From: Gautieria morchelliformis
Taxonomy: Eukaryota > Basidiomycota > Agaricomycetes > Gomphales > Gomphaceae
Direction of reading: 5' to 3'
DNA length: 64,000 nucleotides
Assembly: GCA_015179125.1 (NCBI GenBank)
Contig: WHVA01000252.1
Span: forward strand, 1-64,000
Shown here: positions 1 through 64,000 of the stretch, one piece after another
Layout: the number at the start of each line of letters is the position of its first letter
Numbering within the stretch: the first letter of the stretch is position 1
The notes under the pieces: generated by a model
What the model saw: only the letters and a program-made list of their open reading frames with translations
Told to the model about the DNA's origin: nothing
Databases searched by the model: none
Made by a program: the position numbers and the translations under genes

Positions 1-985
1 TGACAAGAGAGAGATGGGGGGGCGGCGCCGACTCGTTGCCCGGCGTCGTCTCTTCTTCGGCCATGCTCGACGAGACGTGGTCGGGATTTTCCTCGTCCTC
101 TGCTGAGGGGACGAGGGCGGTGAGATCTACGATCTCTCCGTCTTCTATCGTCCTGGTCTCTTGGTCCAGGGTAGCGTCAGCCGTCGTGTCACTGGGCTGC
201 GCCTGGGGTGTGGACCTCGAGCTCGTCGCTCGTGTCCGTCTTCGACTGCGTGGAATCATCATGCTCGCAGCCGACAGTAGAGGGTCTACTGGAGGGTCTC
301 AACGATGTTTAGTCGTCGACGCAGCGATCTTTTTCAAGATTGCTTCGAATCCACTATTGGTTGGTCGCGTGGCGATCAACCGCAGGATAGTTCAAAAAGG
401 TGTAAAGATATCTATCTTAGGCCTCAGGTCACAAGAGCACGACAGAACTTGACCAAGGTGTGGTATTCTGATGCTACGTAGTGACAGTGTAAGGGTAAGA
501 TGCGATGGGAACCGCTGGCCGGTTCCCACGCATAAACTATACAGTGGGTCCCTAAGGGGCCCACTGGGATTATGTAATAGCTATTGTACATGTAGATACA
601 CAGGTTATTTACAATTAGGGAGTGAGTCATGCACTGAGTCATGCAGAAATGGGGTAGTGAGTCAGAGTGAAAAAGGGTAATGAGTCAGAACTCGTGTTGA
701 CCAATCACAGCCCACAATTAGGGGGTGAGTCATGCAGAAATGGGGTAGTGAGTCAGGCATGAGTCACATCTAAGAATAAGATACACCCTTATTCTTAAAG
801 AGGATTAGCTCAACACAGCCTTTCATTGGTAAGCAGCCCCTCAGCCAATGATACACCAGAGTCCGAGCATGAGTCACGTGCCGAGCCAGGCTCTGAGTCA
901 TGCAGGAGTCATTTCCCAAGTCACAAGACTTTGGACCAATAATACTCCAGCTTGGCAGTGAGTCATGACCCTAATTCTATTTTAG
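1..985 (-). mobile_element. Left-edge LTR retroelement (probably Gypsy), partial
   Basis: Read on the minus strand, an open frame from about 261 runs off the left edge. It begins MMIPRSRRRTRATSS and is rich in S, T, E and D, as Gag N-termini often are. Upstream of it (higher coordinates) is a non-coding stretch whose likely LTR end is at about 488, where the minus strand reads CCCTTACA, followed by a leader of about 220 bases before the frame. The LTR-like part (about 488-985) is packed with TGAGTCA heptamers. I could not fix the outer LTR boundary. The rest of the element lies outside the window, so whether it is whole cannot be judged. The family is inferred from layout only. Confidence 0.4.
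620..970. repeat. Cluster of ten TGAGTCA heptamers
   Basis: Ten exact copies of TGAGTCA lie between about 620 and 970, several inside a longer repeated phrase (GTGAGTCATGCAGAAATGGG, seen around 650 and again around 730). The heptamer equals the Gcn4/AP-1 bZIP site. It sits in the presumed LTR of the left-edge element, so a regulatory role in that LTR is possible but not shown. Confidence 0.6.
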
Positions 986-1906
986 GAGTGTAGTCATGGC
1001 ACAGCACAGCCTAGCATAGCCTTGTTGCTATGGTAGCATAGGTTGGGCTGAGTTTGTATTGCACAAATTGTGTTGTGGAGGCTTGGGAATAAATTGCTAT
1101 TTCCAGAGTGCTGCGTCCGAACCGGTAGGTTGGCCAGAGTTTGTGGGTGCGTAAGTGTCCACAGGCTCGAGTTTGGGCTCGCGCGCGTCGGAGTTTGAAT
1201 AAGCAGAGTTGTGGATACATGTGGATTCATAACTCTGCTGCAACAGAATAGAAGTGTTTTGAGCCAAAGACTTCATTAAAAATGGCGAAGAAATGGTAGG
1301 AAATTAGAGGAAGTTTAAATAGTTCATCCCCAATGATAGCAATACCAGTGTGCTATATTTTAAGGTCACTATTTCGAAAATACATGGAATTTCTCCTATT
1401 TGACTGGCAAAGCAGGATCCCATACAGAGGGGCACACAGACATGGGAGAAATGGGTGGTGATATTACCTACCCTGATGCATTATTTAGAGCTACTTTCAA
1501 TTGTGATAAGATGTGTTTTACTTATCTGAATGATTGTACTTATCCCAAGTTTTCTTTATCCAATGTGTTGGACCTAACCACAGGTATCCACCATAGCAGT
1601 GGTCCAAGTGCATTCAAGCTCATCCCATGGGTCCCCGGCGGTCCCTACCCAGTGCTGTGCCACATCCTGGTGTGCAGCACAGGGGCATGGTAGGAATAGA
1701 CTTGCGATATGCAGTATTTATCATAACAGAGTCCATGTTCTTTAGGGAAGGGGAACACAACATCTAATATTGTATACAAAGAGGTGCTGCTAAAGCCTGA
1801 TTAAATATGTAGCTTCATTGCACCAAATAATTCTGTAATATATTGACTACCCCTGTGCGATGTTAACCTTAACTAACCCGGTGCGAAGCACGGGTCTATT
1901 GGCTAG
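986..1906 (+). mobile_element. Helitron 3' portion
   Basis: The right end reads ACCCGGTGCGAAGCACGGGT (about 1875-1894), a hairpin with one bulged G, followed 8 bases later by CTAG (1903-1906) and then T. A hairpin just before a CTRR end, inserted between A and T, is the mark of a Helitron 3' terminus. The flank after it (TAATGTAATAT) matches GCATAATGTAATATT at about 10532-10546, the same point in the next copy of the tandem duplication, so the insertion falls exactly between A and T. The 5' end and any Rep/helicase gene were not found. The 97-residue ORF at 1400-1693 matches nothing I know. The start coordinate is only the limit of the neighbouring element. Confidence 0.55.
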
Positions 1907-2377
1907 TAATGTAATATAAATGCATCGGCTTGTGGCAGCGAAATCGACGGAGAACTTGCGACCGGCTCTGTACCTACGCACGGCGGTGACCCTCTCTAGC
2001 TGGTGGTTTTCTCGCGCTCGCTATCGAGCGCCGCCTGACACTCTCGAAGAGACACGTCCGAATAAGCATCTTCGATCGCGTATGTATTCTTTATAAGTGC
2101 CAGAGCCTCATAACACGTGCCGAGATAGCGCGCATCGGAGCCCGGGCGTATGGCGCTGAGGCCCATTCCTCACATGCGAGACCATAGTCGACACATGCAG
2201 CTCTAAGACCAGCCAAAATTTCATGGATATCGGTTAGGGCGCGGTGAGCAGCTCGACGACGTACTGGGGAGCTTGGCGAGTGTTGCAGAAGACGTTACGA
2301 CGTCGAAGGGAGCAAATTGGGCATGCATGCGCCAGTAGCGCTTGGCGTGTATGGTGTGTTGTAGGAGAGTAAGGAAG

Positions 2378-2632
2378 TTACACATCACGAATTTTGCGGT
2401 TGACTTTTCTATGTTTATTTTGGCGTTCGACGGCCGTAGGCGTACCAGCTAAGGAGTAGGCGCGGTGGTTGATGGAGCATCCGGCCGTGGCTGAGATTGA
2501 TCTCCCATTTGATGTGGGAGGTGCTGCGAAGGAGCTCTTGTGAAACCTCCGTCTGTGAAATATTGACAAGGCCCATCGGTGCAGTGGATATGTGACCGAG
2601 ATGTGCGGCTCATCAACGCGCAGATAGAACAT
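2378..2632 (-). CDS. Antisense ORF kept open in both duplicate copies (unrecognised)
   Basis: An 84-residue minus-strand ORF about 0.9 kb upstream of NLR copy 1 has a counterpart of 86 residues at 11041-11301. Both start MFY-R-DE and end KVNRKIRDV, and the indels between them keep the frame. It has no recognised domain, signal peptide or membrane segment. It could be a small divergent gene, an exon of something larger, or a chance frame in a conserved promoter region. Frame preservation across indels is the only evidence for coding. Confidence 0.25.
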   Translation of the reverse strand: MFYLRVDEPHISVTYPLHRWALSIFHRRRFHKSSFAAPPTSNGRSISATAGCSINHRAYSLAGTPTAVERQNKHRKVNRKIRDV

Positions 2633-3426
2633 CTAGGAAACAACGTCACTTTTGACCAACGGCGAAGACCTTGATTTTTGCTTCGGTTTCCACACTTACA
2701 ACGATTTAAATGCGCATCAAAAATGGCATAGTATGTAATGGTCTACTTCAACGTTCATATGCGTGACGACACTCTCATATACAGAATGCCAACCTTGATC
2801 AACAAGCCCTTGATTCGTGAGGTATATCGGCTGTGGTATTTACCCTGTAACATCTATACCTAAAGGCCAGGACCGAATGTACAGCCGCCATCGCCAGCAG
2901 CACCTTCTGCTATTCTCATTCACCTCCCGGCAAAGAGGTTCTCTAAACTGATATTCTTATTTATAGATCGGTACTTGCTGATCTTTTCTCTTGTTTTTGC
3001 TCAGGCATGCATCGTCGAGAATTATACATCCGATCTTCTGACGGCGAAGTATATCTTCCCCGACTAAAGAAGGTTGTCTGTATTGTCTGTTGGGGCGTTA
3101 TCTTAGTGAAGAGATGAGCATACTCAGTCGCGACGCCAACTGTTTCTTGGTATGTCGTGATGCTTCGGGAACCCTCCTGCGAACAGCTGTCCCCAGTCGT
3201 GTAAGGGATTGTTTATGAGCAAGTCGCCACCAAATTTGGAAGTCGCATTGTGGTAATGTAACAGCGTGCTGCGATGTGGAGATGGAGATGGCGAAGTTTC
3301 TTACATTTCAGTGCACGTGTGAACCGTTTCCTGTGCAGACCCTTGCCTCGTGGGCGAAGCGCATAGCGTTGACTGTCACAGCCCTAAACGGCACTAAGGC
3401 ATTGCCATGACGAGCGTCAAAATGTC

Positions 3427-3433
3427 TATATAT
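3427..3433 (+). promoter_or_regulatory. TATA-like box upstream of NLR copy 1
   Basis: TATATAT in the phrase TCTATATATGAGATGG lies 54 bases before the chosen ATG and is conserved at the same place before copy 2. Position and conservation make it a plausible core promoter element. No transcription start was seen directly. Confidence 0.35.
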
Positions 3434-3486
3434 GAGATGGCAGCCCTGGACTGTCGAGCGCCCCCCACAATCATCGACTCGATTTG

Positions 3487-6400
3487 ATGGCTGAAGCTCT
3501 GGCAGGTCTGGGAGTAGCAGGCAAGTGTGCTATACTCAATTAGATTCTACTGCGATGCTCATCAATCCACTCAGCGAGTGTCATTGCCGTTGTCCAGCTC
3601 ACAGAAAATGTTATCGGCAAGTGCTCCGCGTATGGAACTGCGTACAGGAATGCGTCCAGAGATATGAGCAGACTCAGCGACCAGATCTCCGGGCTACGTC
3701 AGGTGCTCCTTGACCTTAATGGGCTCATAGTGGCCCAAAGGTCCTCTCGATTGCCAACTTTGATGGCCGCGCTCAGTATATCCAATGAGCCTCACACTTC
3801 TGGCAGGCCTCCCGAGCTGGCAAACAGCGAGGATGGCTCGCGAGCCGACAATAGGCCCACTGAATCCATGCCAATCGGGCATGCGAGTCTCCTGCAAAGC
3901 CTCTTGAAGAAGCTCAAGCGCAAAGGACGCGGGAATACGATAGAAGCCCGGTATGAACACACAGATGGCGTCGGGTATCCCCCTGCGACAACTAGCCATG
4001 CCGGGATCGCCCCTGCGACTACTGGTGATGCCTTGCCAACTGAAGGTGGCAATACAGCAGGGAATGCGTCGGACAGCAACAATGATCGCATGAGTTTACC
4101 TCGTGTTCTTAGGGATTGTCACGACGAGCTGCAGAGCCTGGGGAAGAAACTAGAAACAAAGGATGTACGCGCATCTCGCATGGAAGCGTTGTTTTACACA
4201 TTCAAGCAAGGCGAGGTTAACAAGACTCTTGAGAACCTCCAAAGGTTCCAGCAGCAGCTTGTTGCGGCATTGGCCATTGATCAAGCGTAGGTTTGACTGC
4301 CTAACTGCGGACTGCAGCTGATGCTTTCATGTCGACAGACGTTTGGTGCTGGAGACACATGATAACCAACGTCGTCAGGATATCTATAATTGGCTGTCTG
4401 CTCCTGACTATGAGTCGAAACATTTGACTGCCATTACGGAGCGAGAAGGAAACACCGGCGCGTGGTGTGTGCAGGGAGACTGTTTCCAGGAATGGAGAGG
4501 GAAGCCCAAGTCGTTCCTATGGCTTCATGGCAAGGGTGCGTTCTCTGATTAGCTTATTTATGGTCGTCGCTGATTGGTATACACAGCTGGTGCAGGGAAG
4601 ACTATCTTATGGTATATAACTCAAACCTATCAAGATGTCTAGGTATCGTGCTAACAAATGCCTGTATCAAGCTCGACAATCATTAGGGAGATCTCCCGTC
4701 ACTGCGAATCAGACTCCTCGCTCGCAATCGCATTCTTCTATTTTGATTTTCACAGCAAGGATACAAAGCCACCTGCCGTCCTTCGTGCACTGATTAAACA
4801 GCTGTCCGCGAGGAGGTCTGCAAAGACATCTCCGAAGATCCCTGACTACCTGGCCGACTTATTCTCAAGAAAAGGGGATGGGAAGCAATCACCATCTTCC
4901 GAGGAACTGGAGTCGACACTCAAGTCCATCATTGGGACTTTCAAGAATGATGTGTATATTATCTTCGATGCCTTTGACGAATGCCCGGATCGACCTCAAT
5001 TTCTGAAACTGATCAAAGAAATCCATGAATGGAACTTTGACAAATTGCACCTCCTAGCAACGAGTCGGTACGAGCAAGACATTGAGAAGACATTGAGGGA
5101 CTTGGTTTCACATCAGGTGCCCATGGATGAGAATCTCGTCGACGGCGATATCCAAGTCTATGTGTCAAGACAAATGAATGATGATCCCAAATTCATTAGA
5201 TACTCGGAAGAAAAAAGGGAAACCATCAAGGCTACTTTAATGGACGGTGCGCATGGCATGTATGTGGTCATTTTTACGTTCTCCGGGACCGCCACTAACG
5301 GGTCAGGCAGGTTTCGATGGGTTGTTTGTCAGCTGGATTCACTACGAAAGTGCCGATCTCCCCACGAGCTCCAGATGGCACTCACCGATCTACCACCGAC
5401 TCTATACGAGACCTACGATAGGATTCTCCTACACATCGACGAGCGCGATAGAGTACATGCTCTCAAATTGTTGCAATGGCTCGCTTTCGCGGTCGACAAG
5501 GTGTCGCTCAGCGAGGCTGTGGATGTACTCGCTACGAATGCTGATGCCGTAAATAGTCCCTTTTTCGACCGAGATCGGCGGTTTGATGATCCACGGGACA
5601 TCCTGGCCATATGCTCGAGCCTGGTCACCTTTAGCGTCGTGCAGCCAATCCCATATCCTTTCGACCCCAAGGAACAGGAAGGATTCACAGAGCTCAAGCT
5701 GGCACATTTCTCCGTGCGCGAATATTTAGTCTCGGAAGGCCTCCGCAACCACGTCAAGCTGACGATCTATCACTGCAGCGAAAAACGGGCCAATACGTTC
5801 ATGGCCAAGACATGTGTAGCCTACCTGCTGCAATTCACCCAGCATGGTTGCATAAGCAAGGGTACACGCATATCCCATCCACTATGTTCATATGCTGCGC
5901 GAAACTGGATACGCCATACCCAGCCAGATAATGACAATGACATTAATTTGCGCCGACTGATTATGGCTCTTCTTCAATCAAAGGATGCAGGGGTGTACTC
6001 AAATTGGCTTGATCTTAGACACCCAAATGCCAGAGAGAGAGGAGCTCCCATCTTCCATACATCAATGGCAGGGCTAGCAAGAGCATGCCAGGATCTTTTG
6101 GAGAAGGGAGCAGATGTCAATGTGGAAGGTGGCTTGTCCGTCAATGCACTACAGGCAGCATCATTAGGGGGTCATCAAGCTACTGTTGAGCTGCTCCTGG
6201 ACAAGGGAGCAGATGTCAATGCACAAGGTGGCCTTTATGGAAATGCACTGCAGGCAGCATCATCAGAGGGCCATCAGGCCACTGTTGAGCTGCTCTTAGA
6301 GAAGGGAGCAGATGTCAATGTGCGAGGGGTGAGTATGGAAATGCACTCCAGGCGGCGTCATCAGAGGGCCATCATGCCACTGATGAGCTGGTCTGGGAGA

Positions 6401-8437
6401 AGGGAGCACAAGGTGGCATGTATGGAAATGCACTCCAGGCAGCATCATCAGGGGGTCATCAGGCCACTGTTGAGCTGCTCCTGGAGCAGGGAGCAGAGGT
6501 CAATGCGCAAAGTGGCAAGGATGGAAATGCACTGCAGGTGGCATCATTAAGGGGTTTTCAGGCCACTGTTGAGTTGCTCCTGGAGAAGGGAGCAGATGTC
6601 AATGCGCAAGGTGGCCTTTATGGAAATGCACTGCAGGCAGCATCATCAGAGGGCCATCAGGCCACTGTTGAGCTGCTCCTGGAGAAGGGAGCAGATGTCA
6701 ATGCGCAAGGTGGTGAGTATTGAAATGCACTCCAGGCGGCATCATCATGGGGTCATCAGGCCACCGTTGAGCTACTCCTGGAGAAGGGAGCAGATGTCAA
6801 TGTGCAAGGTGGCATGTATGGAAATGCACTCCAGGGGGCCTCATTATTGGGTCATCAAGCTACTGTTGCGCTGCTCCTGGACAAGGGAGCAGATGTCAAT
6901 GCACAAGGTGGCCTTTATGGAAATGCATTGCAGGCGGTGTCATTAGGGGCTCATCAGGCCACTGTTGAGCTGCTCCTGGAGAAGGGAGCAGATATCAATG
7001 CGCAAGGTGGTGAGTATGGAAGTGCACTCCAGGTGGCGTCATTCGAGGGCCATCAGGCCACTGTTGAGCTGCTCTTGGAGAAGGGAGCAGATGTCAATGC
7101 GCAAGGTGGTGAGCATGGAAGTGCACTCCAGGCAGCATCATCAGTGGGTGGTCAGGCCATTGTTGAGCTGCTCCTTGAGAAGGGAGCAGATATCAATGCA
7201 CAAGGTGGCAAGAATGGAAATGCACTCCAGGTGGCAACATTAGGGTCAGGCCACTGTTGAGCTGCTCCTGGAGAAGGGGGCAGATGTCAATGCACAAGGT
7301 GGCCTTTATGGAAATGCACTGCAGGTGGCATCATCAGTGGGTGATCAGGCCACTATTGAGCTGCTCCTGGAGAAGGGAGCAGATGTCAATGCGCAAGGTG
7401 GCTGGTGGGGCAATGCACTGCAGGCAGCGTCATTCATGGGTCATCAGGCAACTGTTGAGCTGCTCCTGGCAAAGGGAGCAGATATCAATGTGCAAGGCAG
7501 CTGGTGCGGCAATGCACTGCAGGCATCGTCATCCGGGGACCATCAGGCCACTGCTGAGCTGCTCCTGGAGAACGGAACAGATGTCAATGTGCAAGCTGGC
7601 AAATATGGCAGTGCACTCCAGGTGGCATCAATGGCAGGTCATCATGCCATTGTTGAGCTGCTCCTGGAGAAGGGTGCAGATGTCAATACGCAAGCTGGCA
7701 AATATGGCAGTGCACTCCAGGTGGCATCATTGGTGGGTCATCATGCCATTTTTGAGCTGCTCCTGGAGAAGGGAGCAGATGTCAATGCGCAAGGTGGCCT
7801 TTATGGAAATGCACTGCAGGCAGCGTCATCAGAGGGCCATCAGGCCACTGTTGAGCTGCTCCTGGAGAAGGGAGCAGATGTCAATGCGCGAGGTGGCTAT
7901 TATGGAAATGCACTCCAGGTGGCATCATTAGAGGGCCATCAGGCCACTGTTGAGCTGCTCCTGGACAAGGGAGCAGATGTCAATGCACAAGGCTGCTGGT
8001 GGGGCAATGCACTGCAGGCAGCGTCATTAATGGGTTATCAGGCCATTGTTGAGCTGCTCCTGGACAAGGGAGCAGATGTCAATGCGCAGGGTGGCATGTA
8101 TGGAAATGCACTCCAGGTAGCGTCATTAAGTGGTCATCAAGCTACTGTTGATCTGCTCCTGGACAAGGGAGCAGATGTCAATGCCCAAGGCGGTCGGTAT
8201 GGAAATGCACTACAGGCAGCATCATCAGAGGGCCATCAGGCCACTGTTGAGCTGCTCCTGGAGAACAGACCAGATGTCAGCGTGCAAGGTGGCAAATATG
8301 GCAGTGCACTCCAGGCAGCATCATCAGAGGGTCATCATGCCATTGTTGAGTTGATCTTGATGAGTGCCACACATATGGAGAATAGGACTGATGGCACTCA
8401 GGCTGATGCTCAACCACACCCCTCTTTATGTATTTGA
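3487..8437 (+). pseudogene. NACHT-ankyrin NOD-like receptor, copy 1 (broken in the ankyrin array)
   Basis: This is a STAND-type NTPase, the fungal counterpart of NLR immune receptors, expected in the cytoplasm. Predicted exons are 3487-3520, 3605-4286, 4339-4535, 4587-4611, 4672-5259 and 5311 onward. They give 922 codons up to a stop at 6550. In order: a HeLo-like helical domain (residues about 1-238, starting MAEALAGLGVA), a linker, NACHT with Walker A GKAGAGKT (about 303-310) and Walker B IIFDAFDECPD (about 406-418), then ankyrin repeats from about residue 766. The first intron starts GC, and the P-loop lies largely on a 25-nt exon. Against the repeat consensus I see a one-base loss near 6330, a stop near 6722 and a 5-base loss near 7245. 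The product would therefore keep only two full repeats plus a shifted tail. About 23 units remain recognisable up to 8360. It may be a pseudogene or encode a short receptor. Confidence 0.8.
6082..8360 (+). repeat. Ankyrin-coding 99-bp tandem array, about 23 units
   Basis: Each unit is 99 bp and encodes 33 residues built on GNALQAAS, GHQATVELLL and GADVNAQGG, the usual fungal NACHT-associated ankyrin pattern. Units are highly alike at the DNA level. The two residues before the invariant G of G(N/S)AL vary most (LY, WW, WC, KY, YY, CW, MY, RY). Two indels and one stop break the main frame. Confidence 0.9.
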
Positions 8438-8833
8438 CTGCAAGAACGATGGTAAAAGAAGAGACCTCACTGGGTCAGTGGCCATTACCACCATGTTATA
8501 CTCTACCTCTGAATGTTGCATTGCTAGAACGATGAGCATGGAGGTGTACTACACATGTGAAATTTATTTTTTTCCCTTTTTTTCCTCTTCATCATTTCAT
8601 TTGACCAGCGCAACCCATGCAGGAGGCTGCTACACTTGATGACCTGGATTCGGCTCATTATCCGTTCGTTTTTCGTGATATCGTGCCAGGTCTGGGTGAA
8701 GGCAGGGAAAGAGGTAGGAAAGGGAGTGGGTGGACAAGGATCAGGGAGGGCGTGCGGGGTGTCTTGTAAATCGCGTCGGACCTTCGGGTGCTGAAGGGGC
8801 GGGCATCGCGCACCACGACGCCTCTAGGTTTAG
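8438..8833. other. NLR 3' flank
   Basis: This is the 3' flank shared by both duplication copies. No gene is supported. The ORF-like phrase starting MDKDQGG at 8730 is also present in copy 2 (20236), but it overlaps the metaxin-like relic in another frame and is probably a shadow. Confidence 0.5.
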
Positions 8834-9990
8834 ACGGTTTGGCAGGGTCGATGGGGCCTACCGTCTATCGATGCTAGCTGCCTCGAAGCCATCAGATATC
8901 CTCAGATGGTCTTGCCTGGTCATTATTCCACATTTCAAACCGCAGATCTCGACCAGTCTCCCAGCGCACAGCTGCCATTCTTGACGCATGGTCAAATTAT
9001 CGTCTCTCCATCACCTTCCTATACTTAATCCCTACACCACACCCTTCTCAAACCTTCAAACTTTCAGGATGCGTACGAGATCGACCCAAGCATGGTCACC
9101 CCAACCTTCGATGCAGGTCTCAGTGCGTTGCAGCTCTCACAGAGGACAGCTTGGCGAGGGTACTTGGAAGTGCAGCTGGGGGATCTCGTAGTCAGTCAGC
9201 TCGTGCGTTGAATCAGCTACCTGCTTGTTGACATCTTCGTTTCCTCGTTGAAAGGCCCGTTCATTATTTGTCCTGAAGCCCAACTTAGCCTCACACATGG
9301 AACGCTAGCCTCCATCCTCCCTGTCCCGCAGCGGTACTACGTCCCACCCCGTATAAAGAGAGTCCTCGACCGCGCCTAGAAGTGGTACGTTTGTGGGCAA
9401 TAGCAAACGAGCCAGAACATCGCCAGGACGACCCAGGAACCGGGAGATCATAATGAAACCAGCGAAGCTCAAAGCAAGCGCGCTTTCAGTCAGCCCCAGG
9501 TATGCCACACCATGTGGTATATTGACCTTTGGCCCAAGCTGGTCGAGAAGGCCAGACTTGTGTTTGATATATTAGTCAAGCTGCTCAGCGAGAAATCATT
9601 CCTCTTTATTGATCGGTTAGCCTCTCATCTCTCGCATTTCCGCTGAGTTAACTATCTCATATTAGACCCACATCTGCGGACATCGCGCTGGCCTCACTTA
9701 TTCTCCTTCTAACCAATGCCCCACTTCCAAATTCCGCTCTCAAGGATCTTCTGCGTGCATCCTATCCTTCTTTGATATCGCACGCGACTCGCATACACAC
9801 ACTGGCATTTCCCTCCTCCCCATCTGCCTCCAACCCTCGCCCACACATTCTCCCACCGAAGCGCATGAACCCTTTAATGATCTTCAAACGCTCTCTGAGC
9901 CATTTTAGCATGTCTCGCAGACATGTGTCAGAGGAGCTGAAACGGTTTCGTAGAAAATTTCATTCAGAAGTATTAATACCTTTTAAAGAA
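8834..9990 (+). pseudogene. Metaxin/SAM37-like relic, copy 1
   Basis: Three blocks resemble the metaxin/Sam37 (Tom37) subunit of the mitochondrial outer-membrane sorting and assembly machinery, which inserts beta-barrel proteins. The N-terminal GST-like part gives WGLPSIDASCLEAI and later QLPFLTHGQIIVSPS (about 8850-9010). The middle gives LSQRTAWRGYLEVQLGDL (about 9130-9190). The C-terminal part gives KARLVFDILVKLLSEKSF (about 9550-9605). An intron at 9616-9665 follows, then PTSADIALASLILLLTNAPL. The start codon position that is ATG in copy 2 is ACG here, and the blocks need several frame changes, so this looks like a dead gene. The assignment is from memory of the family. Another GST-like protein is possible but less likely, because block order and spacing fit metaxins. 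Confidence 0.6.
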
Positions 9991-10066
9991 TCAATATAAA
10001 GAAAAAATAAAAATACTGCCCACAAACTCTCAACATCACGAGCCTTCTCCGTGGCACTGTGGATAC

Positions 10067-10417
10067 GTGGCTGCTGTACTCTCTTCCCAAGGCATCCAAT
10101 CTCTGCCTCGTATCCCCAGTCATATCCATTACATCTGTGCTCAACTTTTCTCTCGCAGCTTCCCTCGTTATCCTACTCGGAATACCGCTATCTATATCCT
10201 CGCCGACAATAGGCCTTACGTCGAAGATGGCCAAAGCCATGTCGTATTTTATGCTACTGTTCCCCATTTGGTGGATGTTACTCGCGACGCCAATATCTCA
10301 GTCTATATGGGATTGGCCGGTTTTGGGCGTTTGGTTCGCACCATTCGTCTGCATAGTGTACTTGCCGTTGGTAGTACTTCAGGCAACGGTCGTGTGCATG
10401 CTAGACCCATAGCATAA
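10067..10417 (+). CDS. Unrecognised ORF conserved after the metaxin relic, copy 1
   Basis: The 116-residue frame starts MAAVLSSQGIQSLPR and has the phrase ILADNRPYVEDGQSH. The matching frame in copy 2 (21567-21911) keeps the same start and most residues, with several differences at third codon positions. An overlapping +1 frame would encode a hydrophobic protein in both copies, so the true frame is uncertain. It may be the 3' exon of the metaxin-like gene or of a separate gene. No function can be given. Confidence 0.3.
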   Translation: MAAVLSSQGIQSLPRIPSHIHYICAQLFSRSFPRYPTRNTAIYILADNRPYVEDGQSHVVFYATVPHLVDVTRDANISVYMGLAGFGRLVRTIRLHSVLAVGSTSGNGRVHARPIA

Positions 10418-11040
10418 TCTCATATATGCCTGAGCATCCTTTGACTCTCGCAGGCCAACACTACACATTGCTCTAGCTAGGCTATACGCTGGTCAAGTGT
10501 GAATTCTACTGAAGCTAGAATCAAGACCCAATAGCAGTTTGCATAATGTAATATTAAACAATGCATGTGAGCGGAATCGACGGAGAACTTGCGATCGCAT
10601 CTGTACTTACGCACGGCGGTGACCCTCGCTGGCTGGTGGTTTTCTCGCGCTCGCTATCGAGCGCGGCCTGACACTCTCGAAGAGACACGTCCGAATAAGC
10701 ATCTTCGATCGCGTATGTATTCTATATAAGTGGCAGAGCTTATAACACGTGCCTGGCGGAGATGACGCGCATCGGAGCCCGGGCGGTACGGCCTATTAAT
10801 TCCTCACATGCGAGTCCATAGTCGACGCATGCAGCTCCAAGACAAGCCGAAATGTCACGGTTGGATATCGGTTAGGGCGTGAGCAGCTCGACGACGTACT
10901 GGGGAGCTTGGCGAGTGTTGCAAAAGGCGTCGCGACGTCGAAGGGAGCAAAATCGATAAATTAGGCATGCATGCGCCGATAGCGCTTGGCGTGTATGATG
11001 TGTTGTATGAGGAATGGTGTGTTGTATGAGGGTAAGGAAG

Positions 11041-11301
11041 TTACACATCACGAATTTTGCGGTTGACTTTTGTATTTCTATTTTGGCTTTCGACGGCCGT
11101 AGACGTACCAGCTAAGGAGTAGGCGCGGTGGTTGATGGAGCATCCGGCCGTGGCTGAGGTTGATCTCCCATGTGATGTGGGAGGTGCTGCGAAGGAGCTC
11201 TTGGGAAACCACCGTGAAATATTTTTACTGAATGACAAGGCCCATCGGTGAAGTGGATACGTGGCCGAGATGTGCAGCTCATCTGCGCGCGGATAGAACA
11301 T
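11041..11301 (-). CDS. Antisense ORF kept open in both duplicate copies (unrecognised), copy 2
   Basis: 86-residue counterpart of the ORF at 2378-2632, about 0.85 kb upstream of NLR copy 2. The two share most residues, including AYSLAG and the C-terminal KVNRKIRDV. The middle differs by indels that keep the frame (net two codons). No domain is recognised. Confidence 0.25.
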   Translation of the reverse strand: MFYPRADELHISATYPLHRWALSFSKNISRWFPKSSFAAPPTSHGRSTSATAGCSINHRAYSLAGTSTAVESQNRNTKVNRKIRDV

Positions 11302-12092
11302 CTAGGAAACAGCGTCACTTTTGACCAACGGCGAAGACCGTGATTGTTATATGATTTAGCTTCGGTTTCCACACTTACAGCGACTTCAATGCGCATCAAA
11401 AATGGCATAGTATGTAATGGTCTACTTCAACGTTCATATGCGTGATGACGGCTCATATACAGTATGCCAACCTTGGTCAACTAGCCCCTTCATTCGCGAG
11501 GTATATCGGCTGTGGTATTTAACCTGTATCATCTATACCTAAAGGCCAGGACCGAATGTACAGCCCACGTGGCCAGCAGCACCTTCTGCTATGCACCTTC
11601 ACCTCCCGGCAAAGAGATTCTCTAAACTGATATTCTTATTTATAGATCGGTACTTGCTGATCTTTTCTCTTGTTTTTGCTCAGGCATGCATCGTCGAGAA
11701 TTATACATCCGATCTTCTGACGGCGAAGTATATCTTCCCCGACTAAAGAAGGTTGTCTGTATTGTCTGTTGGGGCGTTATCTTAGTGAAGAGATGAGCAT
11801 ACTCAGTCGCGACGCCAACTGTTTCTTGGTATGTCGGGATGCTTCGGGAACCCTCCTGCGAACAGCTGTCCCCAGTCGTGTAAGCGGTTGTTTATGAGCA
11901 AGTCGTCACCAAATTTCGAAGTCGCACTTTGCTACTGTAACAGCGTGCTGCGATCTGGATGGCGAGGTTTCTTAGGCTTCAGGGGACGTGTGAACCGTTT
12001 CCTGTGCCTTGCCTCGTGGGCGAATCGCATAGCGTTGACTGTCACAGCCCTAAACGGCACTAGGGCATTGCCACGACGAGCGTCAGAATGTC

Positions 12093-12099
12093 TATATAT
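12093..12099 (+). promoter_or_regulatory. TATA-like box upstream of NLR copy 2
   Basis: TATATAT lies 53 bases before the chosen ATG at 12152, in the same sequence context as in copy 1. Confidence 0.35.
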
Positions 12100-12151
12100 G
12101 AGATGGCAGCGCTGGAATGTTGAGTACCCCGATAACCATCGACTCGATTTG

Positions 12152-15100
12152 ATGGCTGAAGCTCTGGCAGGTCTGGGAGTAGCAGGCAAGTGTGCTATAC
12201 TCAATTAGATTCTACTGCGATGCTCATCAATCCACTCAGCGAGTGTCATTGCCGTTGTCCAGCTCACAGAAAATGTTATCGGCAAGTGCTCCGCGTATGG
12301 AACTGCGTACAGGAATGCGTCCAGAGATATGAGCAGACTCAGCGACCAGATCTCCGGGCTACGTCAGGTGCTCCTTGACCTTAATGGGCTCATAGTGGCC
12401 GAGGACGTCCAAAGGTCCTCTCGATTGCCAACTTTGATGGCCGCGCTCAGTATATCCAATGAGCCTCAAACTTCTGGCAGGCCTCCCGAGCTGACAAACG
12501 GCGGGGATGGCTCGCGACCTGGCAATGGACCCACTGAATCGATGCCAATTGGGCATGCGAGTCTCCTGAAAAGCCTCTTGAAGAAGCTCAAGCGCAAAGG
12601 ACGCGGGAATACGATAGAAGGCCGGTCTGAATGCACAGATAGCATAGGGTATCCCCCTGGGACAACTAGCAATTTCGGGACAACGTCGGAAAGCCATGTT
12701 GAACGCACAGATGGCATCGCCCCTGCGACTACTGGTGATGGCTTAACAACTGAAGGTGGCAATACAGGAGGGACTGCGTCGGACAGCAACAATGATCGCA
12801 TGAGTTTACCTCGTGTCCTTAGGGATTGTCACGACGAGCTGCATAGCCTGGCGAAGAAGCTAGAGACAAAGGATGTACGCGCATCTCGCATGGAAGCGTT
12901 GTTTTACACATTCAAGCAAGGCGAGGTTAACAAGACTCTTGAGAACCTCCAAAGGTTCCAGCAGCAGCTTGTTGCGGCATTGGCCATTGATCAAGCGTAG
13001 GTTTGACTGCCTAACTGCGGACTGCAGCTGATGCTTTCATGTCGACAGACGTTTGGTGCTGGAGACACATGATAACCAACGTCGTCAGGATATCTATAAT
13101 TGGCTGTCTGCTCCTGACAATGAGTCGAAACATTTGACTGCCATCACGGAGCGAGAAGGAAACACCGGCGCGTGGTTTGTGCAGGGAGACTGTTTCCAGG
13201 AATGGAGAGGGAAGCCCAAGTCGTTCCTATGGCTTCATGGCAAGGGTGCGTTCTCTGCTTAGCTTATTGATGGTCGTCGCTGATTGGTATACACAGCTGG
13301 TGCAGGGAAGACTATCTTATGGTATATAACTCAAACCTATCGAGATATCTAGGTATCATGCTAACAAATGCGTGTATCAAGCTCGACCATCATTAGGGAG
13401 ATCTCCCGTCACTGCGAATCAGACTCCTCGCTCGCAATCGCATTCTTCTATTTTGATTTTCACAGCAAGGATACAAAGCCACCTGCCGTCCTTCGTGCAC
13501 TGATTAAACAGCTGTCAGCGAGGGCCCCTGAAAAGATATCTCCGAAGACCCCTGACTATCTGGGGGACTTATTCTCTAAAAAAGGGGATGGGAAGCAATC
13601 CCCATCTTCCGAGGAACTGGAGTCGACACTCAAGGCCATCATTGGGACTTTCAAGAATGACGTGTATATCATCTTCGATGCCCTTGACGAATGCCCGGAT
13701 CGACCTCAATTTCTGAAACTGATCACAGAAATCCAAGGATGGAACTTTGAGAAATTACACCTCCTAGCAACGAGTCGGGACGAGCAAGACATTGAGAAGA
13801 CACTGAGGGACCTGGTTTCCCATCAGGTACCCATGGATGAGAGTCTCGTTGACGGCGACATCCAAGTCTATGTGTCAAGACAATTGAAGGATCCCAAATT
13901 CAGTAGATACACGGAAGAAAAAAGGGAAACCATCAAGACTACTCTAATGGACGGTGCGCATGGCATGCATGTGATCATCTTTACTTTCTCCGGGACCGCT
14001 ACTAACGGGTCAGGCAGGTTTCGATGGGTTGTTTGTCAGCTGGATTCACTACGAAAGTGCCGATCTCCCCACGAGCTCCAGATGGCACTCACCGATCTAC
14101 CACCGACTCTATACGAGACCTACGATAGGATTCTCCTACACATCGACGAGCGCGATAAAGGACATGCTCTCAAATTGTTGCAATGGCTCGCTTTCGCGGT
14201 CGAAAGGGTGTCGCTCAGCGAGGCTGTGGATGTACTCGCTACGAATCCTGACGCCGTAAATGGTCCCTTTTTCGACCGGGATCGGCGGTTTGATGATCCA
14301 CGGGACATCCTGGCCATATGCTCAAGCCTGGTCACCTTTAGCGTCGTGCAGCCAAAGCCAAATCATTTCGACTCCAAGGAACGGGAAGGATTCACAGAGC
14401 TCAAGCTGGCACATTTCTCCGTACGCGAATATTTGGTCTCGGAAGGCCTCCGCAGCCACTTCAAGCTGGCCATCTATCACTGCAACGAAAAACAGGCCGA
14501 TACATTCATTGCCAAGACATGCCTAGCCTACCTGCTGCAATTCAACCAGCATGGTTGCATAAGCAAGAATACACGCATATCCCATCCACTATGTTCATAT
14601 GCTGCGGGATACTGGATTCACCATGCTCAGCCAGATAATGACAATGACATTGATTTGCGCCGACTGATTATGGCTCTTCTTCAATCCAAGGATGCAGGGG
14701 TGTACTCAAATTGGCTTGAGCTTAAAAACCCAAATGCAAAAAAGAGAGACGCTCCCATCTACTATATGTCAATGGCTGGGCTAGCAAGAGCATGCCAGGA
14801 TCTTTTGGAGAAGGGAGCAGATGTCAATGCGCAAGGTGGCTGGTGCGGCAATGGACTGCAGGCAGCGTCATTAGGGGGTCATCAAGCTACTGTTGAGCTG
14901 CTCCTGGACAAGGGAGCAGATGTCAATGCACAAGGTGGCGAGTATGGAAATGCACTCCAGGCGGCTTCATCAGAGGGTCATCAGGCCACTGTTGAGCTGC
15001 TCTTGGAGAAGGGAGCAGATGTCAATGCACAAGGTGGCGAGTATGGAAATGCACTCCAGGCGGCTTCATCAGAGGGTCATCAGGCCACTGTTGAGCTGCT

Positions 15101-18100
15101 CTTGGAGAAGGGAGCAGATGTCAATGCACAAGGTGGCGAGTATGGAAATGCACTCCAGGCGGCTTCATCAGAGGGTCATCAGGCCACTGTTGAGCTGCTC
15201 TTGGAGAAGGGAGCAGATGTCAATGCGCAAGGTGGCGAGTATGGAAATGCACTCCAGGCGGCGTCATCACAGGGCCATCATGCCACTGTTGAGCTGCTCT
15301 TGGAGAAGGGAGCAGATGTCAATGCACAAGGTGGCTATTTTGGCAATGCGCTTCAGGCAGCGTCATCAGGTGATCACCAGGCCACTGTTGAGCTGCTCCT
15401 GGAGAAGGGAGCAGATGTCAATGCGCAAGGTGGCTATTATGGAAATGCACTCCAGGTGGTGTCATTAGGGGCTGATCAAGTTACTGTTGAGCTGCTCCTG
15501 GAGAAGGGAGCAGATGTCAATGCGCAAGGTGGGTATTATGGAAATGCACTGCAGGCGGCGTCAGTAGCGGGTTGTCAGGCCACTGTTGAGCTGCTCCTGG
15601 AGAAGGGAGGTGATGTCAATGCACAGGGTGGTGAGTATGGAAATGCACTGCAGGCGGCGTCATCAGAGGGTGATAAGGCCACTGTTGAGCTGCTCCTGGA
15701 GAAGGGAGCAGATGTCAATGGGCAAGGTGGCAAGTATGGAAATGCACTCCAGGCTGCATCATCAGGGGTCATCAGGCCACTGTTGAGCTGCTCCTGCACA
15801 TGGGAGTAGATGTCAATGGGCAAGGTGGCAAGTATGGAAATGCACTCCAGGCTGCATCATCAGAGGGCCATCAGGCCACTGTTGAGCTGCTCCTGGAGCA
15901 GGGAGCAGATATCAATGTGCAAGGCGGCTATTATGGAAATGCACTCCAGGCGGCGTCATCAGAGGGCCATCAGGCCACTGTTGAGCTGCTCCTGGACAAG
16001 GGAGCTGATGTCAATGCACAAGGTGGCTGGTGCAGCAATGCACTGCAGGCGGCGTCATTAGGGGGTCATCAAGCTACTGTTGAGCTGCTCCTGGACAAGG
16101 GAGCAGAGGTCAATGTGCAAGGTGGCAAGCATGGAAATGCACTCCAGGCGGCATCATCAGAGGGCCATCAGGCCACTGTTGAGCTGCCCCTGGACATAGG
16201 AGTAGATGTCAATGCGCAAGGTGGCAAGTATGGAAATGCACTCCAGGCAGCGTCATTCCATGGTCATCAGGCCACTGTTGAGCTGCTCCTGGACAAGGGA
16301 GCAGATGTCAATGCACAAGGTGGCGAGTATGGAAATGCACTCCAGGCAGCGTCATCAGGGGGTCATTGGGCCACTGTTGAGCTGCTCCTGGAGAGGGGGG
16401 CAGATGTTAATGTGCAAGGTGGCAAGTATGGATATGCACTCCAAGCGGCGTCATTAGGGGGTCATAATGCCATTGTTGAGCTGCTCCTGGAGAATGGAGC
16501 AGATGTCAATGTGCAAGGTGGCTTTTATGGAAATGCACTCCAGGCGGCATCATTAGTGGGTCATCAGGCCACTGTTGAGCTGCTCCTGGACAAAGGAGCA
16601 GATGTCAATGTGCAAGATCACAATTGTGGCAGTGCACTCCAGGTGGCATCATCAGATGGTCATCATGCCATTGTTGAGCTGCTCCTGGAGAAGGGAGCAG
16701 ATATCAATGTGCAAGGTGGCTTTTATGGAAATGCACTCCAGGCGGCGTCATCAGAGGGCCATCAGGCCACTGTTGAGCTGCTCCTGCAGAAAGGAGCAGA
16801 TGTCAATGTGCAAGGTGGCTATTATGGAAATGCACTGCAGGCAGCGTCATTAGGGGGTGATCAAGCTATTGTCGCGCTGCTCCTGGAGAAGGGAGCAGAT
16901 GTCAATGCACAAGGTGGCGAGTATGGAAATGCACTGCAGGGGGCATCCTTAGTGGGGCATCCAGCTACTGTTGAGCTGCTCCTGGACAAGGGAGCAGGTG
17001 TCAATGTGCAAGGTGGGTATTATGGAAATGCACTCCAGGCGGCGTCATCAGTGGGTGATAAGGCCACTTTTGATCTGCTCCTGGAAAGGGGAGCAGATGT
17101 CAATGCGCAAGGTGGCAAGTATGGAAATGCACTCCAGGCGGCATTATCAGGGGGTCATCAGGCCACTGTTGAGCTGCTCCTGGAGAGGGGGGCAGATGTT
17201 AATGTGCAAGGTGGCAAGTATGGATATGCACTCCAAGCAGTGTCATTAGGGGGTCATAATGCCATTGTTGAGCTGCTCCTGGAGAAGGGAGCAGATGTCA
17301 ATGTGCAAGGTGGCTTTAATGCAAATGCACTCCAGGCGGCATTATCAGGGGGTCATCAGGCCACTGTTGAGGTGCTCCTGGAGAGGGGAGCAGATGTCAA
17401 TGTGCAAGATGACAATTGTGGCAGTGCACTCCAGGTGGCATCATCAGAGGGCTATCATGCCATTGTTGAGCTGCTCCTGGAGACGGGAGCAGATGTCAAT
17501 GTGCAAGGTGGCTTTTATGGAAATGCACTCCAGGCGGCGTCATCAGGGGGTCATTGGGCCACTGTTGAGCTGCTCCTGGAGAGGGGGGCAGATGTTAATG
17601 TGCAAGGTGGCTATTATGGATATGCACTCCAAGCGGCGTCATTAGGGGGTCATAATGCCATTGTTGAGCTGCTCCTGGAGAATGGAGCAGATGTCAATGT
17701 GCAAGGTGGCTTTTATGGAAATGCACTCCAGGCGGCATCATTAGTGGGTCATCAGGCCACTGTTGAGCTGCTCCTGGACAAAGGAGCAGGTGTCAATGTG
17801 CAAGGTGGCTATTATGGAAATGCACTCCAGGCAGCGTCATCAGTGGGTGATAAGGCCACTGTTGATCTGCTCCTGGACAAGGGAGCAGATGTCAATGTGC
17901 AAGGTGGTGAATATGGAAATGCACTACAGGCAGCGTCATCACAGGGCCATCTGGCCACTGTTGAACTGCTCCTGGAGCAAGGAGCAGATGTCAAAGTCCA
18001 AGGTGGCAAATATGGCAGTTCACTCCAGGCGGCATCATCAGCGGGTCATCATGCCATTGTTGACCTGCTCTTGATGAGTGCCACACATATGGAGCACTAG
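12152..18100 (+). CDS. NACHT-ankyrin NOD-like receptor, copy 2 (one frame break in the array)
   Basis: Paralogue of the gene at 3487. Predicted exons are 12152-12185, 12270-12996, 13049-13245, 13297-13321, 13382-13966 and 14018-18100. The model closes at 1,120 codons with a stop at 15809. Domains in order: HeLo-like helical domain (residues about 1-253), NACHT with Walker A GKAGAGKT (about 318-325) and Walker B IIFDALDECPD (about 422-433), then ankyrin units from about residue 779. The linker has extra in-frame blocks relative to copy 1. Two introns have GC donors: the first (shared with copy 1) and that at 13967-14017, where copy 1 has GT. That intron is 51 nt and stop-free, so it can be retained in frame. 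Near 15767 one G is missing from a run that has five Gs in sister units. The array continues in the new frame from 15800 to 18100 without another break and ends LLLMSATHMEH. The one-base loss could be real, a sequencing error, or somatically variable. Confidence 0.8.
14788..18080 (+). repeat. Ankyrin-coding 99-bp tandem array, about 33 units
   Basis: About 33 units of exactly 99 bp. Three neighbouring units (14934-15230) differ by at most one base. A larger block that includes a distinctive GAGAGGGGGG..GATGTTAATG unit recurs at about 16391, 17183 and 17579. These are offsets of 792 and 1,188 bp, exactly 8 and 12 units, so four-unit blocks have been copied as well as single units. Residues at the presumed beta-hairpin tip vary (WC, EY, YF, YY, KY, FY, HN, FN). 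Confidence 0.92.
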
Positions 18101-18238
18101 GATTGACGGCACTCAGGCTGATGCTCAACCACACCCCTCTTGATGCATTTGACTGCAAGAATGATGGTAACAGAAGAGCCCTCACTGGGTCAGTCCAAAC
18201 TCCCATCATGTTATACTCTATCTCTGAATGTGGCATTG

Positions 18239-20001
18239 TGTCAACATTGCTTTTTAGGCGTTAATATTGTTGGGTGCATTTATGCTCCTGCACCAAAATC
18301 AAGCATAATGTATTCGATTTATTGTATGGTTTTTCAATCTCTTCTCACATTGTTCTTGTACCATGCATTCACTTCTCTGATTATTTTCGAAATTTTCCAG
18401 TCACTCCCTACCTCTCTATTTCATTTTGTTATCTCTATTTTCACAGGCGGCTGCACCCAGCGGAGTTTGAAATGACTTCGATGTGCGAGCTCTTGAGCGC
18501 TAAAGGGCCGAGTGCATGTATATGCCTTCTGAGACAGGATTGTACTCCTCTCTCAGTGACAATAAATTCACTGAGAGAGGCGAGTAGTATTCTTTGTATT
18601 TTCATAGCATGTTGACTGAAAATCATGTAGTGCATTTGATTCTAGGCATTGTATTAATATAACAGTGACAATAAATTCACTGAGAGAGTGCATTTGATTC
18701 TAGCTTTCTAAGAACTCTACCGAACCTTCCCTGCCATAACCCCAAGTTGCTAACAAATATCGTGTATTAGTGAACACAGCGAATGCCCGAATACCTTGTG
18801 CAAATAAGTATGCCATTCGGCGAATAGGTGAACCAATAAATGTTCACAAGATAAGAGGGTTGCCCGAACGGAGCTCGCCCTATCTACAGTCGTAGCGATA
18901 TAGCCCGTGGCACTTGACGATGTAATGTACAAGGTGTCACAGAAGGGTTGTCTAAGTAGCGACAATCCTTTCGCCGGCGAAGGTGCTCCTTTGGAGCCCT
19001 TTGCCAACAGCACAGAAAATAATTCGAAGGCTAAGGTAACGAAGATGAAGTATGAGAACTCACCAGTGATGCCTAAGTCCTCTTCTGGTCGAAGATAGAA
19101 ATCTCCAGGAGAAGGCTCAAGATGATGATCACAGCGAGGTCAAGTTTACAAGATGGATGACGTATGATAATTGAACTGGGGAATGTACATGCAAATGCAA
19201 ACAACTTATATTGAATGCTCATGAGGTATCAGCGAATAGGAAAGCGGCCGTCCCGAGTTAGGGTTGGATAGGGGTGCGCAGGCATGATACAACATAGATG
19301 GAATAAACATACAATAGAGTGAGAGATGAGGGAGAACATGAAACCACGGAGAGTAAAGGTGCCGAAGGCACTTATGTACGGAACCATGTCTTGGGACCTG
19401 CATATATGCTACCCTGCATGGACTCTTCGTCTACGGCGTTGATCCCACACGACCTACGGAAGGGATGTCCCGCGAACACATCCTAGCCATATGAACACCC
19501 AAAGGGGTTGGATCGAGAAGCTGATGGGAGTAATGACGAACCATCATACCTGGGAGGGGGCGTTGATCCTGTTTTGATGGCGTGCCTGTTGGCGAATGAT
19601 GCGAGCAGCGAATAGTCGTTTGGTGAAATGTGAGGAAGGGCGAATGGAGATGACATAGGGGAGGAGTGGTAGAAGTGGGGGGCGAAGCTGAGCGAACATG
19701 GGGGAGGAGTGGCGAAAGGAGAAATAGGGATAACAAGGTGTAGGAAATACACAAGTAATGACAATTCGATCATAGGAACACCATCGAAAGAGGGTTGAGC
19801 AGAGGAGGTGATAGGCCCAGTGATGACTACCAAGTTGGTCCAAAGACGTCAATCGTGCTCTGGCGGCGTGGCTATGGTGAATGGCGCGAACAGTGAAGAT
19901 CGGTCGCCGAACACGGCAAGGGCGATCGGAGCGAACACGGAGGTGGAGTGGGGAATGGAAGAACTGAGCAGCTGACTATGAGAAGTAAACGTGTCATGAC
20001 A
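18239..20001. mobile_element. Solo LTR (1.27 kb family) with nested Copia solo LTR
   Basis: The insert begins TGTCA and ends TGACA and is flanked by perfect 5-bp duplications CATTG (18234-18238 and 20002-20006). Copy 1 of the segmental duplication shows the empty site near 8518-8525. Without the nested element it is about 1,270 bp, matching the copy at 37212-38478 at roughly 90 percent by eye, with mostly transition differences. No coding domains were seen, so it is read as an LTR left after LTR-LTR recombination. It inserted after the segmental duplication. Confidence 0.75.
18268..18755 (+). mobile_element. Nested Copia-type solo LTR
   Basis: This 488-bp sequence starts TGTTGGGTGCA and ends CTAACA, flanked by AATAT on both sides (18263-18267 and 18756-18760). 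It is a diverged relative of the two 498-bp LTRs of the Copia element at 24583-29837 and keeps the paired CTCTCTCAGTGA/TCACTGAGAGAG arms. It inserted into the older solo LTR. Confidence 0.85.
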
Positions 20002-20046
20002 CATTGCTAGATCGATGAGCATGGAGGTGTACTACACATGTGACCT

Positions 20047-20090
20047 TTTATTTTATTTTATTTTATTTTATTTTATATTTTATTTTATTT
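20047..20090. repeat. (TTTTA)n microsatellite
   Basis: About eight near-perfect TTTTA units. Copy 1 of the duplication has only a short T-rich tract at the same place (about 8566-8590), so this expanded after duplication. Confidence 0.9.
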
Positions 20091-20339
20091 CTTTTCATCA
20101 TTTCATTTGACCATGGGAACCCATCGAGGAGGTTGCTACACTTGATGACCTGGCTTCGGCTCATTATTCGTTAGTTTTTCGTGATATCGTGCCAGGTCTG
20201 GGTGAAGGCAGGGAAAGAGGTAGGAAAAGGAGTGGGTGGACAAGGATCAGGGAGGGTGTGCAGGGTGTCTTGTAAATCCCGTTGGACCTTTGGGTCCTGA
20301 AGGGGCAGGCGTTGTGCCCCACGACGCCTCTAGTTTTAG

Positions 20340-21515
20340 ATGGTTTGGCCGGGTCGATGGGGTCTACCATCTATCGATGCTAGCTGCCTCGAAGCCATCA
20401 GCTATCTTCAGCTGGCCTTGCCTGGTCATTATTCCACAGTTCACACAGCAGATCCTGACTAGTCTCCCAGCGCACATCTGCCATTCTTGACACATGATCA
20501 AATTATCGTCTCTCCATCACCTTCCTATATTTCATTCCTAACACATGCCCTTCTCAAACCTTCAGACTTTCAGGATGAGTACGAGATTGACCCAAGCACG
20601 GTCACCCAAACCTCGATGCAGGACTCAGTGCATTGCAGCTCTCACAGAGGACAGCTTGGAGAGGGTACTTTGAAGCGTAGCTGGGCGATCTCGTAGTCAG
20701 TGAGCTCGTGCGTTGAATTGGCTACCTGTTTGCTGACATCTTCGTTTCCTCATTGAAAAGCCCATTCATCATTTGTCCTGGAGCCCACCTTAGCCTCACA
20801 CATGCAACGCTGGCCTCCATGCTACCTGTCCCGCAGCGGTACTACGTCCCACGCCGTATAAAAGAGAGTTATCGACCGTGCCTAGAGGTAGTATGTTTGT
20901 GGGCTATAGGAAACAAGCCAGAACATTGCCAGGATGACCCAGGAGCCCGGAGAGATCAAAATGAAACCAGCGAAGCTCAAATCAAGCCCGCTTTTGGGCA
21001 GGCCAAGGTATGCCACTCCATGTGCTGTAGACGGGTGTATTGATCTTAGGGTCAAGCTGGTTGAGAAGGCCAGACTTGTGTTTGATATATTAGCCAAGCT
21101 GCTCAGCGAGAAATCATTCCTCTTCATCAACAGGTTAGCCTCTCATCTCTAGCATGTCTGCCAATTAACAATTCTCATATTAGACCCACATCTGTGGCCA
21201 TCGCCTTGGCCTCACGTATTCTCCTTCTAACCAATGCCCCACTTCCAAATGCCGCTCTCAAGGATCTTCTCCGTGCATCCTGACCTTCTTTGATATCACA
21301 TGCGACTCGCATACACACACTGGCATTTCCCTTCTCCCCATCTGCCTCCAACCTTCACCCCCAGATTCTCCAACTGAAGCGCATGAACCCTTTACTGATC
21401 TTCAAAAGCTCTTTGAGCCATTTTAGCACCTCTTGTGCACATGAGTTGGAGGAGGTGAAACGGTTTCATAGAAATTTTATTTCAGAAGTATTAATACCTT
21501 TTAAAAAACCAATAT
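20340..21515 (+). pseudogene. Metaxin/SAM37-like relic, copy 2
   Basis: This copy keeps an ATG (20340) directly followed by MVWPGRWGLPSIDASCLEAI, a good metaxin/Sam37 N-terminus, then LALPGHYSTV and, after an in-frame stop, LPFLTHDQIIVSPS. The middle block LSALQLSQRTAWRGYFEA also meets a stop. The C-terminal block KARLVFDILAKLLSEKSF is followed by an intron (about 21134-21183) and a further metaxin-like stretch. The breaks differ from those in copy 1, so the two copies decayed largely independently. A working SAM37 is expected elsewhere in the genome if this identification is right, because the complex is normally needed for mitochondrial function. Confidence 0.6.
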
Positions 21516-21566
21516 AAAGAAACATTAAAAATATTGCCCACAAACTCTCAGCAATGAGCTTTCTCC

Positions 21567-21911
21567 GTGGCTGCTGTACTCTCTTCTCAAAGCATCCAAT
21601 CTCTGCCTCGTATCCCCAGTCATATCCATTACACCTGTGCTCAACTTTTCTCTCACAGCTTCCCTCGCTATCCTACTCGGAATACCGCCATCTGTATCCT
21701 CGCTGACAATAGGCCTTATGTCGAAGACGGCCAAAGCCATGTCATATTTTATGTTACTGTTCCCCATTTGGTGGATGTTACTCACGATGCCAATGTCTCA
21801 GTCCATATGGGATTGGCAGGTTTTGGACGTCTGGTTCGCACCATTCATCTGCATAGGGTACTTGTCGTTGGTACTTCACTAGACAACGGTCGTGTGCATG
21901 CTAGACCGTAG
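21567..21911 (+). CDS. Unrecognised ORF conserved after the metaxin relic, copy 2
   Basis: 114-residue counterpart of 10067-10417, sharing ILADNRPYVEDGQSH and MGLAGFGRLVRTI. The frame is open in both copies despite many substitutions. No domain is recognised. Confidence 0.3.
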   Translation: MAAVLSSQSIQSLPRIPSHIHYTCAQLFSHSFPRYPTRNTAICILADNRPYVEDGQSHVIFYVTVPHLVDVTHDANVSVHMGLAGFGRLVRTIHLHRVLVVGTSLDNGRVHARP

Positions 21912-22105
21912 CATAATCTCATATGCACGGCCAATTGTCCTTTGACTCTGGCGCACGAAGGTAAGACCAACACTACGCATTGGGTGGCTGTGCCAGCTAG
22001 GTCATATGCTGGTCAAGTGTTACAGTAATTCTACCCAAGCTAGAATCAAGACACAGATATTCAATATTACACCAGCTTGCACAATGTAATATTATAAATA
22101 GTGTT

Positions 22106-22849
22106 CTGCAAAGCCCGGCTCAGCTCAAAAGCCCCGGCTTCGGCTCTCAGAATTCAGGGCCGGGCCCTGAGTGCCGGCTCGGGCTTGCCCTGGCTTAAGC
22201 CGGGGCTCTTCAGTGGGAAATATCGACCGAGGGGATGCAACGCCGAAGTGGAAATTCTATGTACTTTTAACTAGCTAGTTGTATTCTATATCGACTTCAT
22301 TCTCCCCCTCCACAAGCTCACAGTCACTGGAGAGGTCAATGACCTCTCCCAGTGTCTGAGGCACTGTCAGGGTTCATGCATTTCCTTCCACAAGTTTCTA
22401 TTTCCTTCCATGAGTTTCCATCACCTTCCGTCAGTTTCCATAACCTTCCATCACCTTCTGTCACATTCTGTCACACGTCACATTCCATCACATCCCATCA
22501 CATGTCACCTTCCATCACTTTCTGTCACCTTCCATAACCTTCTACAAGTTTCCGTCTCCCCTATTATGTAAGCCTTGCCAGCGCTATAAGACTGTAGCCC
22601 GTGTGGTGGCGTTTCCTCAGTTTGATCTCTGAGGATACCCACTACACAGGCAAGTCCCCATGTATCTATCGTTGGTAGAGTTATAAACTGAGGATACCCA
22701 CTACACAGTTGGTCATTGTCCTAGTATCGGCTCTTATCTCCTTGAGTATCTTTGGTTGTGGCTTCGTCATTAGTGTTGCCCTCACAGAAGATCAAGCCAA
22801 TAGGACGACCCCACACACTTTTCTTAACCAGCCTTCATCTCAGCCTATG
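22106..22849. other. GC-rich possible hAT end, degenerate C/T-rich repeat, 21-bp direct repeat
   Basis: Right after the duplication end, TAGTGTTCTGCAAAGCCCGG starts a GC-rich stretch (to about 22215). It resembles the end of the hAT element at 54191 in layout and composition, but no partner end was found. From about 22375 to 22560 there is a degenerate repeat of the type TTCCATCACC. CTGAGGATACCCACTACACAG occurs twice (about 22629 and 22689), and a reverse-complement relative precedes the first copy. No gene is supported here. Confidence 0.4.
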
Positions 22850-23386
22850 TGTAAGGACCCGGCCTTTGGCCGGTTACTTACCGGTAAAACCTTCTTCCGA
22901 GCCCGAGCCATGTGATATTCGTGCCCGAGTACATATGATCCTTATCCGAGCCCGAGCCCGAGCTTGAGCTCATATCCGACCTTGATCCCATGCCCGTATC
23001 CCCTTAGTTACTGATTCCGCTCCATCATGCATCATTCGTATATTACCTCGCCCTGACCTCGGCCTCCTGACCTCACCCTGACCTCCACTAATATGTTCAC
23101 CCCTGACTCGTACCCTCACCCGTATATAACCCCCTTGTATGCATTCCTACTCCTTAGTCTGAAAAGCAACTATCGTATCCCTTTGATCCTTAGCTAGTTT
23201 CTAAGCCTCGCCTCTTAAGCCAAACCTCGCCTCTTATTCGTTTACCTCCAAAGTTGGGACTCGTGCATAGGGTCGGCGCAGCACATAAGCTGAAGCCAAG
23301 TCCCTCTCCGACTTCCCCATCCAAACCTCGCCCTGTAACCTCGGACCTTACCTCGGACTTCGCTCCCGACCTCGGTCAACCTTACA
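22850..23386 (+). repeat. Gypsy A 5' LTR (537 bp)
   Basis: It begins TGTAAGGACC and ends CAACCTTACA, a perfect TGTAAGG/CCTTACA terminal inverted repeat. It contains ATATAACCCCC at about 23131, a TATA-like box. The presumed Gag start is the ATG at 23407, 21 bases downstream. Confidence 0.8.
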
Positions 23387-24582
23387 ATGGATCGTACCGT
23401 AACACTATGGCAGACCAACTCCCAGACGCATACTGGGACTCCCTGGGTGACCATGGGCCATTTCTTCGAGGCCTCCTTTCCAGCCAAGCACAGCAGCTGC
23501 AGCAACTTCAACTGCAGAATCAGGAACTGCACAGTCAGATTGTTAATGTTCACGACCACTTAGCCAATGCTGCCGCCAACGCTGCTGTTGCTGCTGCTCA
23601 AGCCCTTGCACCCTCAGTACCTCACAGTGTCCCTCCATCTACTCGCTCTATCAAAGCAGCGGAACCGGAGAAGTTCAATGGAGACCGTGCAGAGACTGAA
23701 GGGTTTATCAGGTCTATCAGGTTGTCCATCGCTGTCCAGCCAGCATCCTTCCCAGATGAGCGGACAAAGATCCTATATGCTCTTTCCTTCATGACAGGAG
23801 GCTCTGCGGAGATATGGGCACACAACGAGACACAGGCTGTCATTGATGGCACCTCCTCTATATCCACTCTGGAGGGGTTCATTAAATGTGTGGAGGAGGC
23901 CTTTGGTGACCCAGATTGTGCCAGAACGGCTCGCACTAAACTGCATGACCTTAGGATGGCGTCAGGAATGTCGGCAGATGAATACATGGCTCAATTTGAG
24001 ATCCTGGCAGGCAGGACAGGCTTTAATGATGAGGCACTCGAGGATGCCTATGCTCGTGGCCTTCCAGCAGGTATCCTTGATAAGATCCATGCCCAGCCCT
24101 TTCTTCCATCCAACCTCAAAGCCTGGAAGGAAGCAGCCTGTCAGATTGACCGCAATCATCGCCATCTGTTAGAGGTCAGGAAGGCACAGACACCTCATGT
24201 CCCTAATCGCCCTCCTCCTGCCCGACCACTCCACACTCCTGCTATGGCTCCTGTTGTCACAGCACCACCCAGTAATGCGACACCTATGGACATTGACTCA
24301 TCCCGCCGCCGCACCAAAACACGGACCTGCTACAACTGTAAGAGACCTGGTCACATTTCACCAGACTGTCCTGAACCTCGCAAGCCACGAATCCGCGCAA
24401 ACCTCACAGAGGCAGACATTGCAGCAATTGTCTCTAAATCTGTGGCAGCAGTGATGGAGGAACGCAAACAGAAGGTGGAAGCCCCTGTCCAAGATGAAGG
24501 AAAGGGTTTTTAGGCCAGTCAGCGGTGAAAGACATGCCCCCGCTCGACGAATCGGCTTTCAGTTCTCGAAACATGTACAATA
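22850..24582 (+). mobile_element. Gypsy-type element A fossil: 5' LTR and gag, cut by the Copia element
   Basis: The LTR (22850-23386) is followed by a leader and a Gag region (about 23.4-24.5 kb). Gag shows a capsid-like middle with AEIWAHNE and a C-terminal CCHC zinc knuckle (CYNCKRPGHISPDC). Nothing of its protease, reverse transcriptase or integrase is present. The sequence stops at the first base of the Copia LTR. It is a truncated copy. Gag itself looks whole, so truncation is fairly recent. Confidence 0.85.
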
Positions 24583-25080
24583 TGTTGGGTGCATTTATGC
24601 TCCTGCACCAAAATCAAGCATAATATATCCAATTTGTTGTGTGGCCTTCCAATTTCTTCTCACATTGTTCTTGTATTATGCATCCATTTCTCTGGTTATT
24701 TTCGAAATTTTCCACTCATTCCTTATCTCTCTATTTCATCTTGTTATTCCTACTTTCACAAGCGGCTGCACCCAGCGGAGTCTGAAATGACTTCGACGCG
24801 CGAGCTCTTGGGCGCTAAAGGGCCGGGTAGTAGTACATGCGCAGTGGAACACATTTCCCCCTCTCTCAGTGACCACTAAATTCACTGAGAGAGGCAAGTA
24901 AATTAGTCTAGTAGTCTTTGCATTTATTGACCTAGAAATCCTCTATAGTGAATTGATTTCTAGGTAGTGTATAATATATTTAGAGTGACCACTAAATTCA
25001 CTGAGAGAGTGAATTGATTTCTAGTCTATTCTTTTGAATAACAAGTCCATACCTACTGCCTATAATTCCTGTCCTCTACA
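24583..25080 (+). repeat. Copia 5' LTR (498 bp)
   Basis: It starts TGTTGGGTGCA and ends CCTCTACA. It contains CTCTCTCAGTGA and TCACTGAGAGAG as close inverted arms at about 24861-24893, and the right half of that hairpin again near 24990-25010. Confidence 0.95.
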
Positions 25081-25093
25081 GGGTTATGGGCCC
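25081..25093 (+). promoter_or_regulatory. Copia primer-binding site matching initiator tRNA-Met anticodon arm
   Basis: The 13 bases right after the 5' LTR are GGGTTATGGGCCC, the reverse complement of GGGCCCATAACCC, the anticodon arm of eukaryotic initiator tRNA-Met. Priming by an internal part (5' half) of this tRNA is known for Drosophila copia and relatives. Position directly against the LTR supports this reading. Confidence 0.7.
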
Positions 25094-28000
25094 CGGAGAC
25101 ACTTCTGAGAAGCTGTTGGGTGTTGAGAAGCTTGCTACTGATGGAAGTAATTGGCCATTGTGGCGAGCCACTCTCATCAGCTATTTCGAGTCCAAAATCT
25201 GCTCAAGCATGTAGAAGGGAGAGTCACTCGACCTCCTGATCCTCCAGTCATGCCCCCAGGCCATATTCTAACAGAAGCTGAGGAAACTCAGATGGATAAG
25301 GCCGAGGAGAAGCTGGAGAGATACCTTGCTAGAGAAGGACAAGCCAAGACCCAAATCATCGTCTCAGTGTCAGAGTCATTAGCCCTGATGCTACAAAGCA
25401 GAAGACAGCAAAAGAGACTTGGGATGCACTGGTCAATGAAATGACCAAAAAGCCCAAGATGGTCCTCACCAGCCTGCAGAGACAACTCCGCAGTATGAGA
25501 TGTCCTGAGGATGGAGACTTGAGAGATCACTTGGACAAGGCCCAAGACCTATATGCTCGCTTAATGAGATGGGAGCTAGAGTTTCTGAAGAAGAATTCAT
25601 GGACATAATCCTTGCGTCACTTCCACCATCCTATGAGGCAGTCATGAATGCCCTTACAACTTCGCTTGAAGAATGCGGGATGCCATTGGTCCCTGATAAT
25701 ATTATTAGGGTACTAAAGGCTCAGTATGACAGGAAGAAAACACTCCCGCAAGAAGAGCAGGTGTTTATTGGTTCATCTACTAAGAAGGACCAGAAGGGGC
25801 AGAAGGCGCATGTATGCACCAACTGCAAAAAGCCTGGACATTCCATCGAAAATTGCTGGGCTAAAGGAGGTGGTAAAGAAGGTCAAGGACCACGTCAGAA
25901 GAAGAAAGCCAAAGGCAAGAAGAAGAAGAAGGGTAAAGCAAAAGCGAATGTTGCCGAAGAAGAGTCTACTTCTGAGGAAAGTGGTGATGGGCATCTTGCC
26001 TTCACCAATTTCGACGAGTGCTCTAATTTCAATTTGAGCACATCCTCAGGAGTTATAGTCATACTCGACACCGGAACGACATCGCATATGACTCCTCACA
26101 AAAATTTATTGAGGAACTACTGTCAATTCTCACAGCCGAGGACTATCCGAGCAGCCAACAAAGGTACCTTTGATGCCTTCGGCTCAGGACTGCTCGTATT
26201 ATCCAATAAGGTTGGAGATAGAACAGTAGAAGTCACGTTGCAAGATACATACTATGCACCCAAAATTGCTGCTACCCTCGTCTCGATCGGTCGGTGCGAT
26301 GATGCTGGCTACGACATTCGACTCGGTGGCCAGAAATGCACAATATCTAATGCTGCTGGAAAAGTATTGATGCAAGCACCGAAAGTCAATGGCTTATATC
26401 GACTAGACCTCCAGTCACCAAGTGCTCAAGCCCATATGTGTTTATCTGCCATGGAAATTCATCAAAAGATGGGGCACATCTCGCAGAAGTCCCTACAACA
26501 TCTATTAAATCATGGCATGATATTGGGCATTGAACTGAGCTCCACAGGCGATAGAATTGTCTGTGATGCGTGTATTCAGGCCAAGATTGCGCGCAAACCT
26601 CTTCCTCGAGAACCCAGAGACCGAACATCAAAATTCGGTGACAGAATTTATTCTGATGTCTGGGGACCTGCAAGACACCTCACGATCGATAAGAAGTCAT
26701 ATTATGTCTCCTTTATCGATGACTACTCAAGAGAATCGGTGATCTATCTCATGGCGAACAAATCAGAAGCATTCTCAAAGTACAAGCTCTACGAGGCTTT
26801 AATGCTTCGACAGAGAAATGTGCACATCAAGGCACTTGTTTCTGATCGAGGGGGCGAGTATACGAGCTCTGAATTCGAACAGCATCTAGCCAAACAAGGC
26901 ACGAAGCATCAGTTGACGGTACACGACACACCAGAGTCCAATGGTGTTGCGGAACGCCTGAACCGAACTCTCACTGAGAGAACTCGTGCCATGCTGCTAG
27001 AATCAGGCCTTCCTAAGATATTATGGGGCTATGCGATACAGCATGCCAATTATCTTAGGAACAGGACGCATACAAGAGCTCTACCAGATAAAACGCCCTA
27101 CGAGATGATTCACCATGAAAAACCGAATCTCAAAGACATTCACGCGTGGGGAACTGAAATTTACGTTAAAATCACTCAGGGAGATAAATTGGCAGCTCGT
27201 GCCAAGAGAGCTCGGTGGATAGGAATTTCTGCGCAGAGCCATGGTCATTATGTTTATTGGCCTGACTCGCACAAAGTTTCTGTCGAGCGGAACGTTGTCT
27301 TTGATTCAGAAATGAAGAAGGGAAAGGTCCCAATCATTTCTATTGAGGAATCCAAGCTACCTACGTCTAAAGAAGAGAAGAAGGCCATTCCGGCATCAGT
27401 GCCTGTGCCCGGTCGCTTAGTCAGCGAAGAGGCAAAGATCGAAGAAATTGATGAAAGTGCACCGGAAGAATATCTTGAAAAGCTGCAACCTATTCAGGGA
27501 GTTGATGACAGACCTAGAGAAGCTGAACCGATAAGGAGAAGCGAAAGGATCCGTCAACAACAAGTGCAGCCGGCCCCATCAGGTCCCGTGACAAGATCTC
27601 AAACTCAGAGACAAACTGGCGCACATATGACTACGCTAGCTTACGAGGACGTTGAGGACCATAAAGAAGTTTTATTCGACCAAGAATTATCCTCCGAGAT
27701 TGATGGCATCAGTAGCTATGAGTGTGCCATCAGTGCGTTTCTAACCGACGGTCAAAACAATAACAAGGCGCCGGATTTGAGTCAAATTGAACCTAGCAAT
27801 GCAGACGAAGCTCTGAATAATCCTATGTGGAAGAAATCAATGGACAAAGAGTATGAGGCCCTAATCGACAAGGGAGTGTGGGAAAGAACCAAACCACCTC
27901 CTGGAGCCAACATTGTCGGCAACAAATGGGTCTACCTTTGGAAGCGTAATCCAGAAGGGAAACCAATAGTACCTAAATCGAGAATGGTCGCCCAAGGCTT

Positions 28001-29339
28001 CACGCAGAAGTTTGGAATCGACTATGATGAGACATACTCACCTGTTGCTCGGTTATCCTCCCTACGGATCATATGCGCCATTGCTGCTAGGAATGACTGG
28101 CCTATTCATCAAATGGACGTGGACTATGCATACCTCAATGCTACGTTGCCCGAACCTATTTACATGAAGCAGCCGTATGGATATGAGTCAGGAGACAAAG
28201 GCGAAGTGCTACTTTTGAAGAAAGCACTCTACGGCCTCAACAATCTGGAAGAGAATGGTACAAACGTCTAAGTGGTGAATTCCACAAGTTAGGATTCACT
28301 ACGTCAGCCACAGACGGGGCTGTATTTTATAGACGTGGCGGAAAGGGGCATGTGATCATTGCAACAGCTGTGGACGACCTTACCATCACAGCTGAGAATC
28401 AGTCAGTCCTGGACGAAGTCAAACGAGATCTCGCTCAGGTCTTCAGTATGAAAGATCTAGGCGAGATTCATTGGCTATTGAATCTCAAAATCGAAAGAGA
28501 CTGGCAGAAGAAGACCATTGCAATTTCACAACCTGCATACATCGAGAAGATCATCAAAAAATTTAATCTCGAAGATGCAAAGACTTATGCTACGCCTCTT
28601 GATCCAGCCGTAAAATTATCTAAAGACCAATGTCCTTCTACAGAGAGAGGCAAGAAAGCCATGTCGAAGTTTCCATACAGGCAAGCTATAGGATCACTGA
28701 TGTGGGCGGCTGTAGCCACTCGACCTGACATTGCATTTGCGGTGTCATTACTCTCGCAATTCCTTGAAAATCCAGGTGGCACACACTGGAATGCAGTCAA
28801 ACGTGTCTTCAAATATTTGAAAGGCACGAAGCATTACAAGCTCACACTTGGAAGAAATCAAAACGGCTTGATGGGGTATTCAGATGCGGATTGGGGTTCA
28901 CAGAGTCATAGGCGTTCGTATTCGGCATACTTATTTCAGATTGATGGAGGCACTGTTTCATGGAGTTGCCAGAAACAGTCGATAGTAGCCCTCTCATCAA
29001 CAGAAGCCGAATTCGTCGCCCTGACCCATGCGGGCAAAGAGGCTCTTTGGATGCGCCATTTTATTTCTGAAATATTCCAACCACTGAACAGACCCATCCA
29101 AGTTTATTCAGACAATCAATCAGCCATTGCCATCACGTATGGCACCCAACAACACACGAGAACCAAGCATTTCGACATCCGATTATATTTCCTTCGAGAT
29201 ATAATCAAAAATCAACAAGCCAAGCTCGTTTATTTGCCAACCGAACAAATGTTGGCAGATATCCTCACTAAAGGACTTCCTAGTCCTAGAGTGAAGATTC
29301 TCAACGAGCAAATCGGAATATATTAAGCTTGAGGGGGCG

Positions 29340-29837
29340 TGTTGGGTGCATTTATGCTCCTGCACCAAAATCAAGCATAATATATCCAATTTGTTGTGTG
29401 GCCTTCCAATTTCTTCTCACATTGTTCTTGTATTATGCATCCATTTCTCTGGTTATTTTCGAAATTTTCCACTCATTCCTTATCTCTCTATTTCATCTTG
29501 TTATTCCTACTTTCACAAGCGGCTGCACCCAGCGGAGTCTGAAATGACTTCGACGCGCGAGCTCTTGGGCGCTAAAGGGCCGGGTAGTAGTACATGCGCA
29601 GTGGAACACATTTCCCCCTCTCTCAGTGACCACTAAATTCACTGAGAGAGGCAAGTAAATTAGTCTAGTAGTCTTTGCATTTATTGACCTAGAAATCCTC
29701 TGTAGTGAATTGATTTCTAGGTAGTGTATAATATATTTAGAGTGACCACTAAATTCACTGAGAGAGTGAATTGATTTCTAGTCTATTCTTTTGAATAACA
29801 AGTCCATACCTACTGCCTATAATTCCTGTCCTCTACA
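29340..29837 (+). repeat. Copia 3' LTR (498 bp)
   Basis: Same length as the 5' LTR and nearly identical. The right flank CGCGT belongs to the interrupted Gypsy B reverse transcriptase. Confidence 0.95.
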
Positions 29838-32800
29838 CGCGTCCGCTCAAATTCGCACTTTTCCGGCTTGAGATACAGGTTGTACTCCCAGAGCCATTCC
29901 AGCACTCTCCGCACGACTTCCCGATGTTCGGACATTGTTTTTGTGAAGATGAGGATGTCATCAAGGTAGACGCAGACAACCCCTTCTGCTATCATGTCAC
30001 GGAAAATGTCATTCATCATCGTCTGGAATGTGGCGGGACTGTTGGTGAGGCCGAAGAACATGACCTGCGGCTCAAAGAGTCCTCGGTTGGTGCGGAATGC
30101 GGCCTTCCACTCGTCTCCCTCTCGGATCCGAACATTATTGAAGCCCCAGCAGACATCCAGCTTAGTGAAGTACCTTGCCCCACGGAGTTGTGTGATTAGT
30201 TCGGAAATGAGTGGAATGGGGTACCGGTTCTTGGTCGTGATTGCATTCAAGGCCCGGTAATCCTGCACAAGTCTGAGCGAGCCATCCTTCTTCTTGATGA
30301 AGAACACCAGAGATGCCATGGGTGACTTGGAGGGGCGGATCCTCCCTGTACGGAGGTTTTCTGCAAGGAATGCATCGAGCTCTACCTGCTCCTTGGGTGA
30401 GAGCGGGTAGACTTTGCAGTTGGTGGGCTTTGACCCAGGCTCCAACTCGATGGCGTGGTCCCACAGCTTCCGTGGAGGCAGGGCATCAAACGACTCCTTG
30501 GAAAAGACGTCCTCGAACTCCCGCAGGTACTCCGGAATTTCCGCCTCCGCTCTATCATGCTTCTTGGAGGCTTCAGCAAGGTGTTGCAAAATATTTCCAG
30601 TGGCGCGGATGTGTTCCGCTTCTGGCGGAAGGTTTACGTACAGCAAGTGCTCCCCTTCTGCCAGAGTGTCTTCCAGAGTGTCTTCCGGACCAAGTCAGAT
30701 GACGTCCAAGTCGGAATCGGAATCGGAATCGGAATTGGGAGTGGGATCCGGTTCAAATTCCGCTTCCGAGTCTTCTTCTGCAAGCAGTGGATGGGGGCCA
30801 GAACGACATGTCTGTATGAGCCGTTCGGTCTTCCGCTGCTCCTGGCATTCCTTCCGCACTTCCGACCGGCACATGTGACACTTGGCTGGACATCGACTCA
30901 TCAGCACCTTCCAAGTCTGCCAATTGATCTCCGGGTTGTGCTCCTGAAGCCAGGTAAACCCGAGGATGATGTCTTGCTTCCCCAGGCTGGTGACTGCAAA
31001 GGAGGTGCGTTCTGAGTGCCCATCGTAGCGGAGAATTGTGTCTACTATCTCCGTGATGGACCCTGCCTCATTGGGGCTTCCATCCACATTGAACACCGGG
31101 ATTGCACGTTGCAACTTCCGTGTGGTCAGTCGGTTCCGTTCCACATAGTCCCGGTCTATAAGCTGACCAGTGGCCCCGCAATCGACAAGGGCAGGTCTGG
31201 ATTTGACTTCCGCCGTATCTGTCGTCTGGATCTCCACCTTAATGACTAGTGACTTGGGGCCAGGGGTGGCAGCGACAACATAGCGCTTTGGAAGGCGTTT
31301 CTCCCAAGGGCGGATGCGGGATGGACGGGGTGTCGTATTTGGTTTTTGTGTGACTTTATCCGGTGGGTCTGTACGAAGTGAGGGGAGTGGGGGCTTTTCA
31401 TTTTCTACTTCAAGACAGGCAAACCGGTTATGTACAGGCAGCAGGGGCACACATCTCACCTGCTGCGCGTCACAAAATCCGACGCATCCCCCGCTTCCGG
31501 TGGATCATGTTCCGCATTTTCGGAAACTTCTTCCGCAGAGGGCACTCCACTTATGTCTGCAAGTCCGAGGAACTCTGGAAGGAGCTCGAGTTTCTCCTCT
31601 GTGGTCATAAGCCGGATATCAAAGGCTTGGGGGCACTCGCGAGCATAGTGGCCTGGTTGTCGACATCGGAAGCAGGTGATAGTTCCGCGGCCTTTTCCGC
31701 GCATGCAGTCAACATCCATTGGGGCAGGGCCAGTCTTCGAGGGAGGAGGGCTAGGGTTCCTCATAGGAGCAGGCGGAGCAAGCGTCGGAAATAATTTCCG
31801 GGTGGGAATGAATGCACTTCCGGGTTTTGGCACAGGTGGAGTAGGACGAGTGGAACTGCGTGTCATGTTCCGGCTCGTCTCCACGAAGGCCTCATTTGCT
31901 TCCCTGTTCTGGGACACCCTCTGCGCAGCTTGGTACCACCCTTCCGGGTCATCGAAATCCTGAGCTCCATCCCCAAGCAGTGCGACTTGGTTCTGGAGTG
32001 TCAGATCAAGTCCTCGTCGGAATTTGATGACGATCGTCTTGTCGTCGTCATACTCCGCAAGGTCGATGAGCTCCTGGAAGCGATCAATGTAGTCATCGAC
32101 CGGATCCTTGGCCTGGTACCAGCTGGTCCCCTCGAGCTTCGTAAGGGCTGTGAGCTGCTCGCTTTTCAGGCAGAACTGGTCGGAAAATGTTTTCTCGAAG
32201 GCGTCCCAGTCCCGGAAGTAGTTCCCCTTGCCCTTTGCTTCATGTCGGATCACCTTGTTTGCAAAACGGGCTGCGCGGTCCGACTTGAAAAAGGACAATG
32301 CCCAGTGAATCCGAGCCTGGTTGTTCGGAAAGAGGTCTCCGACAATTGCGAAGTAGATGCTGCATGTGTTGAAGAATGCGCGTCCCTTCTCCCGATATCT
32401 GTCAAAGTCCACCGGAGTTGCAGGTTTGACCTTTGCTAACTTCGCGGAGACCCTCTCTTACGCTACTTCAGCTTTTCCGAAATCCGGATCATCCAGCATT
32501 TCATTTCCACCACTTTGTGGAATATCTAACTTAGCCAAAATCGCTTGTAAGGCTGTTTCAATCGCGTCGGTCTTCATCCGGTTCCGCGTCAATTCCTCCT
32601 CCATATTCCGAAGACGATCGTCCGGATCCATGTCGGAAGGAGAAATATGGGACGGGATTTCCGGGGTTGGGAGCTCGACGTAAGAAGAGGGGCTGTCATA
32701 TGCTGTGTGTGCGGAAGAGGTCGCGATCTCCGAGTCGCTGTCTCCGATTCCGAACGCACCTATGGCGAATGCAACGCGCAGAACGACCGCCGGTCCTCTA

Positions 32801-33369
32801 GGGGGAGACTTTTCTGCTGTAAGGGCAACCCTGGCTGGTTGTGGAGATCACACTACCACACAACTGACAAGGGGAAATCCAAAGTCTGTATAAATGAATG
32901 GAGTATACAAGAGAGGGGATTCTCACCTGACAAGGGAAATCCAAAGTATGTATAAATGAACAGAGCATACAAGAGAGGGGATTCTCACCTGACAAGGGGA
33001 AATCCAAAGAGAAAAGTCTAAGGGCCCCCAATGTCAGCGAGCCCGTATTATACTACGCTGCGCAGCCAGGGACAACACTTGGCACCCACCATCAACCCTG
33101 CATCTCCCTGACCACCCTGACCCTTGATCGACCCTTGATGCCACCTATTATGTGAGTCGCTTGATTTCCGACACTGTTCTGAGAGTGGAAGTCGGAAATT
33201 GGAGTGGAACTGGCGAGGCGAACAGAACTAGTGGAAGTTCTCCCAGAAGCGGAATCATTTCCGAAAGCGGAGGCGGAGATGGAATCGGAACCGGAAGCGG
33301 AGTCGGAAATGGAGTCGGAACTGGGTGTGGTGTCGGAACTGGAAATGGAAAACAGGGTGTCCCCTGACA
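29838..33369 (-). mobile_element. Gypsy-type element B fossil (LTR, gag, protease, part of reverse transcriptase)
   Basis: On the minus strand: LTR (33369-32818), Gag region (about 32.75-31.46 kb, CCHC knuckle CFRCRQPGHYAREC), protease-like region with a D-C-G-A-T active-site-type motif (about 31.2 kb) and reverse transcriptase with VQDYRALN and YLDDILIF (about 30.6-29.85 kb). It is cut off inside the reverse transcriptase by the Copia LTR. RNase H, integrase and the second LTR are missing. Its LTR sits inside the RNase H region of the LINE to its right. It is broken, with few breaks in the part that remains. It is a different family from element A. Confidence 0.85.
32818..33369 (-). repeat. 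Gypsy B LTR (552 bp) with internal tandem repeat
   Basis: On the minus strand it starts TGTCAGGGGACAC and ends GTTGCCCTTACA. The same family is present as a solo LTR at 58982-59402 (421 bp). The extra length here comes mainly from about two additional copies of a roughly 62-bp unit (about 32870-33005). The start is rich in TTCCGACTC-like repeats. Confidence 0.85.
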
Positions 33370-35557
33370 GTACTGCTGCTGCGCCAACCCCTCCCTCGAG
33401 GCTGGACCTGTCTGCATATAGCTTGAACGTGTAGGTGTTGGCCTTGTTGTGCACGATGGCTTCCTCCTCGCTCTGTGCTACTGCTGTCCTCATTGGGAGT
33501 TGCCATGTCGGTGCATGTCGTACTGCCTGAGTGAGTTCCACTGTGCCCGGGTGCAGGTTGTGGCATCCATTGTTGATATTGAGTAACTCCGAGAGGAAGT
33601 CATCGAATTGGATGCGGGTCTGCCGTCCCCGCAGCCTGTTTCCTACCCAATCAGTGTATTGGTGGGGTATGCCTTTCTTCTGCATGTTGTGTATCAGTGT
33701 GTCCACTGAAACACTTGGGAATGCGCCCTTAACGTCCAGGAATAGGGCCGAGACTATCCCTCTTCCAGCACTCCTTGATAAAGTCTACCGTGAGGTGAAG
33801 TGCATCCGTGGTGCTTCTTCCCGGCTGCCCTCTGAAATTGGTTTCAGGCAGTAGATGCTGGACCTCGGCATGGTACAATAGCGTCTCAGCCACGCAGCCT
33901 GAAGGTGGTTTGGCTAGTGCTTCCATTAGGGTGATCGGGCGGTAGGCCTTGGCCACCGTGTAGTCTGCTTTGCCCGGTTTTTGGAGCGCAGCGACCGTCG
34001 TGGTTTTCCATTGCTGTGGGTATGTATTGAGTTGAAAGACAGCCCTGTAGATGCAGCCCAAGTAGGGAGCCAATAAGTCTGCACAGTGTGTTAGCACTGA
34101 GTTCGATAGGCCTGACGGTCCTGGTGCCTTGTAGGGGGCCATTCTTCCTATGACTCTCAGTATTTTTTGTTTGGTAATTGGGATGTATTCGAATGCCGGT
34201 GCTGGGTATTGTGCATCTTCGTGGTGCTCAGGTCTGACCCCTTGGGACAGGAAGAAAGACTTGAAGAGTAGCTTGCTTTTGTCTTTGTTGTCTGTGATCG
34301 TCTCTTCCTGGCCTGTGTATGTTGTGACTTTGAGCGGTGGGATTCTAGTGTGGCCTCCATCTGATGAGGGCCCTGAGACTAGGCGGCTCGCTGTCCATAA
34401 GGTTTTCTCATCAGCGTTTTCCAGCCAATCCACCCAGAACTCTTGCTTCATCGTCCTGATTAGGTCAGTGTATTCATTCCGCAAGTTGTGGTATTGCTGA
34501 TGAACAGGGTGCTGTGGGTCATTGTGCACGCGACTTGCATGCCTTGCCGCTGCCCTCATTTTGGATCGCGCTTGGCTGAGGTCCTTCGTCCACCACCTTT
34601 TGGAGTACGGGAAGGGCCTGGAATATGGCACTAGGGCCTCTACCACTGTGTTGATGGCGGTATTAAGCTGTGTGAGCCGCTCCTCTAGTTCATGTTGACC
34701 GGGGCCAGGTGTAACCCTAGTTGCTGCTGCATGAGGTCGCGGAACTTTGGCCAGTCCACTTGTTGCCAATTCCGTCTTGGTGGCTCATCCGCTATGGGTA
34801 CAGATATATCGATAGTGCTGGAGATGGGGAAATGGTCGGTGCATGGGCGCTGTAGATCAGGGAAGGTGCTGCATTGTGTGAAGAGGTTGTGTAGCGACGG
34901 TGTGCAGAAAACATTATCTGGCCAAGTGAGATTCTTGGTGTGGGTCACCCAGAGAGTCAGGATGTCTTTCGGGAGTGCCATGAGTAGCTCGTGCTGCGCC
35001 AGCAGCTCCAGCAATATCTGCGCTGCATCCAGGTTGGCTGCAGTGAATAGATGCGAATTACACTCTTCGTCCCAGGGCGGGTGATGCTGGTTGAAATCTC
35101 CCATCAACAGCATGTGTGCCGTGTCAATCACTCTCTCCCCTCGCCGGTCAGCTTGAATCGTGTCCTGAATTTGCTGCAACGCTTGTGAATGGGTGCCGTC
35201 AACATATACATTGAATAAAGTAATGGTTCCTAAGTTAGTGTGTATGAGCATAGCTACTATGTCCTGAGATGTGACGTCAATCTGTCGCCACATGCTGGAG
35301 CTGAGCTGCCTGCTGACGAAGGTGGTCACTCGGGTTTTTTTGGGGTTGTCTCTGTGCGCTGTGGGGGTTAGCGAATACCACCTGTGGTTGATGCGCGTAT
35401 TGCCTAGGAAGTCGAAGTATGGTTCTTGTATTATGATAAGGTTGTATTCGTTGGGATCAATCAAGTTAATTAAATCTTGCTGCACCACGTCGGATTTATT
35501 GAGATTTTGCTGCCAGATTTTCAATGTCGTGTTTTGCAGTTGTGTCGTATTACTCAT
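33370..35557 (-). pseudogene. LINE 1 ORF2: endonuclease, reverse transcriptase, partial RNase H
   Basis: It starts at the ATG at 35557, overlapping the end of ORF1 by the 8 bases ATGAGTAA. The endonuclease part (to about 34.9 kb) has LKIWQQNLNKSD, IIQEPYFD and LLMGDFNQHHPPWD. Reverse transcriptase follows (about 34.2-33.6 kb) with KPGKADYTVAKAYRPITLME and NNFRGQPGRST-like phrases. Compared with LINE 2, the palm region from NGC onward, including the expected F-D-D box, is missing: the frame passes straight to the RNase H start (LYADRSSLEGGVGAA, about 33.4 kb). This implies an internal deletion of roughly 0.9 kb besides frame changes near 33.7 and 34.7 kb. It cannot be active. Confidence 0.8.
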
Positions 35558-37211
35558 GGTGGGGCTGGTTGGGTTGAGGTAGCCTGTTGTTGGCGCACGC
35601 TGCGAAGCCTAGCTCTCCAAGGGAGAGTTGGCGAGTGCGGGGGGTGTGTTCCTGATGCCCCCCTCTGCTGGCTGACTGCCTCGTGGTCGAGTGCCCCCTG
35701 GGATTCCTTGACACCATCTGGGGTCGTGACTGGTTGTGGTGGGTCGGGTGATAGGGATCTTCCTGTGGGCGGTAAGTGTCAGTATATGCCGCTGCTCGGA
35801 ATCGTGGGCGTGCCATGGGCACTGGAGGGGGAGGGGGAGAGCTTGGTTCCAGCATCATGTTGATCGACTCCCACAATTGCGGGTCCCTGCTAGAGGGGAA
35901 GTAACGCAGCTGATTTTCCGGGTTCTTCTGTTGCATTCTTGAGTTGCATTCTTTGAAGGTGGGGCAGTTGCTATCCCATGTTGCGTGCCCCACCCTGTCA
36001 CAGTTGACGCATCTATATTGATTGGGGTCAGTTACTCCGCATTCCAGCATTCTGTGGCCCTCAATTCCACATGTGCTGCACACATCTGCGGGGCAGGGGC
36101 ACTGTGCAGCCATGTGGGCCGTCCCTAGCCTCTGGCACTTGAGACATCTCTTGGCATCTTGAATAAGCTTCCTGGCTGTGGTTCTCATGCCTGTGATCAG
36201 TATGCCTAGCCAGATCAAGGTGTTGGCTACAGTACGGTTGCGAAGTTGGATTACTAGGTGGGCTGTAGTTTGTCAATCTGTCCTTTGTTCTATCGGCTTG
36301 ATCCATCGCGCTGCGAGTATGTCACCCTTCTCTAGTTGGTTGGATTCCTCCACTGCCGCAATATCATTTCGTGAGTTGGGGTCAAACCTTACCGGTACGA
36401 ACTCTGCAATGATAGAGTAGTAGTTAGGCCTTATAATAGCTGGCTTATCTAGGTGTGAGAGGAATTCTTCCGCCCATTGCTGGTCCTGGAAGAGCTCCGC
36501 TGCCTCCTCGGTGTGCAACTCTAGGAACAAGCCGCTACTGGGCAGCCTTTGCACCCCTATGACCTTGGGGCATTCTTGATCAGCATTCCACTCAAGGGAT
36601 GCTATCGCCTGATTTGCTTTGCTGACTATATCCAGTTCCGACAGTCTCCCGATTTGGTATTCCTGTGCGTCCTGCCATTTGTCGACTAGCAACTGCTGTG
36701 TGCGCAGGTCACACCTGGCCAGCATGCTTGCTGGCCTGGTGGCGCATGCTGCTAGTGCCGCTGCGTATGTGGGGTACTTTGTGGGGGGCACGCTGGTGAC
36801 AGCTGAGTTCTCGCTGCTTTGGGCTGTCGCTGGCGGGAGCTGCACCTGTACGGCATTGATTATCCTCTGTGCTGTTCCGTCGCTCTCCTGCCTCATTTCT
36901 TCTATCGTGCCTACTAAACTATTGGTGGTGTTTTTGATCGCCTGCGTGCTCCTCTCGATTTGCTGGATCGCAGGTGCGAGGATGTCATTGGCGCCAGAGA
37001 GTCTCTCCTTGACCACTGTTGCTATTTTGGATATTATCGTTCGATCCGCTAAATATGTCATTAAAGTGGTGACTGCTTTGATTCCTTGCTCTGTTGTCTT
37101 GGGAATTGAGGATTGTGCCTCTGCTAGATGCAGCAGCGCCATTGCCAGGGCATGGTATGCAGGTGGTCGGGTGCCAGGTGCCGAATCTCGTATCAAATGG
37201 ACTGAGGGTAG
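35550..37211 (-). pseudogene. LINE 1 ORF1 (Gag-like, three CCHC knuckles)
   Basis: A nucleic-acid-binding ORF1 protein. The N-terminal part (about 37.2-36.3 kb) is helical, with ALAMALLHLAEAQSS and a long coiled-coil-like stretch. A single in-frame TGA lies at 36273-36275. After it, the same frame continues to three zinc knuckles: CLKCQRLGTAHMAAQC, CSTCGIEGHRMLEC and CVNCDRVGHATWDSNC (about 36.1-35.9 kb). It ends at 35550 within the start of ORF2. The true N-terminus is beyond the solo LTR. Confidence 0.75.
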
Positions 37212-38478
37212 TGTCAAGATTGGTTTTTAGGCGTTAATATCGTGTATTAGTGAACACAGTGAATGCCCAAATAACTTGTGCGAATAAGTATGCCGTTCGG
37301 TGAATAGGTGAACCAACAAATGTTCACAAGATAAGAGGGTTGCCTGAACGGAGCTCGCCCTATCTACAGTCGTAGCGAAATAGCCCGTGGCACTTGACGA
37401 TGTAACGTGCAAGGTGTCATGGAAGGTCTGTCTAAGTAGCAACAATCCCTTTGCCGGCAAAGGTGCCCCTTCGGAGCCCTTCGCCGACAGCACAGAAAAT
37501 AGTTCAAAGGCTAAGGTAACGAAGATGAAGTATGAGAACTCACCAGTGATGCCTAAATCCTCTTCTGGTTGAAGATGGAAATCTACAGGAGAAGGCTCAA
37601 GATGATTATCACAGCAAGGTCAAGTTTGCACAAGATGGATGTATGATAATTGAACTGAGGAATATACATGCGAATGTAAACTACTTATATCAAATGCTCG
37701 TATGGTAACAGCGAATAGGAAAGAGGCCGTCATGAGTCAGGGTTGGATAGGGGTGCGCAGTCATGATACAAAATAGATGAAATAAACATACAATAGAGTG
37801 AGGGAGGAGTGCGAACATGAAACAACGGAGAGTAAAGGCGGCGAAGGCACCTATGTACGAAACCATGTCTTGGGACCTGCATACATGCTACCCTGCATGG
37901 ACTCTTCGTCTACTGGGTTGATCCCACACGACCTACGGACAGGACGTCCCGCGAACGCATCCTAGCCATATGAACGCCCAAAGGGGTTGGATCAAGAGGC
38001 TGATGGCCCCAGTGACAAGCCGACATACTGGGTAGGGGACATCGATCGTGTTTGATGGTGTGCCTGCTGGCGAATGATGCAAGCAGCGAATAGTCGTTCG
38101 GTGAATGTGACGAAGGACGAACGGAGATGACATAGGGGAGGAGTGGTTGATGTGAGGGGGGAAGCCAAGCGAACATGGAGGAGGGGTGGTGAAAGAGGAA
38201 ACGGGGATAACTAGGTGCAGGAAATACACGAGTCGTGACAATCCGATCATAGGAACAACATCTGAAAGAGGGTTGAGCAGAGGAGGCGATAAGACCAGTG
38301 ATGAACCACCAAGTCGGTCCAAAGACGTCGATCATGCTTTGATGGCGTGGCTATGGCGAGTGGCGTGAACAGCAAAGATCGGCCACCAAATGTGGCTCGG
38401 GCGATCGGAGCGCCCGGAGGAGGAGTGGGAAATGGGAGGACAGAGCATCTGAGTAGAGGAAATAAACGTGTCATGACA
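37212..38478. mobile_element. Solo LTR (1.27 kb family), second copy
   Basis: It starts TGTCA, ends TGACA, is 1,267 bp long and has perfect 5-bp target duplications GGTAG (37207-37211 and 38479-38483). It is homologous over its length to 18239-20001. It lies in LINE 1 ORF1, so it is younger than that LINE. No coding domain was seen. Confidence 0.8.
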
Positions 38479-38644
38479 GGTAGCTTGGTTATTGGAGTTT
38501 TGAGGCCCTTGTGGGGCATGGGAATATTTCTCAAGGTGGTGGTTGACTTCTTAGGTAAGTCTGCCCGTTGGCTTATCCTCTCTCCCCCCCCTTTGTGAGC
38601 GTTGTGTCCTTGGCAAGCAGACAAATACACCTATTTCCAAAGTC

Positions 38645-39390
38645 AGAGGGGGGGGGATGAGGGTGCGCAGGAGGCTTGAGAAAGTTTTTTCTGATATCAC
38701 CGGTCCAGAGGACGTTGGTAGTTCAACTGGTGATAGATATGTCCTTAACTTCATTGATGACTACTCGAGCATGTCCTGGATTTTCCCACTGAAGAAGAGG
38801 TCCGATGCCGCCGCCACTTTCAGGGACTGGTTATCCCTCGTCGAGAGGGAGAGCAATGAACGTGTTCTTATTTTTCGTACAGACAATGGAGGAGAATACA
38901 CTTCGGATGACTTTGAATCCTACCTCAAACGAGAGGGAATACGCCATGAAACCACTGCTCCCTATATGTTGGCTGAGAATGGTAAGGCTGAGTGCTGCCA
39001 TTGAACCATCATGAACTGTGCCCTTGTGATCAGGTCCAATGCTGGCCTGCCACCCAGTCTATGGGCCAAATCTGTTCGGGCTGCCGCATATCTAAAAGAC
39101 CAGACTCATACCCACACTCTTGAAGGGAAGACCCCTTATGAGATGTGGTTCGGACGGCGTCCTGACCTTTCCCACTTGCGAGAGCTCAGATGTCGTGCCT
39201 GGGTCCATGTCCCCGGCAACAACCCAAAGATCTACAGCCGTGTCATGAACCGGTTTATTTCACCAACTGTGCTGAGCGCTTACATGGAATCTTTTCCCCA
39301 ATTGTCTCATCAGACCGCTACCATCACATCTTACCCCAAGTTGAGCCATCACCTCCAGTGCCATGTGCTGTTCCAGATTGTTGGTTGGCT
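38645..39390 (+). mobile_element. Copia integrase fossil fragment
   Basis: The frame shows the integrase catalytic core of a Copia element: FIDDYSSMSWIFPL, then FRTDNGGEYTSDDFESYL and, further on, TPYEMWFGRRPDL. No LTR, reverse transcriptase or Gag of the same element adjoins it. It is a broken scrap with a few breaks and is of a different family from the Copia at 24583. Confidence 0.85.
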
Positions 39391-39414
39391 CAGGGGTTAA
39401 GGAGGACTCATTAT

Positions 39415-39690
39415 TGTCTCTATGAGTCACTATTGTTCCTCATGACTTGCTCTTGCTTTCATTGACTCATTATGACTCAGTTCCCCTATTGTGTACCATA
39501 CCAGCTTTATTGTTCTGACTCCTCTTTATGACTCACCTGACTCACTCTGACTCATTCTGACTCATTCTGACTCATTGTGACTCATCCCTCTTGTTGTTCT
39601 GATTCTTTCTCATACTCACCTGACTCACTCTGATTCACTCTGACTCATTGTGACTCATTGTGACTCATCCATCTTGTTGTTCTGACTCCT
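39415..39690. repeat. TGACTCA heptamer cluster with internal tandem duplication
   Basis: Twelve TGACTCA and one TGAGTCA occur in about 275 bases. The stretch contains two versions of a roughly 105-bp block ending CTTGTTGTTCTGA. The heptamer is the Gcn4/AP-1 consensus. It abuts the Gypsy-like LTR starting at 39691. No gene is present. Confidence 0.65.
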
Positions 39691-40338
39691 TGTTATGACC
39701 GTTCATTTCCGACTTCCGACCTCCAGTTCCGCAACACTTTCCACCCCTCCGATATTTCCGACATTCCGCCCCTTGTACATTTCCCTTGTTCTTTCGACTC
39801 TATTACTCGGACCCACCGGACCCACCTCGCCGTTCATCAAGACCATATGTCCGGTCACCCTTGTAGTTCGTTGTCAGATATGTTTTCCCGACCCCTTGTT
39901 CTTTGTCATTGTTCTACCTTACCCTGAACCCCCCTTGTAGTCCCATTGTTCCCAATTAGTTAGTTCCCACGCATTGTCTACTCGACTTCCGCTTCCCCCA
40001 GAATTTGCTTACTACCATATCATTACCTGTTGTCTCAGCTCTTTGTATAAAGCCTGTCATGTATGTCTCTTATTCTGCAATCAGATCATCACCTTCGATA
40101 CTTGATTTCCTTCGCTCCATCTCCTGTTCTTAGCACAGTGAGTCTAGCAAGATCTCAGTCTCTCTCCGCCTTCCGCCTCAGTTCCGACCCAAGTTCCGAC
40201 CAACCTTTGGCTCAGTACTTTCCGACTTCCGACTCAGTTCCGAAATACTTAGGACGATAGTTCATCGGGGGCGCAACCTATAAGTTGAAGCCGCCGTCCT
40301 TTCCAGTTCCGACTTAGTGGAAATCTCGATACGTAACA
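39691..40338 (+). repeat. Gypsy-like LTR (648 bp), probably solo
   Basis: Starts TGTTATGACCG and ends ACGTAACA, giving TGTTA/TAACA inverted ends. It is rich in TTCCGAC phrases and has TTGTATAAAGCC at about 40043, a TATA-like box. The right side joins LINE 2 in mid endonuclease. The left side is the TGACTCA cluster. No target duplication is visible, so one flank was lost or rearranged. Confidence 0.6.
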
Positions 40339-43300
40339 CCGACAGGCGAGGAGCAAGACTCATTGACCCAACACGTATGTTATGGATGGGCGATTTCAAC
40401 CGCACCCGCTGTGGGACGAGGAGCGCAACGCGCACTTGTTCACAACCACCAACCTGGACAGTGCACAAATCCTGTTAGAACTATTAGCGCAATACGACAT
40501 GCTAATGGCATTTCCCAAGGACATCCCGATGCTATGTGCCACCACCACCAAGAATCTAACCAGACCAGACAACGTCTTCAGTAGCGCAACATTATACGAC
40601 ATGTTCTCACAGCGCATCACCTTTCCAGATCTCCAGCCCCCCTGTGCCGACCATTTCCCGATCTCCAGCATGATTGATGTCTCAGTCCCCGCAGCTACAG
40701 AAATGGCAAAAAGGAATTGGCGCCAAGTAGATTGGCCAAAATTTCGGGAACACTTAGCAAGCCAGCTGAAGGAACTCCCGTGCCCAACAGAGATAGCAGA
40801 AGCAGCAGAAATCGAAGAACGGTTGGTAGCACTCACCACGGCCATCAACACCACCATGGAAGCACTAGTACCCTTCACAGTGCAGTCCCCATACACCAAG
40901 AGGTGGTGGACCAAGGAGCTGAGCCAGGCCAGGTCAAGCATGCGGCAGGTGGCCAGGTACGCTGAGCGGCCCGAAACGACCCATTGCACCTGGCCCACCA
41001 GGAGTACCGCGACTGATGAAATCTATATACGGACCTAATACGCACAACCAAACAAGAATTCTGGACAGAGTGGCTGCAAAATGCAGACAAATCCAGTGTT
41101 TGGACAGACAGCCGCTTGGTGTCGGGCCCGTCAATGGATGGGGCTCGGACAAGAATCCCACCCCTCAGGACTACGGGAGATGATGGAAAGGAGCACACAG
41201 TCGCAGATAATGAAGGAAAGAGCAAGCTACTATTCGATTCATTCTTCCCTTCGCAAGGGGTGCAGATACGCCAGGACACGTGTGCCCCTTACCCAGACCC
41301 GGCATTCGTATACACACCAATAACTGACCAACAGATACAGCGGGTAATTGAGAAAACGAGCCCGTACAAAGCGGCAGGCCCATCCGGGTTATCCAACTCG
41401 GTATTAACCCATTGCGCGGACCTGCTCACACCTCATCTAGGATGCATCTACCGGGCAACAATTCAATATGACACGTACCCACAGCAATGGAGGACGACCA
41501 CCATTGCAGCCCTGCGGAAACCAGGAAAGACTGACTACACAGTGGCAAAGGCGTACCGCCCCATAATGCTGATGGAGGCCCTGGCCAAGCCCCTCTCAGG
41601 ATGTGTGGCCGAGGCACTAACCTATTATGCGGAAACACTTCAGCTTCTACCTCCCACCAATTTCGGAGGACGAGCAGGGCGGAATACAGTAGACGCCCTC
41701 CATGTAACAGTGGACTTCATCAAAGACCAATGGCGAAAAGGGAAAGTAGTCTCCGCGCTGTTCCTAGATGTCAAAGGAGCTTTCCTGAGCGTGGCAGTCG
41801 ATCAGTTGATTCACAACATGAGATCGAGAGGAGTTCCACTAAATGGGTACGCAACAGGCTGCAAGGATGTTGAACAAGGATTCAGTTCGACGATTACATA
41901 TCGGACCCGTTGGACATTGACAACGGATGCGACCAAGGCAACCCGATCTCCGTAATATTATATCACTTCTACAATGCAGGTTTAATAGAGGTAGCGAGGC
42001 AGGATAAGGGTGAGCTAGCCCCAGCATTCATCGATGACATTACTTTCCTGGTAGCGGGGAAGTCATTCAAGCGTACGCACGCTGCATTGGCTAGAATGAT
42101 GACAAGAGACCAGGGAGCGTATGATTGGTCAAGGGAGCACAACTCACAATTTGAGTTGGACAAGATGTGGCTCATAGGTTTCACAAGAAAGAGGGAGAAG
42201 GATCCAAAAAGGAAGGGAAAGACGCAACTGCTCCAAGGGCGGCCCCTCAGTCTATCTGGAGTGTCCATCGCGCCAACAGCCTCCCATAAACTCCTTGGAG
42301 TAATACTTGACCGAGAGTTACGGTTCAGGGAGCATGCGACGTACGCAGTAGCCAAAGGTACTGACTGGGTTCTCCAGTCCCGGTGACTAGCCAAACCGAC
42401 AAAGGGGATGTCATACCGCAACATGAGACATCTTTATATCAGCATAGCCCTCCCAAAAATGCTGTATGCAGCAGATGTGTGGTACACCCCCATATGCAAA
42501 AACGGCAATGCAAAGAAAGCCTGAGGTGCAGTTGGTTATGCATTGAAGCTAACTAGAGTCCAAAGGGCGGTGGCCATCTATATCACAGGGGCACTTGGTT
42601 CCACCCCCACTGATCTACTTGATATACATGCTGACCTCTTACCCATGCAGCTGATGCTCGAAAAGTACAGTACAATGCCACATTGCACATGCTTACCCTA
42701 CCGCCCACACACCCCCTCCACGCGCGACTACGCCGAGCCTCACAACAAGCACAGAGACACAGGTCCCCCTGCACGAGCTACTACAGGCGCACAACCTGAA
42801 AGCCGGGGTCATCGAGACCATACACGTGGTGCGACGTCAGCCATCATGGATCCCACCGGTGCGCATGAAAATAGCTAGCAACAAAACACAAGCGATTGCC
42901 CAGGACAAGAAGGACACTTCAACCATCCAGATATATGCAGATGGCTCCAGCTGCGATGGGGGTGTAGGTGCAGCCGCGGTGCTATACATTAACGGCACAC
43001 AGCGGAAGATGTTGCAATACTATTAGGCACTGACCAAACCCACACAGTACACGAGGCAGAAATAGTAGGATTAATACTCGCCACCACCATGCTACAGGAC
43101 TATGACTATCTAGATGGGGTAGCCATCGCCATCGACAACCAGTGGCAATTAAGGGAGTCCACAGCCGCCAGGCCTGCCCGGGACTGCATCTAATGGACCA
43201 CTTTCTAGAGCAGATGCGTCACATCGCAGAAAGGCATGAAGGTACGCCACTTGAGATCCGATGGGTGCCAGGGCATAAGGGGATCAAGGGAAATGAGAAA

Positions 43301-43480
43301 GCTGACGAACTAGCTAAGGAAGCAGTGAAAGGACACAGCAACCAGCGATGTGATCTCCCCGCGAAGCTACACTCCCCTCTCCCACACAGCAAACCCGCTC
43401 TCAAAATGGTACACAGTGCCATGCACAGCTACGACCAGAACGAACGCAGGCATTGGCGCCGCCCACGGTAACAGCGCGAG
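40339..43480 (+). mobile_element. LINE 2 (Tad-like), 5'-truncated, degenerate
   Basis: Related to LINE 1 but on the plus strand. Parts: C-terminal half of the endonuclease (MLWMGDFNRHPLWDEE, about 40.38 kb), reverse transcriptase (GKTDYTVAKAYRPIMLMEAL at about 41.5 kb, FLDVKGAF at about 41.76 kb, AFIDDITFLVAG at about 42.03 kb), a connecting part with LPKMLYAADVWYTP (about 42.45 kb), then RNase H (IQIYADGSSCDGGVGAAAVL at about 42.93 kb, RWVPGHKGIKGNEKADELAK at about 43.26 kb). The frame changes at least four times and contains stops, so it is dead. ORF1 and the endonuclease N-terminus are absent, lost at the LTR junction. Confidence 0.85.
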
Positions 43481-44760
43481 ACCAACCCTCGAGGCCATGG
43501 TGCAGGCATGTGATGTGGCGAGGCAGCCACGAACGCCTCCTACGCACACTCCACTCGCAGCTGCAACAGTGGCACGCGATGTCACGCAGTGGTCCTGCCA
43601 GACAGAGCCGCAGAATGCCACCAGGAGCCACGAGGCCGCGACCCTGACCGAGGCCCATGCGAGCATGCACACAGCCGCCATCTGTACAACGATCCACGGG
43701 GACGTGACACATGCCCATGACGCCGCGAAAGGGACCCACGGTACTCCCATGCAGGCACAGACAGCGTCGCACAACGCGTACGGCAGAGTGGACACGCACA
43801 CATTAGCAACCACCTCGCGCATCCGCACATGGCCATCTTTATTGCAGCTGCATCGTGACACTCTCTCCCGCATTCTACATCCCCGAGACATGCGTTCCTG
43901 CCTTCCACCATGCTCACACACATCCACGCGGCCCTCTACGTGTTTTGAAACGTCGCACAGCCCCGTGCACTCGTCTCCCATACCATCACACAGCCACCCG
44001 CACCAGCACAGTGCAATGGCCGGGACTTAATGGCCGGGACTTCCAGCCACCCACCACACACTCGATACGCGGAGAACCGAGCCCCAACAGCACAGACTGC
44101 AGGAAAAGGAGAGCAGCAATTGGGGACGAAAACAGAACATGAATTGAAGGTCGGGCACAACTTCAGCCACGCTCAGGCCTTGAGTATGATAGAGGAAGAG
44201 AGAGAAGCCCCGATGTTGACGAGTATAGAGTGTGGACCCAAGATGTCCCGCGGGAATGGTTTTCCCAACCTGGCACGGACATGGGTGCCGAACGCGCGCA
44301 ACCAGCAGTCATACACCGATACATGAGACAGCAAAGCGGACGGCGATGCCAGAGTTGCACATAACTCCTGCCATAGCCCATGTGTCGACTCGCGAGAGCA
44401 CGACACAAACGAACGACGCAGCGTTGTGGACCCGTGAGACCACAGTGCAGATCATGCACTCTCTGTCTTCCCACAACGCCCACACGAACCACCATACCCG
44501 TGCCTGTCTCCCGCACCACCCTTGCCAACGGCTGCTTCGACACACAGGGTAACCACCCAGACCGAGAACGCGCTGCACAACACAACCTCGAGAGCCGACG
44601 TGCGCACCCCAATCACCACCACACTGAGTGCACCATTGAAACATCACCTCTGCCCTCTCATAGTCCCCATTCAGAGTGCTGATGGCTCATACTCGTTCCC
44701 AGTGTCGTCCCTACTCCCCAGCTCTTACATCACAAGTATCTCAGTCTCTCGTTGTTGACC
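43481..44760. other. C/A-rich stretch after LINE 2, possibly its 3' UTR
   Basis: Strand-biased (C and A rich) sequence with many overlapping ORFs in several frames, none with a recognisable domain. AATGGCCGGGACTT occurs twice in tandem at about 44014-44043. The composition fits the continuing 3' part of the LINE, but no poly-A tail or target duplication was found. Confidence 0.35.
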
Positions 44761-46050
44761 AGTAGTGAGTTGGATCTTCAAAAGGAGTCCTGGCGGATGT
44801 AAGAGAGCTACGCTCTCTAGTTGGAGATTATAGGTTTTTCTTGTCTTTTAGTATGATGTCACCTGGTGCCACTCCCATTGTTCTCAGAGTATGTAATGAG
44901 TCCACTTAGATTAGTAATAGAGACTCATCTTTCCCGCTCACTACCAGCTGCGTCAGTAGTTCTGCGCAGTTTGTCACTCCAGCGAGGCTTCCCTCTCTAC
45001 AGCGGGGCTATCCGGTTTGGGCTGCGTGGAAAACCTCAAGGCTGTGTGGAAAGCACCCAGCATGTACAGATAATCACTGAACTCGAGGAAAAAATAAGTG
45101 GGCACTATCATTCTGTCGTCAACACGAGCTCCACGTACGCTACCAGTTCGTCATTCATATTCTTCCTTCATTTATGTCAAAGCTTCCTGTGTTCTCAGAG
45201 TTTGTTGGAAGAGGATGGCTCCTTCGGAGAAGTGGAATTTTCTGGGAAAGTGTTCACTAGTCAGACTTCTGAGAACAAGCATATCTGGGCCAAATCCATC
45301 GAAAACAAGCAAACCGCGACTCATTTGTCACCATCACACTCTGTTCTCACGAACGGCTTCAATGATCCCTCATCGCCGTGTTGGAAAGCCATAGGACATA
45401 GATCAACCACAGGACAGATAACGAGATGAGGGGTTGGAAATGGAAAGGATAAGGACAAGGCTGAGCACTCGGGGTCGTAACATCAGAGCTGGATGATCTA
45501 CCCCCAAAGCGTTCCAAGAGAAAGGTCCAAAGAAACGGTAGCACAAAACCAACCATTTCTTTGGACCTCCAGGAAGAGGGCTATTCGTCAATCAACCAAG
45601 ACCGAGAACATTCAAGACACATTACTGTCTCATCTGACTGGTGACGAGTGAAAGGTGAGCATTGTCCATCTAAAAAATATTTTGCGTTGCATGTAATTGA
45701 TCAGTGTCCCGTTGTCACAGAAGTTTGAGAGAGACAGAGAAGCATGATTGGCATATTACAGTTGGGTTGATGCGTACCACGTCACAAAGGAAAATGTATG
45801 AGTGGTGTAACTTGAGTACTGATTCCCCTTACGGTCCAAAAGCGGATGTGAATAACTGCGACATGTCTCCAGCACGGCAATCTAATAGTCTACTGGAGCC
45901 AAAAGGCGTCGAGTTTTGTATTTATGTATACTGTCAGCATGTTTTGCCTCTCCACTGTCAATTCAAGCTATGCAAACAACAATTTAGTGGTTTCTATTAT
46001 TTTGATATGGCTTGCCCATCTCGATTACTATGTGTACTGTATAAATTCCA
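44761..46050. other. No supported gene
   Basis: A 187-residue plus-strand ORF (44866-45429) and a following stretch with the phrase SELDDLPPKRSKRKVQ (about 45.49-45.53 kb) look weakly coding, but show no domain and no clear gene structure. I see no repeat or transposon feature I can name. Confidence 0.3.
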
Positions 46051-46056
46051 TGGTGT

Positions 46057-46656
46057 TTATTGCTGTGCAACATGATGGTGGATACATGCGCTTGAATAAT
46101 AAATTAAGTGTAGTCGATCTAATAGTAACTCACATTCATCCAACCGGTCTCCGAAGCCATCGAAGTACATTAACACATGCGAGTCAACCAGGCATTCCAC
46201 CTCATCATTACCCACTCTTACAGCGTTCATCTTTCGTCTCTATAGGGGAGGAGTCGAGAGACATTTCAAGGCACAGTGTATTGCAACATACCAGGGAGAA
46301 GCCCACACCGTGTATAACCCAGCCACAGAGCTCTTTAAACTCTGGATGTTCTTTTGGCATACCGCGAGCAGCTAACGCCTCAACAGCTGACTTCCTCACA
46401 ATCTTGTGGGGAACGGGCACGTTAGCCATAGCTTGAAATGGTTGTAGATCGTATTTACCATTTTGTTTGATATTTCTAAATCATCGGAATCGAGTGTTCT
46501 TGAGCAAACAGAGCTCGAGGAGATACCAAATACGTCCTCCCCGTGTGCCTCGCCTGGCAAACTTGGTAATTTGAACGATGGACCTTGGCCACTCGCTCTA
46601 GCCTTCCCCTTCGCATATTTGGCATTGGCCATCGACGCAGTTGGTAGCCTATACAT
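46057..46656 (-). CDS. C-terminal exons of an unrecognised host gene
   Basis: Three minus-strand blocks fit a spliced gene. The first (46656-46447) encodes KARASGQGPSFKLPSLPGEA, then DVFGIS and acidic/serine-rich sequence. The second (about 46436-46292) encodes MANVPVPHKIVRKSAVEALA, then HPEFKELCGWVIHGVGFSL. A 52-nt intron (46291-46240, GT..AG) joins it in frame to RRKMNAVRVGN and a stop at 46057. The helical HPEFKE...G..F.LR ending recalls the C-terminal domain of some fungal replication-related proteins (Sld7-like), but I am not sure of this. The link between the first two blocks is not a clean intron (only 27 nt), so the gene may be damaged or my model incomplete. Upstream exons were not identified. 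Confidence 0.4.
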
Positions 46657-46879
46657 GGTCTCTCAGGCCACAAGGGGCTTCAAGTCTATGGTTTTGTCTC
46701 TCTTTCCACGCTTTGCTTGCGGTTCGTTGAAAACGACGTACATGGAGATCTTCGTCGACGAGAAGGTTAGTAGCAGTCGAATTTGTCGACCCATGAGGTT
46801 CTGCATTGGGTGCACCGGCATATCGGAGAACACCCAACGTGAAATTTGCATTCACTGCAAACAAATACCATTATAACTC

Positions 46880-48289
46880 ATGTAGCATAACAAAATTGTC
46901 TCAATACTCACTGTTGGGGTTGTGAACGAGTCCCTCGGGAGTACCGTCTGTCGGAGGAGCACGAATCCCTGTGAAGCAGGCAGCATGTTGAACATGGAAC
47001 AAAATGGATTCAGGGTGGATACGCACAGTGGTTGGCACGGGCTAGTTGGAATTGAGCTGGAGTTTGTGGCGTCAGTGACTGATCAACTAGAAAATTGGGC
47101 CAAACGTACAACAGCCGAATATACTCTAGTGATAGACCTGTGTTATGAAAAAATGAATTTGAAAGGATCATGGGACTCGCACGCTCACATGATCATTTGG
47201 AAACGATGGATGCTTGTTCGTATTTGGTTCCATCATCAACATGAAAAGGTCTTGTTTGGCCACATCAGTCACACATGCTTCTTTCCCCACGCACATGACA
47301 CATGAGGCAAGCACCGTATGGAGGAGCATGGGTTTGTGGATCATCCTCACAAACGCTATGCTTGTTTGCCATGCGCCGCATCCAAGCCTGAAGAGGCCCT
47401 GGGGGAGCCTGCAGGCGCCATGGATAGTGATGCTGAAGACCATGTCGACGCCAAGGAGGCCTGGTACCGCAAAATCGAACAACAAGAACTGGAGAATGAC
47501 TCTAATGAATCCTAGGATGAAACTTCTCTCGGTATGTCGATCTCCTCGTTGCATGACTCCTGTGCAGTCTCACACTATTACTGCAACCACAACAGCGCCA
47601 GCTCAGACATCTTTGAGAAATCCCAATGAAACGGTATGTTGTGTGAGCCCCCTTACAAGATGCTAACCTGGCCGCTCTTCAGTTCACGTCCTCCCTCATC
47701 GCAACACCTGAGAAGCCTCGTGCTCGGATGCACCACGCACCGAACGTGGGACCACTCCAGCCCATAGGGAACATTCAGGCTAATGGCCCCCTTCTGTTGC
47801 ACCCATCCCAGCGCACTGAGCCCACGAGCCCCCAAGGGTCAATCCAGCCAGTCCCGCCACTGCTGGAGGGGAGGAAGAGATGTTGGAATAAGAGTTTATA
47901 CAACTTTACAAGTTTACTACCAAAAACCTTTTATTTCATTTTCAATATAATCATACTACCGTGATGTCAGTGATCTCCTGCCCATTCTTCAGTGACACGC
48001 ACTGGCACTAGCAAACCAATGATAGGAAACACCGAGGGTTCCTAGTACTCCATATCCCCTCACATACAACTCCATAGACCTTTACAGTGCTATGGAGCAC
48101 CTCCCCGCGAGCGCTACGGAGAGGCCCGCCGAGGAGCTATGGCGCTATACGGCGCTATGGCACGGTACTGAACCGTCGCGGGGAGTTATGGGGCACCACA
48201 TAATTGGCACGAGTCTACCGTGCTATGCCTGGTATGTAGCCTATATAATGCTACACGCAATTCGTTTTTTTTGCTGATGGAGCTCTGAA
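46880..48289. other. Intergenic or decayed; 65-residue acidic ORF at 47318
   Basis: The only coding-like stretch is 47318-47515 (65 residues, with DSDAEDHVDAKEAWYRKIEQ), acidic and without a recognised domain. A GC-rich inverted repeat at 48101-48185 is listed separately. Nothing else is supported. Confidence 0.3.
48101..48185. repeat. GC-rich inverted repeat with GCTATGG phrases
   Basis: CTCCCCGCGA (48101-48110) pairs with TCGCGGGGAG (48176-48185). Between and beside the arms the phrase GCTATGG or a close variant recurs about six times. It may be one end or the core of a small fold-back element. No target duplication was found. Confidence 0.45.
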
Positions 48290-50690
48290 CTCAGAGAATA
48301 TGATGGCGGACAGTATTATAAGTAAATGATCCAAATAAGTAATGAGTACTATAGATAGATACCGTCCAAAGTTCAAGTTTGAACTTACCACAAACAGCGC
48401 GGCTACGTAATATTAGGTGGCCCGCCGTTTCATCTCTCGCTCTACCGGTACCCTAGACAACTGACATGGCAATGGTACTACACTGCATCTTGCATCTCGA
48501 CCTGTAGGCTGAAGATACGTTGTCACCAGACTCTTGGCAGCAGTGGGCCCGTGGCCATGTGCCACCAGCCTGACGCCGACTGTGACATCAGCGGATGTCG
48601 ATATCACTGATCAGAATTGATGCTGGCTCAGTAATCGCTGCAAAGTAGTGGGGTGACATATGAAACCAGTCAAATATATAATCCTGAACACTTCAGTACG
48701 CATGACTTCAAGTTGTGGCCCATCGACAAAATGACGAATCTCTCTCGCTGCTGTTAGACTCAAGTCGAATACATTGTAAGTGCTCTTGCGCGGCTGCCTC
48801 TGAGTGAGTCACTCAAACCTTGGCGGAGTTAGGGGCCCAAGTACTACAGCATTATTGATCCCCTGCAGGAATATCATGATAGCCTTGAACTCCCATGCCT
48901 GGGCCGAGCTGGTACCTCAGATGAAGCCATTATAGTAAGGGGTCAATTCGAGGTATAACCACCAGCTCACCTGCACATTCTAACTCCCTGTTTCTGTTGC
49001 GCCCAGAATGTCTGGTCCTCAGTCATTCATTACAGTGTTGAAATCACGCGAGTGCCGACATGTGGAAGCGATGGCTATATATCTAACCTACCTCTTTTCA
49101 TGCAGTAACCGCTACCAAGTACTCGTTGGTTGCATCTTTGGCGTTCTTGCTATATGACCATAGTGAGAGCCACTCAGCGATGTCAGGTTCATGCCATCGG
49201 CTAACATTTAAATAGCAATTACTTTTGATGCCGAGGTTAGTCGCGTACTGTACCCGCAGGCTGCCATATTTCTTTGACATACATTAGGTCATGGATATCT
49301 GGTATCGCCCACGTTCACTGGGAACGGCACTATTTATATGGGTCAGTCTCCGTAGCCTGAAGGCGATTACAACTAGAAGACCCAAATGACTCGATCATAG
49401 ACTCGTTACTTCGGACTTTCGACACTTCTTGTGGTGTTCATAGGTTTGTATCTCTCAAGAGCCTATTGTATGGAGAATGAATGATAAAGTAATTAAGGGT
49501 CATTTCTTGAGTCTCTCTCGGACAACGTCAGTATTTCTCTCGGTCAATGCAATATACAACCTAATGACGTTCCTTCGCATAGTTGTAAGTATAACTATTG
49601 GGTTAGTGTTGTATCATTACATCACATTCACACCCTGCTTCAGCTGTCGTGCTTTCCTGTGGTGGGAGGCTGTCTCGTATGTCCTTCTTGATTTACCTTG
49701 TCACTTATTGACAATGCACAGCGCTTTGGCTTTGAATGTCAGCGTTGAAGGTGAATGCACACTTTGTCTGGGTAGTAAGCACAAAAGACTGACATGCAAA
49801 TACGTATTACAGTGATTCTAATGGCCCGAGTGTGTTCACTAGTCTATGCATCAATGCACTGCGACCTATTTTTGTTAACAGGTCTACGTTGTCTATAATC
49901 GCAACAAAAATTTCATTTATGGCTTGGGTATTTTCCGTTCGCTAACATTTGCCGGCACCATCGTTATTATGGTGTTCTACATCCCCGTAGGTAAGGTCAC
50001 CTTATGTTGGTATGGTCCAAGTTCATTCTCATCATCTGAGCAGGTATAGGATTATCTCCCGGCACTGGGTGTGCTGCTTCCATTTCTCCGCCTTTCTTTG
50101 GGTTCTCTTTCGTTGCTACCATCCTGAATGAAATCATCCTGCTCCTCTGTATGCTCTTCAAAGCATGGACAATATACAAGAACGAATATGGGTCTCCGTT
50201 GTTGGTGCTACTCATTCGTGACAGGTGTCGTCTTCTATGTACTCGTTGTAGTCGACCGTTATAACATGGAGCAGTGTGCTTTTCTTTTTTAGGTCAGTCA
50301 TTTTATTACATTCCCCTACATATATCTATTGACATGTGCCGCTGCCACACAGCACCTTCGCTGCTCAGCTTACGAACAGCCTGGTTTTTTTCGTTGCTCC
50401 TCGACCCCTTGTGCAAATTGGCGTTGGGTAAGTACCTGTCATTTCGAACGAAACAAATGGTTTCGACATTGTTTGCTACTAGGTGGGAATATGCAATACC
50501 TTGCACAATGGGCTGTCGTGTGCTTCTCAACATGTTTGCGCAGGGCTCGGACCGGGGAGAGGAGATATTAGCACGCCGTCAGATCAAGCCAAGTTACATG
50601 TTGTCAGACACGCGCATTCAAGCTTCATCTTCAACGGATGTCGATCTGCCTGTGGTCACCGTATCCGCAGCCAAAGCAATTGACAAGTAA
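48290..50690 (+). repeat. Second tandem duplication, copy A
   Basis: The block from about 48290 (AGAATATGATG, then CTACCGGT.TCCTAGACAA, then AGGCTGAAGATA) through the DUF6533 gene recurs in the same order from about 53510 to 56995. Upstream parts are alignable with many indels. It is independent of the NLR duplication. Confidence 0.75.
49008..50690 (+). CDS. DUF6533-type seven-helix membrane protein, copy A
   Basis: This matches the large basidiomycete family of DUF6533 plasma-membrane-like proteins of unknown function. Exon pieces in order: KYSLVASLAFLLYDH then ITFDAE and VMDIWYRPRSLGTALFIW (about 49.1-49.34 kb, the DUF6533 signature), AFLWWEAVSYVLLDL (about 49.65-49.75 kb), VYVVYNRNKNFIYGLGIF (about 49.88-49.99 kb), FKAWTIYKNEYGSPLLVLLI after a helix (about 50.05-50.22 kb), and TFAAQLTNSLVFFVAP then WEYAIPCTMGCRVLLNM (50.35-50.69 kb). 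The last block is the usual family C-terminal signature. A hydrophilic tail follows, ending KAIDK. There are eight or more short introns. The exact start and one or two exons around 49.45-49.60 kb are uncertain, so a damaged copy is possible. Confidence 0.65.
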
Positions 50691-51765
50691 TGACATTGGG
50701 AAATCAGATACATTGGCAGACAAGTGGTTGTAACATTTGAAAGGACTCAGCATTACCTTTTCTGTAATTTAATACCTATCTATATAAGGTCGATTGTGGC
50801 AACTGATGCATGCCGGTAGGTACTAGGTTACTTTCAGATAGTGCATGCACCGTTGATGATCAACTCGATACATGCTTGCTAGAATATTGAATAAACATTT
50901 TTCCTGACGCAAGATCGACTGATCCTAGCTGAGCTCGCGGTAATGTATAGACTCCAGATTCTACTAGTACATATCGACCTGGCTCATGTGCGTGATCTCA
51001 GTCCATAGCATCCAATTTTTTCTCGTCGTCCTCGACACATATCATTTGGGGTCTAGTCTGACATGAGCCAAGGGTATAAGCGAGCAAAGGAAGCCCGAGC
51101 CGCCATCATCCAACACGGTTTTCGTGCCATAAAACCCAATCCTCAGACTCTCACGACTCCAGGGGACAAAAAAAAAAAACGTCGCCTAGTGTCAAAACGA
51201 AGGAAAAAGAGACAAATTAATCCTCGACGCTCGTATCACCAGTACACACTTGACCTCCCACACCGTTCTGGGGTGAGTTCTGCAGGGTGGGAACTACCGG
51301 GGCCTTTCTTCTCGCCAAGTACTAGTATATTTGCTGGCGCATCGAACTGGACCACAGCCTGCATTCTTTTAGTATCCAATACCATGATCGTCTCAGCATG
51401 CATAATCTACGGGATGTCAGTGTAGTCTAGAAATGACGTGCCACGTAGAGCGGAGGAGACATGTACACTGTCTGTGCTGAAGTGCCACTGTCATATCCGT
51501 CGCATCACCCAACGCACCTCTCAGTGTATTTTGAATAATCGCGACCCAGGTCCCTTCGTCCACCTGACATATAGTGGTCCAGCGTGGTCTCTAATTCCCC
51601 CCTGCAAGCCGAACAACCCTGCTGCATGAAGCGCATCGTTTGGTCTCGCGTCTGAATGCCCGCAGAAGAGAGCTGAATCCACATTTTCGTGCAAGGTTCC
51701 AGTCAAAAGATCAGGTTGCTGCGTATGGTGACCCTCGCCCTAGACTCGTACTTGTTCCTTCGTAC
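50691..51765. other. Between the DUF6533 copies; weak 120-residue ORF
   Basis: The ORF at 51063-51425 is basic at the start (KKKKRRLVSKRRKKRQ) and has a hydrophobic end (TACILLVSNTMIVSACIIYG), with no recognised domain. A TATA-rich stretch lies before it. No other feature seen. Confidence 0.25.
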
Positions 51766-52305
51766 CTAAGTATTAAAATATGTGGGGGGAAGGCCTTTGG
51801 CGCATGCTCTGCACGCTGGGCATGTTGGTGGCTCGGCTTTGTCTAGTTTGAATGGGTGCTCGTTCGGTGATGCGGTCCTCAGCTGTGTCAGCATGGTTGG
51901 GGTGGTGGTCTGCGTGCGCTCTAGTCCTGTGCTCGGTGAAGGCTCTGCATTGACGACATAGATGGGCTTATGCGCAAATCTAGCTCGGATACTTAGCAGA
52001 TAGCACTCTTGCTTCTTCCGGAGTTCGTTCTGATGCCACTGAGCTCGGTGGGATGTATTATTCTTCAGTTGACGACCCCACGCGGCCTGCTTGCATCCAG
52101 TGGCCCTTCGATTTGTCGGTGCAATGTGTTGGCAAGGTAATGTCCGAGATGGGCTTTTCCCCTTAGTTGTACGCCTGTATTGCGCCCGGATGTCGGCTTC
52201 TATTATGTCGTTCCCTCCCATTTCCAGGTCCAAAAGCTTCGCTCCGACCACGGGCAGAAGTGCTCTATTCATAAGTATCGGCACCCGATCTTCGCCAACT
52301 GACAA
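51766..52305 (-). CDS. 179-residue minus-strand ORF, unrecognised
   Basis: It starts MSVGEDRVPILMNRALLPVV and ends ACAKGLPPTYFNT. It is basic, with a C-terminal CPACRACAKG motif too short to be a known zinc finger. It lies downstream of, and on the same strand as, a decayed coding region (52450-53450) and could be its last part in a changed frame. Length is the main evidence for coding. Confidence 0.3.
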   Translation of the reverse strand: MSVGEDRVPILMNRALLPVVGAKLLDLEMGGNDIIEADIRAQYRRTTKGKSPSRTLPCQHIAPTNRRATGCKQAAWGRQLKNNTSHRAQWHQNELRKKQECYLLSIRARFAHKPIYVVNAEPSPSTGLERTQTTTPTMLTQLRTASPNEHPFKLDKAEPPTCPACRACAKGLPPTYFNT

Positions 52306-52449
52306 GGTGCATCTTCAGTGCGCGCCCACTGCTGCATTGCTCACACACTCCTTGCCTGAAGAAACCACTGACGGGGAATACAGCTAAGAACGTGACATTG
52401 ATATCCCCATCCTTAAACTCTGCTACCGCGGCGGTGGATTCGGCCTGCG

Positions 52450-53450
52450 TTTGCGTGAGCACACAGCAGACTACAGGGCTTCCATGTCACCCCAAAGTAG
52501 TCTTGTGGAACGGCGTATAGCGTCGGTGTCTGTATCGGTATCGATCGCTACCACAGCGATCGTCCTGTCGAACTCCCCGGCGTTCCCATTCATCAGCGCT
52601 CCTGATAGGTCGTGCGTGAGCGGGATGCAGACTGCTGATTTCTAACGGGGTGGGCTGAGCCATTCATGGCTTGTCGAAAGACGGCGTTTCCAAAGCGTAG
52701 TTGACGCTCTGCGCAGAATACACGGTCTCAGTCGTCCTCAATGTGCTCGTACGCACATAGGTGTCACCAAGGCACACTGCCAGACGGGGGGATACTATCA
52801 CCGTCTTCCAGGCGCAGATATGTCAACAGTTCGTGATGGGGGAGGGTCGGAGCTGCACTGACATCATGTTGCCATAGCAAAAGCATTATTGCCTCCGCAT
52901 AAAAAGCAGATGTTGCTACGATGTCCCGGGGGAAGTGAGAGTATAGGGAACGAGGCTTTTCCGTAAGGGGAAAACGATCCTGCTCCGCCATGTGGGACGG
53001 CAGTTTAGTGCCGCTAAGGAGCCAGTGGTCCCCGGCGACGTCGCAGAGGGTGATGGACGTCAGTCCGTTTGGATGTGCCGTTGTCTCATCCTCTCACACT
53101 AGGAGGGAGCGCGCGGCCGGAATGATACTGTAGCGGCCAAGATGAAAGCTCGACGTACAATGTAACTGTACGGAGGAGCTTCCTCGAGCACAGGTCGTAT
53201 ACCCAGAGTGTCGGAGGGGATTGAATCGTGGTTCGATACCACAGTAATGGCGTGTTCCTCGTCGATGAAGATGCCTGCGGACGGGATGGCCTATGAAATC
53301 CGAGGGTTTGGTTTGGTAGTTGAAAGAACTGCCGTCTGGAGATAGCTGCCGAAGGTCTGTGTATTGCGCACCGAAGCTGCGCGTCATTCCTCTGGGGTCT
53401 CCGGAAGTTGCCAGCTGTGCCATTGACAGGATCATTCAGGTGATAGCCCC
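52450..53450 (-). pseudogene. Decayed coding region, possibly a beta-propeller/F-box type host gene
   Basis: Minus-strand phrases in different frames look coding and lie in a sensible order: AGIFIDEEHAITVVSNHDS (about 53.27 kb), ITLCDVAGDHWLLSG (about 53.05 kb), VIVSPRLAVCLGDTYVRTS (about 52.78 kb) and AVVAIDTDTDTDAIRRSTRL (about 52.54 kb). Short beta-strand-like blocks of this kind recall basidiomycete F-box/propeller proteins, but no diagnostic motif is present and no F-box was seen. Frequent frame changes point to a pseudogene. Confidence 0.3.
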
Positions 53451-54161
53451 AGGGGCCGAATCACAAGTACCCGCATGTCGGAGTCCGACTCGGAGTATGT
53501 CGGAGAGAACTCGGAGAATATGATGTTCGTGATCAGTGATTTCATTTAATTAGCACAAATAGCGCTGCGACGTATTACAGTAAGCGGCCAGACCCCGCGC
53601 CTTTTTATCTCTACCGGTGTCCTAGACAATGGACACGGCAATCGTAGATGCATGATCCATCTCGGCCTTCAGGCTGAAGATAGGTGGCCACCAGCAGACT
53701 CCCGGCAGCAGTGGCCGTGTGCAACCTGGCGCCGATATCAGGTGTCGATATCAGAATTGATGACACTCTCAGTAATCCCTACAAAGTAGTGGAGTGGGAT
53801 AGGAAACGAGCCAGATGTAGGAAGGCTGAGCGCTTCAGTACGCATGACTTGCCCTCTTCAAATTCGCCGGTGACAAAATGACGAATCTCTTGCGTTATGC
53901 TTCAGTTGAATACATTGAATGTACTCTTGCGCGGCTGCCTCACTCAAAAGTTAGAGGTTTGTGTATAATATTCGTAAGTTAGCTAATGTTAGTCTACCGT
54001 CAAGTACTACATCATTGCTGATCCCCTGCAGGAATATAGTCTTGGACTCCCATGCCTCCGAGCTGGTACCTCAGATGAAGCCATTACAGTAAGGGGTCAA
54101 TTCGAAGTATAACAGCCAGATCATCTGCACACTCTAACTCCCTGTTTCTTTTGTGCGCAGA

Positions 54162-56995
54162 ATGTCTGTTAACCCTCAAACAGTCGCTACTAGTGATGTG
54201 CGGGCCGGGCTTCAGCAGGCTCGGGCTCAATGAAGCATGGAGCCCAGCCCATTATCCTGGGCTGGGCTGGGCCGGGCTAGGGCCGGGCTTCAGCTAAGAG
54301 AAAAAAAAAATTCGAAAAAAATTGTTTATCATTACAGTAAGCCATAGTAATGTTTTCTTATTCCCCATCACTCTTCTCGTGATCAGCATCGTCCCAAGTG
54401 GTGACCCCTTTGTTGCTGCCATAAGGCTCTACTGCTTTGTCCTACAAGGCCGTCTCGGTTGTGGTCCATGGATCAGGATCAAGGAAAATGAATTCATGTC
54501 GCAACATGAACTTGAAGCATTGAAGTGCTTCAACGACGTCGCCCTTAAGGCGACTTCGGCACTTGCTGATGGTAATGCCTGCGGATAAAAAGGCGTGTTC
54601 GCTTGATACAGAAGACGCGTCAACATCGGTGGGATCTGCGGCCGTGTGTCGCTTCGTAGCTGGGAAGCAATACGAGGTATAGTCTACTAGTGAAATGAAC
54701 CGAGAAAATCCCCCTTACTATGTCCTTGCTTCCTCATATGCTGGGTTTTGCTGCTACCAGTGGAATCGCTGGTCGTTCTTCCCTCGTCAAAGTCTGAATC
54801 TCTGAGCTCAACAATGTCGACGCTTATTCACACGAGAAGAAGTGTGGCTTCCTGGGAGCTCCTTCGCCCCCTCTCCACCAAGTACGTTCTCTGTGCCTGT
54901 TGGTCAGGGTGTGTCACCAATTTGAGGGGTACCAGAAGATTCCTCCATAGCCGACTTGTCAATGCTCTCTGACGATGGAGCGGAAGGCAGTTTTGCCACG
55001 GCGAGCCGTTTCGCAGTGGCAGCCGAAGGTGCTGCGTGGTGTGAAGCCAGGGCCGGAACAGAGGCATTGCTGGGGTCAGTGACTTTCTCGGTTGTGGTAA
55101 TTTTCTACTTCGGTCGACTCGACATAAGGCTCAGGTGAGTAGTGAGATCGCGCGAGGGGAATAACCTTGTTTCATGTATATACAGTTCACCATCCGAATC
55201 CAGGCAAAGACGCACCATATATATCCAGCAGAGCCCAGGGCCCGGGCTTCCGCAAGTTAGAAGCCTGGCCCATTTGGTGGCTCAATGCGGGCTTGGGCCG
55301 GGCTAGGCCGGGCTTCGGGCTTGAGCCCGAGCCCAGCACATCACTAGTCGCTACAGTGGTGGAGTCACGCAAGTGCTGACGTGTGGAAGCGATGCCTACA
55401 TATCAAACCTACCTCTTTTCATGCAGTAACCGCTACCAAGTACTCGTGGGTTGTATCTTTGGCGTTCTTGCTATATGGCCATGGTGAGAGCAGCACCACA
55501 AATACCAACCACATGCTGACTTTGATTCAGTGATCACCCTAGATGTCGAAGTTAGTTCCACAATATCATATTGCCGTATGTTTCCTTGACATACGTCAGG
55601 TGGTCAATGTTTGGAATCGCCCACGCTCATTGAGCAAGTGGCTGTTTATATGGGTCAGTCTCCAACAAAGACCGAACCCATTCACTTAGAATAATCTTAG
55701 CAACCATCGTAGACTCGCTACTTCGGACTTGCCTCACTCATTATGGTGGTCACAGGTGCGCCTATACCTTGCCTCGTTCACGCCAAGGAAATATTAAAGG
55801 CGCTGCACGAAAGTCTTATTTCACAGCTCTCTCTCGAATCAGGTTTGCGTTTCTCTGGGGATCACTTCGATATACAGCGTATTGAATTTTAGTTTCACAG
55901 TTGTAGGTGCAACCTTGGTCAGTGCTAGACCATAACATTGATTTCATATTATTGTTCAGCCGCAATTTTTTCTTTTGGGTGGAGGCTATATCGTATGTCC
56001 CTATTAGATGTGTTTCTCGACTCCAAGTGACACGTACAGCGTTAAATTGTTAATCAGTAGCGTTGAAGGTAAAGGAACGCCTCATAAAAGGTTTGTAAGG
56101 TAATACTGACATGTACCATAGTCATTCTACTTATCCGTGTACGCTCCCTTTCTCCTCGTATAAAGTGTTGGGATCTAAACTTGTTACAGGTTTATGCTGT
56201 TTATGGTCGCAACAAACACATTCTCTTTGGCGGGGCTGGATTATTTCTGTTATCGCTAATTGCCATTGTCATCCTTTGGGTTTTCTACCGTTTCACTGGT
56301 AAAGCTCCGGATATCAATAATCTTCCCAGTACATACTCATGAACTGAACAGCCCAGGGACTACCTCCCGTTGACGGCATGACTGGGTGCTTTGCTCCTAC
56401 TATGCCGAATCTCTTTGGCCTTGCTTTCGTTCCGGATATTTTGACCGAAGTAATCCCATGCCTCCTCATGCTTTACCAAGCATGGATAACATATAAGAGC
56501 GATTATGGCTCACGGTTACTGAAGATACTCATTCGGGACAGGTCAGCATCCTTGTTGTTCTTGTCTAATTATCAGCCTTGGCAGCTCTAACGTATAGGCG
56601 GCAGTGTACTGTATTTTTCCAGGTCAATGGCTAGATTGCTCATGCCGATGCCCTAATAACATTTACTTCACAGCACCTTTGGTGTTCTACTTTTGAATGT
56701 CCTGATCTCTTTCTTTACTCCTCGAAAGTATGTGCAAATTGGATATGGGTAGGTTGTTTAAATTGTCGAGAGAACAGATGACACTGACACTGTTTCAAGA
56801 TGGTTGTATGCAGTACCTTGCACTATGGGCAGCCACCTGCTTCTCAGCATGCTTCAACAAGCATTCAGAGAGCTAGAGTACACATCGGCATTTCAAAGTG
56901 ATACGGTATGGCAGTTTGAACAACAATTATGCAGCACCTGCTCCAAAGTGTTGAAAAAAAACAAATTGCGGGGCTTGCGTGAAAGTGCGGTATAA
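54162..56995 (+). CDS. DUF6533-type membrane protein, copy B, interrupted by a hAT element
   Basis: Paralogue of copy A. The ATG at 54162 and MSVNPQTVAT are followed at once by the hAT insertion. Beyond it come YSWVVSLAFLLYGH (about 55.44-55.49 kb), VITLDVE (55.53 kb), VVNVWNRPRSLSKWLFIW (about 55.60-55.65 kb), VYAVYGRNKHILFGGAGLFL (56.19-56.30 kb), MLYQAWITYKSDYGSRLLKI (56.47-56.54 kb) and a final exon with WLYAVPCTMGSHLLLSML ending at 56995. Each block aligns with copy A. The insertion lies at the junction of the first exon and the following intron region, so it could be spliced out only if suitable sites exist. Otherwise the gene has lost its N-terminus. Confidence 0.6.
54191..55346 (-). 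mobile_element. hAT-family DNA transposon, non-autonomous, 1,156 bp
   Basis: It is flanked by perfect 8-bp duplications GTCGCTAC (54183-54190 and 55347-55354). Ends are TAGTGATGTGC and GCACATCACTA. Subterminal zones are rich in CCGGGC/GCCCGG phrases, and a GGCTGGGCTGGG tract lies near the left end. On the minus strand at about 54.63-54.48 kb the frame reads DVDASSVSSEHAFLSAGITI and then SRLKGDVVEALQCFKF, the C-terminal dimerisation region of hAT transposases (A-S-S-x-x-S-E-R-x-F-S-x-A-G type). The rest of the transposase is missing, so it must rely on another element. Confidence 0.88.
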
Positions 56996-57155
56996 ATGCG
57001 CGCACTGTATGTAGTTTACATAATCAGCATTAAATAGTTGTGCTGGGGAGATTGCCGAAGAATGACGTAAGGCTCTTTGCGTACACCTATACACCTTACA
57101 TAGCTATGGTATGACATCTTTTGCTTCCAAACAACCCCAGAAGAACTCAAGACAC

Positions 57156-57547
57156 TGCAGGTATATAAAAGTTTTCTTGTCTGAAAAACTGTTGAAAAAA
57201 CTGTAAAGATTTTCCAAATATTTATAGTGTTGTATATGTAAAAAAACTATGATAAAATTTTGTGTTTTTATTAGAATTTGTTGAGCAAGAAAATTGTAAA
57301 AAAAATCAAAGTTTTTTTCAGGGTTTTTCATGGGTTTCTTTGCATTTTCACAAAGAAACTTATAAAAAAAGACATAAAAAACCCTGCAAAAAACTTAAAC
57401 TTTTTTACAATTTTTTTGCTCAACAGATTCTAACAAAAATACAAAATTTTCTTAAAGTTTCTTTACATTAAAAACACTAAAAAAATTTTTAATATCTTTA
57501 CAGTTTTTTGAACAGTTTTTCAGACCAGAAAATCTTTATATGCCTCC
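57156..57547. mobile_element. AT-rich fold-back (MITE-like) element
   Basis: Two arms of about 190 bp are imperfect reverse complements around about 57345. TATATAAAAGTTTTCTTGTC at the left matches the reverse complement of the right end (CATATAAAGATTTTCTGGTC). TTAGAATTTGTTGAGCAAG matches TTAGAATCTGTTGAGCAAA, and the centre is TTTCTTTGcattttCACAAAGAAA. TA dinucleotides at both ends would fit a TA target site. No transposase. Composition differs sharply from its surroundings. Confidence 0.75.
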
Positions 57548-57899
57548 AGTGAGAAAACCAAAGTCTTTCATCAATCCTTCCAATACCCCGGCTGAGTTGC
57601 CTGTCGAGACTTACATATCCTTACATCTACCGAGAAGAGTTACACTCCTGCCGGCTATACAGTGGCTTGCCGTCAAACCTAGAACTCAGGCAAGATGAAG
57701 TGAAGCGAAGAGGAATATTATCTAAACAAGTATTCAAGAAAGGTGAAATGTTATCGTTGTTCAGCTATACTCATACAATGATGTATGAAATAGGCAGCAT
57801 TCTGCTTAATCGCTGACCTCATGTTTCAGTTGTTTCAACACTGAACTTGTCCACTTATTGCTCCATCTCAACGTGTAAGAACAATGATGTTTTGAAATG

Positions 57900-58981
57900 T
57901 TGCGCGAAATGCAAAATTATTTGGCACTGCTCTTCGATATGCTGTCAGTTCCATGTGGGAATCAACTTGACACCCCAATCAATGTAGATTGTTTTCAGCA
58001 CTTGCTTCACTCTCATCCAAACCAAGCCCTCATAAATTCAGTATGTAATGGTTTCATAGAAGGGTCCTGGCGCTGGGCAGACACCTCCAAACCTGGCTAC
58101 CCCAAAACTTGGTGTGAAGCTTGAGCAATACACCACTGCAAAGTGGTGGATATCAGCTGTAACCCACCATATGCTATGTGTACCAAAAAAACAACGGTAC
58201 ACTCCATACCATCATCAATCTGTGACAGCAGAATGATAACACCATGAAGGGTGTCACAGCCTTCCCAGATCAGGATATTATCCACAGTGACATGGCTCCC
58301 TGCCAGTATTGAACAAAACTCAATATGTCAGAGGCATATGAGCAGATCCGGATCTGTCCAGAAGACATAGCAAAAACTGCTTTTGCTACAATACTTAGCA
58401 CATTCAGGAGCCTGCAATGCACCATCGATGTTTCAACATCTGATGGCTGCAATCTTCTGTGACTGTATAGGTTGCTTCATCCATGTATACATGGATGACA
58501 TATTCATCTTCTTCCACTCAATAAAGGAGCATGAGATGCACCTCCACATAGTATTTGATTTGCTGCAGAAGAACCACCTATTCTTGGGCAAGAAGAAGGT
58601 AGACCTCTATTCAGAGAGAATGGAGTGCCTTGGCCACATCATCGATGACCAAGGTGTGCACATGGACACCAACAAAATGCAATGCGTCCGCAAGTGATGA
58701 TGGCCTAGAATGTTTAATGATGTTCAATGGTTCCTCAGCCTCGTTCAGTATCTGGCACACTACATGCCAGATGTGAGCGCCTTCACAACCCCATTGTTGG
58801 GCTGTGCGTGCAACAACTGTCCATTCAAGTGGACACCACTTGTTGACAGCTGCCTTCAGAATATAAAGGCCCTGGCCTGTAAGGCCCCAATCCTTCGTCC
58901 AATTGATGCATGGAGCCCAGATGCCATCTGGGTCATCACCAATGGCTCAAAGTCAGGTGTCGGTGCAGTTTATGGCCAAGG
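57900..58981 (+). mobile_element. Gypsy pol fossil fragment
   Basis: A degraded polyprotein piece. A pre-reverse-transcriptase region has TPINVDCFQHLL and SVCNGFIEGSWRWADT (about 57.97-58.09 kb). Reverse transcriptase has MSEAYEQIRICPEDIAKTAF and VYMDDIFIF (about 58.32-58.51 kb). The RNase H start has FKWTPLVDSCLQNIKAL and GVGAVYG (about 58.82-58.98 kb). It stops at the LTR starting at 58982. It has many breaks (roughly half a dozen) and is old. Confidence 0.85.
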
Positions 58982-59402
58982 TGTCAGGGGACACACTGTT
59001 TTCCATTTCCATTTCCGACTCCACACCCAGTTCCGACTCCATTTCCGTCTCCGGTTCCGTTTCCATCCCCGACTCCGCTTTCGGAAATGATTCTGCTTCT
59101 GGCAGAACTTCCACCAGTTCTGTTCACTTTGCCAATTCCACTCCAATTTCTGACTTCCGCTCTCAGAACAGTGTTGGAAGTCAAGCGACCCGCGTAATAG
59201 GTGACATCAAGGGTCGATCAAGGGTCAGGGAGGTCAGGGGGATGCAGGGTTGATGGCGGGTGCCAAGTGTTGTCCCTGGCTACGCAGTGTAGTATAATAT
59301 GGGCTCGCTGACATTGGGGGTCCTTAGACCTTTCTCTTTGGATTTCCCCTTGTGAGTTGTGTGGTAGTGTGATCTCCACAGCCAGCTAGGGTTGCCCTTA
59401 CA
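58982..59402 (+). mobile_element. Gypsy B-family solo LTR (421 bp)
   Basis: Starts TGTCAGGGGACAC and ends GTTGCCCTTACA, as in the LTR at 32818-33369, but with only one copy of the internal 62-bp unit. The flanks are CAAGG and CATGG, a near match that could be a decayed target duplication. No internal element sequence adjoins it. Confidence 0.8.
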
Positions 59403-59412
59403 CATGGCCCCA

Positions 59413-60470
59413 ACTGTTTTGGAACCCGTTGAACTGAATGTAAAACTGTGGTGTTAAACACAATTCTAAAGTTCAATAAGAGATTTGACTTTACAAGCAC
59501 ACGCAAGCTTCGAAACTATTTTAATGGAGAACCCAATTAAGAAATTATACTCCGGTGAACAATCAGAATCAGTATTGGTACAGGAAGTGTAGCAATAGAG
59601 ATTTAACTGAACACGTGTAGCTCTCAGATTGTGCAATACTTCATGAGGTCAAAGAATGTTTTTAGGCATCCAAGGGTCCAGATACTTTAAGGGGAAAGCT
59701 ACTTAGAGTCTTAGGACCATGGGTCGAGTGAATTAAACACAACAATAATCCCCAAGATGTGAAAAGATAGTTTAGTGCTTGAACTCTTCCTCAGCTCAAG
59801 TGAATCACTATTCTCATGGCTTTTTTAGTTTTCCAACATAGGATATTAACTCACTTACCCCCAAGTTAGGTTAATATCTGCAGTGCATTGATTGATCAAG
59901 AAAGATCAATTACTCAAAAGGCTATTAACCCACTTAACTCAGAGTTAAGTTAATAATCTATTGCGTGAATTGAATAACTAATAACCAAGACTATTAGATC
60001 ACTGCTCAGAGTGGTGTCTAATTGTACAGGATTAACAATCAGTTACTCTTAGTAATGTTGCTATTCGCAGTTTGATTATTCAGATCCTGCTGCAATTAAA
60101 ATAGAGCGCTCTTGTACTTCTCAGAGCCAATCAGAGTTGCTGCAATCTTAGACTGTAGCCAAGTCAGTGAGCCAGTACTTTGGTACAAGGCTGTGTTGAA
60201 TTTGCACTTCAATTACTCAATGTCTGAGTGGTTTGGGTGAAAGATGATTGATTGCTTCACTGCTATAACTGCAGGCTATTTATACTGCATTTATCTAGCT
60301 CATGTAACTACTGCTAGGAACCTTGTGGAAGCTTAGAGAAGCTTCAGGAAAGGTTTGAAAACTATTGGAAGGCTATGGAAGGTTCCATTGATTTTGGGTT
60401 AAAGTCACAGCTCTGTGGCAGTAAAGCTAAGAGTATGTACTAGAGGCTGGCGTTGCCAGCTGCCCCTTGT
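59413..60470 (-). repeat. Candidate LTR with a series of hairpins
   Basis: On the minus strand the stretch runs from TGACAAGGGG to TCCAAAACA, giving TG..CA ends. It has GTATAAATAGC at about 60283 as a TATA box, and downstream of it (60100-59840) a row of about five hairpins, for example TTGATC..GATCAA and TTAACTC..GAGTTAA. The layout suggests an LTR with a structured leader. No partner LTR or coding part is in the window, so the identification is tentative. Confidence 0.35.
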
Positions 60471-61730
60471 CAAGGATGTTGAAATAGTACAGTAGGTGTT
60501 GTTTAGCTTTATGATAACAATAACGTAGTAGTATATCTGAATATATCAATACAAGAATGTGCATACGAATTCAATGACAGAGCTAGGGTTTGGTTGATCC
60601 TCATGTATAAAGGTCACGGAAAGGTTGAACGATGGAAGGTGAATGTAGTTAAAATATTCATCATTGGATGAGCTTAAAGGAGGTTTGGATTCAAAGGCCT
60701 CCTCTTCGTTTTTCATCTTGTCAAAGGTAATTGAGGAGCTACTGAAGCCAGTGCAGCCCTTGGTCAAGGACATTGGAGTAGATTGATTTATTTTCAGATA
60801 CTTTGTCGTATTTTCAAACACAATGTTGTACAGTAACACAGTCTATCACTCCGGCCAAAGGTTGATAGTTCAGCGATGCTCAAGGTGTGCACACACACAT
60901 CCTTTTTTTTTTTTTTTTTCATTTTATACGACCTCAGGTAGTCCTATGGTGGTCGCTACACGCAAGTACCTGTAACAGGGTGGGCCTTCCTCCTCGCTCC
61001 CTGAGGCTCCCTACCCGCTGCGTCCCCAGGCGGGCGGCTGCACCGACGACGGTCCTGCTCCCCCGCCGGCCCGGTCTCCTTGAGGCCGTTTGCTGCCCCA
61101 CCCACTTGTGAGGTAAGGTATTCTCTCTCCCTGGTTGTTGGGCACGTGTGATGTGTCTGACTTCGTAAGTGCTCGGCCGCCTGAGCGAGCCTGCACGACA
61201 TGTGAGAGCCCCGCAGCTGAAAAGAAATAAAAGAAAAGCCCGTGGTGTGGTGCCGTGCCGCCTTGACCATCGCGAAGGGCCTGGTCCTTCCATCCCCGCT
61301 ACGCCGAGTCTATCCACGCCGTTGCCCGAGCTATTGGTGTGGGTGTGACGGTGGGGCATCTCCATTGTGCTCTGACCCGCTAGCGTCTGTCTGATACACA
61401 CATCCTGATGCTGTGCTGGTGTGTAGGAACTGTCTTACTAGTCAGAAAATCTCGAAAAAAGCATTAAAAAGCCTGTAAAAACCATTTTTCCCATATCAGA
61501 ATTGCTCAATGGTGCATTGGCTGAGGTCCACTTATCGCTAAGCCACAACTATATCAGAAAACCGGGGGAGAATTCTGATTCCTTTAATGAAAACATAAGT
61601 CAAATTATTGTTCATGCCCCCGGTTCTGGAAAGTCCATCTCACCATATAAAAGAAAGAGCCTACACGAAGGGCTCCTTTGCCCCCCTCCTCGTTCGACCT
61701 TAGCATTCGCCAAAGGGAAAGGTCCACATC
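60471..61730. other. No supported gene
   Basis: Contains a T run (about 60902-60919), a GC-rich stretch (about 60.98-61.4 kb) with overlapping minus-strand ORFs of up to 155 residues without recognisable domains, and a 97-residue minus ORF at 60546-60839. Nothing can be assigned. Confidence 0.3.
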
Positions 61731-61948
61731 ATGTATCAGAGGAGGAGTAGAGGAAGAAAGTCAATCACCATGTCCATTTCTACGTTTCCACCTGGGCATT
61801 GTACTGTAAGATACAGATCCAAGTGTTGTCGTCTACGACATGTATCAGAGGAGGAATAGAGGAAGAGAGCTAAATGCCTCGTCCATTTCTATGTTTCTGC
61901 ATGGTCATCGTACTATAACATACAGATCCCAGCGTCGTTATCTATGCC
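61731..61948. repeat. Two-copy tandem repeat of about 109 bp
   Basis: Both copies begin ATGTATCAGAGGAGGA and contain TAGAGGAAGA, CCATTTCTA and ACATACAGATCC-type phrases (61731-61839 and 61840-61948). They differ at about a fifth of positions. The repeat is non-coding as far as I can see. Confidence 0.75.
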
Positions 61949-62785
61949 ACTCATCATTATGCTCGATGGTAGGCAGTATCTATAATCCAGGAAGGTCCAG
62001 GAAGGCAATGAGAAAGGGACACACACCATGTTTCTGACCCGCACTGTAAACAGCAGGAGCGATTCATAGGGAAAAGGAATAGCCAAGCATGTGTCACCCC
62101 TGACAAACACTCAAAACTACATCATCCCCATATAGGCAAAGATAAGATAAAGGGATTGTAAGCTTACGAGATGGACAAGTGCTTCCAATGTGAGCACCCA
62201 TAGCAGGAAATGTTGTATTACAAAGTTCTGCTAACTTTATTTATAGAGTGAAGAAGTAACCCATACATGGCAACAAATACAAAGAACTGGGAAGCCGGAT
62301 CTATACCTTGTGACCTTAGAAGCCCTTGTATTTGACAAGGGAATTGTGTAAAATATATACCAATTGTTCTATATGTAGGCTGGGGTTTTTTGAGAGGTTT
62401 TATCAGGTTTTGCTTGGAAGAACTTTCATGAAAAGAATTCATCAATTAGATCTTGAGAAACTCTTTAAAACCTTACCAGACTGAGTGTTTTGGACCAGAA
62501 TTCACGACTACACAAGCAGCACACTTGTCAGCTTCCCAGAGTCATGATCCCACTCCTTTCTCTCGCCAGGCTGAATCTGAACCATGTCCACCTCAGTCTC
62601 ACTGTCATCTGAGACCTCTTCAACTTCATTTGGGGCATTCAAAAGGACAAATGACCAGTCCATGCTGTCTTCCATCATCCACATCACTGACTTCTGGAAT
62701 GAAATCTGGGTCAGCTAAGCTCTCTAAAGGGTCTGCAATCAGTGCGAAGTCAAAGATTTTAGAGCCTGAAGCTTGCTGAAGCATT
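61949..62785. other. No supported gene
   Basis: AT-rich flank before the Copia LTR. A 108-residue plus ORF (62453-62779) is serine- and glutamine-rich, and no domain was recognised. Confidence 0.3.
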
Positions 62786-63138
62786 TGTAAGAACTGTGGT
62801 AAATATATAACTATACGAGTATCACTCAGTGCTTGCTTTGTCGCAAAGTACTGTATTATTTACCTATACGATTATCACTACAAATCATATAGGTGAGTTG
62901 AAATAAATGTGAGACTAGTCATAAGCATCTTACCTCAGTGCTTGCTTCGTCCCAAAGTACTGAGGTAGAGTGAAGAAAATACTAGCTACTTATAGTTCCT
63001 AGAGAACAATGAGAATAAAGGACAATGGGAATAAAGAGCAATGGAAATATTGGACAATGGAACTGCGCACTTGCTGTGTCACAATGAGGTGACACCGGGT
63101 AACGCGGTTTGCTCCTAGCTTACACGTTCACTCCTACA
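62786..63138 (-). repeat. Right-edge Copia 3' LTR (353 bp)
   Basis: On the minus strand it starts TGTAGGAGTG right after the purine tract and ends CAGTTCTTACA, giving TGTAGGA/TTCTTACA-like ends. It contains two copies of CAGTGCTTGCTT(C/T)GTC with CAAAGTACTG (about 62829 and 62937). The outer boundary is inferred from the end motif only. Confidence 0.6.
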
Positions 63139-64000
63139 CTCCCCCTCAAACTGCAGTCAGCCTGAGATCTACAACAAAATGCTTGACCTTTGTCAAAGGC
63201 AACGCCTTGGTAAGTGTATCAGCCACCATGTCGTTCATAGGGCAGTACACCAGGCGCAGGATGCCCTGTTCAACGATCCATCGGATGAAATGGTAACATA
63301 TGTCAATGTGTTTGGTGTGAGCATGGTACTGATGATCTTTGGCGAGCGCAATAGCAGATTGATTGTCAGAAAACATGGTTGTAGGTGACATGTTTATGTT
63401 AAAGAGCTGCTGGATTAGGGTGCATAACCACATCACTTCCTTGGCAGCATGTGCGGCGGTGACGTACTCACTCTCAGTCATGGACAGGGAAATGATTTGC
63501 TGTCATTTTGCGCTCCAGGAAACAGCTCCGCCATTGATAATGAACGCGTATCTGGAAATCGCACGCCTATCTTTGGCCATGCTACCATCAGCATCAGTGT
63601 ATCCAATCAATTCATTCTTGGTATGTCCGTAAGTCAACCATAGATTCATAGTGCCCTACAGGTACTGAAAAATTCATTTAACAGCACTCCAGTGACCAGG
63701 GCCGAACTTGGTCGAATATATGGATACGGCTTGTATGGCGAAGGCGATATCAGGAGGGGTTGCAAGAGTGGCATACATGAGTGATCCAACAGCCTCCCTA
63801 TAAGATGTGTCACGCATTTCTGCCCATTCAGCCGTGGTCTTAGGGGTTTGCGAAATGGAGAGAAGTAGGCCATGTTCCATTGGCATGGATACAGGCCTGA
63901 GATCTCTGAAATTATACCTACATATAATTCACTCCATGTAAGAGCATTGTGAGAGGTGTATGGTACGTCTCTCCCTGTCTCATATGATTTTGATGCTTAA
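62786..64000 (-). mobile_element. Right-edge Copia element: 3' LTR, RNase H and part of reverse transcriptase
   Basis: On the minus strand, the end of the Copia reverse transcriptase (REAVGSLMYATLATPPDIAF, about 63.8 kb) and RNase H (ESEYVTAAHAAKEVMWL, then FSDNQSAIALAKD, about 63.47-63.33 kb) are followed by a purine tract (TTTGAGGGGGAG) and the 3' LTR. The element runs off the window, and the visible part is broken once or twice. It belongs to a different family from the Copia at 24583. Confidence 0.85.

What the first reader, a model, noticed from the sequence alone, without database searches (positions are those of the whole stretch)
14788..18080. Ankyrin array of a putative fungal NLR is being copied in exact 99-bp units and in four-unit blocks
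Seen: about 33 units of exactly 99 bp; three neighbouring units (14934-15230) differ by at most one base; a distinctive unit recurs at 16391, 17183 and 17579, offsets of exactly 8 and 12 units. Known: fungal STAND receptors with highly alike WD, TPR or ankyrin repeats (for example the HNWD/HET genes of Podospora) evolve specificity by repeat shuffling. Inference: single-unit and four-unit unequal exchange act together here, giving a fast generator of binding surfaces. This is the best candidate in the window for a living diversification system.
Basis: partly seen in the sequence, partly recalled or inferred. Interest (0 to 1): 0.8.

Follow-up and report, generated by a model that had tools for sequence, protein, structure and literature searches.

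The report
Fungal immune-receptor ankyrin repeats, frame broken
A pair of neighbouring fungal immune-type receptor genes carries long stretches of nearly identical 99-base ankyrin units that have been copied and overwritten in ways already known from such genes, and as assembled neither copy can be read through to its end.

Summary
The array is real: 33 ankyrin units at 14805-18070, 32 of exactly 99 bp and one (unit 10) of 98 bp. Upstream lie open NACHT exons, so the fungal NLR reading holds. The locus is a tandem segmental duplication; copy A carries a sister gene with 23 units and four lesions. Offsets 8 and 12 are real, but fit best one tandem duplication of about EIGHT units (B16-B23 to B24-B31), later overwritten in register by a 268-bp tract: duplication plus gene conversion, with 'four' only 12 minus 8. 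Single-unit copying (units 2-4) is supported. Exact-identity tracts reaching through introns indicate conversion between the sister genes. Turnover is not extreme: A and B unit order is still partly collinear. Replacement variation is raised at predicted binding positions, but positive selection is not shown. All this matches Dyrka 2014 and the Podospora NWD papers. Verdict: new member of a known kind; whether it is active is untested without strains or reads.

The parts
1907..10425 (+). Copy A of a tandem segmental duplication
   Evidence: window self-BLASTN: 1907-4006~10544-12680 (89.7%), 4003-8349~12713-17073 (89.2%), 8563-10425~20067-21924 (88.0%)
10544..21924 (+). Copy B of the duplication, interrupted by about 1.8 kb of transposon-like DNA (about 18239-20001)
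12152..14804 (+). Gene B 5' part: exons 12152-12185, 12240-12996, 13049-13245, 13297-13321, 13382-13966, 14018- ; N-terminal region and NACHT with GKAGAGKT P-loop
   Evidence: gene model (by hand, no transcript); Pfam NPHP3_N 2.5e-36, NACHT 6.2e-12
14805..18070 (+). Ankyrin array B, 33 units (B01-B33)
   Evidence: Pfam Ank_2 9.8e-167 on 15689-18100
15696..15793 (+). Unit B10, 98 bp: one base short in the G run at 15765; frame closes at 15809
14904..15200 (+). Units B02-B04: recent single-unit duplications (253/254 at offset 1)
16289..17080 (+). Units B16-B23: source of an about 8-unit tandem duplication (outer borders uncertain)
17081..17872 (+). Units B24-B31: the 8-unit tandem copy
16349..16616 (+). 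Donor of the 268-bp conversion-like tract (B16.61-B19.31)
   Evidence: 265/268 identical
17537..17804 (+). Recipient of the tract (B28.61-B31.31), embedded in register in the 8-unit copy
3487..6097 (+). Gene A 5' part, same five introns, open frame
6098..8352 (+). Ankyrin array A, 23 units; lesions: -1 in A03, -12 in A04, stop at 6721 in A07, -5 in A12
12137..12399 (+). 263-bp tract identical to 3472-3734 of copy A, spanning intron 12186-12239
12866..13118 (+). 253-bp tract identical to 4156-4408, spanning intron 12997-13048
11618..11836 (+). 219-bp tract identical to 2939-3157, upstream of the gene model

Best explanation
Two tandem paralogous fungal NLR genes (N-terminal region, possibly HeLo-like; NACHT; ankyrin array). 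The array is the likely ligand-binding part. It grows and is edited by homologous recombination between near-identical 99-bp units: single-unit duplication, one tandem duplication of about eight units (unequal exchange), and in-register gene conversion tracts, with conversion also between the two sister genes. Shown: gene anatomy, the similarity patterns that mark these copy events, the intron-spanning identity tracts, the frame lesions. Inferred: the names of the events (exchange, conversion), that the product recognises non-self ligands and triggers a death response, and that selection kept the changes. As assembled, the frame of gene B closes in unit 10 of 33, either a sequencing error in a G run or a recent mutation, so whether the present allele makes the full receptor is open.
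For: NPHP3_N/NACHT and Ank matches; a six-exon model with no stop before the array in either copy; 3 of 3 exon indels between A and B are multiples of three against 4 of 14 outside exons; exon dN/dS 0.58 over 780 codons. Copy events: (offset-8 mismatch rate 0.059 left and 0.044 right of the tract, 0.123 inside; offset-12 rate 0.167, 0.25 and 0.011). Each of the five longest exact A/B runs exceeds its rank in all 20000 shuffles; by position three reach into introns and one is upstream. Nearest unit lies in the own array for 42.9 of 56 units against 28.3 expected, p = 0.0002. Replacement variation is higher at seven DARPin-type positions (list recalled): in B pN 0.246, p = 0.0098, pN/pS 1.15 against 0.46 elsewhere; in A pN p = 0.012.
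Against: Frame broken in unit B10 and four lesions in array A. pN/pS at the seven positions is not significant as a ratio (B: bootstrap 0.88-1.8, p = 0.10; A: 0.76, p = 0.25), and three of the seven (2, 5, 33) hardly vary in B while 17 and 32, not in the list, do. Within the 8-unit block B24 is nearer to B10 (5 differences) than to its partner B16 (9), and pairs 21/29 and 22/30 (15 and 13), laid to the later overwrite, do not match. Mean unit differences within and between arrays are close (14.5 in B, 16.2 in A, 15.8 between). No strains, reads or genome. N-terminal fold inconclusive (pLDDT 42.5). Permutation tests treat units as exchangeable and several were chosen after seeing the data.
Confidence: 0.75

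Rival explanations
1. Both genes are decaying relics: the array is now only a recombining repeat without a receptor function.
For: A: two frameshifting deletions (A03, A12), one in-frame deletion and one stop; B: one frameshift. Exon dN/dS of 0.58 shows only weak constraint. Transposon-like DNA lies just 3' of gene B.
Against: The 780 aligned exon codons have no stop in either copy and the exon indels are in frame; array B has no in-frame stop in 33 units. The single B lesion lies in a G run; a repeat deletion in a homopolymer of a Podospora assembly was judged a likely misassembly (PMC12222747, passages).
Confidence: 0.3
2. The unit count, order or the frameshift is an assembly or base-calling artefact.
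For: Short-read assemblies of such arrays are unreliable and homopolymer deletions occur in long reads (PMC12222747, abstract and passages). A young Copia element in the window (LTRs 99.8% identical) also has its coding frame shifted, near a short A run.
Against: 31 distinct protein units among 33, so the array is not a simple collapse; the in-register tract would be an odd artefact. Not testable here: no reads.
Confidence: 0.15
3. Four-unit blocks are the unit of unequal exchange.
For: Offsets 4, 8 and 12 all occur; the best 4-unit block (B17-B20 against B25-B28) has p = 0.017; period-4 test p = 0.01 with all units.
Against: The offset-4 segment is not significant (p = 0.23) and period 4 is gone without the block units (p = 0.54). 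The third copy matches over 2.7 units only; offset 8 resumes on the right of the tract.
Confidence: 0.07

Closest known systems
Fungal NLRs with highly conserved ankyrin repeats (Dyrka et al. 2014, PMC4986451; Podospora Pa_3_8560 and Pa_2_8180, Chaetomium globosum gi116208038)
   Same: NACHT plus near-identical 33-residue ankyrin repeats; variation at hairpin/inner-helix positions; concerted evolution inferred
   Different: [quoted passage not shown] no PNP_UDP match; frames broken; no strain data
Podospora NWD/HNWD family (het-d, het-e, het-r and pseudogenes; PMC1805685, PMC2873952, PMC12222747)
   Same: NACHT plus repeats; unit duplications and deletions, conversion within arrays, repeat exchange with pseudogene paralogues, lesions inside repeats in some alleles (passages)
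   Different: WD40 repeats and (HNWD) a HET domain there; ankyrin repeats and no HET match here; RIP there, none seen between A and B here (transitions in RIP context 24 of 553 sites, elsewhere 83 of 1364)
Designed ankyrin repeat proteins (DARPins)
   Same: sequence match to array B (best row 6mol, E 9.5e-75); some variable positions are among those randomised in DARPins (position list recalled)
   Different: engineered, few repeats as a rule (recalled)

Membership tests
Fungal NACHT-ankyrin NLR | NACHT domain with P-loop | tested here: met
   NPHP3_N 2.5e-36 and NACHT 6.2e-12 on the spliced protein; GKAGAGKT
Fungal NACHT-ankyrin NLR | C-terminal ankyrin repeats | tested here: met
   Ank_2 9.8e-167
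Fungal NACHT-ankyrin NLR | N-terminal effector domain | tested here: inconclusive
   PigL_N (PF17111, called HeLo-like in PMC9815663, passages) E 0.005, 16.7 bits, below the 27.2 cut-off; AF2 pLDDT 42.5
Fungal NACHT-ankyrin NLR | Open reading frame through the repeats | tested here: not met
   as assembled, B closes at 15809 and A has two frameshifting deletions and a stop
NLR repeats of high internal conservation under concerted evolution | about 85% identity among repeats | tested here: inconclusive
   mean identity to consensus 0.841 (B) and 0.822 (A); mean pairwise 0.763 and 0.740; the paper's program T-reks was not run
NLR repeats of high internal conservation under concerted evolution | units more alike within than between paralogues | tested here: met
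   42.9 of 56 nearest units in own array, null 28.3, p 0.0002; mean difference small, 0.73 bases, p 0.009
NLR repeats of high internal conservation under concerted evolution | repeat number polymorphism among strains | not testable with these tools
   no genome held; the paralogues differ, 33 against 23 units
NLR repeats of high internal conservation under concerted evolution | diversifying selection at binding positions | tested here: inconclusive
   pN higher (B p 0.0098; A p 0.012) but ratio not (0.10 and 0.25)
Podospora HNWD (HET-NACHT-WD) | HET domain and WD40 repeats | tested here: not met
   no HET or WD family among 14 Pfam rows at E up to 1 for the 5' protein; repeats match Ank, no WD row at E up to 0.01

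The most novel reading that the evidence does not exclude
The frame break in unit 10 is real and the gene works as a short receptor with about ten expressed units, while the 23 units behind it and the sister array A serve as an unexpressed store from which conversion and unit loss bring new units, or the whole array, back into expression: a fungal counterpart of a silent-cassette archive.
Probability: 0.05. Interest if true: 0.65.

Novelty: new member of a known kind. Interest (0 to 1): 0.3.

Why it matters
The pair gives one case in which single-unit duplication, an about 8-unit tandem duplication and an in-register conversion-like tract can be told apart inside one array, and where a sister copy gives a yardstick for turnover. 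It argues against reading unit offsets as the step size of exchange. If strains were sequenced, it would test how fast ankyrin NLR arrays move in a fungus other than Podospora.

Tried and rejected
No whole genome is held for the window. Searches for relatives of the NACHT part confirmed none in viral contigs (4 pattern matches) or genome contigs (24), and none for the array in viral contigs (41). In plasmids 258 records matched the array, each best place below 60% identity; the five listed are annotated as ankyrin repeat proteins.

RNA features: no Rfam match at gathering scores. N-terminal structure: AF2 on two sequences gave pLDDT 42.5, so no fold search was made. A log-odds test of A/B collinearity was badly scaled (no positive pairs) and was replaced by a distance-based one (300 shuffles at each of three thresholds). 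Four-unit exchange was tested and disfavoured. RIP was tested and rejected: 24 of 553 RIP-context sites differ by a transition against 83 of 1364 others; the transition count included non-homologous columns at the start and is replaced by 124 transitions and 120 transversions.

Rows dropped: a 4-base tail row B34; my input for array A began one base late (6099 for 6098), so A01 lacks its first base in counts; a one-base 'indel' at 6098/14804 is an edge effect of my cuts and is not counted among the exon indels; codons with gaps or stops were left out of the codon counts; the first 200 alignment columns and the last were cut; within-array pairs were left out of the BLAST list, which printed at most 70 rows (19 came). 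In one search six block sizes were tried (2, 3, 4, 5, 6, 8), with p from 0.028 to 0.001, uncorrected. One search stopped with an error before the array A permutation and the ages; the ages were done and the A permutation.

Full report
Observation. Tandem Repeats Finder gives a 99-bp array at 14806-18070 with 33.0 copies, and a second at 6099-8350 with 22.9 copies. Laying the units out one by one gives 33 units in the first (array B); 32 are 99 bp and B10 is 98 bp.

Gene. Upstream of array B a six-exon model, made by hand from splice signals, with five introns of 51-60 bp, gives one open protein with an intact P-loop. Pfam finds NPHP3_N (2.5e-36) and NACHT (6.2e-12) and ankyrin repeats. Residues 8-72 resemble PF17111 below its cut-off (E 0.005), the family that PMC9815663 calls HeLo-like (passages). 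No HET domain appeared among 14 rows at E up to 1.

A sister gene. The window holds a tandem segmental duplication: 1907-10425 and 10544-21924. Copy A has the same five introns and 23 ankyrin units with a -1, a -12 and a -5 deletion and one stop. Upstream of the arrays neither copy has a stop, and the three exon indels between them are 9, 36 and 3 bases, while 4 of 14 indels outside exons are multiples of three. dN/dS between the copies is 0.58 over 780 codons. Both were therefore probably read as genes for most of their time apart, and the lesions found sit in the arrays.

Conversion between the sisters. Upstream of the arrays the copies differ at 244 of 4076 aligned sites, yet hold long exact runs; the five longest (323, 253, 219, 157 and 128 bp; the first is 263 bp when cut at a gap) each exceed their rank in all 20000 shuffles. 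By position two span whole introns, one reaches into an intron, one lies upstream of the gene model and one is wholly exonic. Purifying selection alone is a poor explanation for the first four; gene conversion is the better one.

Events inside array B. The strongest diagonal segments are offset 12 (265/268), offset 1 (253/254) and offset 8 (177/182); shuffling unit order 2000 times gives p = 0.0005, 0.004 and 0.009, and 0.23 for offset 4. Of six block sizes tried, the eight-unit block B16-B23 against B24-B31 stands out most: 63 differences, reached by 0 of 1000 shuffles. Within that copy, offset 8 fits on the left (27/456 mismatches) and on the right (3/68), but poorly over the 268 bp between (33/268), where offset 12 fits (3/268). 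Both sides keep the offset-8 register, so the tract replaced sequence without changing the array's length: the mark of gene conversion rather than a further unequal exchange. A chain of matched insertions and deletions could do the same but needs more steps. The outer borders are soft: B24 is nearer to B10 (5 differences) than to B16 (9), while B25-B28 and B31 each have their nearest unit, or share it, among their offset-8 partners B17-B20 and B23. 'Four units' is the difference of 12 and 8, and the period-4 signal is gone (p = 0.54) when the block units are left out.

Timing. Divergence is 0.004 (95% 0.0001-0.022) for the single-unit copies and 0.011 (0.002-0.033) for the conversion tract, against 0.062 (0.055-0.071) for the whole-locus duplication, which itself is lowered by the identical tracts (0.080 outside the low windows). 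The eight-unit copy stands at about 0.06 (30/524 mismatches). So two events are clearly younger than the gene pair, and the eight-unit copy is about as old or a little younger. Unit order in A and B still shows residual collinearity (p = 0.003 with all units; 0.007 to 0.017 for interior units), which argues against very fast reshuffling. Units are nevertheless nearer to their own array (42.9 of 56, null 28.3, p = 0.0002), though mean differences within (14.5 in B, 16.2 in A) and between (15.8) arrays are close.

Variation. Amino-acid variety in B is greatest at ankyrin positions 3, 14, 17 and 26 (numbering recalled). Over seven positions known to me from DARPin design (recalled), pN in B is raised (0.246, p = 0.0098) and pN/pS is 1.15 against 0.46 elsewhere, but the ratio itself is not significant (p = 0.10; bootstrap 0.88-1.8). 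In A pN is raised too (p = 0.012) with a ratio of 0.76 (p = 0.25). Positions 2, 5 and 33 of that list hardly vary in B, and 17 and 32 outside it do. This agrees with selection for varied binding surfaces without proving it.

The frame break. B10 is one base short in a G run; array B holds 14 runs of five or more G. The long-read study of Podospora het-d reports a repeat deletion in a homopolymer judged a likely misassembly, and in another strain stops within a repeat that reads support (PMC12222747, passages). Both readings are open here. A young Copia element in the same window also shows a frame shift near a short A run, which leans a little towards sequencing error.

Known context. Dyrka et al. 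2014 (PMC4986451; abstract and passages, section 17 and section 13 read whole) report highly conserved ankyrin repeats in fungal NLRs of ascomycetes and basidiomycetes, repeat number polymorphism in Podospora isolates, and variable sites mostly on the concave surface; [quoted passage not shown] Chevanne et al. 2010 (PMC2873952, passages) show spontaneous unit deletions and duplications in WD arrays, with cases that fit conversion and unequal exchange. Paoletti et al. 2007 (PMC1805685, passages) infer exchange between active genes and pseudogenes. The present locus fits these in most respects tested; it fails on an open frame, and selection, the 85% identity mark and the N-terminal domain stayed inconclusive. 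Its length and its resolved event history are its own. Six paper searches listed no paper that I could tie to this locus, but the species is unknown, so this says little.

Noticed in passing
6098-8352: Second ankyrin array (sister gene A), 23 units, with an in-frame 12-bp deletion in A04, a -1 in A03, a -5 in A12 and a stop at 6721.
   Followed up: yes
24583-29837: Young Copia-type element (RVT_2, rve), LTRs 99.8% identical, with its coding frame shifted between overlapping ORFs near 28243.
   Followed up: partly
18263-18709: Stretch 82% identical to the Copia LTR, just 3' of array B, inside the 1.8 kb that interrupts copy B of the duplication.
   Followed up: no
18756-20001 and 37236-38478: Two copies of an 88% identical 1.2-kb repeat.
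   Followed up: no
33092-37226 (-) and 40367-42386 (+): LINE-like ORFs; the one at 34685-35608 matches an endonuclease-reverse transcriptase family; a related stretch lies in the opposite orientation (33885-34280 against 41613-41217, 71%).
   Followed up: no
13967-14017 and 5260-5310: The same intron of the hand-made model starts with GC in gene B and GT in gene A; intron 12186-12239 starts with GC in both copies.
   Followed up: partly
57153-57551: Self-complementary 400-bp stretch (81% to its own reverse complement).
   Followed up: no
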